Shown one piece after another: positions 1 through 40,372 of a DNA stretch of 40,372 nucleotides; the stretch's first letter is position 1, and the number at the start of each line of letters is the position of its first letter. The DNA comes from Pararhodobacter oceanensis (lineage in GTDB: Bacteria > Pseudomonadota > Alphaproteobacteria > Rhodobacterales > Rhodobacteraceae). The notes beneath the pieces are model-generated. The model had not been told where the DNA came from, searched no databases, and saw nothing but the letters and a program-made list of their open reading frames with translations. Location of the stretch: assembly GCF_003076755.1 (NCBI RefSeq), contig NZ_QDKM01000015.1:1-40372 (forward strand), written 5' to 3'. The translations under genes and the position numbers were made by a program.

Positions 1-105
1 GCATCAGGCATCATGTCCCGCGTCAGCGCCAATTCCGAATACTTGAGGTTCGGAATTGACCCTGCCGCTCACAACTGGGGAATTTTCAAACGGCGGTTTT
101 GGGGA
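1..105. mobile_element. IS21-family terminal remnant (probable)
   Basis: The first ~105 bases resemble the end of an IS21-family element. GGGGAATTTTCAAACGGCG near 77-95 is close to the reverse complement of the IS21-like end at 40246-40270 (CGCCGTTTGAATTTTCCCC). The junction with the following gene lies at about 95-120, where recognisable host-gene sequence begins. No transposase is visible, so this is either the tail of an element lying left of the window or a scar. The assignment rests on this short match and on recall of IS21 end structure. Confidence 0.5.
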
Positions 106-1404
106 GATTACATCCGGCGATTACAGAAGGGGCATTACTATTCGCGGTCGGGCGAAAGCCTCGCCTCCTTGAGCCTCGCCAAGCTGGATGAAATCCGCGC
201 CCAGACGATCACAACGGATTGGAGCGCGCAGCTGGTCGAAGGGGCGACGCTGGATGATCTGGATCCCGCGGCCATCGAGCGCGCGCGCAGTGATTTCGCC
301 CTGAAACACCAGAACCGCATTCCCCCTGACGAGGTGCGCGGCTGGTCTGTGGCCACCCTGCTGGACCGTGCCAAGGTCACGCAACGCGGCCAGGTCACCC
401 GCGCGGCTTTGCTGTTGCTGGGACGCGGTGAGAGCGCCCATCTGTTGTCGCCGAATCCTGCCCAGATTACTTGGAAGCTGGTGGGGCAAGAAAGTGCCTA
501 CGAGCATTTCGGTCCGCCGTTCCTTCTGGCGACTTCGCAACTGTATCAACGCATTCGCAATATCCAGCTACGTCTGCTGCCGGATGATGAACTGCTGCCG
601 CATGAGGTGTCGAAATACGATCAGAAGGTCGTGCTGGAGGCACTGCACAATTGCATCGCCCATCAGGATTACCGCCTGAACCAACGGGTGATCGTCACCG
701 AGAAGCCGGATCGGCTGGTCTTCGAGAACGCAGGCCGGTTTTTCGAGGGCATGCCCGAAGATTACGTGCGCGGTGATAAATCGCCCCGTGGCTACCGCAA
801 CCCGTATCTGGTGCAGGCGATGGTCGAGCTGAACATGATCGACCAGATGGGATACGGGATCCAGCAGATGTATGAAACGCAGCGCAGGCGCTATCTGCCG
901 ATGCCGGATTACGAAGTGTCGGATGATGCGGTCGAGATGACGATCTCTGGTGGCGTGGTCGATCCCGCCTATACGCGGGTGCTGATGGAAAATGGCGGAT
1001 TGAAATTGGTTGACGTGCTGGCGCTGGACCGCGTGCAGAAGGGGCTGGAAGTGCCAGACAGCGCGATACAGGCGCTCAAACGCAAGGGGTTAGTTGAGGG
1101 ACGCAAGCCGCGGTTCCGTGTGTCAGCGGCTGTCGCAGCGGCCTCTTCCAAGAAAGTGGATTACATCAAGCATCGTGCGTTCGAAGAGCAACATTATGCG
1201 GATTGGATCGTGCAGTATCTACGAGAGTTCGGCGCCGCCTCACGAAAGGACGTTGATGATCTGCTCTGGGATAAGCTCAGCGATGCGTTGGATGAAACGC
1301 AGAAGAAAAATAAAATAGGTAATATTCTCGGTAGCTTACGGCGTAAGAAAGTGATTTTCAACGCTGGCTCCAAGGCGGTTCCATCATGGAGGCTGTGCGA
1401 ATGA
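13..1404 (+). CDS. AlbA_2/Schlafen-type putative ATP-binding regulator, 5' truncated
   Basis: The 463-residue frame matches ATP-binding proteins with an N-terminal AlbA_2 (Schlafen-like) DNA-binding domain, often annotated as RecG-like or transcriptional regulators. Recognisable family sequence starts only at about residue 39 (KGHYYSRSGESL). The first ~35 codons read through the IS21-like end, so the native N-terminus, with most of the AlbA fold, is missing. The middle has the conserved EALHNCIAHQDY block (residues ~209-220) and the GYGIQQMYETQ block typical of the GHKL-like part. The C-terminal ~130 residues look like winged-helix DNA-binding sequence. It lies 61 bp upstream of res. Such genes often sit between mod and res in type III restriction loci, so it was probably an accessory or control gene of that system. 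It is likely non-functional or altered because of the lost 5' end. Confidence 0.7.
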   Translation: MSRVSANSEYLRFGIDPAAHNWGIFKRRFWGDYIRRLQKGHYYSRSGESLASLSLAKLDEIRAQTITTDWSAQLVEGATLDDLDPAAIERARSDFALKHQNRIPPDEVRGWSVATLLDRAKVTQRGQVTRAALLLLGRGESAHLLSPNPAQITWKLVGQESAYEHFGPPFLLATSQLYQRIRNIQLRLLPDDELLPHEVSKYDQKVVLEALHNCIAHQDYRLNQRVIVTEKPDRLVFENAGRFFEGMPEDYVRGDKSPRGYRNPYLVQAMVELNMIDQMGYGIQQMYETQRRRYLPMPDYEVSDDAVEMTISGGVVDPAYTRVLMENGGLKLVDVLALDRVQKGLEVPDSAIQALKRKGLVEGRKPRFRVSAAVAAASSKKVDYIKHRAFEEQHYADWIVQYLREFGAASRKDVDDLLWDKLSDALDETQKKNKIGNILGSLRRKKVIFNAGSKAVPSWRLCE

Positions 1405-1465
1405 AACGGGAACATTCTACGAAAGAAGTTACGAAAGAAGCGCCTCGTTTACGAAAGAGACTGCC

Positions 1466-4400
1466 ATGAAAATCAAATTCAAATCGCAGCCCTACCAGAC
1501 GCAGGCCGTGGATGCGGTTGTTGAATGCTTTGCAGGTCAACCTCGTCAGGATCCGTTGAAATACACCGTTGATCCTGGGGCCGCGGCTCAGTCCCAGATG
1601 GAAGTTGAAGGCTTTGGAAATGGGGCTATCAAGCTGACTGAAGACGGATTGCTGGAGAACATCACCAAGGTTCAACGTCTTGCGATGCTGCCGCTTTCAG
1701 ACAGCTTGAGCTATTTTGCGGATGACAAAGGCAAAAAGAAGCCTGCTAGCTATAAACCCGGTGCGACGGTCAATCTGGACGTTGAGATGGAGACCGGCAC
1801 GGGCAAAACCTATGTCTACATCAAGACGATGTTCGAGCTGCACAAGCGTTATGGCTGGTCAAAGTTCATCATCATGGTGCCCAGCGTGGCTATCCGTGAA
1901 GGGGTGGCAAAGTCGATCGAGATGACCGCCGAGCATTTTCAGCAGGAATACGGCAAGAAGGTCCGTTCCTTCGTCTACAATTCGAAACGTTTGCACGAGC
2001 TGGAGAGCTTTTCGTCGGATTCTGGCATCAACGTTATGGTGATCAATGTGCAGGCGTTCAACGCGTCTGGGGCAGATAACCGGCGGATCTATGATGAGTT
2101 GGACGATTTCCAGTCGCGCAGGCCGATTGACGTAATTGCCAAGAACCGGCCAATCTTGATCTTGGATGAGCCGCAGAAAATGGAGGGGCCGGCGACGCAA
2201 ACGGCACTCCCGAAGTTCAACCCATTGTTCATCATACGTTATTCCGCGACCCATCGCACAGTCCATAACAAGGTGCATCGTTTGGACGCCGTGGATGCCT
2301 TCAACCAGAAGCTGGTCAAGAAGATCCGTGTCCATGGTGTGGAAACAAAGGGCCTAAGCGGAACCAATCCATACCTGTTTCTGCATCGGATCGACACGTC
2401 CAGCGCATCCCCAGTGGCTTTCGTCGATATCGAGGTAAAGACCAAGACTGGCATCAAACGGGTGCACCGCAAGCTGGAACAGGGGCGTGATCTGTTCGAT
2501 TTGTCGAAGGGACTGGAAGTCTACCGCGGTTTCACGGTCAGCAACATCGATGCGCGCGACGATACAGTTCACTTTACCAATGGTGATGTGCTGCACGCCG
2601 GTGAGGCATCGGGCGATGTGACGGAGCGCGATATCCGCCGGATCCAGATCCGCGAAACGATTGCCGCGCATATCGATCGCGAGCAGGTGTTGTTTGCGCG
2701 TGGCGTTAAAGTTCTGTCGCTCTTCTTTATCGACGAGGTCGTGAAGTATCGGGACTACGATCAGGATGACGATAAAGGGGAATACGCTCGCGTATTCGAA
2801 GAAGAATACACCCAGGCAGTCGCCGATCTGCTGAGTGAACTGCCTTTGGAGAGTGTCGAATATCGTAAACACCTTGAAGGAATCGATGTTTGCAAGACCC
2901 ACCGAGGTTACTTTTCGATCGACAAAAAGGGGCGGATGACGGATCCGAAGGCGGCCGCGCGCGGAGAGCTTGCCGGGCAATCGACTGAGCCCAGCGACTA
3001 TGATCTCATCCTGAAGGACAAAGAGCGACTGCTATCATTTGACGAGCCAACGCGGTTTATTTTCTCCCACTCTGCCCTGAGGGAGGGATGGGACAACCCC
3101 AATGTCTTTGTGATGTGCATGCTCAAGCACAACGAGAGCCAAAACACGATTTCGCGCCGCCAGGAGGTTGGCCGGGGCTTGAGGATTGCCGTCAACCGGA
3201 ACGGTGAACGGATGGATCATCCCGCCACTGTGCATGACATCAATGTGCTGACTGTCGTTGCATCCGAGAGCTACAAAGGTTTTGTGACTGGACTGCAAAA
3301 AGAGATAGCGGAAAATCTTTCTGCCCGCCCTCAATTGGCAGATGCTGACTACTTCGAGGGGAAATCTCTAAAGACCGGCGATCTGGAGTTGGTGCTGGAC
3401 AAAAAGCTGGCCAAAAGTCTTGAGAGATTCTTGATTAAGAACGACTACGTGGATGAAGATGGTCACATCACCGAAGCCTATCACGAAGCGCGCCAGTCCG
3501 AAGTGCTAGCCGCGTTGCCGGAAGGCCTTGAAGCACATAGGGATGCAGCTTTTGCGTTGATAGATACGGTGTTCAGTAGCGCCGCCCTCAATGGCATGCT
3601 GAGCAATGGGCGTGCTCCGAAGAAAAACAAACTGAACGACAATTTCGACCGCAAAGAATTTCAAGAACTATGGCGGCGCATCAATCGTAAGGCCGTTTAT
3701 CAGGTCGATTTCGACAGCGCCGCCCTGGTCAAAAGCTGCATTGACCGACTGGAACGGGACCTGTCGGTTGCGCCGCTGCAATACTTGGTGACTGAAGGCA
3801 CGCTGTCTGATGGTGTCACGGATGAGCAATTTCGCTCGGGCGACGCCTTTGTTCAACGGAAGCTTCGCACCGAAACGGGGACCAGTGCTCATTCTCGTGT
3901 TTCCTATGATGTGATCGGTGCAATTTGCGAGAATACGGACCTGACACGCCGGACAGTCGGTGAAATTCTCGGCGGTATTCAGGCTGTTAAATTTGCTGAA
4001 TTTGCAAAGAATCCCGAACAGTTCATCGCCGACGCGTCGCATATGATCCAGGAGCAGAAGGCGACTGCAATTATCGAAAAGCTGACCTATGATGCATTAG
4101 AAGAGCGGTATTCATCTGAACTGTTCACAGCGGGAGAGACCGGTAATGACTTCAAAAAGGCCACTGATAAGCTGAAAAACCACGTTTATGACTATGCCAT
4201 AGTTGATTCCAAGGTTGAACGCGAGTTTGTTAAGGATCTCGATACCAGCTCGGAAGTAATCATCTATTCAAAACTGCCACGAGGGTTCCTCATTCCCACC
4301 CCTGTGGGCGACTATAATCCTGACTGGGCGATCGCGTTCAAAGAGGGAGGGGTTAAGCATCTATATTTCGTTGCTGAAACGAAGTCTGACTTGCCGTCAA

Positions 4401-4549
4401 TGAAAATGCGCGAGCTTGAACAAACCAAGATTAAATGCGCGCGCAAGTTCTTTGACGAAATTGGCAGGCGGATCAACGAAGATCAGGTGAAATATGATGT
4501 CGTGACCAACTATTCAGACTTGATGAGGCTAGTTAAGGTTACCGAATAA
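1466..4549 (+). CDS. res: Type III restriction-modification system, restriction subunit
   Basis: The 1027-residue protein is a full-length Res subunit, an ATP-dependent translocase/nuclease that cuts DNA when paired with its Mod methyltransferase. An SF2 helicase core follows the N-terminal PYQTQAVDAV motif. Walker A is at residues ~109-115 (ETGTGKT), and motif II is the DEPQ variant at 234-237, characteristic of type III Res. A later helicase motif SRRQEVGRGLR is also present. The C-terminus carries a PD-(D/E)xK nuclease signature: NPDW with Asp953, then Glu971-Thr-Lys973. All key residues are present and the frame is intact. No mod gene is in the window. It would be expected upstream, beyond the truncated AlbA gene, or may have been lost to the IS21 event. 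A lone Res would be inactive. Confidence 0.93.
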   Translation: MKIKFKSQPYQTQAVDAVVECFAGQPRQDPLKYTVDPGAAAQSQMEVEGFGNGAIKLTEDGLLENITKVQRLAMLPLSDSLSYFADDKGKKKPASYKPGATVNLDVEMETGTGKTYVYIKTMFELHKRYGWSKFIIMVPSVAIREGVAKSIEMTAEHFQQEYGKKVRSFVYNSKRLHELESFSSDSGINVMVINVQAFNASGADNRRIYDELDDFQSRRPIDVIAKNRPILILDEPQKMEGPATQTALPKFNPLFIIRYSATHRTVHNKVHRLDAVDAFNQKLVKKIRVHGVETKGLSGTNPYLFLHRIDTSSASPVAFVDIEVKTKTGIKRVHRKLEQGRDLFDLSKGLEVYRGFTVSNIDARDDTVHFTNGDVLHAGEASGDVTERDIRRIQIRETIAAHIDREQVLFARGVKVLSLFFIDEVVKYRDYDQDDDKGEYARVFEEEYTQAVADLLSELPLESVEYRKHLEGIDVCKTHRGYFSIDKKGRMTDPKAAARGELAGQSTEPSDYDLILKDKERLLSFDEPTRFIFSHSALREGWDNPNVFVMCMLKHNESQNTISRRQEVGRGLRIAVNRNGERMDHPATVHDINVLTVVASESYKGFVTGLQKEIAENLSARPQLADADYFEGKSLKTGDLELVLDKKLAKSLERFLIKNDYVDEDGHITEAYHEARQSEVLAALPEGLEAHRDAAFALIDTVFSSAALNGMLSNGRAPKKNKLNDNFDRKEFQELWRRINRKAVYQVDFDSAALVKSCIDRLERDLSVAPLQYLVTEGTLSDGVTDEQFRSGDAFVQRKLRTETGTSAHSRVSYDVIGAICENTDLTRRTVGEILGGIQAVKFAEFAKNPEQFIADASHMIQEQKATAIIEKLTYDALEERYSSELFTAGETGNDFKKATDKLKNHVYDYAIVDSKVEREFVKDLDTSSEVIIYSKLPRGFLIPTPVGDYNPDWAIAFKEGGVKHLYFVAETKSDLPSMKMRELEQTKIKCARKFFDEIGRRINEDQVKYDVVTNYSDLMRLVKVTE

Positions 4550-4617
4550 AAAACTATTTCTCCGCTGGTCTTCGCTGCATTGTCGAGGTCCGGTATGTGA
4601 TGTGCCTTGCAAAAGCG

Positions 4618-4718
4618 TGTCGCGTTCAATGAGATTCCAGCATTCACCTGTTAGCGTGAGGCAGTGTTGGCAACCCCAACGCGCTCACGCTAACAGGTGA
4701 ACTCAATTGGGCGCGACA
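4618..4718. other. Large inverted repeat between convergent res and integrase genes
   Basis: A perfect 18-bp inverted repeat has arms at 4643-4660 (TTCACCTGTTAGCGTGAG) and 4684-4701, around a 23-nt loop that can itself form GTTGG/CCAAC. Outer arms at 4618-4633 and 4702-4718 pair again, with TGTCGCG/CGCGACA and further pairs with one bulge and G-T wobbles. The whole is a ~100-nt cruciform or hairpin. It lies between the 3' ends of res and the integrase gene, so a bidirectional terminator is the simplest reading, although no T-tract follows. A recombination or replication site is possible. Apart from this, 4550-4854 shows nothing coding. Confidence 0.75.
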
Positions 4719-4854
4719 TGCCCTAATCCGTGTTGAAAAAAGGGCTTCACACCAAACAGGGGAGGTGATTTAAGCTGGCTTTCTATTTTGGAAGCAGTAG
4801 CTGGTGCTGCCAAGTTACGCCTGCGTTGAGCTATAATTTCCCTCTCGATTATAT

Positions 4855-6447
4855 TCATCGCGAAAGGTCATAGTCGGGCAAGGCGTCAATAGCTTTGACT
4901 TTCGCCTTGAGGGTCACGTCACCGTAGCCGTCGCCTGCTGTGCGTCCAGCATGTCCTTGTATGGCGTCGATAACGCGGTCTGAAATCCCAAGCTCGCGCG
5001 CAGTTGTTTTTAGTCTGTGCCTCCAGGCGTGGTTCGGCTGCACTCCTTCAGGTGCGATTTTCGAACGGCGTAGCCACTTTGCCAGTTCATCTGAAACGCT
5101 CGCCGAAGCCGTCGCATACTTCTCCGGATCGCTAGCGCCGTGGAACAACGGTCCGTCGTCCGCAGCATTCACAAAATTGATGAACCCGAGGACGATGATC
5201 TGCCGATGAAGTGGCACATCCCTCCAGCCACCAGCCTTAACTGTGCCTGCGTCGGGGGTAATGCGCATGATCCAGTTATCGCCTTCTTGGCGTATGTCTT
5301 GCTTGCGAAGCTGCGTGATCTCAGAAATCCTGGCACCAGAAAATGCACAAAGAAGTGGCGCCCACCGCTTTGCTGCTGTCATGTGTGAGGTTTCTCGGAC
5401 GAAGCCAAATTGGTTTGCCTTTGGCTGATGTGCGAGAGAGGCCCTTAAGACTGCGAGGGCCTCGACGTCGGTGAACCCGCGCTCTCGCCCTTGCGTTCTA
5501 CGAGGCTTTGGTTGCCGAACAGACGCAGCGACGTTTTCGCTTAAGCGGTCATTCTCGTGTGCCCATTTGAACAATGAGCGAATCGTCGAAAGATATATTC
5601 CGCTGACGGTTGTCGGACTTAGCTGGCAAACGTTGAGTAAATGGTCGCGCCACGAGAGCAGATCTTTCTTCGTGATCCGACTCGCGTCATCGTGCTTCAA
5701 GAATCGGCGTAGGTTTTTAAGCACTGGCTCCTGACGCTTGCCGCCATCTCTAATAAACCCGGCTTGAACCCGTGATGCGAGATAATCCGTCCAAAGATTT
5801 GACAAGCTCACCGGCTCGGGTTTTTCAGAGATAGTGTCGAAGTTTGCGAGAAAAGGATGCCCTACGGTTCCTGAGAAATCCCCCTCATCGCGCTCGACAA
5901 CCCTCGAAAGCGCCTCGAATTCAGCGATGCACAGTGCGCGCGCTAGGCTGCGCCACGCATCTGAAGGTCGTGTCACATTCGTATTCCCCTGGCGCCGATA
6001 GTGCTCAATCCAACCTCCTGCAAGTGCATGCAGGCGGTCGTCGGGCAATTTCCCCGCGATTGCGTCTCGAAGTTCCCCGACAAGCATGTCATCCAAACCG
6101 ATAGATGCATAGCGAACGTCGTTTCTCAGTTCCTCATCAAAAGAAAGGCGTCCTTGATAGTGGTGTGCTGCCATCTCTTGGGCGGACAACGGGAAGATAG
6201 CGCCGCGGACCTCGGCAGAATTGAGATTTGCCTTGCGTTCGGCTGTCGCAATCTCTCGCTGCAGGCGAGCGACAGCAGCGGAATGTTCTCGCAAAGCAAT
6301 TCGACGATCACTGCCAAGAGCTTCAATAAGCTCTGTTCGCGGTTCGTCGAGATACGGCCGTAACCGCTCTGGGACAGCAACTCGAGCATAGAATCGCCCG
6401 CTCTTCTCTTTCCAATACCGCAACTTTCCTGCCATGCTGCCCACCAC
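4855..6447 (-). CDS. Tyrosine-type site-specific integrase
   Basis: This 530-residue phage/island integrase has an N-terminal SAM-like/arm-binding region (GRFYARVAVPERLRPYL) and a core-binding domain around residues 215-320. The C-terminal catalytic domain carries Arg373 (SGARISEI), His473-Ala-Trp-Arg476 and nucleophile Tyr508 (GDGYGDV). It is complete. The gene starts 77 bp from the 3' end of the tRNA(CAU) gene and reads away from it, the usual arrangement for an integrase that inserted its island into a tRNA 3' end. The start at 6447 gives MVGSMAGKL. An internal Met five codons in is an alternative. The island it mobilised should extend left, over res and past the window edge. No second copy of the tRNA 3' end is visible in the window. 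Confidence 0.93.
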   Translation of the reverse strand: MVGSMAGKLRYWKEKSGRFYARVAVPERLRPYLDEPRTELIEALGSDRRIALREHSAAVARLQREIATAERKANLNSAEVRGAIFPLSAQEMAAHHYQGRLSFDEELRNDVRYASIGLDDMLVGELRDAIAGKLPDDRLHALAGGWIEHYRRQGNTNVTRPSDAWRSLARALCIAEFEALSRVVERDEGDFSGTVGHPFLANFDTISEKPEPVSLSNLWTDYLASRVQAGFIRDGGKRQEPVLKNLRRFLKHDDASRITKKDLLSWRDHLLNVCQLSPTTVSGIYLSTIRSLFKWAHENDRLSENVAASVRQPKPRRTQGRERGFTDVEALAVLRASLAHQPKANQFGFVRETSHMTAAKRWAPLLCAFSGARISEITQLRKQDIRQEGDNWIMRITPDAGTVKAGGWRDVPLHRQIIVLGFINFVNAADDGPLFHGASDPEKYATASASVSDELAKWLRRSKIAPEGVQPNHAWRHRLKTTARELGISDRVIDAIQGHAGRTAGDGYGDVTLKAKVKAIDALPDYDLSR

Positions 6448-6524
6448 TTTGGAACCAATTCTGGCACAGAAAATGGCACAACGCTCTGATTTGCAAGCAA
6501 TTGTTTTGATTCAATCGGTTGCAT

Positions 6525-6600
6525 TGGTAGGCCCGGAGGGATTCGAACCCCCAGCCAAGGCGTTATGAGCGCCCTGCTCTAACCATTGAGCTACAGGCCC
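6525..6600 (-). tRNA. tRNA with CAU anticodon, probably tRNA-Ile2 (lysidine type)
   Basis: A complete 76-nt cloverleaf lies on the minus strand. The acceptor is GGGCCTG/CGGGCCT, followed by encoded ACCA. The D arm is GCTC/GAGC, the anticodon stem GGGCG/CGCCT encloses loop CTCATAA (anticodon CAU), and the T arm has the TTCGAAT loop. CAU may be elongator Met or the Ile2 species whose C34 is modified to lysidine. The GCGCTCATAACGC stem-loop resembles alphaproteobacterial Ile2, so I favour Ile, but automatic tools often call it Met. Its 3' end is the probable attachment site of the neighbouring integrase. Confidence 0.92.
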
Positions 6601-6766
6601 AGCCAGCCTCTGAGTAGCAGGTTGAGCATGGCCGTCAAGAACCGGTGTTGGCGCGCGGGCGATACCACCGGCGGTTGGGGAATGGCCGCGCGGGTGGGGT
6701 GATGGCGTCGATAGCTGCCTGCCATGTGCAATATCGCCGCCCTGCATTATAGTTAACGCCGCCCCT

Positions 6767-8299
6767 GTGTTCGCGTGGATTCGCTGTATGAACTGCCTGC
6801 CCCTGTCTGTCGCCCTGATCGCACTGGCCGTGGCTCCTTGGGCGCTGGCCGATCCGCTGCCCGATCCCCCGCCCAATCCCTTGCCCGCCGATCCCCTGCC
6901 CGAACCACTGCCCGCCCCTCTACCCGAAGCGCCGCCCGAACTGGCCGAAGACACCACCGAGGACACCGCCGAGGACGGCAGAGAGGACGGTTTTCTGTCC
7001 GAAGCCGACGATCCTACCCTCTATGCCTATCTGCGCCCCGAGGGGGTGGAGGTGATCAACTACGGAGTGCTGCTGGACGGCATCTATGGCGAGATATTCG
7101 CGGTGCAAACCGCGCTGAACGCAGCGCTTGAGACCTGCGAGATGGAGCTGCGGGTCGAGACCGATGGCGCGTTCGGCTTTGGCACGCGCGCGGCGATCCG
7201 GCAGTTGACCAGCTGCGATGATATCCGCGCGCAGCTACCGCGCAATTCCGCCGCCCGCGACGGCGCCGTGACCCGCGCGCTGTGGCAGGCACTGCTGCCC
7301 GAACGGCCCGTCCCCGGCCCCTATCAGCGTATGCAAGCGATCCTGCAAGCCTTTGAAGACACGCCGTTTCAAGCGCCCGCGCAGTGGAACTTCTGCCAGA
7401 ATGCGCCGGTCTATGACCCACAGGAAGACCAGCTTGACTGCTATTCCAACGACAGTTCCTCGTATCTGACATGGGGGCCGCATGGGGCGACGGCGGGCTG
7501 GGGGCAGGAGTTGCTGATCATCCTCGCGCAGGTCGACGCGCAGCATTCCGCGCTGATCGACGCGGCCTTTGGCGATGAGGCCGCGGCGGTGCGGCGCAGC
7601 ACCCATCTGGGCCGACGACTGCATCCTGTGCTCGACCGCGAGGTGATCGACGACAGCGAGGTCGAACGCTATCTATGCAGCGTGTTCATCGACCCCGCGC
7701 GGCGCGAGATCTGGGCCGAGGGCTTCGCCAATCTGGCCGCCAGCGCGCAGGTGCGCGAGATCTATACCGCGCTGTTTCGGGCCAATAATTTCGATGGTGG
7801 CAAGATATTCACCCTGCTGCGGGCCTGGCGCTCGGTGGGGCTGGAGCCGACCGAGATCGACTTCGGCTTTTTCATGGACCGCGCCGCGCATAGTTCGGTC
7901 CGGTTCTCCACCTATATTGCCGCGCTGGAGCGGATTCGCGCGCGCAACGGCGGCTTTCCCAGCCCGGCCGAGATCCGCCGCCAGATTTCGCGCGATATCC
8001 GCCCGCGCAACCGTGAGCAGCGGCTGCAACGACTGGGCCGCGATGTGGCCTTCTATTATGATGCGCTGCAGGCGGAGTTGAACACCTATGAGCGCCGCGC
8101 ATGGCGCAATCGCGGGCGGCGGCGCGCGGCGGCCATCGGGTTGAGCGATGACCGCCCCGCACCCGAGATCGCCTTTGTTCCGAACCTGATCTGGACGCCC
8201 GATGGCAGCGCCCCCTTGACCGCCGAGGAGCGCGATATCTGCCCCGAGGTGGTGCTCAACCCGCGCCCGCAATCGGCCTCGCCCGAGTATCGCCGCTGA
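6767..8299 (+). CDS. Secreted proline-rich protein with a peptidoglycan-binding-like segment
   Basis: The family is not recognised. The N-terminus is a signal peptide (LPLSVALIALAVAPWALA, cleavage expected near ALA-DP), so the product is probably periplasmic. Next comes an acidic, proline-rich linker (residues ~29-75) built on repeats such as DPLP and EPLP. Around residues 115-150, ALNAALETCEM...TDGAFGFGTRAAIRQL resembles the PG_binding_1 fold (tDG-fG-gTraAi). The rest (~160-510) is mostly helical, with conserved-looking Cys and Trp but no catalytic motif that I can name. Start choice is uncertain: GTG at 6767 gives an arginine-containing n-region, while ATG at 6788 begins MNCLPLSV. Neither has a clear ribosome binding site. 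It stands alone between a tRNA and purM. Confidence 0.7.
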   Translation: MFAWIRCMNCLPLSVALIALAVAPWALADPLPDPPPNPLPADPLPEPLPAPLPEAPPELAEDTTEDTAEDGREDGFLSEADDPTLYAYLRPEGVEVINYGVLLDGIYGEIFAVQTALNAALETCEMELRVETDGAFGFGTRAAIRQLTSCDDIRAQLPRNSAARDGAVTRALWQALLPERPVPGPYQRMQAILQAFEDTPFQAPAQWNFCQNAPVYDPQEDQLDCYSNDSSSYLTWGPHGATAGWGQELLIILAQVDAQHSALIDAAFGDEAAAVRRSTHLGRRLHPVLDREVIDDSEVERYLCSVFIDPARREIWAEGFANLAASAQVREIYTALFRANNFDGGKIFTLLRAWRSVGLEPTEIDFGFFMDRAAHSSVRFSTYIAALERIRARNGGFPSPAEIRRQISRDIRPRNREQRLQRLGRDVAFYYDALQAELNTYERRAWRNRGRRRAAAIGLSDDRPAPEIAFVPNLIWTPDGSAPLTAEERDICPEVVLNPRPQSASPEYRR

Positions 8300-8424
8300 T
8301 CCGCGGGATGATCCCGCCCCTGCGCCCACTGCCGCGCGCAGAGAGCGCAAACAGTGGTAATGGCGCATTGAAGCCCGCGGCATGATACGGTAACGCAGCG
8401 GCAGATTTGGCCCGGGAGTGCGAT

Positions 8425-9468
8425 ATGAGCAATAAAGACGAGCTGACCTATGCGCAGGCAGGGGTGGATATCGACGCAGGCAACGCGCTGGTCGACCGGA
8501 TCAAACCGGCGGCGAAACGCACCGCACGGTCGGGCACGATGGCCGGATTGGGCGGCTTTGGCGCGCTGTTTGATCTCAAGGCCGCGGGCTATGATGATCC
8601 GGTGCTGGTGGCAGCGACCGACGGGGTGGGCACCAAGCTGCGCATCGCGATTGACACCGGCGTGGTCGACAGCATCGGCATTGATCTGGTCGCCATGTGC
8701 GTCAATGATCTGGTCTGCCAAGGCGCCGAGCCTTTGTTTTTCCTCGATTATTTCGCCACCGGCAAGCTGGATGTCGATCAGGCCGCAACGATCATCGAAG
8801 GCATTGCCGAGGGCTGCGCGCAATCGGGTTGCGCGCTGATCGGCGGCGAGACTGCCGAGATGCCGGGGATGTATCACAAGGGTGATTTCGATCTCGCCGG
8901 TTTTGCCGTTGGCGCGATGGAACGCGGCGCGGAGCTGCCTGCGGGCGTGGCGGCGGGCGATGTGCTCTTGGGCCTCGCCTCCAACGGGGTGCATTCCAAC
9001 GGCTATTCCTTGGTGCGCAAAGTGGTCGAAAAGGCCGGGTTGGGCTGGGCTGATCCTTCGCCGTTCAGCGAGGGCACGCTGGGCGAGGCATTGCTGGCGC
9101 CGACGCGGCTTTATGTCAAACAGGCGCTGGCGGCGCTGCGGGCCGGCGGCGTGCATGCGCTGGCCCATATCACCGGCGGCGGGCTGACCGAGAACCTGCC
9201 GCGCGTGCTGCCCGAGGGTTTGGGCGCCGATATCGACCTTGGCGCATGGGATCTGCCGCCGGTGTTTGACTGGCTGGCGCGCGAGGCAAATCTCTCCGAG
9301 GCGGAACTGCTGAAAACCTTCAACTCCGGCATCGGCATGATCGTTGTCGTCGAGGCCGGTCGCGCCGAGGCATTGACCGCATTGCTAGAAGAACACGGCG
9401 AGACCGTCAGCCGCTTGGGCGAAGTCACCGCCACAGCGGGCGTGCGTTACTCGGGGTCCATCCTGTGA
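8425..9468 (+). CDS. purM: Phosphoribosylformylglycinamidine cyclo-ligase (AIR synthetase)
   Basis: PurM closes the imidazole ring of FGAM to AIR using ATP, the fifth step of purine synthesis in the cytosol. The 347-residue protein has the family's normal length and motifs: [12 protein letters not shown] at residues ~63-74 (ATP and Mg binding), [11 protein letters not shown] at ~140-150 and [10 protein letters not shown] at ~251-260. The start is taken at ATG 8425 ([13 protein letters not shown]), which has GGGAG about 8 bases upstream. An in-frame TTG at 8407 extends the frame but lacks support. The stop overlaps the purN start by four bases (GTGA), indicating translational coupling. Confidence 0.97.
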
Positions 9469-10064
9469 CAGACCACCACAAACGGGTCGCCATCCTGATT
9501 TCAGGCGGCGGCTCGAATATGGTGACTTTGGCGCAATCCATGCAGGGCGACCATCCGGCGCGACCGGTGCTGGTGCTGTCCAACAACCCGCAGGCCAAAG
9601 GGCTGGAGCGCGCCGCCGAGATGGGCATTCCCACCGCCGCCGTCGATCACCGCCCGTTCAAAGGCGACCGCACGGCCTTCGAGGCGGCGCTGTTGCAACC
9701 CTTGCTGGAGGCGCGCCCCGATGTGCTCTGTCTGGCCGGGTTCATGCGCATTCTGACCGGCGGGTTTATCGAGCGCTTCCACGGGCGGATGCTCAATATC
9801 CATCCCTCGCTGCTGCCCAAATACCCCGGATTGAACACCCACCAGCGCGCACTTGATGCGGGCGACGCGCAGGCCGGCTGTTCGGTGCATGAGGTGATCG
9901 CCGATCTCGACGCCGGGCCGATCCTTGCCCAAGCCACGGTGCCGGTGTTGCCGGATGACACCTCCGAGACGCTGGCAGCACGGGTGCTCGAACAGGAGCA
10001 CCGGCTTTATCCGGCGGTCCTGCGGCGCTTTGCCAGCGGCGATCGCAGCTTGCTCACCCTCTGA
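9465..10064 (+). CDS. purN: Phosphoribosylglycinamide formyltransferase (10-formyl-THF dependent)
   Basis: PurN transfers a formyl group from 10-formyltetrahydrofolate to GAR, the third step of purine synthesis. The 199-residue protein has the N-terminal substrate loop SGGGSNM, the catalytic block NIHPSLLPK (Asn111, His113) and the conserved Asp near residue 149 in DLDAGPI. The length is normal and there are no gaps. It begins with GTG overlapping the purM stop, so purMN is a two-gene operon, as in many proteobacteria. Confidence 0.97.
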
Positions 10065-10239
10065 TCACTGCCCCGCGCATCGGCTGTCTCTCGCCCTGCG
10101 ACAGAGCGGCCGGTTGACGCCCCGCGCGCCGCGGCCCTACCCTGCGGCATGGCAATCAATGACACCTCTGAGGCGAAATGCGGGCAACATCCGGCCCGAT
10201 TCTCGGGAAAAATGCGAAACCCGCACACGGAAATTTGCG

Positions 10240-10272
10240 TTGTGATCACACCCTTCAAAAGTGTGATCACAA
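10240..10272. promoter_or_regulatory. Paired palindromic operator upstream of sucC
   Basis: Two copies of the palindrome TGTGATCACA lie at 10241-10250 and 10262-10271, within mirrored 12-mers TTGTGATCACAC and GTGTGATCACAA separated by CCTTCAAAA. Their centres are 21 bp apart, two helical turns, so two dimers would bind the same DNA face. The half-site TGTGA resembles CRP/FNR-family half-sites but lacks the six-base spacer. A GntR-type factor is another candidate. The sites end about 107 bp before the sucC start and about 48 bp before the -10-like box. The rest of 10065-10378 has no recognisable gene. Confidence 0.6.
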
Positions 10273-10319
10273 ACCCGAGAAAAACCCGCCTTTCGACAGT
10301 TTTACCTGATAAAACCTTT

Positions 10320-10325
10320 TATAAT
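10320..10325 (+). promoter_or_regulatory. Candidate -10 box for the suc operon
   Basis: An exact TATAAT hexamer lies 54 bp before the sucC GTG in an AT-rich patch. No good -35 lies at 17 bp (the nearest TTGACA-like string, TCGACA at 10293-10298, is too far), which fits an activator-dependent promoter using the paired palindrome upstream. Transcription would start near 10332, placing the operator centres at roughly -65 and -86. Confidence 0.4.
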
Positions 10326-10378
10326 GCAGTGGTTTCATGCCATGACTTCTAGCAATTGCACCAGACAAGGGTAGTTCC

Positions 10379-11572
10379 GTGAACATTCATGAATACCAGG
10401 CTAAGGCCTTGCTTCGCAGCTACGGCGTTCCGGTCTCTGACGGCCGCATCGTTCTGCGCGCCGAAGAAGCCAAAAGCGCCGCCGGCGAAATGGATGGCCC
10501 GCTGTGGGTTGTCAAAGCCCAGATTCACGCCGGTGGACGCGGCAAGGGCACCTTCAAAGAGGCGTCGGCCGGTGAAAAAGGCGGTGTGCGCCTGACCAAA
10601 TCCGTCGCCGAAGCCGCCGAGCAGGCCAGCCTGATGCTGGGCCGCACGCTGGTGACGCATCAGACCGGCCCCGCCGGTAAGGTGGTCAACCGCATCTATA
10701 TCGAGGACGGCTCGGACATCGAGACCGAACTCTACCTCGCGCTGCTGGTCGACCGCGCCACCAGCCGCGTGTCCTTTGTCGTCTCCACCGAGGGCGGCAT
10801 GGACATCGAAGAGGTCGCCGCGTCGACCCCCGAAAAGATCCTCTCGTTCACCGTTGACCCCGCCACCGGCATTCAGGGTTTCCACGGTCGCCGCGTCGCT
10901 TTCGCGCTGGGGCTTGAGGGCAAGCAGGTCAAGCAATGCGTCGATCTGATCAACAAGCTCTATAAGCTGTTCATCGAGCGTGACGCCGAGATGATCGAGA
11001 TCAACCCGCTGATCGTCACCGACACCGGCGACCTGAAATGCCTCGACGCCAAGATGGGCTTTGATTCGAACGCGCTCTACCGCCAGCCCGACATTCTGGC
11101 GCTGCGCGACGAGACCGAGGAAGACCCCAAGGAACTGGCCGCTTCGAAGTTCGACCTGAACTATATCGCCCTCGACGGCGAAATCGGCTGCATGGTCAAC
11201 GGCGCCGGTCTGGCCATGGCGACGATGGACATCATCAAGCTGTATGGTGCCGAGCCTGCCAACTTCCTCGATGTGGGCGGTGGCGCGACCAAGGAAAAGG
11301 TCACCGAAGCCTTCAAGATCATCACCTCGGACCCGCAGGTCAAAGGCATTCTGGTCAATATCTTCGGCGGCATCATGCGCTGCGATGTCATCGCCGAAGG
11401 CGTGATCGCCGCGGTCAAGGAAATGGGCCTCGAAGTGCCGCTGGTCGTGCGCCTTGAGGGCACGAATGTCGAATTGGGCAAGCAGATCATCAACGAATCC
11501 GGCTTGAACGTGATCGCCGCCGACAACCTGTCGGACGCCGCGCAGAAGATCGTCAAAGCGGTGAAGGGATAA
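10379..11572 (+). CDS. sucC: Succinyl-CoA synthetase (ADP-forming), beta subunit
   Basis: SucC is the ATP-grasp/nucleotide-binding subunit that, with SucD, converts succinyl-CoA to succinate with substrate-level phosphorylation in the TCA cycle. The 397 residues start [19 protein letters not shown], the canonical family N-terminus, from GTG at 10379 with AAGGG upstream. The ATP-grasp region contains [12 protein letters not shown], and the C-terminal CoA-ligase half shows [13 protein letters not shown] and [10 protein letters not shown]. It is the first gene of the suc operon, four bases before sucD. Confidence 0.97.
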
Positions 11573-11576
11573 CACT

Positions 11577-12461
11577 ATGGCCATTCTCGTAAACAACAAC
11601 ACCAAGGTCATCTGCCAGGGCTTCACCGGCTCGCAGGGCACCTTCCACTCGGAACAGGCGATTGCCTATGGCACCAAAATGGTCGGCGGGGTAACGCCGG
11701 GCAAAGGTGGCACCACGCATCTGGACCTGCCGGTGTTCAACTCGGTGCATGAGGCCCGCGCAGTGACCGAGGCCAACGCTTCGGTGATCTACGTCCCGCC
11801 GCCCTTTGCCGCCGATTCGATCCTCGAGGCGATCGACGCCGAGATGGAGCTGATCGTCTGCATCACCGAGGGCATTCCGGTGCTCGACATGATGCGCGTC
11901 AAACGCGCGCTCGAAGGCTCGCGCAGCCGCTTGATCGGCCCCAACTGCCCCGGCGTGATCACCCCGGACGCCTGCAAAATCGGCATCATGCCCGGCCATA
12001 TCCACCAGCGTGGCTCGGTCGGTGTGGTCTCGCGCTCGGGCACGCTGACCTATGAGGCGGTCAAACAGACCACCGATCTGGGTCTTGGCCAATCGACCGC
12101 AGTCGGCATCGGCGGCGACCCGATCAAGGGCACCGAGCATATCGACGTGCTCGACATGTTCCTTGACGACGACGAGACCGCCTCGATCATCATGATCGGC
12201 GAAATCGGCGGCACCGCCGAAGAGGAAGCCGCAGAGTTTCTCGCCGAGCAGAAGAAAAAAGGCCGCTGGAAGCCGACCGCAGGCTTTATCGCCGGACGCA
12301 CCGCGCCTCCGGGCCGCCGCATGGGCCACGCTGGCGCCATCGTCTCGGGCGGTCAGGGCGACGCGGAAAGCAAGATCGAAGCCATGCGCTCGGCAGGGAT
12401 CATCGTTGCCGACAGCCCCGCGACGCTGGGCGAAGCGGTGATGAAAGCGATCGAAGGGTGA
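11577..12461 (+). CDS. sucD: Succinyl-CoA synthetase, alpha subunit
   Basis: SucD binds CoA in an N-terminal Rossmann fold ([13 protein letters not shown]) and carries the phosphorylated active-site histidine, here His251 in [13 protein letters not shown]. The length is 294 residues, as expected. It follows sucC after four bases, so the two subunits are co-translated. A 199-bp gap with two GC-rich hairpins separates it from sucA. Confidence 0.97.
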
Positions 12462-12567
12462 CAGAAACCGGCACGCCTAATGCCCAGCTACCAGATATTT
12501 CCTGCCCTCGGGCAGGTCTTGGCCAGCAGCGCAGCGTGCCCCCAGTTTACCCGTTTTCACCGACCAT

Positions 12568-12591
12568 ACGCGGCCCATTCTTGGGCCGCGT
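12568..12591 (+). terminator. Hairpin between sucD and sucA (attenuator or partial terminator)
   Basis: A perfect 10-bp stem ACGCGGCCCA/TGGGCCGCGT encloses a TTCT tetraloop and is followed by CATTCG rather than a T-run. A second, smaller GC hairpin (CCTGCCC/GGGCAGG) lies at 12501-12516. They may lower readthrough from sucCD into sucAB or protect the sucCD 3' end. sucA may also have its own promoter here. Confidence 0.6.
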
Positions 12592-12660
12592 CATTCGTAG
12601 GGTGGCCCTCACCCTATGCGCATCTCTTTGCAAACCGTTCTCACGGAGAGGACTAGTCTC

Positions 12661-15633
12661 ATGAACGACCAAAGCCCCAACGACGCAATGCACGCATCTT
12701 CGTTCCTTGATGGGGCGAATGCCGAATATATCGACCAGCTTCAGGCGCGTTACGCGCAGGACCCGGCCAGCGTAGACGCCGCTTGGGCCGCCTTCTTTGA
12801 AGCCACCGGTGACGATGACGCCACCGCCACCCGTCAGGCCGCTGGCCCGAGCTGGGCGCGCGCCGATTGGCCGCCAAGCCCGCGCGACGAGCTGACCAAC
12901 GCCCTGACCGGCGAATGGCCCGCCGAGACCCCCGCGCCCGAAGCGCAGGCCGCCGGTGACAAAATCCGCGCCAAAGCCGAAGAAAAAGGCATTGAGCTGA
13001 GCGATACGCAGGTGCAGCGCGCTGTTCTCGACAGCCTGCGCGCCCTGATGATCATCCGCGCCTACCGCATCCGCGGGCATCTGGCCGCTGATCTCGACCC
13101 GCTCAACCACCGCGACGAGACCCCGCATCCCGAGCTGGATCCGGCCAACTACGGCTTCACCGATGCCGATATGGACCGGCCGATTTTCATCGACAATGTG
13201 CTCGGCCTGCAGGTCGCCAGCATGCGCCAGATCCTCGAGATCCTAAAGCGCACCTATTGCGGCACTTTCGCGCTGCAATTCATGCATATCTCCGACCCCG
13301 AACAGGCCGCTTGGCTCAAAGAGCGTATCGAGGGCTACGGCAAGGATATCTCCTTCACCCGCATGGGCCGCCGCGCGATCCTCAACAAGCTGGTCGAGGC
13401 CGAGGGTTTCGAGAAATTCCTCCACGTCAAATATATGGGCACCAAGCGCTTCGGCCTTGATGGTGCCGAGGCGCTGATCCCCGCGATGGAGCAGATCATC
13501 AAGCGCGGCGGTGCGCTCGGGGTCAAGGAAATCGCGGTCGGCATGCCCCACCGTGGCCGCCTCAACGTGCTGGCCAATGTGATGGGCAAGCCGTTCCGCG
13601 CGATCTTTAACGAGTTTCAGGGCGGCAGCTTCAAACCCGAAGACGTCGATGGCTCGGGCGATGTGAAATACCACCTCGGCGCCTCGTCGGACCGCGAGTT
13701 TGACGGCAACTCGGTGCATCTGTCGCTGACCGCCAACCCCTCGCATCTTGAGGCGGTGAATCCGGTGGTGCTGGGCAAGGTCCGCGCCAAACAGGACCAG
13801 TTCAACGACGAAAAGCGCGATCAGGTGCTGCCGATCCTGCTGCATGGTGACGCGGCCTTTGCCGGTCAGGGTGTGGTCGCGGAATGCTTTGGCCTCTCGG
13901 GCCTCAAGGGGCATCGCACCGGCGGCACCCTGCATATCGTGGTCAACAACCAGATCGGGTTCACCACCGCGCCGCATTTCAGCCGCTCCAGCCCCTATCC
14001 CACGGATATCGCGCTGATGGTCGAAGCGCCGATCTTCCACGTCAACGGCGATGACCCCGAGGCCGTGGTCCATGCCGCCAAGGTCGCCATCGAGTTCCGC
14101 CAGCAGTTCGGCAAGGACGTGGTCATCGACATGTTCTGCTACCGCCGCTTTGGTCACAACGAGGGCGACGAGCCCATGTTCACCAATCCGGTGATGTACA
14201 ACACGATCAAAAAGCACAAAACCACGCTGCAGCTCTATACCGAGCGTCTGGTCGCTGACGGGCTGATCCCCGAGGGCGAGATCGACGATATGAAGGCCGC
14301 CTTCCAGGCCCATCTCAACGAAGAATTCGAGATCGGCAAAGACTACCGCCCGAACAAGGCCGACTGGCTGGACGGGCGCTGGAAGTCCTTCAAAGCCAAG
14401 GACATGCAGAACTACCAGCGCGGCGAAACCTGCATCACGCCGGAAACGCTGGCCGAGGTCGGCAAAGGGCTGACCACGGTGCCCGCCGATTTCAAAGGTC
14501 ACCGCACGGTGCTGCGCCAGCTCGAGAACAAGAAAAAGATGTTCGAAAGCGGCGAGGGCTTTGACTGGGCCACCGCCGAGGCGCTCGCCTTTGGGTCGTT
14601 GCTCACCGAAAGCTTCCCGGTGCGTCTCTCGGGTCAGGATTCGACCCGCGGCACCTTCAGCCAGCGGCATTCGGCGCTGATCGACCAGAACACCGAAGAG
14701 CGGTATTTCCCGCTCAACCACATTCGCGCCGGTCAGGCGCGCTATGAGGTGATCGATTCGATGCTCTCGGAATACGCGGTGCTGGGTTTTGAATACGGCT
14801 ACTCGCTGTCCGAACCCAACGCGCTGGTGCTCTGGGAGGCGCAGTTCGGCGACTTCGCCAATGGCGCGCAGATCATGTTCGACCAGTTCATCAACTCGGG
14901 CGAGAGCAAATGGCTGCGCATGTCCGGTCTGGTGATGCTGCTGCCGCATGGCTACGAGGGACAGGGCCCCGAGCACTCTTCGGCGCGTCTGGAGCGTTTC
15001 CTGCAACTCTCGGCCGAGGAAAACTGGATCATCGCCAATTGCTCGACACCGGCGAACTACTTCCACATCCTGCGCCGCCAGATGCACCGCGACTTCCGCA
15101 AGCCGCTGGTGCTGATGACGCCGAAATCGCTGCTGCGCCATCCGATGTGCATCAGCCGTGCCGAGGATATGACCACCGGTTCGGCCTTCCACCGCGTGCT
15201 CTGGGATGACGCGCAAAAGGGCAACTCCGAGCTGCAGCTCAAGCCCGACGAGGAGATCAAGCGCGTGGTGCTATGCTCGGGCAAGGTCTATTTCGACCTT
15301 CTGGCCGAGCGTGACAAGCGCGGGCTTGATGACGTCTATCTCTTGCGCGTCGAACAGCTCTATCCGGTGCCGACCCAGTCGCTGCGCAAGGAATTGAGCC
15401 GCTTCTTGCAGGCCGAGATCGTCTGGTGTCAGGAAGAGCCCAAGAACCAGGGCGCCTGGTCGTTCTTTGAGCCCAATCTGGAATGGGTGCTGACGCATAT
15501 CGGCGCCCGCGAAACCCGCCCGCGTTATGCCGGGCGCAATGCATCGGCCTCGCCCGCCACCGGTCTGGCGTCGCGCCATAAGGCACAACAAGAAGCGCTG
15601 GTAGATGCCGCGCTGACGATTGAAGGGAACTAA
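12661..15633 (+). CDS. sucA: 2-oxoglutarate dehydrogenase E1 component
   Basis: SucA is the thiamine-diphosphate E1 that decarboxylates 2-oxoglutarate and passes the succinyl group to SucB. The 990-residue protein has the family N-terminus (NAEYIDQLQARYAQDPASVD), GMPHRGRLNVLANVMGK, the ThDP motif running from GDDPEAVVHAAK (~463) to GHNEGDEP (~500), and the transketolase-like C-terminal half (QDSTRGTFSQRH, GQGPEHSSARLERFLQL). ATG 12661 is chosen because MNDQSPN is the usual start and GGAGAGG lies just upstream. An in-frame ATG at 12616 lacks this. It is followed three bases later by sucB. Confidence 0.97.
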   Translation: MNDQSPNDAMHASSFLDGANAEYIDQLQARYAQDPASVDAAWAAFFEATGDDDATATRQAAGPSWARADWPPSPRDELTNALTGEWPAETPAPEAQAAGDKIRAKAEEKGIELSDTQVQRAVLDSLRALMIIRAYRIRGHLAADLDPLNHRDETPHPELDPANYGFTDADMDRPIFIDNVLGLQVASMRQILEILKRTYCGTFALQFMHISDPEQAAWLKERIEGYGKDISFTRMGRRAILNKLVEAEGFEKFLHVKYMGTKRFGLDGAEALIPAMEQIIKRGGALGVKEIAVGMPHRGRLNVLANVMGKPFRAIFNEFQGGSFKPEDVDGSGDVKYHLGASSDREFDGNSVHLSLTANPSHLEAVNPVVLGKVRAKQDQFNDEKRDQVLPILLHGDAAFAGQGVVAECFGLSGLKGHRTGGTLHIVVNNQIGFTTAPHFSRSSPYPTDIALMVEAPIFHVNGDDPEAVVHAAKVAIEFRQQFGKDVVIDMFCYRRFGHNEGDEPMFTNPVMYNTIKKHKTTLQLYTERLVADGLIPEGEIDDMKAAFQAHLNEEFEIGKDYRPNKADWLDGRWKSFKAKDMQNYQRGETCITPETLAEVGKGLTTVPADFKGHRTVLRQLENKKKMFESGEGFDWATAEALAFGSLLTESFPVRLSGQDSTRGTFSQRHSALIDQNTEERYFPLNHIRAGQARYEVIDSMLSEYAVLGFEYGYSLSEPNALVLWEAQFGDFANGAQIMFDQFINSGESKWLRMSGLVMLLPHGYEGQGPEHSSARLERFLQLSAEENWIIANCSTPANYFHILRRQMHRDFRKPLVLMTPKSLLRHPMCISRAEDMTTGSAFHRVLWDDAQKGNSELQLKPDEEIKRVVLCSGKVYFDLLAERDKRGLDDVYLLRVEQLYPVPTQSLRKELSRFLQAEIVWCQEEPKNQGAWSFFEPNLEWVLTHIGARETRPRYAGRNASASPATGLASRHKAQQEALVDAALTIEGN

Positions 15634-15636
15634 TCC

Positions 15637-16869
15637 ATGAGCATCGAAGTCCGCGTGCCCACTCTGGGCGAAAGTGTTTCGGAAGCCACCATCGCAACCT
15701 GGTATAAAGCGGTCGGTGACGCTGTCGCCGTCGATGAAATGCTCTGCGAGCTGGAGACCGATAAGGTCACCGTCGAGGTGCCCGCCCCCGCCGCTGGCGT
15801 GCTGTCGGAAATCATCGCCGCCGAAGGCGAGACCGTCGGCGTTGACGCCCTGCTGGCGATGATCTCGGAAGGTGCCGGCGCCGCCGCCACTCCGGCCAAA
15901 GAAGCGCCCGAAGCCAAAGCCGCCGAGCCGGCCCCTGCCGCCGAAGCCGCCGCCACCGGTAAAGCCGGCGAAGATGCGCCCGCCGCCAAAAAGGCGATGG
16001 CCGAAGCCGGTCTGACTGCCGATCAGGTGCAGGGCTCAGGCCGCGACGGTCGGGTGATGAAGGAAGACGTGCAAAAAGCCGTCGCCTCCGGTGCCGGTGC
16101 CTCCGCGCCCGCCGCTGCCCCTGCCGCGCCGGTCTCGGTGCCGCGCGGTCCGGTCAATGGCGACGATGCCGCGCGCGAAGAGCGGGTAAAGATGACCCGC
16201 CTGCGCCAGACCATCGCCCGCCGCCTCAAGGACGCGCAGAACACCGCCGCGATCCTGACCACCTATAACGAGGTGGATATGACCGAGGTGATGGAACTGC
16301 GCAAAACCTATAAGGACCAGTTCGAAAAGAAACACGGCGTGCGCCTTGGCTTCATGTCGTTCTTCACCAAGGCCTGCTGCCACGCGCTCAAGGAAGTGCC
16401 CGAGGTCAACGCCGAGATCGACGGCACCGATGTGGTCTATAAGAACTTCGTCCATATGGGCGTCGCGGCGGGCACGCCGCAGGGCCTCGTGGTGCCGGTG
16501 ATCCGCGATGTCGACGCGATGTCCTTTGCCGAGATCGAAAAGGCGATCGCCGAAAAGGGCAAACGCGCCCGCGACGGCAAGCTGACCATGGCCGAGATGC
16601 AGGGCGGCACCTTCACCATCTCGAACGGTGGTGTCTATGGCTCGCTGATGTCCTCGCCGATCCTCAACCCGCCGCAGTCGGGCATTCTGGGCATGCATAA
16701 AATCCAGGACCGGCCGATGGCGATCAACGGCGAGATTGTGATCCGCCCGATGATGTATCTGGCGCTCAGCTATGACCACCGGATCGTCGACGGCAAAGGC
16801 GCAGTGACCTTCCTCGTGCGGGTCAAAGAAGCCCTCGAAGACCCGCGCCGCCTGCTGATGGATCTGTAA
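15637..16869 (+). CDS. sucB: Dihydrolipoyllysine-residue succinyltransferase (E2 of oxoglutarate dehydrogenase)
   Basis: SucB forms the E2 core, moving succinyl from the lipoyl arm to CoA. Domain order: lipoyl domain (residues 1-76) with lipoylated Lys43 in ETDKVTVEV; an Ala/Pro-rich flexible linker; a peripheral-subunit-binding domain ([10 protein letters not shown]...[11 protein letters not shown], ~110-145); a second linker; and the acyltransferase domain ending in the catalytic SYDHRIVDG motif. The 410 residues include only one lipoyl domain, normal for SucB. A hairpin terminator follows, yet MAPEG and lpdA continue in the same direction. Confidence 0.97.
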
Positions 16870-16884
16870 GCGTCACAAATTAGG

Positions 16885-16930
16885 CGTGCGCCCTTTCTCC
16901 ATTGATAGGGCGCGCGTTCCCACTTTTTGT
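16885..16930 (+). terminator. Intrinsic terminator after sucB
   Basis: Arms CGTGCGCCCT (16885-16894) and AGGGCGCGCG (16907-16916) pair with one mismatch around a 12-nt loop and are followed by a T-rich stretch including CTTTTTG at 16924-16930. It would end or reduce sucCDAB transcription before the low-GC ORF. Confidence 0.65.
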
Positions 16931-16966
16931 AATGTCACTCCATTTGTCGGGAGGCACGATCAAATT

Positions 16967-17245
16967 ATGACAGAGTATACAGCTTACGAGCCCTATAGTG
17001 TGTCGCCGTGGCGATATGAACGCCTTCAGCGTATTGAAAATAGCTTGCGGATGATTTTTTCGCTTGCGAGCCACGAGAGTTTTTCAGACCTCGAAAAGCA
17101 GCTACTGCTCGTACATGACCACAAGGGCAACCTTCAATGCCAATGGAAATCCGCCGCTGGCTTGGAACAGTATAGTTCGCTCATTGATGCTCTGTGGTCT
17201 TTGCAAAACGAACCCGCCGAAATCAACGAACATATCGTTGCGTAG
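16967..17245 (+). CDS. Small unknown protein, AT-rich ORFan in the suc-lpd cluster
   Basis: The family is not recognised. The 92-residue product is soluble, with no signal peptide or membrane segment. It is rich in aromatic residues at its start (MTEYTAYEPYSVSPWRYERL), then amphipathic and helical. ATG 16967 is preceded by GGGAGG at about 12 bases. Its base composition and codon use are clearly more AT-rich than sucB and MAPEG on either side, which suggests it is newly acquired. It sits right after the sucB terminator and ends three bases before the MAPEG start. The frame could be extended upstream to 16886, but only through the terminator hairpin, so I reject that. Confidence 0.6.
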   Translation: MTEYTAYEPYSVSPWRYERLQRIENSLRMIFSLASHESFSDLEKQLLLVHDHKGNLQCQWKSAAGLEQYSSLIDALWSLQNEPAEINEHIVA

Positions 17246-17248
17246 CCC

Positions 17249-17638
17249 ATGACCCCCGAACTCCTCATCCTCACCCTCGCCGCCCTCCTGCAAGCCCTGC
17301 AGTTCTCCATCTATTCGGTGACCGCGCAGATGCAGGTCGGCAGCCGCTACGCCGCCGGTCCCCGTGACCGCCCGCGCGAGCTTACCGGCACCGCCGGCCG
17401 CGCCCAGCGGGCGATGAACAACCATTTCGAGGGGCTGATCCTCTTCGGCATCGCCGTCATGGTCGTCACCCTTGCCGATCAATCCACCACCACCACCCAG
17501 TTCGCCGCCTATACCTATCTCGGCGCGCGCCTTCTCTATGTCCCCGCCTATCTGCTCGGCTGGGCCCCCTGGCGCTCGCTGATCTGGTTCATCGGCTTTC
17601 TGGCCACCTTCACGATGCTGATCGCTGCCCTGATCTGA
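17249..17638 (+). CDS. MAPEG family membrane protein
   Basis: The 129-residue integral membrane protein has about four hydrophobic helices and the MAPEG pattern (RAQRAMNNHFEGLILF near residues 50-65, then YTYLGARLLYVPAYLLG). MAPEG proteins include membrane glutathione transferases. The substrate is unknown here. I recall similar genes between sucB and lpdA in other Rhodobacteraceae, supporting both family placement and true synteny. The ATG follows the ORFan stop directly. Confidence 0.88.
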   Translation: MTPELLILTLAALLQALQFSIYSVTAQMQVGSRYAAGPRDRPRELTGTAGRAQRAMNNHFEGLILFGIAVMVVTLADQSTTTTQFAAYTYLGARLLYVPAYLLGWAPWRSLIWFIGFLATFTMLIAALI

Positions 17639-17645
17639 CATCATC

Positions 17646-17713
17646 TTGCCCTAAATACTCTCGGGGGGTGAGGCGCCTAGCGCCGAGGGGGGCGACGCGC
17701 CCCCTGCCCCGGG
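17646..17713. repeat. GC-rich intergenic repeat typical of Rhodobacteraceae
   Basis: The segment starts CCCTAAATACTCTCGGGGGG and continues with nested GC palindromes (GGCGC-CTA-GCGCC, then GGGGGGCG-ACG-CGCCCCC). Motifs of the TAAATACTC-GGGGGGTGA type recur in many intergenic gaps in this bacterial family. I recall this rather than having measured it. It lies between MAPEG and lpdA and could act as an mRNA-stabilising or weak terminating structure. Confidence 0.55.
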
Positions 17714-17732
17714 CCACCACAGGAGACCACAT

Positions 17733-19121
17733 ATGGCTGACTTCGATCTCATCGTCATCGGCGCCGGACCCGGCGGTTACGTTTGCGCCATCCGCGCCGC
17801 GCAATTGGGCCTCAAAGTGGCCTGTGTCGAGGGCCGCGAGACCCTCGGCGGCACCTGCCTCAACGTCGGCTGCATCCCTTCCAAGGCGCTGCTCCATGCC
17901 ACCCATTCGCTGCATGAGGCCGAGCATAACTTCGCCAAAATGGGCCTCAATGTCGCCAAGCCCGAGGTCGATTGGGAGGCGATGCTCGCCTATAAGGACG
18001 ACACCATTTCCGGCAACACCAAGGGCATCGAATTCCTGTTCAAAAAGAACAAGGTGACATGGCTCAAAGGCTGGGCGTCGATCCCCGAATCCGGCAAGGT
18101 CACGGTCGGCGACGAGACCCATAGTGCCAAACATATCGTCATTGCTTCGGGCTCCGAGCCGACCTCGCTGCCCGGCGTCGAGGTCGACGAAGAGGTCGTC
18201 GTCACCTCCACCGGCGCGCTGACCCTCAAATCCGTGCCCGAGACCATGGTGGTGATCGGCGCCGGTGTCATCGGGCTGGAGATGGGTTCGGTCTATGCCC
18301 GCCTCGGCACGCAGGTCACGGTGATCGAATACCTTGACGAGATCACCCCCGGCATGGACGCCGAAGTCGCCAAGAGCTTCAAGCGCATCCTTGGCAAACA
18401 GGGGATGAAATTCGTCATGGGCGCGGCGGTCAGCAAGGTCACCCGCTCCGACACAGGCGCCGAGGTCACCTATACCGCGCGCAAGAAAGACACCGAGCAC
18501 AGCGTCAATGCCGATATCGTGCTGGTCGCCACCGGCCGCAAACCCTTCACCGAGGGTCTCGGGCTGGACGCTTTGGGTATCGAGCTGGAACCGCGCGGCC
18601 AGATCAAGACCAACGCGCAATTCGCCACCAATATCCCCGGCGTCTATGCCATCGGTGACGCGATTGTCGGCCCGATGCTGGCCCATAAGGCCGAAGACGA
18701 GGGCATGGCCGTGGCCGAAGTGGTCGCTGGCAAACATGGCCATGTGAACTACGGCGTGATCCCCAGCGTGATCTACACCTCGCCCGAAGTCGCCAGCGTG
18801 GGCCAGACCGAACAGCAACTCAAAGAGGAAGGCCGCGCCCATAAGGTCGGTAAATTCAGCTTCATGGGCAACGCCCGCGCCAAGGCGATCTTTCAGGCCG
18901 AGGGTTTCGTCAAACTTCTCGCCGACAAAGAGACCGACCGCATTCTGGGCTGCCATATCATCGGCCCCGCCGCCGGTGACCTGATCCATGAGGTCTGTGT
19001 GGCGATGGAATTCGGCGCCTCCGCCGAGGATCTGGCGCTGACCTGCCACGCGCATCCGACCTACTCCGAAGCCGTGCGCGAAGCCGCACTGGCCTGCGGC
19101 GACGGCCCGATCCACATGTGA
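17733..19121 (+). CDS. lpdA: Dihydrolipoyl dehydrogenase (E3)
   Basis: E3 reoxidises the dihydrolipoyl arm of SucB, giving NADH. The 462-residue flavoprotein has the FAD dinucleotide fold ([12 protein letters not shown]), the redox disulfide Cys42-LNVG-Cys47 followed by IPSKALL, the NAD site ([16 protein letters not shown]), and the C-terminal dimer-interface active site [17 protein letters not shown] 17733 has AGGAG at ideal spacing. As the last gene of the cluster it is followed by a strong terminator. It likely serves oxoglutarate dehydrogenase specifically. Confidence 0.97.
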
Positions 19122-19147
19122 TCCGCGCCTGAGCGAAACACCTAAAG

Positions 19148-19181
19148 ACGGGCCGCAGAGCAATCTGCGGCCCGTTCTCAT
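19148..19181 (+). terminator. Intrinsic terminator after lpdA
   Basis: A perfect 12-bp stem ACGGGCCGCAGA/TCTGCGGCCCGT encloses a GCAA tetraloop and runs into TCTCATT. It closes the suc-lpd cluster. Confidence 0.85.
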
Positions 19182-19274
19182 TCGCTGCGCCCTCTGCGCG
19201 CGCCACCGCAAAACTTGATCGAAATCTTCGCGCCTGCCACACTCCTTGCGGTAACCAGTAAGGACCCCACCGGT

Positions 19275-20228
19275 ATGCGTAACCTCCGCCCTCGGCCACT
19301 CCGCCTGCCGCTGCTCCTCGGCGCCGCGCTGATTGCCACCCCCGCTTTGGGCTTCGGCTGGGAGGTCTCAACCGATGTCGAGCAAGGCATCTTCTTCGGC
19401 CATGCCCGACTTCCCGGCGCCATGCTGCTACGCTGCGGCGGGCAACTCCCCGGCACCACCGGCACGGTTCCGATGTATTATATGGACAGCATTACCGCAC
19501 CGGGCACCCTGCATCTGGAACTCGACATGCATGCCTTCTCGGACACCAACGAAGGCCGCGCGCTCGCCGGCGCCGCGCTGCTCATTGACGGGCAGAGCCA
19601 TTCTCTGGGCGACATCGCCTATACCGATTACTACGGCGCCTTCCACCAGTCCTTCAGCCTCCATGCCCCGCTGGTCCAAGCCCTCCGACAGGCCGATAGC
19701 GTGACCCTGCTGGAACAAGGCGCCATCCGCGGCGGCATCCCCACCCAAGGCATGACAGCCGCCATAAGCAGTTTGATCGACTTCTGCATCGCCGGCGAAA
19801 ACGGCGCTCCTCTTCCCACCACCGCCACGCCGCCCACCCCGCCAACCGGCGCAAGTGCCGCCGAACGCCTGCTCGCATGGATCGAGCGCGGCTGCCCTAC
19901 TGGCCTGCAACGCCAGACCGGCGCTCTACTTCAAGACTTTGATCTGGATGGAGACGGTTTGGCAGACGCGGTTCTCGATAGTCGCGGCGTGACATGCGAC
20001 GGCGCCTACCCCTATTGTGGACAGGTGCAATGCGACGTGCCGGTGTTCCTGTCGTCGGTCCCCGGCACAGAACCGGCAGATGTGGTATTCGGCGCACGCC
20101 CCTCGATCATCCCCTCCACATCGGGGCTGCCCGCCTTGCAAATCTACGGACGCTGTGCCGACGGAAGCTTCGACTGCCTGCCACTTTCCTACCGCTGGCA
20201 GAGTGGCCAGCGACTACGCGTCCAATGA
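19275..20228 (+). CDS. Secreted protein with a DxDGDG calcium-loop-like motif, unknown function
   Basis: The family is not recognised. ATG 19275 gives a clear signal peptide (two Arg-rich turns, then LPLLLGAALIATPALG) and has AAGGA upstream, so I prefer it to an in-frame start at 19215. The mature ~290 residues contain an N-terminal globular region, a Thr/Pro linker (TPPTPPTG, ~residues 197-204) and a C-terminal part with DFDLDGDGLADAVLD. The last is the repeat seen in calcium-binding/FG-GAP-like loops. Several Cys (CDGAYPYCGQVQC) probably form disulfides. It is probably periplasmic or extracellular. It stands alone after the lpdA terminator. Confidence 0.65.
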   Translation: MRNLRPRPLRLPLLLGAALIATPALGFGWEVSTDVEQGIFFGHARLPGAMLLRCGGQLPGTTGTVPMYYMDSITAPGTLHLELDMHAFSDTNEGRALAGAALLIDGQSHSLGDIAYTDYYGAFHQSFSLHAPLVQALRQADSVTLLEQGAIRGGIPTQGMTAAISSLIDFCIAGENGAPLPTTATPPTPPTGASAAERLLAWIERGCPTGLQRQTGALLQDFDLDGDGLADAVLDSRGVTCDGAYPYCGQVQCDVPVFLSSVPGTEPADVVFGARPSIIPSTSGLPALQIYGRCADGSFDCLPLSYRWQSGQRLRVQ

Positions 20229-20353
20229 ACTCACAGATAGCGCAGTGTCTGGTGCAATGACTGGGCGGTGGCGACGGGTCCCCGTCGAATCCCCCAGAAC
20301 TGCCCCTTGCGCCGCCCCGCAACAGCGGCTAAATCAGTGCCAACCTTGGCAAC

Positions 20354-20427
20354 GGTGGGTTGGCGGAGAGGTTACGCACCGGATTGCAAATCCGTGAAGA
20401 CCGGTTCGATTCCGGTACCCACCTCCA
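20354..20427 (+). tRNA. tRNA-Cys (GCA)
   Basis: A complete 74-nt cloverleaf has acceptor GGTGGGT/ACCCACC, discriminator T and encoded CCA. The anticodon loop is TTGCAAA (anticodon GCA) in stem CCGGA/TCCGT (one mismatch at the outer pair), and the T loop is TTCGATT. Confidence 0.95.
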
Positions 20428-20494
20428 AGGTCTTCCAGAGATCCGCAAACTCCGGCGATCGGGGCCGAGACCGGCCCCCGCACGCCCGATATGC

Positions 20495-21412
20495 CTAGCC
20501 CTCCGGCGGCATCACCCGCCGTGGCCGCGACCGCTCCAGCCCCAGTTTGCGCTCGCGCCAGATGATCAGGATCCCCGCCGCCACCACAATCGCCGCACCC
20601 AGCAGCATGGTCGCCGTCGGCACCTCGTCAAACGCCCAATAGCCAATCGCCATAGCGAACATGATCGACACATAATCGAACGGCGCCACCAGCGAGGCAT
20701 CGGCCTCACGGTAGCTCGAGGTCAGGAAAATCTGCCCGATCCCGCCCAGTATCCCCGAGAGCACCAGCACCGCGAATTGCGCGGGCGTCGGCACCACCCA
20801 ACCAAATGGTAGCGTGATCAGCGACAACAGCGCCGCCGTGGCCGAGAACCAGAACACAATCGCCGAGGTGGTCTCGGTCGCCACCAGCTTGCGCACCGTC
20901 ACCTGCGCCAGCGCCGCGAACACCGCGCCCCCCAGCGCCATCATCGCGCCGAGCGCCTGTGCATGGCTGACATCGCTGCCCACCGAGAGCCGCGGCGACA
21001 GCACGATCAACACGCCCGCCAGACCGATGAACACCGCGGTAAAGCGAAACAGCCGCACCTGCTCGCCCAGAAACATCGCGGCGAAGACCACCACCAGCAG
21101 GGGCGCGGCATAGCCGATCGCGGTGACCTCGGGCAGCGGCAGGAACCCGAGCGCGGCAAACCCCAGCCCCATCGCGCAGGTGCCGACCAAGCCGCGCCAG
21201 AAATGCCCCAAAGGCGCCTTTGCCCGCAAGCCGGTGGCCAACTCGCCCTGCCAGGCCAGCCAGACCAGAATCACCGGCATGGCGAAGGCCGAGCGAAAGA
21301 ACACCGACTGCCCCGGCGGCACCGTATCCGACAGCGATTTGATCAGACTCGCCATGGTGATGAACATGACGACCGAGATGATTTTATACGAAATTCCGCG
21401 GATTGGACGCAT
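20495..21412 (-). CDS. DMT-superfamily (EamA) transporter
   Basis: The 305-residue inner-membrane protein has ten hydrophobic segments in two EamA repeats. The first repeat begins near SVVMFITMASLIKSLSD and the second near GAVFAALAQVTVRKL, each ending in a GxxLI helix pair. Such proteins export small metabolites or amino acids, and the substrate cannot be told from sequence. The C-terminal tail is basic. The start at 21412 has AGGAAGG about nine bases upstream. It lies between tRNA-Cys and tRNA-Phe, transcribed opposite to both. Confidence 0.88.
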   Translation of the reverse strand: MRPIRGISYKIISVVMFITMASLIKSLSDTVPPGQSVFFRSAFAMPVILVWLAWQGELATGLRAKAPLGHFWRGLVGTCAMGLGFAALGFLPLPEVTAIGYAAPLLVVVFAAMFLGEQVRLFRFTAVFIGLAGVLIVLSPRLSVGSDVSHAQALGAMMALGGAVFAALAQVTVRKLVATETTSAIVFWFSATAALLSLITLPFGWVVPTPAQFAVLVLSGILGGIGQIFLTSSYREADASLVAPFDYVSIMFAMAIGYWAFDEVPTATMLLGAAIVVAAGILIIWRERKLGLERSRPRRVMPPEG

Positions 21413-21553
21413 GTTTGGACCTTCCTAGGCTCGCGCAGATCTGTCGCACCTATCGCTCCGGCTGACAAGAAGTTGAATCGGCAAAATTCCCTCTGGACAC
21501 CAGCCGCTACCTCGCCTACATAACGCCCACCCGAAAGCCAAGCTTTCATCCGT

Positions 21554-21628
21554 GCCCGGGTAGCTCAGGGGTAGAGCAGTGGATTGAAAATCCTCGTGTC
21601 GGTGGTTCAAATCCGCCCCTGGGCACCA
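21554..21628 (+). tRNA. tRNA-Phe (GAA)
   Basis: A complete 75-nt cloverleaf has acceptor GCCCGGG/CTGGGC(A) with encoded CCA, anticodon loop TTGAAAA (anticodon GAA) and T loop TTCAAAT. Its 3' end marks the abrupt change from core genes to IS-rich DNA. Confidence 0.95.
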
Positions 21629-22059
21629 CTTAATCCCATGATTTAAATGAATAAAGACCTTGTGGAGATGTGCGTCCTGGACTTGAAGTTACGTTTGGGG
21701 ACGCAATGGGGACGCAGATCGTTTCGGACGTGACGCGATCATTGAGAACTTGGACCTACTTTATCGGCAGCCCCACCTGTCATCAGCAACTCGAATTCAA
21801 GAGAATGGATCGTGTCCCCGGGCATTCTCTAATCGCCCTGGTCAAGGGCTGATCTTTCTGCGGTCCGTCATGCGTGCCGGGCTCTTCGATTCTCTCCGCG
21901 GTCGCTGCTGGGGCGCCGCATGTTGGCGTTCAGGGCTGGAAGGGTCGAAGTGGTGTGCGCGGTCTTGGGCGCAACCGTGGGAGCGATCTCTTCCTCGCCG
22001 CGCGTCCCGGCTGGACGCATTCCGTCGCGCTGAGGATCGGCATCGTTTCATTTGCCGGA
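21629..22059. other. Non-coding junction between tRNA-Phe and the IS pile-up
   Basis: This 431-bp stretch has no convincing gene. The first ~110 bases, with repeated GGGGACGCA at 21695-21703 and 21706-21714, resemble the short spacer often found between a tRNA and an integrase. Only a 60-codon frame remains, so any integrase is gone. The second half is the flank of the IS110-like remnant that follows. Confidence 0.45.
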
Positions 22060-22620
22060 CTATGTCATTGCAGCCTCCCGGAAGGGCGTGTTGGTGCGCC
22101 ACATGGCATGCAGCGTGACCGCCAGTTTTCGCGCCAGCGCAACCTTGGCTTTCCGTGGACCGGTTCGCTCCGCGATCGACTTGGCCCAGCTGCGCAGGCG
22201 GGAGCCGCCGAGCTTTCGGCAGAAGATCGCATTCGCCGCTTCATAGAGGCATTTTCGAGTAAAGCGATCTCCACGCTTCGAGACGCGTCCGTTGCGGCTG
22301 ATCTAGCCGGACTCGTAGCGCCTCGGCGTCAATCCGAGGTAGGCGCCGGCACTCGAGGAGCGGCGGAACCGCGTCGCATCGTCGAAGGCTGCAACGACGG
22401 TCATGGCGGTGATCGGACCCACGCCAGGTGTCGTCTTCAATAGCCTGACCGTCGCGTGCTGGCTGGCGACGCTCCGGATCCGGCTGTCGAGCGCAACAAT
22501 ACGAGCGAGGATGTCCCAGCGGGCCTGCATCAGCGCCTCGAAGATCGGAACAAGCTCGGGGGCGACGGCCAGTTCTCGTCCAATGATTCCTTCGGCACAA
22601 CGTTTGATCTCGCCGACCGA
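22060..22620 (-). pseudogene. IS110-family transposase, C-terminal part, interrupted and nonsense-mutated
   Basis: The minus-strand translation reads LLKTTPGVGPITAMTVVAAF and AYLGLTPRRYESG, the C-terminal Transposase_20 region of IS110 enzymes. After ...RRYESG comes a TAG (22303-22305), and in the same frame the family sequence continues (ISRNGRVSKRGDRFTRKCLYEAAN ... AMWRTNTPFREAA) to a stop at 22060-22062. So there is one internal nonsense codon. The N-terminal part of the same gene lies at 25227-25387, on the far side of the IS256-like element. Confidence 0.85.
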
Positions 22621-22810
22621 GAGTGTCAGATCTTCTGAGTAACTGCGCTTTGGTCCATGCTTCCTGAGAGGAGCAAGGACGATGACGATTTCCAAGGAAT
22701 TACTGGACGAGCTATTGAAGGGCTGCGAGCGGCCTGAAGATTTGCTTGGCGATACTGGGCTGATGAAAGAGTGAGGTGCTCCCCATTCCCTGGACAGAAT
22801 CTGGCGCTTT

Positions 22811-23686
22811 TTAAGCTCTTCTTTGCTCCTGCTGATCGGGTTTCGTGACTTCGATTTGCCGTGAGTAGACCACTACCGGCGGTTGGCCGCCAAGTGCTTT
22901 GTGCGGGCGGCGGTTATTGTAGAACTCCATCCAGTTGCGGACACCGGCGCGTGCTTGCGATCCGGTTTCCCAGGCATGCAGATAGACGCATTCGTATTTG
23001 AGGCTGCGCCACAGGCGTTCAATGAAGATGTTATCTAAGTAGCGGCCCTTGCCGTCCATAGAGATGCGGATGCCGGAACGGCGCAGGCGGTCTGACCAGG
23101 CGAAGGATGTAAACTGAGATCCTTGATCGCTGTTCATGATGTCCGGAGGGCCGAACCGATAGATCGCCTCGTTCAACGCCTCGAGGCAGAAGTCGGCGTC
23201 CAACGTGTTCGAGATACGCCACGACAGAACCATGCGGGTATGCCAGTCCATGATCGCCACCAGATAGAGGAAGCCTCGGCGCATCGGTAGGTAGGTTATG
23301 TCCACGCACCAGACCTGGTTTGGCCTGTCCACACGCAGCCCGCGCAGCAGGTAGGGATAGGTCTTATGCCCTTTCGTCGGCTTGCTAGTGTTGGGTTTCT
23401 GATAAATCGGCATGAGGCCCATCAGCCGCATGAGCCGACGGATGTGCTTCTCGTTCACTGCATGGCCATCGTTGCGCAGGTGCCACGTCATCTGTCGAAC
23501 ACCGAAGAACGGCGTGTCGAGGAACTGCACGTCGATCAACCGCATCAGGGCAAGATTCTGCTCGGTCTCTCCCTGCGGCGCATAGTAGAACGACGACCGC
23601 GGGATCGACAGCAGCGCACACTGCTGGCCGATCGACAGATCCGGATGGTCGCGTTCGATCATACCGCGCCTCACTTCCCGCCCCAA
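22811..23686 (-). CDS. IS3-family transposase OrfB (integrase core)
   Basis: The 291-residue frame has an N-terminal HTH_21-type region and an rve integrase core. The acidic triad is visible as Asp in VWCVDITYLP, Asp in MNSDQGSQFTS and Glu in FIERLWRSLKYE. The end of orfA overlaps it by 16 bases in another frame, so the active OrfAB fusion is expected to arise by -1 ribosomal frameshifting near the A/T-rich run at about 23700-23712. The start at 23686 is a TTG and is probably not used alone. Confidence 0.93.
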   Translation of the reverse strand: MGREVRRGMIERDHPDLSIGQQCALLSIPRSSFYYAPQGETEQNLALMRLIDVQFLDTPFFGVRQMTWHLRNDGHAVNEKHIRRLMRLMGLMPIYQKPNTSKPTKGHKTYPYLLRGLRVDRPNQVWCVDITYLPMRRGFLYLVAIMDWHTRMVLSWRISNTLDADFCLEALNEAIYRFGPPDIMNSDQGSQFTSFAWSDRLRRSGIRISMDGKGRYLDNIFIERLWRSLKYECVYLHAWETGSQARAGVRNWMEFYNNRRPHKALGGQPPVVVYSRQIEVTKPDQQEQRRA

Positions 23687-23970
23687 GGCTTGAGCTTTCT
23701 TTCCAAAAAAGAGTTAGCCACCGCCAGCTCTCCGATCTTGGCGTGCAGGTCCCTGATCTGATCTTCATCGATGACCGGGGCCTTGCGGCTACCGCGTTCG
23801 AAGACACCCGACGCGCCATCCAGCAGCGCACGTTTCCATTGGTTGATCATCGTCGGATGCACGCCGAACCGGCTCGCCAGCTCCGACACGGTCGCCTCAC
23901 CTTTCAGCGCTTCCAGCGCCACCTTCGCCTTGAATTCAGGGGCATGCTGCTTTCGTTTCGACATCTTCAA
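23671..23970 (-). CDS. IS3-family transposase OrfA (HTH protein)
   Basis: The 99-residue protein starts MKMSKRKQHAPEFKAKVALEAL, has the HTH segment TVSELASRFGVHPTMINQWKRALL and ends in a leucine-zipper-like helix, all standard for OrfA. It regulates transposition and provides the N-terminal half of OrfAB. Confidence 0.92.
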   Translation of the reverse strand: MKMSKRKQHAPEFKAKVALEALKGEATVSELASRFGVHPTMINQWKRALLDGASGVFERGSRKAPVIDEDQIRDLHAKIGELAVANSFLERKLKPWGGK

Positions 23971-25226
23971 TCTCCTTCGTAATGAAGATCAGCAGACAGC
24001 AAATCCGAGCTTGCGTCATAGTCCAGTTTTCGGGGACCACCTCAAGAGCTTAGGATCAAGCTGATGGAACGGATGCTCGGAGCCGAACTGACGGCGCATC
24101 TGGGCTATGAGGAAGGCAAAGACGCGCCACCGGGCCGGCCCAACCAGCGTAACGGCACATCAGCCAAGCGCCTGAAGGGCCAGGACGGCGAGACGGCGAT
24201 TTCTGTGCCGCGCGACCGGGACGGCAGTTTTGAGCCCGAGTTGATCAAGAAGGGCCAGACCTGGATCGACGGCATGGATGACAAGATCATTGGCCTTTAT
24301 GCCGCCGGCCTGACGGTTCGCGACATTCGCGCCCACCTTGAGGACGTTTATGGCCTTCAGGTCTCGCCTGATCTGATCAGCCGCGTCACTGACGCCGTGC
24401 TGGACGAGGTCCGCGAATGGCAGAGCCGAGCGCTCGACCGAATGTATCCCATCGTTATTTTCGATGCGCTCCGGGTCAAAATCCGCGATGCCGACAGCCC
24501 GATGGTGAAAAACAAGGCCGTCTATGTGGCCCTGGGCGTCTCACGGGACGGCGTCCGCGAGGTTCTGGGTCTTTGGATCGCCGAGAACGAGGGCGCCAAG
24601 TTCTGGTTGTCGGTGATGAACGAGCTGAAGAATCGCGGGGTTCAGGACATCCTCATCGCCGTCGTGGATGGGCTTAAGGGCTTCCCTGACGCAATCACGG
24701 CAGCCTTTCCCGATGCCGCGGTGCAAACCTGCATCGTTCACCTGGTCCGCCATTCCCTGAACTTCTGCGCATGGAAGGATCGCAAGGCGGTGGCCGCCGA
24801 TCTGCGTCTGATTTACGGTGCGCCGACCGCCGATCTGGCTGCCGCCGAGTTGGACGCTTTCGAGGAGAAATGGGCCGGGAAATACGCCTCGATTGCCCCG
24901 GCATGGCGGCGGGCATGGCAGGAGGTGATCCCGTTCTTCGCCTTCGATCCCGCGATCCGAAAGATCGTCTATACTACCAATGCCATAGAAAGCCTGAATC
25001 GGGTGATCCGGAAATCCATCAAGACCAGGGGCTCGTTCCCAACCGAGGAGGCCGCGACCAAGCTGATCTACCTGGCCATCCGCAACTTCGAGAAGGGAGG
25101 CAGGAATGTCCGAGAATGGTTTGCTGCCCGCAATCAATTCGCTATCATGTTCGACGAGCGCTTCAATGCGTGACCGTATCTGAAACCCGCATGGACCAGG
25201 CCAGATACACAGACTTCATGACACTC

Positions 25227-25387
25227 CCCCCAACCTGCCTGCCGAACATGATACCGTAGGTCTTCGGCAGGCCCCGAATCTCGTTTTCCAGCCGGACGCG
25301 CATGCCAACGAGCGCCTCGCGCGCCCTGAGCATCGCCCGGTTGACATAGGCGTCGTGACTCTTGATCTGCACGGCCTTGAATCACCC
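25227..25387 (-). pseudogene. IS110-family transposase, middle fragment (other half of 22060-22620)
   Basis: The minus-strand translation reads [18 protein letters not shown], then AREALVGMRVRLENEIRGL, then GIMFGRQVGG. This is the central coiled-coil region of IS110 transposases, directly upstream of the part found at 22060-22620. The N-terminal DEDD domain is absent, because at about 25388 the sequence switches to an istB fragment on the other strand. The fragment therefore predates both the IS256 insertion and the istB junction. Confidence 0.82.
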
Positions 25388-25389
25388 GG

Positions 25390-25740
25390 TGAGAATGATC
25401 TACCTGCCGTTCAGTGCATCAGGCGGTGCGCTACTCTTCCATCTGCTCAGCAAACTTTACGAACGCACCAGTGTCGTCATCACCACAAACCTGAGCTGCA
25501 GCGAATGGGCCACCGTCTTCGGCGATCCCAAGATGACGACCGCACTCCTCGACCGCCTGACCCATCGTTGCCACATCCTCGAGACTGGCAACGACAGCTT
25601 CCGCTTCAAAGCCAGTTCAGCCGCAGCGACGCAGAAAAAGAGGGAGGACAATCACGTATTGACCAAAGCCTGAAACCCGAAACCTAACCTAGAGGTGGCT
25701 CACTTCTCGATGGAAAACCCGGCTGCTCATACTTTATTCA
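25390..25740 (+). pseudogene. IstB (IS21-family helper ATPase) C-terminal remnant plus IS21 end
   Basis: The frame 25390-25673 encodes [40 protein letters not shown] and [19 protein letters not shown]. This is the end of the AAA+ IstB protein, including sensor and arginine-finger regions. The Walker A/B N-terminal half is missing. After the stop, CTCACTTCTCGATGGAAAAC resembles the 3' non-coding end of the same IS21 group. It is a dead fragment. Confidence 0.85.
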
Positions 25741-26077
25741 TCGTTTCTCTTTCAGGCGCGCAGCCGCAGCATGGATTCCTGAATGGAGTTTCCTCACCAA
25801 GGTGTCAATGCTGACACAGTGAAATGAGCCAAACTCGCCTTTATCAGATGTGGATTACGGACTTAGACCCCATGATCGCCGTTGAGCTGACTGGTTCGGC
25901 AATGCATTAACATATCATTTGCAAGGGAAGGCAGTTCATATCAGTGACAATCCCAGCTTGAGCCGTTATGCGAACAGTAACTTGCTGCTCGCATAACGGG
26001 CCCTTGGCCCGGAAACCGACATACAGGGAATGACTTGTTACAGCGGGTTGGCAGATCTGGATTAGCTAGGAGAACAT
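25741..26077. other. Intergenic region with an 11-bp inverted repeat, upstream of the sugar locus
   Basis: No gene is seen. A perfect inverted repeat CCGTTATGCGA (25963-25973) / TCGCATAACGG (25989-25999) with a 15-nt loop lies about 80 bp before the deacetylase gene. It does not match integron attC core sites and has no T-run after it. It could be a leader structure or operator for the operon that starts at 26078. Confidence 0.5.
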
Positions 26078-26758
26078 ATGACTATATTAGTGCTCGCCCC
26101 GCACGCCGACGACGAAGTCCTTGGCATGGGGGGCGCGATCGCAAAATTCGTTTCGGAAGGGTTAGGTGTAGAAGTAGCTGTACTTACCGGAAGCGGAAAT
26201 GAGCCACACCCAATCTGGCCAACCTCACACTGGGACGCGATTCGGGCAGAGTGCCGGACGGCAATGACTATACTAGGCTGCAAAGCCCCGATCTTCTGCG
26301 AACTCCCTGCGGCTTGCCTAGACAACATGCCCGCTCACGAAATCAATGAAGTCGTCGCTAATTTGATCGCCAACGTGGACCCTGAAGAAGTCTATGTCCC
26401 GTTCTCCTTCGACTTACATAAGGACCACGGGGCGATCGCTTATGGTGCATCGGTCGCTGCTCGCCCCTATTTGGCGGGAGCGAAGAAGATTCGGCGAGTT
26501 CTCGCTTATGAGACGCTGTCCGAAACTCACCTTTCACCACCCTATCTTGCTCCAGCGTTTCAACCCAATGTCTTCATTAATATATCCGAAACCATCGACA
26601 AGAAAATTGCTGCCATGCAAGCATATGCCAGCCAAATCCAGCCGGACAATCAGCCTCGTTCGGCAGCAGCGCTGAAAGCGCTTGCGACCTTACGTGGAAC
26701 ACATATTGGCGTCGCAGCAGCGGAAGCTTTTGTTCTTCTGGGGGAATATCAGCGATGA
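26078..26758 (+). CDS. PIG-L/LmbE-type zinc N-deacetylase
   Basis: The 226-residue protein is a metal-dependent amidase of the PIG-L family, which removes N-acetyl from GlcNAc-type sugars or similar amides. Zinc ligands are visible: His9 and Asp12 in PHADDEVLGMGG, and His117 in DLHKDHGAI (His114-x-x-His117). No signal peptide is seen, so it is cytosolic. ATG has TAGGAGA upstream. It is the first gene of the sugar locus and overlaps the next gene by ATGA. With a phosphoglycosyl transferase and a formyltransferase downstream, the substrate is probably a nucleotide- or lipid-linked amino sugar. AT-richer than core genes, suggesting transfer. Confidence 0.9.
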   Translation: MTILVLAPHADDEVLGMGGAIAKFVSEGLGVEVAVLTGSGNEPHPIWPTSHWDAIRAECRTAMTILGCKAPIFCELPAACLDNMPAHEINEVVANLIANVDPEEVYVPFSFDLHKDHGAIAYGASVAARPYLAGAKKIRRVLAYETLSETHLSPPYLAPAFQPNVFINISETIDKKIAAMQAYASQIQPDNQPRSAAALKALATLRGTHIGVAAAEAFVLLGEYQR

Positions 26759-27336
26759 TCTACCGCGATCATATAAAACGAGCGTTGGATCTTACGTTTG
26801 TTCTCTTGGCGCTCGCAGTTCTTGGCATCCCAATTCTACTCGCAATGGTCGTTGTGAAACTTTGTTCCCCCGGACCAATATTCTATTATCAAACCAGGGT
26901 CGGGCTTGGAGAGAAACCATTTAGAATCCTGAAATTGCGCACCATGACTGTCAATCCAAACCGAGTGAGTGTCCAAACCACTAACCACGACCCTGAAGTA
27001 TATCCGGCAGGTAAAGTTCTACGCCGTTTGAAAATTGACGAGTTGCCGCAACTTTTTAACATCTTGAGAGGCGATATGAGCTTTGTTGGGCCACGTCCCT
27101 GCTTGGTCCAAACCCGCAATACAATGCCAGACTGGGCACTCAGACGCTTCAAGGTTCGTCCAGGTATCACGGGACTCGCTCAAGTCAATGGTAACATCAC
27201 TCTGACGTGGGAGGAAAGATGGAAACACGATATAGAATACGTGGATCGCGCTAGCTTGCCACTTGATGTCGCGACATGCTTCCGAACATTCGTTGTTGTC
27301 CTTTTCGGAGAAGAGAGGTTCAAAAATCCACTATGA
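26755..27336 (+). CDS. Monotopic phosphoglycosyl transferase (PglC-like)
   Basis: The 193-residue enzyme would transfer a sugar-1-phosphate from a UDP-sugar to undecaprenyl phosphate, starting a lipid-linked glycan. An N-terminal re-entrant hydrophobic helix (residues ~10-35, with the Pro in LGIPILL) is followed by the bacterial sugar transferase domain. This has RTM, the catalytic Asp95-Glu96 in IDELPQLFNILRGDMSFVGPRP and RPGITGLAQVNG. The short length, without the extra helices and CoA-like domain of WbaP/WcaJ, puts it in the PglC class. It is coupled to its neighbours by ATGA overlaps on both sides. Confidence 0.92.
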   Translation: MIYRDHIKRALDLTFVLLALAVLGIPILLAMVVVKLCSPGPIFYYQTRVGLGEKPFRILKLRTMTVNPNRVSVQTTNHDPEVYPAGKVLRRLKIDELPQLFNILRGDMSFVGPRPCLVQTRNTMPDWALRRFKVRPGITGLAQVNGNITLTWEERWKHDIEYVDRASLPLDVATCFRTFVVVLFGEERFKNPL

Positions 27337-28325
27337 AGATTGCTGTGATTGGTGGTGTCAATTCCACACGTGTTTTAATACATTCACTTGCGAAACATGG
27401 CTATACCAATTGTAGGGTCTGGGGATATGTGCCCTCCGACTCATCAAGCGTTTCTGGCTGGTGTGATTTGCGTGCAGCGAGCGCCGCGCTGAATATGTCT
27501 TTTCAGCCCTTTCGCAAGGTTGCGGAGTGCGAGAACAAATTGCGGGCCTTTGCTCCCGATATTCTCTTTGTTGTTGGCCTCTCACAGATTGTGCCAACAT
27601 CCATGCTTGGAATATCACGAATCGGGAATATTGGCTTTCACCCAACCGCCCTCCCGCGTGGGCGTGGCAGGGCAGCGATTGCATGGATGATTCTTCACCG
27701 AACCGACGGTGCAGCGAGCTTTTTTGAGCTTCGAGGGGGCGTGGATGACGGGCCGATTATAGTTCAGGAAACGTTTCGGGTAAATGACACCGACGATGCG
27801 GCAACGGTTGAAGCTAAGATTCTTGAGGCGGAGGCGCGCGCGCTCGACAAATGGCTGCCGACACTGCGCGAAAACGGTATTGTTGGCATTGAACAAGATC
27901 ACAAACAAGCAACATGGCTTGGAAGACGAACACAAGACGACGGTTGGCTGAATTGGTCGCAGCCTCGCGAGGAAATCCTAGCTCTGATTCGAGCAAGTGC
28001 GCCACCACATCCAGGTGCATTTACCTATTATAATGATACACGCATCGAAATCACTGCGGCTCGCGTTTGCGACCGACCAGAGACCGGAGTAACAGGGCGG
28101 ATTGTTGCCGTTTACAATGATCGCGGCTTTGATGTCCAATGTGGCGATGCCCTCATCACGATAAAACGTTGGCAAGGTTCCCACTCATGGCAACCGAGAG
28201 TAGGAATGAAGCTTGGTTATTATGTTGAAGTAGAGGTTTTCAAGTTGTTATCATTAGTCAAAAATCTTGAGCAGCGCATCGAAACCTTAGAACACGACAT
28301 TGAAAGACTTCAACAAGGCACTTGA
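27333..28325 (+). CDS. Formyltransferase-family protein (sugar N-formyltransferase) with C-terminal coiled coil
   Basis: The 330-residue protein matches the Formyl_trans_N fold used by Fmt, ArnA and sugar N-formyltransferases. Catalytic residues are visible: Asn99 and His103 in NIGFHPTALPRGRG, and Asp138/Asp139 in GGVDDGPII. Residues ~205-290 form a C-terminal OB-like domain (FTYYNDTRIEI ... GDALITIKRWQG). The last ~25 residues (VKNLEQRIETLEHDIERLQQ) have clear heptads, an unusual coiled-coil tail for oligomerisation. ATG 27333 overlaps the previous stop. Fmt itself is unlikely because the tRNA-binding domain is poor and the gene lies in a sugar locus. Next to a deacetylase, N-formylation of a freed amino sugar is the likely role. 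Confidence 0.82.
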   Translation: MKIAVIGGVNSTRVLIHSLAKHGYTNCRVWGYVPSDSSSVSGWCDLRAASAALNMSFQPFRKVAECENKLRAFAPDILFVVGLSQIVPTSMLGISRIGNIGFHPTALPRGRGRAAIAWMILHRTDGAASFFELRGGVDDGPIIVQETFRVNDTDDAATVEAKILEAEARALDKWLPTLRENGIVGIEQDHKQATWLGRRTQDDGWLNWSQPREEILALIRASAPPHPGAFTYYNDTRIEITAARVCDRPETGVTGRIVAVYNDRGFDVQCGDALITIKRWQGSHSWQPRVGMKLGYYVEVEVFKLLSLVKNLEQRIETLEHDIERLQQGT

Positions 28326-28467
28326 GCGACGGATTCGTGGGAAGGCGCATACATATCTGACTTTTGGCCAAGAATATGTGTAACGGACTTTGAAAAAGAT
28401 TTAGAAAATCGGAATAACTATTTGACTAACCTAAGTTCAGTATCGTTCAATTACCAAAGGAAATAAT

Positions 28468-29115
28468 ATGAAACTGTTCGGAGTTTATGGAGCAAGTGGT
28501 TTCGGGCGTGAAGTAATGCCCTTGCTGCGTCAACAGCTCGAGGGGGAAGGAAATGTGGAATGCGTTTTCGTAGATGACGGCGGATCAATAAACACCGTCA
28601 ATGGTCACAAATCCATTTCATTTGACGAATTCAGGAACCATCCAGCTGAACGCAGATTTATTTCGATTGCCATCGGCGCCGGAGAAACCAGAGTAGAGTT
28701 GGCGAAACGATGCGCCAACTTCAGCATTCCTGTACTAAATATTCGAGCGGTCAATAGTATTGTAATGGATAACGTGACAATTGGAGATGGTCATATTTTA
28801 TGTGCGTTTACCACCATTACTTCTAATGTATCGATTGGACGCCATTTTCACGCCAATATCTATTCGTATGTGGCCCATGATTGTGTGATAGGGGACTTTG
28901 TGACCTTCGCCCCAGGTGTGATGTGCAATGGTAACGTCCGCGTCGAAGACCACGCATACGTAGGGACGGGTGCTGTTTTGCGACAGGGTGCGCCAGATAA
29001 ACCGTTGGTAATCGGAGAGGGCGCTATCGTTGGTATGGGGGCGGTCGTGACCCGAGATGTCCGTCCGTGGACGACGGTTGTAGGAAATCCGGCCAAACCA
29101 CTCATTAAGGAATAA
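28468..29115 (+). CDS. PglD/NeuD-type sugar O/N-acetyltransferase
   Basis: The 215-residue protein has an N-terminal Rossmann-like nucleotide-sugar-binding domain (LFGVYGASGFGREVMPLL) and a C-terminal left-handed beta helix with hexapeptide repeats. The catalytic His137 lies in YVAHDCVIGD. The end VVGNPAKPLIKE is typical of the family. PglD acetylates the 4-amine of UDP-2-acetamido-4-amino-sugars. ATG has AAAGGAAA upstream. A 142-bp AT-rich gap separates it from the formyltransferase gene, so it may have its own promoter. The aminotransferase follows two bases after its stop. Confidence 0.9.
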   Translation: MKLFGVYGASGFGREVMPLLRQQLEGEGNVECVFVDDGGSINTVNGHKSISFDEFRNHPAERRFISIAIGAGETRVELAKRCANFSIPVLNIRAVNSIVMDNVTIGDGHILCAFTTITSNVSIGRHFHANIYSYVAHDCVIGDFVTFAPGVMCNGNVRVEDHAYVGTGAVLRQGAPDKPLVIGEGAIVGMGAVVTRDVRPWTTVVGNPAKPLIKE

Positions 29116-29117
29116 TC

Positions 29118-30245
29118 ATGCGCATTTACCTTTCGCGCCCGCATATGTCTGGCCATGAAGAAGCCCGCGTTGCCGAGGCATTCGCGTCGAACTTCGTGGC
29201 CCCACTTGGGCCCCAGCTCGACGCCTTCGAGGATCGGGTTCGCGAGTATCTTGGGGCTGATGTCTATTGCGTAGGGCTGTCTTCGGGCTCCGCAGCGCTA
29301 CATCTTGCCCTGCGTATCGCCGGCGTGGGGCGCGGCGACGAAGTATGGGTGTCCTCGATGACCTTTGCTGGCGGGGTTTTCCCGGTCAATTACCTCGGCG
29401 CCACACCCCGGTTTTTTGACCTCACCCCGGCAAGCTGGACGATAGATACAGGCATAGTTGCGGAAGAATTGGCCAAAGCATCGCGCGAAAACCGCCTGCC
29501 GAAAGCCATTGTGCCGACCGATCTTTACGGCCAATCAGTTGATCTTGATCCGTTGGAAGTCCTTGCCGAGCAATACGGCGTCCGCCTTATCGTCGACAGC
29601 GCCGAGAGCCTTGGCGCGAGCTACAAGAACGGGCGCAAGGCTGGCACTGGCGGCGACGCGGCTATCCTGTCGTTCAATGGCAACAAAATCATCACAACCT
29701 CGGGCGGCGGTATGCTGGTCACGCGGCATAAAGCCTGGGCAGATGAGGCGCGCTTCCTCGCAACACAGGCGCGTGATACTGCTCCACACTACGAGCATTC
29801 GACCTTCGGCTACAATTACCGCCTGTCCAACATCTGCGCTGCGATAGGGCTGGGACAAATGGAAGTCCTCGACGATCGCGTTGCGCGTCGTCGCGAGATT
29901 TATAAGCGCTACAAGGATGCACTATTGCGTCCGGGTATAGAATTCACGCCCGAACCCGTAGGGCTGTATTCGACACGCTGGCTTACTACATTGACCATCG
30001 ACGTTGCGGAAACTGATGTCTCGCGTGAAGACATTCGTTTGATGCTATTGGAGCACCGGATCGAATCCAGACCGCTTTGGAAGCCGATGCATTTGCAGCC
30101 ACTTTATGTTGGCGCATCTTATCACGGCACGGGCGTCGATCAAAGACTCTTTGAAGATGGGCTTTGTTTGCCGTCTGGCAGTGACATGCATGAAGATCAA
30201 CAGGTTGAAGTGATCGAATTGGTGAAGGCATTATTGGGCGATTAG
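29118..30245 (+). CDS. DegT/DnrJ/EryC1-family sugar aminotransferase (PglE-like)
   Basis: The 375-residue PLP enzyme has SSGSAALHLALRIAGVGRGDEV near its start, Asp/Ser contacts in DSAESLGASY, and the PLP lysine Lys190 in FNGNKIITTSGGGML. It would aminate a 4-keto sugar, making the amine that the upstream acyltransferase modifies. The 4,6-dehydratase that makes the keto sugar is not in the window. GC content is visibly higher than in the four genes upstream, so it may have a different origin. It ends the locus. IS66 debris follows within 200 bp. Confidence 0.92.
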   Translation: MRIYLSRPHMSGHEEARVAEAFASNFVAPLGPQLDAFEDRVREYLGADVYCVGLSSGSAALHLALRIAGVGRGDEVWVSSMTFAGGVFPVNYLGATPRFFDLTPASWTIDTGIVAEELAKASRENRLPKAIVPTDLYGQSVDLDPLEVLAEQYGVRLIVDSAESLGASYKNGRKAGTGGDAAILSFNGNKIITTSGGGMLVTRHKAWADEARFLATQARDTAPHYEHSTFGYNYRLSNICAAIGLGQMEVLDDRVARRREIYKRYKDALLRPGIEFTPEPVGLYSTRWLTTLTIDVAETDVSREDIRLMLLEHRIESRPLWKPMHLQPLYVGASYHGTGVDQRLFEDGLCLPSGSDMHEDQQVEVIELVKALLGD

Positions 30246-30442
30246 CATTGTGCCCGCCGCCGATGTTGGCGCGACGGATCTGATGCGGTTGTCTAATCGC
30301 TGTTGTCGCGTCAAGTCCTGAACGTATGAATGCGCGCCTGCCGGATGCATGGTTGTTTCCGCGGTCGGCAAAGGCCGCCGCATGATAGGGATTCGCGGGA
30401 GGAGCCTTCAATGTTGATGTCGCACCCTTGCGCCATTGGTCG
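30246..30442. other. Non-coding spacer
   Basis: No gene, tRNA or clear structure is seen. The segment separates the aminotransferase stop from an IS66 terminal repeat. Confidence 0.5.
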
Positions 30443-30699
30443 GTAACCGAGCGATTGATACCGCGGCTTATGCGGCTTGACTGCGGGCCTCGTCGGCCAG
30501 CGGCACCCATTGCCACGGCAACAGCTCATCGAGCCTGTTGATCTTGTGATTATGGATGCGGGCGAGAATGTCGGCGAGATAGGCCTGCGGATCGAGGCCG
30601 TTCAGTTTGGCGGTCTCGATGATGGTCATAGCGCGGGCCAAGGTTTCGGCACCGGTGTCAGCGCCTGCAAATAGCCAGTTCTTGCGGCCTATCCGGATT
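30443..30699 (-). pseudogene. IS66 TnpC C-terminal remnant with terminal repeat
   Basis: The minus strand encodes RIGRKNWLFAGADTGAETLA, RAMTIIETAKLNGLDPQAYL and so on to a stop at 30468-30470. This matches the end of the intact TnpC at 31776-33410 with a few differences (LLPWQWVP versus LLPWNWAP). The IS66 end GTAACCGAGCGATTGATACC starts at 30443. It is a related but distinct IS66 copy, reduced to about 250 bp, in the opposite orientation to the intact one. Confidence 0.85.
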
Positions 30700-30903
30700 G
30701 CAGAGATCTACCGCATCGAGGCTGAAATACGCGGCATGGGTCCAGGCCAACGGCGCTCTGCACGGGAGGCCCGCACCGCACCCAAGGTGGCTGAGTTCGG
30801 CGAATGGCTGCAAAGCCAGCGCCAACGGATCTCCTCAAAGTCGCGGCTTGGTGAAAAGCTGACCTACATCCATCGTCAGTGGGACGGATTGCAGACCTTC
30901 CTC
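30700..30903 (+). pseudogene. IS66 TnpC fragment, 5' piece of a broken second-type copy
   Basis: The plus-strand translation reads IYRIEAEIRGMGPGQRRSA ... SKSRLGEKLTYIHRQWDGLQTFL, nearly identical in pattern to residues ~380-450 of the TnpC at 38040-39608. It stops exactly at the left terminal repeat of the complete IS66 element (30904). The matching C-terminal piece appears at 33714-33942. Confidence 0.88.
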
Positions 30904-31003
30904 GTAACCACACCATTGCTACCGCCTGCCGCGTGGCGTCGTCAGATCTTAAGCTCTGTCGTTATTGTCGTCGTTACTGACGTCGTATGAAATGGAGCCA
31001 GAT

Positions 31004-31369
31004 ATGCGTCATGAAGTGATCGTCGGCGTTGAGCGGAGACGGCGTTGGCGGGCGGAGGAGAAGCTGTCGATCCTCGACGAGGTTGGGCAGAATGGTGCCA
31101 CGGTCAGCGATGTGGCGCGGCGCCACGACATCACGCGGCAGCATATCTACCAGTGGCGCCAGGAGTTTCGGCGCAAAGGGCTCTGGCCTCGGACGGCGGA
31201 AACGGTTTTTCTTTCATTGCCGCCGCCATGTGAGGGACCAGACACATCCGGGGGCACCCAACGTCCGGAGGTCGAAATTTTACTGGGGAACGGTCGCAGC
31301 CTGCGATGTGCAAGTGACTTATCGCCTGAGCGCCTCCAGCACCTTATTCGCGCGGTTGAAACGGCATGA
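31004..31369 (+). CDS. tnpA: IS66 TnpA (HTH accessory protein)
   Basis: The 121-residue IS66 OrfA begins MRHEVIVGVERRRRWRAEEKL and carries an HTH (TVSDVARRHDITRQHIYQWRQEF). ATG 31004 is the family start. The frame extends upstream to 30965 without support. It overlaps tnpB by ATGA. All three IS66 proteins are needed for transposition in characterised members. Confidence 0.9.
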   Translation: MRHEVIVGVERRRRWRAEEKLSILDEVGQNGATVSDVARRHDITRQHIYQWRQEFRRKGLWPRTAETVFLSLPPPCEGPDTSGGTQRPEVEILLGNGRSLRCASDLSPERLQHLIRAVETA

Positions 31370-31713
31370 TCGGGCCCGGCACCGGCGTTCGCGTGTATCT
31401 GGGCTGCGGTGTGACCGACATGCGCAAGGGGATCGCCGGACTGTCCGCCATGGCGCAAGATGTGTTGCGGCAGAAACCGGCGGGTGGTGCCGTATTCGCC
31501 TTCCGGGGACGCCGCGGCGACCGGATTAAACTGCTCTATTGGGATGGTCAGGGATTTTGCCTCTACTATAAGGTTCTGGAGCGTGGTCGCTTTCCGTGGC
31601 CCAATACGGCCTCTGGATCGGCGCGCCTGACCTCAGCCCAGTTGGCAATGCTGTGGGAAGGAATCGACTGGCGGCGTCCCGACTGGGGCGCTCCGCCTGC
31701 GCGCGTCGGATGA
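31366..31713 (+). CDS. tnpB: IS66 TnpB
   Basis: The 115-residue TnpB (IS66 Orf2) has RVYLGCGVTDMRKGIAGLSA, then FRGRRGDRIKLLYWDGQGFCLYYKVLERGRF, the conserved block of the family. Its biochemical role is unknown. It is coupled to tnpA by the ATGA overlap. Confidence 0.92.
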   Translation: MIGPGTGVRVYLGCGVTDMRKGIAGLSAMAQDVLRQKPAGGAVFAFRGRRGDRIKLLYWDGQGFCLYYKVLERGRFPWPNTASGSARLTSAQLAMLWEGIDWRRPDWGAPPARVG

Positions 31714-31775
31714 TTTTACGCTTTGTTTTGCGTTATTTATATGGTGTTTGCGCCTGATTTTTGGTAGTCGGGCGC

Positions 31776-33410
31776 ATGTCGAAACCTGCCAAAGATCTGC
31801 CAAATGATCCTGCCGAATTGAGGGCGATGATTGCGGCATTACAGGCAGAGAATGCGAAAATCGCGGCGGAAAACGCCAAGATGTCGGCCACGCTGCGGGT
31901 CCATGATCAGCTGGTTCAAGCGTTGCGTTTGCGGATTGCCAAGCTACAGAAACTGGCCTTTGGCAAATCATCGGAAAAGATCGAACGCGAAATTGAACAG
32001 CTGGAACTGGCGCTGGAAGACCTGCTTGTTGCTGTCGCCGAAGGTGACGATGACCTCATAGATGAAGGTCAGGGCGAGCCTGAGCCCCATGAGGTGTCTG
32101 CCCCCACACTGCGCCGCCGTCCGCGTGTCTCGGAAGCGACCCCGCGCGAGCGCCGCGAGCTTGATCCCGGCACCTGCTGCCCCGACTGTGGTGGTGATCA
32201 GCGTGTAGTCGGCGAGGATGTCAGCGAACTCCTAGATATGATCGCGGCGCAGATGAAGGTGGTCCAGATCGCCCGCATCAAGAAGTCCTGTCGCCGTTGC
32301 GAGCGGATGGTGCAGGAGCCGGCACCCAGCCGCCCGATCCCTGGCAGCATGGCTGGCCCGAACTTGCTGGCGCATATCCTGGTCTCGAAATTCGACGACC
32401 ACCTTCCCCTTTACCGACAGCACGAAATCTTCGCCCGCATGGGCGCGGACATTCCCGAAAGCACGCTTGTTGGCTGGTCCGGACGGGCGATGAAGACCCT
32501 TGCACCATTGGTCGAGCGCATTGAGGCCGACATCATGGCCAGCGATCTGCTGCACGCTGACGACACGCCAATCCGGGTGCTGGACCGCTCCAAAAGAGAC
32601 AAGGGGCTTGGTAAAGGCGTGAAACAGGGACGGATCTGGGCCTATGTGCGCGATCAACGACCTTGGGCGGGGGCGTCGCCACCCGGTGCTGTTTACCGGT
32701 TTGCACCCGACTGGAAGCAGGAGCATGTGCAAAAGCATCTGGCCCAGATGCGCGGCATTCTACAGGCCGACGGCTATAAGGGCTATGCCATGCTCTACGA
32801 GCCTCAACCTGATGGCACGCCGCGTTTGCGCGAGGCAGCCTGTTGGGCGCATCTGCGGCGGGACTTCCATGACTTTTGGACATCGACCAAGTCCGAGATC
32901 GCCCGTGCGGCACTTGACCGGATCGGCGAGTTTTACGACATCGAGCGCGACATTAACGGCCAGACGGCAGAGACCCGGCAGGCCGTGCGCGAAAAGCAGA
33001 GCCGGCTCAAGGTCGAAGCCTTCTTCGCTTGGTCGGAACAACAGCTCCTGCGCATCCCGGGTAAAAGCGACCTGGCCAAAGCCTTCCGTTATGGCCTCAA
33101 TCGACGAGAGGCCCTCAGCCTGTTCCTGACCGATGGGCGCGTGGCCATCGACAATAACCCCGCGGAGCGTGCCCTGCGCCCGATCGGGATAGGCCGCAAG
33201 AACTGGCTATTTGCAGGCGCAGACACCGGTGCCGAAACCTTGGCCCGCGCCATGACCATCATCGAGACCGCCAAGCTGAACGGCCTCGATCCGCAGGCCT
33301 ATCTCGCCGACATTCTCGCCCGCATCCATGATCACAAGATCAACCGGCTGAACGAATTGCTGCCGTGGAACTGGGCACCAGACGATGCCGAGAACAGTCA
33401 AGCAGCATAA
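31776..33410 (+). CDS. tnpC: IS66 TnpC transposase (DDE)
   Basis: The 544-residue transposase has an N-terminal leucine-zipper-like region (LQAENAKIAAENAKMSATL), a zinc-finger segment (CCPDCGGDQ ... CRRCERM) and the DDE core, with Asp in LLHADDTPIRVLD, Asp in LQADGYKGYAM and Glu in NNPAERALRPIG. It is intact. ATG 31776 is preferred to the in-frame start at 31761. About 60 non-coding bases separate it from tnpB. Confidence 0.92.
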   Translation: MSKPAKDLPNDPAELRAMIAALQAENAKIAAENAKMSATLRVHDQLVQALRLRIAKLQKLAFGKSSEKIEREIEQLELALEDLLVAVAEGDDDLIDEGQGEPEPHEVSAPTLRRRPRVSEATPRERRELDPGTCCPDCGGDQRVVGEDVSELLDMIAAQMKVVQIARIKKSCRRCERMVQEPAPSRPIPGSMAGPNLLAHILVSKFDDHLPLYRQHEIFARMGADIPESTLVGWSGRAMKTLAPLVERIEADIMASDLLHADDTPIRVLDRSKRDKGLGKGVKQGRIWAYVRDQRPWAGASPPGAVYRFAPDWKQEHVQKHLAQMRGILQADGYKGYAMLYEPQPDGTPRLREAACWAHLRRDFHDFWTSTKSEIARAALDRIGEFYDIERDINGQTAETRQAVREKQSRLKVEAFFAWSEQQLLRIPGKSDLAKAFRYGLNRREALSLFLTDGRVAIDNNPAERALRPIGIGRKNWLFAGADTGAETLARAMTIIETAKLNGLDPQAYLADILARIHDHKINRLNELLPWNWAPDDAENSQAA

Positions 33411-33435
33411 GCTGCGGTAGCAATGGAGCGGTTAC

Positions 33436-33713
33436 CCGAAAACCGAGGTGCCCGAGAACCGAATGAAGATTGAAAAGCGCATCTGTAGACACCAGAGGTG
33501 CGCCAAGCTCGAAACTATGACATACCGAAGCATCCAAAACCCACGCGGGCGCCAGGATCGCTATACCTGGTTCACGCTCAAGGCCGACAAGTTGGCCATC
33601 ACCGCGATTGAGCGTCCGGAAAATCTTCACGTCAGCGCCAAAATACGCATGCCATTGATAATGAACCCGATAAACCTGCCCGACATGGGCAGAATGAACG
33701 GGAACTGGGACTG
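33436..33713 (-). pseudogene. Unassigned fragment of a probable mobile-element-associated protein
   Basis: This 278-bp segment lies between the IS66 end and the next IS66 fragment. A minus-strand frame runs without a stop across all of it, reading GQVYRVHYQWHAYFGADVKI ... PGIAILAPAWVLDASVC ... LGAPLVSTDALFNLH. The style resembles small conserved proteins found beside transposases and integrases (DUF5372-like), but I cannot name it firmly. An 88-codon plus-strand frame (33448-33714) overlaps it and looks less protein-like. Confidence 0.35.
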
Positions 33714-33942
33714 ACCAGAAAAAATGCGCTCTTCGCCGGCCATGACGAGGGCGGTCGTGCCTGGGGGCGTATTGCCTCGCTGATCGCCACGGCAAAGATC
33801 AACGGCGTCGAGCCCTTTGCCTACCTCAAGGCCACACTCGAAGCCATCGCGGGAGGCCATCCAGCCAGCCGCATCGACGACCTACTCCCATGGAACTTCA
33901 GCCCGTCAATCTGATCCTGAGTGCCGTGTGGGCACCGCTTAC
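33714..33942 (+). pseudogene. IS66 TnpC fragment, 3' piece with right terminal repeat
   Basis: It reads TRKNALFAGHDEGGRAWGRI, then ASLIATAKINGVEPFAYLKA, ending DLLPWNFSPSI and a stop. The IS66 end follows at 33921-33942 (reverse complement GTAAGCGGTGCCCACACGGC). It continues the copy begun at 30700-30903. About 21 codons containing the DDE glutamate are missing between the pieces. Confidence 0.88.
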
Positions 33943-33960
33943 GGGGGACTTCAGCAAGAT

Positions 33961-34086
33961 GTGCGTCATGAAGTGATCCTCGGCGTTTAGCGGCGGCGGC
34001 GCTGGCGGGCGGAGGAGAAGCTGTCGATCCTCGACGAGGCTGGGTTGAATGGCGCCCCGGTCAGTGATCTTGCGCGGCGCCAACTC
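33961..34086 (+). pseudogene. IS66 TnpA N-terminal remnant with internal stop
   Basis: It reads (V)RHEVILGV-stop-RRRRWRAEEKLSILDEAGLNGAPVSDLARRQ. This is the first ~40 codons of a TnpA like that at 31004, with a TAG replacing Glu codon 10. It breaks off just before the dgkA stop codon on the other strand. Confidence 0.88.
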
Positions 34087-34092
34087 AACAAG

Positions 34093-34464
34093 TCACAGAA
34101 CCACCGCGTATATTGACCAAGCAAACGCGTTGATCAATGACAGTGCCACGGCAAGGGAACCGAGATCTTTTGCCGCGCCAGAGAGCGGATGTCTCTCCAA
34201 TGAAATTCTGTCCACTATGGTCTCAATTGCAGTATTCAAAACTTCCACAATGAGAACTAAAAGCCAGCTACTCATGACAGCGATCAAGGAAAACCAATCA
34301 TTGAGAAAAAATAGGCTGCACAGGATTGCAATCGCAGCTAGAAAAAGCTCCTGACGAAAAGCAGATTCATGAATAAAAACATATCTAGCCCCCTTTAACG
34401 AGGCCCCCATAGCCATCAATACTCTCTGAAGTCCTATATGCTTATCGTTACGATCCTCACTCAT
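34093..34464 (-). CDS. dgkA: Diacylglycerol kinase
   Basis: The 123-residue integral membrane kinase has three hydrophobic helices and the signature EVLNTAIETIVDRIS...AKDLGSLAV. The Glu, Asn and Asp of this signature form the active site of DgkA. It converts diacylglycerol to phosphatidic acid with ATP. An N-terminal amphipathic helix (residues ~12-30) is normal. It overlaps the upstream transferase gene by four bases (ATGA), so the two are translationally coupled, which fits recycling of that enzyme's diacylglycerol by-product. AT-rich, like its partner. Confidence 0.93.
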   Translation of the reverse strand: MSEDRNDKHIGLQRVLMAMGASLKGARYVFIHESAFRQELFLAAIAILCSLFFLNDWFSLIAVMSSWLLVLIVEVLNTAIETIVDRISLERHPLSGAAKDLGSLAVALSLINAFAWSIYAVVL

Positions 34465-36218
34465 CTACTTTCCTCCTCTGGAGAGATCATACTCGCATTA
34501 ACTCGGGCAGTATTCACATAGTTCACAATAACCTCCCGCTCGTCTTGATCAAAATCAACTCCCAAGAGCCACGTATCGTCACCGTCCAAAGTAACAATAC
34601 CATGGCGATCCCCCGAGAACACTGATACCTGATTGCGCCAATCCCCGCGGCGATGCAGAATAAATCTTGGAGGCTGTAGGTCGTCACCAAATATCATACC
34701 TCTGAACGCATCATAACACACCTCACCACTGAACAGACCCATTAATGTATTGCTCAGATCAAGTTGGCTGTAGGGGGTCGTTATCTCTACAGGACTTGGT
34801 GCGATCTGGCGGCTAACTAAAATAGCAGGGATCTGCGTATAGCTCCTATCAAACCCAAAGTGTTCGACTTCTTCACGGCTGATCGGCAACATAGCCCGGT
34901 GGTCACCAACAATTACAAGATGACCATTATTGAAGAAGCCCCTTTCGCTTAACGTATCATATAATCTGCCGATCTGAGCATCGACATAGCGCATAACTGC
35001 CTCTACTGATCGCTCCCCAGTTTCAGGATGAATATGTGGGTGATGACTGCTCACCGTTTTGACGAAAATAAATGGCGTGACTTGAGCATCCTCAACTGTA
35101 TTTAGGATATTATCGACTAACGCTGCATCTGTGGCAGCGCCAAATTGAAACCGCTCCATTCCGTCATAGAACGGATCTGTACTTCCTCTAACGTTCATAA
35201 ATCCAATTGCCGACATCCAGTCACCTGTGGAAGAAAACAAAAGATCACTGGTTGTCAGAAAATGGCTCTCATACCCCCGGTCATTGAAAATACGAGGCAA
35301 CGACCGCCTCGGGTTCCAGTGCCCATAAAATGAAGATCCGCCTCCGACCGTGTAGGTATTGGGGGGATAAAGCGCGGCTTCTCCCGTAAGTAATGACAAT
35401 TCCCCATCTTCAGTAGTGAATCCGCTGGCGTAGAAATCGGTTAGCGCGGCATTGTCCTCGGCAATCTCATCCAACCGCGGCATCCAGTCATTAAGTCCAC
35501 CAAAGAATCTACTTTGATAAGACGACAAGGATTCAACCATATAAATGATCACCGGCCCCGACACAGCCGAGTGAGTCGAGCAGGTTTCCTGGATCGGCCC
35601 GGCAACAGATGCGGCGAAATCGCTCGAGTATTCACGGGACTCTGACGCAATCATCTCATTGTACGATACAATATTCTGATAGAGACGGTAATGTACATAC
35701 GCAACATTTTTACTTTGCCAACCGAATGCTGATGCGATTGCAATGCTGGCCATAAAAATAGAAGCCCTCCTTAAGCCAATCTGCAAGGCGAAAATGGTAC
35801 GAAAAGATAAATATGAAAGTGCAAAGAAGGTGATTAGGATAACCAAAATACCGATCATTAACGCCATATTTAGATCAAGAATATAAATTGCAGAGTAATC
35901 ATAAAACTTGACAACATCCTTCCATGTGAGGCGCAGAGAAAATTGACTGTAGACAAAAACATCAGAAATTAGCGCCAACTGCACGATCACTGCGCCAAGA
36001 AAGGGAAGACAGGCAAGCCAATAATTTCGAATGAAAGCCGTCAACGTAAGCAAGGCCAGCACAAGCCCTAGCAAAGGCGCATCGTTGCGGAATACTTCAA
36101 AAAATGCGATCAAGCCCTCCCCGCTTATGGCCTGAACAACCCTTGAAGCGTATATCGCGCGGGCAAGCGTAGGCGCAAAGACGGTCGCGAAAACGAGGGC
36201 TAAAACGAAAATGGGCAC
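34461..36218 (-). CDS. LtaS/OpgB-like membrane phosphoglycerol (or phosphoethanolamine) transferase
   Basis: The 585-residue protein has about five N-terminal membrane helices (within residues 1-165) and a periplasmic alkaline-phosphatase/sulfatase-fold domain. Visible metal and nucleophile sites are Glu229 (YMVESLSS), Thr268/Thr269 (GFTTEDGELS), the His-rich SSHHPH and Asp439-His440 (VGDHRAM). This layout is that of LtaS, OpgB and EptA, which move a head group from phospholipid to a glycan and, for phosphatidylglycerol or PE donors, release diacylglycerol. The start is GTG 36218, with AAAGGA six bases upstream. The next gene, dgkA, supports a diacylglycerol-releasing reaction. The acceptor is unknown. 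Confidence 0.85.
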   Translation of the reverse strand: MPIFVLALVFATVFAPTLARAIYASRVVQAISGEGLIAFFEVFRNDAPLLGLVLALLTLTAFIRNYWLACLPFLGAVIVQLALISDVFVYSQFSLRLTWKDVVKFYDYSAIYILDLNMALMIGILVILITFFALSYLSFRTIFALQIGLRRASIFMASIAIASAFGWQSKNVAYVHYRLYQNIVSYNEMIASESREYSSDFAASVAGPIQETCSTHSAVSGPVIIYMVESLSSYQSRFFGGLNDWMPRLDEIAEDNAALTDFYASGFTTEDGELSLLTGEAALYPPNTYTVGGGSSFYGHWNPRRSLPRIFNDRGYESHFLTTSDLLFSSTGDWMSAIGFMNVRGSTDPFYDGMERFQFGAATDAALVDNILNTVEDAQVTPFIFVKTVSSHHPHIHPETGERSVEAVMRYVDAQIGRLYDTLSERGFFNNGHLVIVGDHRAMLPISREEVEHFGFDRSYTQIPAILVSRQIAPSPVEITTPYSQLDLSNTLMGLFSGEVCYDAFRGMIFGDDLQPPRFILHRRGDWRNQVSVFSGDRHGIVTLDGDDTWLLGVDFDQDEREVIVNYVNTARVNASMISPEEESR

Positions 36219-36312
36219 TTAAGGTCCTTTCAATCTGGAATATATAGATCGAATCTAAAAACTTTGAGCCGCTCCTCCATACGGTGGATGACCTGCACCC
36301 GCTGACCCTCGT

Positions 36313-36574
36313 TCAGAACGAGATTCTGCGGATTTCAGAATCGTAGTTTGGTTGGTCGGTTTGGGCAAGCACGCTGGGTGCGGAGCCTTCAAATGTCTCA
36401 AGCGCTCGGCGCGCTTCGAGCTGCTTCTGGTTTCCGTGCGACGAGTGCGGCATGATGGCGTTATAATCGCATTACCAGAGAGTCAACTTCCAGCGGGCGT
36501 CGTCGAGGCTGTCGAATATCTCCTCGTTGAGATGTCCGTCGCGCAGGCTGCCGTTGAACGACTCGATTGATCTA
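36313..36574 (-). pseudogene. IS3-family (IS407-like) OrfB C-terminal remnant
   Basis: The minus strand reads SIESFNGSLRDGHLNEEIFD, then SLDDARWKLTLW, a stop, then CDYNAIMPHSSHGNQKQLEA and RRALETFEGSAPSVL, ending at 36313. This is the tail of an IS3-type integrase core, with one internal TAA. The remaining 36219-36312 is the leader of the LtaS-like gene. Confidence 0.85.
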
Positions 36575-36648
36575 ACCCTCGCAAACTGGACCACCTGAAG
36601 ATGAAGTTATCCGCTACAATTCCCTGGCTGGGAGAGGAGCGGAATCAC

Positions 36649-36759
36649 ATGAAAGCATCGAAGTATTCGGACGCACAGAAGGCGTTTATCATAAAGCAGG
36701 GCGAGGAAGGCACGCCGGTAGCTGAGATCTGCCGCAAGGCGGGGATTACCCCGCAGTGA
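36649..36759 (+). pseudogene. IS3-family OrfA N-terminal remnant
   Basis: The 36-codon frame MKASKYSDAQKAFIIKQGEE ... VAEICRKAGITPQ matches the start of OrfA from the IS407-like group. It ends prematurely in TGA. It has GAGAGGAG upstream. With the OrfB tail beside it on the opposite strand, it shows that an IS3 copy was broken and inverted here. Confidence 0.85.
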
Positions 36760-36871
36760 AGACCGACTATGACCGATATGTTTTGATGGCCATCGATCGC
36801 CGTCTCAATCTGAATGCTCAGAGTGAAACTCGCCCATGCGGCCACCCACCGGAACCGCCGAGATCAGTGGA

Positions 36872-36907
36872 CCGGAGGCGACATATATAGATATATCTTC
36901 GCTTCCG
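36872..36907. other. Imperfect inverted repeat upstream of pgsA
   Basis: CGGAGGCGACATATAT pairs imperfectly with ATATATCTTCGCTTCCG across TAG. The AT-rich centre could serve as a -10 region or operator for pgsA, whose ATG lies about 50 bp downstream. Nothing else is visible in 36760-36955. Confidence 0.4.
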
Positions 36908-36955
36908 AACAATCTCCCTCTTCCCTCCAACACACCATTGCCGCTACAAAGCACT

Positions 36956-37624
36956 ATGCGCTCATCGATACCCAACTCACTCACCATTCTGCGCCTCATA
37001 GCCGCCCCCGGGATTGCTGTGATGTTCCTCTATTTCGCCCGTCCTTGGGCGGATTGGCTGGCGCTGATCCTGTTTCTGAGCGCGGCGATCACCGATTTCT
37101 TTGACGGTTATCTGGCGCGGCTCTGGCGGCAGGAAAGCCGCATCGGGGCGATGCTGGACCCAATTGCCGATAAGGCGATGGTGGTGATCGCGCTCTTGGT
37201 TATCACCGGCTATTCCGGCATGGACCCGTGGCTGATCCTACCCGCCACGGTGATCTTGTTCCGCGAGGTCTTTGTCTCGGGGCTGCGCGAATATTTGGGC
37301 AACACCTCGAAACTTCTGGCGGTCACGCAGCTGGCAAAATGGAAAACCACAGCGCAGATGACCGCAATTTCGGTGCTCTTTGCCGCGCTCGGGCTGGAAT
37401 ATGTCCGCGAGCAAGCCCTGATGCGCAACCGCGACGTGATCCGCGAGATGATCAACACCGGCTTTGACTCCGAATTCAACATGCTCTGGCTGGCCAATTA
37501 CAGCGGCGAGGTGGTCTGGCTCTTGGGCCTCGCGCTGATCTGGATCGCCGCATTGCTGACCGCGATCACCGGCTGGGATTATCTGAAAAAGAGCTTGCCT
37601 TATCTCAAAGAGGCACGCGAATGA
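36956..37624 (+). CDS. pgsA: CDP-diacylglycerol-glycerol-3-phosphate 3-phosphatidyltransferase
   Basis: PgsA makes phosphatidylglycerol phosphate at the inner membrane. The 222-residue protein has the CDP-alcohol phosphotransferase motif D-x2-DG-x2-AR-x8-G-x3-D-x3-D starting at Asp47 (DFFDGYLARLW...GAMLDPIADK) and several membrane helices. ATG 36956 (MRSSIPNSLTILRLIAAPG) fits the family start. The frame is open from 36836, but that part has no homology. The insert between residues ~150 and 190 (REQALMRNRDVIREMI) is of the kind I recall in alphaproteobacterial PgsA. Its product is the likely donor lipid for the LtaS-like enzyme upstream. Confidence 0.95.
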   Translation: MRSSIPNSLTILRLIAAPGIAVMFLYFARPWADWLALILFLSAAITDFFDGYLARLWRQESRIGAMLDPIADKAMVVIALLVITGYSGMDPWLILPATVILFREVFVSGLREYLGNTSKLLAVTQLAKWKTTAQMTAISVLFAALGLEYVREQALMRNRDVIREMINTGFDSEFNMLWLANYSGEVVWLLGLALIWIAALLTAITGWDYLKKSLPYLKEARE

Positions 37625-37629
37625 CACTG

Positions 37630-37770
37630 ACCGTTCCGCACCTCGATCAATTCCAATTCTGTAGAGAGCCTCATCCGTCCGATTGCTCTGCCCCGAAAAG
37701 AAACGTGCTCTTCGCCGGCCATGACGACGGCGGTCGCGTCTGGGGGGGGCGTCTTGCCTCGTTGATCGCC
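37630..37770 (+). pseudogene. IS66 TnpC remnant abutting pgsA
   Basis: In one frame the DNA reads RTSINSNSVESLIRPIALPRK, and one base shift later RNVLFAGHDDGGRVWGGRLASLIAS. This is the same TnpC block as NSVENMIRPIALNRKNALFAGHDEGG at 38040-39608, with a frameshift. It begins within ~10-15 bases of the pgsA stop. The ATGA at 37621 could be the start codon of the former next gene (moaD in many relatives), now replaced by IS sequence. Confidence 0.8.
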
Positions 37771-37871
37771 TCGGAAATCCCTTCCTCCTGCGACAACTGC
37801 CGAAGGGCCATTTTGTTCGGTGGAAGAATCCGCTTCAGCACAGCTAGTTTCCGTTCCGGTGAATATACCAC
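37767..37871 (-). pseudogene. HTH transposase fragment
   Basis: The minus strand reads YSPERKLAVLKRILPPNKMA and LRQLSQEEGISEA, the N-terminal helix-turn-helix of an IS3-type or related OrfA protein. It is cut at its end by the IS66 remnant. A 107-codon open frame (37671-37994) covers it but is a chimera of unrelated pieces. 37872-38010 shows nothing further. Confidence 0.6.
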
Positions 37872-38039
37872 GTCAACATCCCATCCCGCCCCACCTGAGA
37901 AATAGAGGAAAAGTAGAGCAGCGGACAACATCCCTGACAGAGGGGGAGTGACGCGACCAAGTTTCAGACATATCCAGAAAATGTGCATTGCCAATGTCTC
38001 AATCTCAACAGTAAGCGTCAGTTGAACAGCACGTCGATT

Positions 38040-39608
38040 TCATGTTGACGGGTTGAAGTTCCAAGGCAGCAATTCGTCGATACGGTTTTGGGGATGCCCG
38101 CGTGCGATGGCCTCGAGCGTGGCCTTGAGATAGGCGAAGGGTTCCACGCCGTTGATCTTGGCGGTTTCTATCAGCGAGGCGATGCGTCCCCAGGCTTTTC
38201 CGCCCTCGTCATGACCTGCAAACAAGGCGTTTTTCCTGTTCAACGCGATTGGGCGGATCATATTCTCGACGCTGTTGGAGTCGATTTCGACGCGGCCGTC
38301 ATTAAGAAAGGTCTGCAGGCCATCCCAATGGCGGTGGATATAGGCCAGCTTTTCGCCAAGCCGGGATTTTGCCGAGACGCGCAGCCGTTTCTTCTGCAGC
38401 CAGTCGCCGAATGCAGAGACCAGAGGCACAGTGCGGGTCTGCCGGGCCGACAGGCGCTGGCCGGGTCCCATATCGCGGATCTCGCCCTCGATGTGATAGA
38501 ACTCCGCTATACGGCGCAGGCCTTCGGCCGCGATCTCGGATCCATCGCGATCGAACACCTCCTTCAGCTTGCGACGTGCGTGCGCCCAACAATACGCCAC
38601 GCGGATTGGGTCGCCACCCTTGCGGGAGGGGCGCGTCAGGCGATTGTAGCCCTGATAGCCATCGATTTGCAGGGTGCCATCAAAGCCGTGCAGGATCTTC
38701 TCGGCGTTCTCACCGGCGCGGCCGGGGGCGTAGGTGAAGACCACGCCGGGCGGATCGGCACCGCCCCACCCCCGATCATCACGGGCCAGTGCCCAGAGGT
38801 AGCCGGTCTTGGTCCGGCCGCGCCCGGGATCAAGCACTGGCGCCGTGGTTTCATCCATGAACAGCTTGGTGGAGGTTTTCAGATTCTCGGCCAGCCGGTC
38901 GACCACGGGCCTGAGGTGGAACGCAGCCACCCCCACCCAATCGGCCAGCGTGCCGCGATGGATGTTAACTCCGGAACGTCCGAGGATCTGGCTCTGTCGA
39001 TACAGCGGAAGATGGTCGGCGTATTTGCTGACCAGCACATGTGCGATGGCCCCTTCAGTTGGCAGGCCGCCTTCGATCAGAGCGGCGGGGGCCGGAGCCT
39101 GTGTGACACCATCGGTGCAGGTGCGGCAGGCGTATTTGGGGCGGACGGTGACAAGCACGCGCAATTGCGCGGGCAGGATATCCAGCCGCTCGGTGCGGTC
39201 CTCGCCGATCTTGTGCATCTTTCCGCAGCCGCAAGGGCAAACGAGGCTGTCGGGCTCAATGATCCGCTCGATCCGCGGCAGATCCTCAGGCAGGTTGCCG
39301 CGAATGCGTTTGGCTACCCGTTTGCGCTTGGGCGTGGCATCGTCGGTCGCCTGATCCTGTTTTTGCTCCTCGGTCTCGGCGACAGCGATCTGCAAATCCT
39401 CAAAGGCCAACTGCCGCTCGTCTTCGCTCAGCTTTTCCGATCGCTTGCCATGCACCACATGGTTCAGCTCGGCCACAAGGTGCTCGAGGCGCTTGTTGAT
39501 CTCTTCCAGCTCGGACACGCGCGCGGCCGTTGCCTGCAAGGCTTCGAAGGCCGTGCGGTAATCAGGCGGCAGAATGGAGAGATCGAGGACTTTGGCAGCA
39601 TCGGTCAT
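38040..39608 (-). CDS. tnpC: IS66 TnpC transposase
   Basis: The 522-residue frame is full length. It has an N-terminal coiled coil (RVSELEEINKRLEHLVAELN), a zinc-finger segment (LVCPCGCGKMH ... YACRTC) and the DDE core, with Asp in LFMDETTAPVLD, Asp in LQIDGYQGY and Glu in IDSNSVENMIRP. The protein is intact although tnpA of the same element is broken, so it could act in trans at most. Confidence 0.92.
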   Translation of the reverse strand: MTDAAKVLDLSILPPDYRTAFEALQATAARVSELEEINKRLEHLVAELNHVVHGKRSEKLSEDERQLAFEDLQIAVAETEEQKQDQATDDATPKRKRVAKRIRGNLPEDLPRIERIIEPDSLVCPCGCGKMHKIGEDRTERLDILPAQLRVLVTVRPKYACRTCTDGVTQAPAPAALIEGGLPTEGAIAHVLVSKYADHLPLYRQSQILGRSGVNIHRGTLADWVGVAAFHLRPVVDRLAENLKTSTKLFMDETTAPVLDPGRGRTKTGYLWALARDDRGWGGADPPGVVFTYAPGRAGENAEKILHGFDGTLQIDGYQGYNRLTRPSRKGGDPIRVAYCWAHARRKLKEVFDRDGSEIAAEGLRRIAEFYHIEGEIRDMGPGQRLSARQTRTVPLVSAFGDWLQKKRLRVSAKSRLGEKLAYIHRHWDGLQTFLNDGRVEIDSNSVENMIRPIALNRKNALFAGHDEGGKAWGRIASLIETAKINGVEPFAYLKATLEAIARGHPQNRIDELLPWNFNPST

Positions 39609-39663
39609 GATCAGATTTATAACGCAACATCAGATCTATAACCGCTATATTCAGCCACCTGAT

Positions 39664-40017
39664 TCATTCTGCCGCAGCTGGCTTGTGTGCCTCCAGCGCC
39701 CTGACCTTGCGCCAATCCAATCCCGCAAACAACGCCTCGAACTGGACCCGGTTCAGCGTCATCACGCCCTCCCGGATCGCTGGCCAGGTGAACGTCGTTT
39801 CCTCCAACCGCTTGTAGGCCATGACCAGCCCGGTCCCGTCCCAGAACAGGATCTTCAGCCTGTCGGCCCGCTTGGCGCGGAACACAAACACCGTGCCGGT
39901 GAAAGGGTCTTCCTGCAAAACCGACTGCGCCAACGCCGCCAGCCCGTCATGACCTTTCCTAAAATCGACCGGCTGCGTTGCCACCAGAATGCGCACTCTG
40001 TGCGAGGGCATCACCAT
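39664..40017 (-). CDS. tnpB: IS66 TnpB
   Basis: The 117-residue TnpB reads RVRILVATQPVDFRKGHDGL and VFRAKRADRLKILFWDGTGL, the conserved IS66 Orf2 block. It overlaps the tnpA stop by seven bases. Confidence 0.92.
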   Translation of the reverse strand: MVMPSHRVRILVATQPVDFRKGHDGLAALAQSVLQEDPFTGTVFVFRAKRADRLKILFWDGTGLVMAYKRLEETTFTWPAIREGVMTLNRVQFEALFAGLDWRKVRALEAHKPAAAE

Positions 40018-40245
40018 GTTCGGGCACCCACAGCCCGGACAATCTCCGCGATCCGCGCTGCCGAGGTGCTCTCATCCAAGCGGATCGATACTTTACCAAC
40101 CATGATCTCGATCGAAGACGCGACCGGGGCCGATGTGGTCTCCGGCAATGGCCCCAAAGGCTCCTCATCGCAAAGCATCAGCGGCGCGAACCCGGCCGGC
40201 TCCGACACGGCCGGCAGAACCAGCTTGCCGTTCTTCGCGAGACGC
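40011..40245 (-). pseudogene. tnpA: IS66 TnpA, 5' truncated
   Basis: Only the C-terminal ~77 codons remain: LAKNGKLVLPAVSEPAGFAP, then SIEIMVGKVSIRLDESTSAA, ending RAVGARTW. The N-terminal helix-turn-helix has been cut off by the IS21-family end at 40246. Confidence 0.85.
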
Positions 40246-40372
40246 TGTCAACGCCGTTTGAATTTTCCCCAATAGTGCCGAAGTAAAATTCCCCACTTTC
40301 TCGGGTTCGGTGATCAACCGGCTTTAGTGATCGGCGTCTCCGTTTTGGGTTTTGTGTGAACGGCCACGGCGC
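40246..40372. mobile_element. IS21-family element end (partial, runs off the window)
   Basis: It starts TGTCAACGCCGTTTGAATTT and contains the repeated CCCC-flanked AT motif (AATTTTCCCC, then AAAATTCCCC), as in IS21 multiple terminal repeats that bind IstA. istA would follow to the right. Its end resembles the sequence at positions 77-95 of the window. Confidence 0.7.

Follow-up and report, generated by a model that had tools for sequence, protein, structure and literature searches.

The window, a stretch of 40,372 nucleotides from Pararhodobacter oceanensis that makes up the entire contig C15, carries a cassette of five genes in the same orientation:

26078-26758, + strand: predicted PIG-L/LmbE-type metal-dependent N-deacetylase (PIG-L), 226 aa, PF02585
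26755-27336, + strand: small PglC-like phosphoglycosyl transferase (PGT), 193 aa, PF02397, with an Asp95-Glu96 dyad
27333-28325, + strand: putative formyltransferase (FT) of the Gly-x-His clade, 330 aa, PF00551/PF02911, with a C-terminal helix
28468-29115, + strand: NeuD/PglD-type left-handed beta-helix sugar N-acetyltransferase, 215 aa, TIGR03570
29118-30245, + strand: DegT/LegC/PglE-type aminotransferase, 375 aa, PF01041

The deacetylase-PGT-FT cassette, followed by PglD- and PglE-like genes, had been noticed in a preliminary description, and both the reading frames and their Pfam families confirm that it is real, with gathering cut-offs exceeded for PIG-L, Bac_transf, Formyl_trans_N/C, Hexapep, PglD_N, and DegT. 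The residues that had been listed are present as well (H9, D12, H114, and H117 of PIG-L, D95-E96 of the PGT, and N99, H103, and D138 of the FT). The first three genes had been called fused by ATGA overlaps; the overlaps exist, at 26755 between PIG-L and PGT and at 27333 between PGT and FT, but they join separate overlapping reading frames rather than a fusion.

The PIG-L protein combines a PF02585 match (67.9 bits against a cut-off of 28.2) with the (A/P)HxDDE signature of the PIG-L/LmbE family, here H9-x-D11-D12-E13, and a distal metal-binding His, the second motif reading H114-x-D116-H117. In an alignment of 25 sequences, H9, D11, D12, E13, D112, D116, H117, and E145 are invariant. Its predicted structure (pLDDT 93.7) is nearest to diacetylchitobiose deacetylase, TT1542, and BshB, and its fold relatives include the teicoplanin and MshB deacetylases; the closest folds to this model are mostly glucosamine N-deacetylases. 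The PGT (PF02397, 194.7 bits) has PglC as its best solved relative in a PDB search (8e37, E = 3.6e-37), and is of the small monotopic kind, with the PF02397 core and D95-E96 pair in 193 residues and no large N-terminal region. The NeuD/PglD-type protein scores 164.9 bits with TIGR03570, over the cut-off of 160.8, while the aminotransferase scores 274 bits with PF01041 and 317 bits with TIGR04181, under the latter's cut-off of 420. No homologues of NeuB or NeuC, as expected of a legionaminic acid pathway, were found in the window. The cassette thus resembles the PglF/PglE/PglD/PglC pathway in uniting an aminotransferase, an acetyltransferase, and a PglC-like PGT, and differs from it by the added deacetylase and formyltransferase and by an unlinked dehydratase. 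The earlier remark that PglF is absent holds for the window, but a full-length PglF-like dehydratase gene lies elsewhere in the same genome (C3:16676-18493).

Identification of the FT as Fmt was rejected, as TIGR00460 gives 93.2 bits against a cut-off of 201.5 and the protein falls outside the Fmt-like sequences in the tree; profile scores and the tree also rejected PurN. The Gly-x-His FTs instead form one supported clade (99/92) that is sister to ArnA and apart from Fmt, so the grouping with Fmt that would have spoken against an acetyl-to-formyl exchange was not seen. ArnA is also the nearest fold of the predicted structure (pLDDT 86.0). With the N-terminal FT of ArnA (the UDP-L-Ara4N formyltransferase), its best solved relative, the protein shares the two-domain Formyl_trans_N/C fold, the His and Asp positions, and the RGR segment. 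Unlike ArnA, it is not fused to a decarboxylase, is linked with genes for a PIG-L deacetylase and for a pathway of the bacillosamine or legionaminic type, and reads Gly101-Phe-His103 (with Asp138) where ArnA has Asn-x-His. In sugar formyltransferases the Asn two residues before the His is catalytic; in ArnA we take it to be N102. Asn99 had been proposed as this residue, a mis-assignment, since alignment with ArnA places Gly101 in the Asn column and Asn99 two columns away. All 30 clade sequences in the alignment, which were selected as Gly-x-His, have Gly101, and the clade keeps His103, Asp138, Gly112-Arg113, and both formyltransferase domains. A formyltransferase clade lacking the expected Asn is thereby defined together with its invariant residues; we know of no Gly-x-His FT or paired PIG-L whose activity has been established.

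The FT and PIG-L genes travel together. Searches covered the window's phylum, Bacteroidota, one family of 198 genomes, and viral contigs. Gly-x-His FTs were recognised by reading the motif in retrieved loci (31 matches with loci and 20 more at 186–226 bits), the scored candidates being the best per genome among the matches listed, and this gave at least 20 Gly-x-His genomes in the window's phylum. A gap in scores from 314 to 234 bits was rejected as the border of the clade, since G143 (228), G263 (206), G375 (205), and G810 (193) are also Gly-x-His. PIG-L is present in 18 of the 20 genomes so identified (8/8 in one set, 9/10 in another, and G263), and lies within 1.5 kb of the FT in 16 of them; the two genes are distant in G066 (43 kb), G831 (15 kb), and Sinorhizobium (14–20 kb). 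Two basal-looking Gly-x-His FTs stand apart, with no PIG-L genome-wide in G375 (locus L059) and none within the 9 kb read in G810. PIG-L was below threshold in the stretch at five of 35 loci (L046, L054, L059, L100, and L036), and in all of these except L059 it occurs elsewhere in the genome or record. In Bacteroidota, where matches with E ≤1e-60 were kept, PIG-L is in the same cassette at 8/8 FT loci; in the Parabacteroides record NZ_OY725780.1, whose FT runs off the end, no PIG-L was found. PIG-L is likewise present at the two viral loci in which the FT was found. Within the single family, PIG-L occurs in 5/5 genomes with the FT vs 2/193 of the others (Fisher 8.7e-9).

Asn-x-His FTs, used as controls, have PIG-L in only 1 of 22 genomes, where it adjoins NeuB and two other formyltransferase-domain reading frames, and in none of 18 further loci of 7–9 kb. 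A contig scan gave three distant relatives, none with a paired PIG-L in its locus; L015 and L016 hold Asn-x-His sequences of the Fmt type. Searching E. coli genomes at the DNA level for the trio yielded no match. The distances among FTs and among PIG-Ls are correlated (Mantel r 0.777, 24 pairs, 0/5000 permutations). In the PIG-L tree, where support is low in places, the FT-linked proteins do not form a single clade (7 label changes), and L106, which lacks the FT, is nested among them. The recurrence that the preliminary description had asked for is therefore seen in most genomes examined, and the link is not chance. That the genes are fortuitous neighbours in an island rich in IS elements, with no joint function, is suggested by the IS256-, IS3-, and IS66-family genes on the flanks and by a cassette GC of 0.48–0.57 against 0.60 at positions 1–20000; as the linkage recurs in many genera, Bacteroidota, and viral contigs in varying gene order, and given the family and control counts, we regard this as exceedingly improbable.

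The 35 loci fall largely into two contexts that are never mixed: 15 have a PGT, and 13 have NeuB and/or NeuC with no PGT match in the stretch. The latter are of the legionaminic type where tested, and 11 of the 13 have the FT immediately after NeuC. A sugar of the UDP-bacillosamine type would be common to both contexts. A NeuD match is found in 14 of these 28 loci, so that N4 is probably already acetylated there, and one locus (L136) carries all four Pgl functions (PglF/PglE/PglD/PglC) together with PIG-L and FT. At L131 a separate Asn-x-His FT occupies the LegH slot, so that the FT-PIG-L pair probably serves another nitrogen.

We suggest that PIG-L and the Gly-x-His FT likely form a two-step N-acyl exchange module, with deacetylation at C2 followed by formylation. 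The group that PIG-L would strip is an N-acetyl, most likely the one that UDP-GlcNAc contributes at C2, and the FT would load a formyl group from 10-formyl-tetrahydrofolate onto the freed amine. In the window's cassette the substrate would be a bacillosamine-type sugar made via the PglF-like dehydratase, the aminotransferase, and the NeuD/PglD acetyltransferase, which the small PGT would then transfer to undecaprenyl phosphate, making it the first residue of a surface glycan. A broader proposal, that the pair is a portable C2 N-acyl-swap module for UDP-bacillosamine-type sugars, used in PglC-initiated glycans, legionaminic-type pathways, and phages with an FT site lacking the usual Asn, is offered more tentatively.

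The preliminary description had suggested a possible acetyl-to-formyl exchange on a lipid-linked amino sugar, before or after its loading on undecaprenyl phosphate. The exchange itself draws strong genomic backing from the co-occurrence and correlated divergence of the two proteins; the lipid level draws none that is specific to it. If the PGT first made Und-PP-diNAcBac, PIG-L and FT could act afterwards at the membrane, as might be expected from the single PIG-L/PGT/FT cassettes of the window, G1085, and G1258, from the tight PGT-FT-PIG-L clusters of Leisingera, Ruegeria, G105, G057, G765, G988, G1315, and G940, and from the PIG-L enzymes that act on a lipid-linked GlcNAc, GlcNAc-PI. This order we consider unlikely, because the same pair directly follows NeuC in operons that show no PGT, as if both contexts shared an intermediate that is either nucleotide-linked or a free sugar, and because ArnA, the closest FT relative by predicted fold and phylogeny, formylates a UDP-amino sugar. 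Exchange on the nucleotide-linked (or free) sugar, which suits a module that also accompanies legionaminic-type genes, is more likely.

It is also conceivable, though distinctly unlikely, that the two enzymes serve different nitrogens or sugars. Known sugar formyltransferases use 3- or 4-amines, 7-formamido-pseudaminic acid is described in PMC3210612, and in the nine of 15 PGT-context loci with no NeuD match (L035, L044, L045, L052, L094, L096, L100, L135, and L141, some on short stretches) the FT could formylate the aminotransferase-derived 4-amine while PIG-L bares an amine elsewhere. Against such a division, a NeuD match is kept near the pair in 14 of the 28 loci, L131 has its own Asn-x-His FT for the 4-amine, and independent steps hardly explain the co-inheritance and correlated divergence. 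The missing ArnA-type Asn means that the transferred group could differ from formyl, and 10-formyl-THF dehydrogenase likewise lacks this residue; that the Gly101 clade as a whole catalyses another acyl transfer or a hydrolysis nevertheless seems improbable, in view of its conserved residues, intact domains, and ArnA-like predicted fold.

Removing the N-acetyl of a glucosamine and then placing another substituent on the nitrogen is the logic of NodB/NodA, MshB, and the teicoplanin deacetylase, and the proposed exchange shares it; to our knowledge, none of those systems uses a formyltransferase. Literature on a deacetylase or PIG-L together with formyl yielded only a Brucella in-silico study, most subscription papers lying outside the scope of the search. 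A relevant product is the 5-N-formyl-legionaminic acid of Halorubrum sp. PV6, for which PMC6137143 describes a LegB/C/H/I/G/F pathway, names a possible N-formyltransferase, and assigns the formyl step only tentatively; its text contains no word beginning 'deacetyl'. The loci described here resemble that pathway in their legionaminic-type genes and in a predicted N-formylated product, and a PIG-L + FT pair could explain how 5-N-formyl-legionaminic acid arises.

Unrelated bacteria and phages thus inherit together a deacetylase and an unusual formyltransferase, which probably swap acetyl for formyl on a surface sugar, a change for which the genes had so far not been identified. This provides a gene-level hypothesis for placing formyl on the nitrogen that UDP-GlcNAc brings already acetylated. 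It opens the formation of 5-N-formyl-legionaminic acid to direct testing and implies that a number of surface polysaccharides begin with an N-formylated sugar, among them that of a Sinorhizobium medicae plasmid cluster rich in sulfotransferases. Relatives of PIG-L also lie near other candidate N-acyltransferases, a GNAT in L248 and NeuD-like proteins in L153 and L155; bacteria and phages may thus rely on acyl swapping quite generally to diversify their surface sugars.

The deacetylase (PIG-L), PglC-like phosphoglycosyl transferase (PGT) and formyltransferase (FT) of the window lie in a run of five genes, with an ATGA overlap at both junctions of the trio (PIG-L/PGT and PGT/FT). The window covers contig C15 in full (40,372 bases). 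ORF analysis with Pfam and NCBIfam assignment bore out the five reading frames, 26078-30245, of the preliminary description. The FT start was set at ATG 27333, not at 27276 as in the ORF list, because of the overlap with the PGT stop and the agreement with relatives.

Cassette genes and surrounding transposase genes (window positions). For each cassette ORF, Pfam and NCBIfam concur on the family.
26078-26758, + strand, PIG-L/LmbE-type N-deacetylase
26755-27336, + strand, PGT
27333-28325, + strand, FT
28468-29115, + strand, NeuD/PglD-like gene
29118-30245, + strand, aminotransferase
22811-25173, 30506-33410 and 38040-40017, IS3-, IS256- and IS66-family transposase genes bracketing the cassette

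In an alignment to ArnA, with residues N102, H104 and D140 of that enzyme taken by us as the reference positions, Gly101-Phe-His103 of the window FT falls on Asn-Leu-His; Asn99, previously put forward as the catalytic Asn, is not equivalent to the ArnA residue, whose place is held by Gly101. Gly101, His103 and Asp138 are invariant in 30 aligned FT sequences, which were selected as Gly-x-His. In a tree of 62 rows, including these 30, five viral rows, locus L023 (also Gly-x-His), Fmt-like proteins, ArnA and PurN, the 30 rows, the viral rows and L023 form a single clade (support 99/92). This clade joins the group holding ArnA (99/95), apart from the Fmt-like rows, so the grouping with Fmt raised earlier as a possible objection is not seen. 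Branches are long for PurN, the Asn-x-His row of L131, L017, L159, L157 and L023, and their exact placement is unsure. The predicted FT structure (pLDDT 86.0, nine-row alignment) has ArnA as its best fold match. From its sequence, the Gly-x-His type is a distinct clade of predicted formyltransferases. The window FT groups with Bacteroidota members, a placement consistent with horizontal transfer (support 100/99 for this group of six). The GC content of the cassette genes is 0.48-0.57, versus 0.60 for window positions 1-20000, and given this and the flanking transposase genes of the IS256, IS3 and IS66 families, the cassette is probably acquired DNA.

Residues H9, D11, D12, E13, D116 and H117 of PIG-L are invariant across 25 aligned sequences, and the fold matches of its model (pLDDT 93.7) include diacetylchitobiose deacetylase, BshB, teicoplanin deacetylases and MshB; we take the matches to be mostly glucosamine N-deacetylases, their functions coming partly from structure entry titles. 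Among at least 20 Pseudomonadota genomes with a Gly-x-His FT identified by motif, a matching PIG-L is present in 18 of 20; genome-wide searches found this subfamily in 8/8 and 9/10 such genomes, and in genome G263 it adjoins the FT. No match was found genome-wide in G375 or in the 9 kb stretch around the FT of G810, and both of these FTs are without the RGR segment. The spacing is at most 1.5 kb in 16 of 20 if G545 is included, where the PIG-L start overlaps the FT and the contig breaks off shortly past the FT; the two genes share a contig at 15 kb in G831 and 43 kb in G066. In Bacteroidota, the FT occurs in 8 of 395 genomes (E up to 1e-60), every time with PIG-L in the same cassette, so that the association of deacetylase and FT suggested by the preliminary description holds in both phyla. 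As controls, one of 22 genomes picked for ArnA-type FTs has a matching PIG-L, and another 18 Asn-x-His loci (7-9 kb each) contain none. Within a family of 198 genomes (FT threshold 227 bits or more), PIG-L is found in 5/5 FT genomes, each a separate genus, versus 2/193 others (Fisher 8.7e-9, the related genomes not being independent). FT and PIG-L distances correlate (r 0.777, 24 pairs; 0/5000 permutations as high), with shared ancestry contributing.

The pair occurs in two settings. Of 35 chosen loci scanned with profiles, 15 have PGT, 13 have NeuB, NeuC or both without PGT, seven have neither kind of marker, and in none do the two kinds occur together. Locus L136 has PGT, FT, PIG-L, NeuD, aminotransferase and PglF in a single run, and L137 has PglF, PIG-L, PGT, FT and NeuD in an order resembling that of the window. 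In Leisingera sp. S132, PGT, FT and PIG-L follow one another in that order, overlapping by four bases; an aminotransferase comes next, and a PglF-like gene adjoins. Ruegeria sp. B32 has PGT-FT-PIG-L and a second FT. In Sinorhizobium medicae, aminotransferase, PIG-L and PGT lie together, the FT and a PglF-like gene ~14 kb off, in a region also holding sulfotransferases and export genes, and PGT-FT stands at the very end of two Parabacteroides records. In the nonulosonic-acid setting, LegB, LegC, NeuB and NeuC of L058, and NeuB and NeuC of L131, L133 and L063, score above NCBIfam cut-offs; the remaining loci were assigned by home-made profiles. The FT directly follows NeuC in 11 of these 13 loci. 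RGRH after the FT motif (KGRH in L133) marks 13 FTs, 12 of them in this setting; the other, in L057, has neither marker. Both Gly-x-His FT copies of Ruegeria sp. B32 (L034, L141) are on the same plasmid, one of them flanked on either side by a polysaccharide gene block, the two blocks being inverted copies of each other with identical protein accessions.

From what is known of the pathways, both settings share a UDP-linked 2-acetamido-4-amino (or acetamido) trideoxy-glucose as an intermediate. NeuD is present in 14 of the 28 loci with PGT or NeuB/NeuC. In these loci N4 should carry an acetyl group, so the formyl group would have to go on another nitrogen, free only after deacetylation. In L131, which also has the PIG-L/FT pair, a separate Asn-x-His FT occupies the slot held by NeuD in L058 and L133. 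For these two reasons we favor an acyl exchange at C2, in which PIG-L would deacetylate and the FT would then formylate the C2 nitrogen. The nine PGT loci without a NeuD match are also compatible with action of the FT on N4. As to the level of the C2 exchange, the preliminary description placed an acetyl-to-formyl exchange on a lipid-linked sugar; the exchange itself agrees with the co-occurrence, but as the NeuB/NeuC loci show no PGT and ArnA acts on a UDP-sugar, we infer that the nucleotide level is the more likely one. The pair shares the known logic of deacetylation and re-acylation, differing in its distinct formyltransferase clade, and is, by prediction from sequence, a new variation on it.

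Halorubrum sp. PV6 is reported to have 5-N-formyl-legionaminic acid, and one of its genes was named as a possible N-formyltransferase (PMC6137143); the accessible portion of that text has no word starting "deacetyl". Pseudoalteromonas distincta has a 7-formamido-pseudaminic-type acid (PMC3210612), a position that is C4-derived and does not need an exchange. The available sections of PMC9561416 and PMC12650200 hold nothing decisive, and no description of the pairing was found in the accessible open-licence literature.

Related PIG-Ls also stand beside NeuB without a Gly-x-His FT (L234, L247, L248). On a Sinorhizobium mexicanum plasmid (L248, 9494-14080), a second PIG-L accompanies NeuC, a GNAT-type acetyltransferase, NeuD and NeuB, the acetyltransferase placed between NeuC and NeuD, with no formyltransferase. 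In genome G793 (L249), two other formyltransferase-domain ORFs are close to PIG-L, in viral loci L153 and L155 a NeuD-like acyltransferase overlaps it, and an FT-profile match, several times weak, occurs in 17 of 80 viral PIG-L loci. These cases suggest that PIG-L may pair with different acyltransferases. The overlap, with the subfamily PIG-L, lies around 4300-5663 in L153, L154 and L155, three loci without an FT-profile match. On a 469-kb viral contig (L158, 4111-7694), FT, PIG-L, LegB-like and aminotransferase genes stand in a row, with a NeuB match downstream.

Two repeats in the window may mark IS66 remnants: an inverted one of 193 nt (93%), with its arms at 30506-30698 and 33183-33375, and a direct one of 130 nt (88%), with copies at 30996 and 33953. 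In the IS-rich half of the contig, genes for a sulfatase-fold protein and a diacylglycerol kinase overlap, and one for a CDP-alcohol phosphatidyltransferase lies close by (34093-36218 and 36836-37624); together they are possibly a phosphoglycerol-transfer set. Toward the left contig end lies a type III restriction-enzyme-like gene (ResIII and endonuclease domain; 1466-4549). Elsewhere in the host genome, contig C18 (G000:C18, locus L238) carries a dehydratase-like match, an aminotransferase and a NeuB-family gene, probably a further nonulosonic acid pathway.
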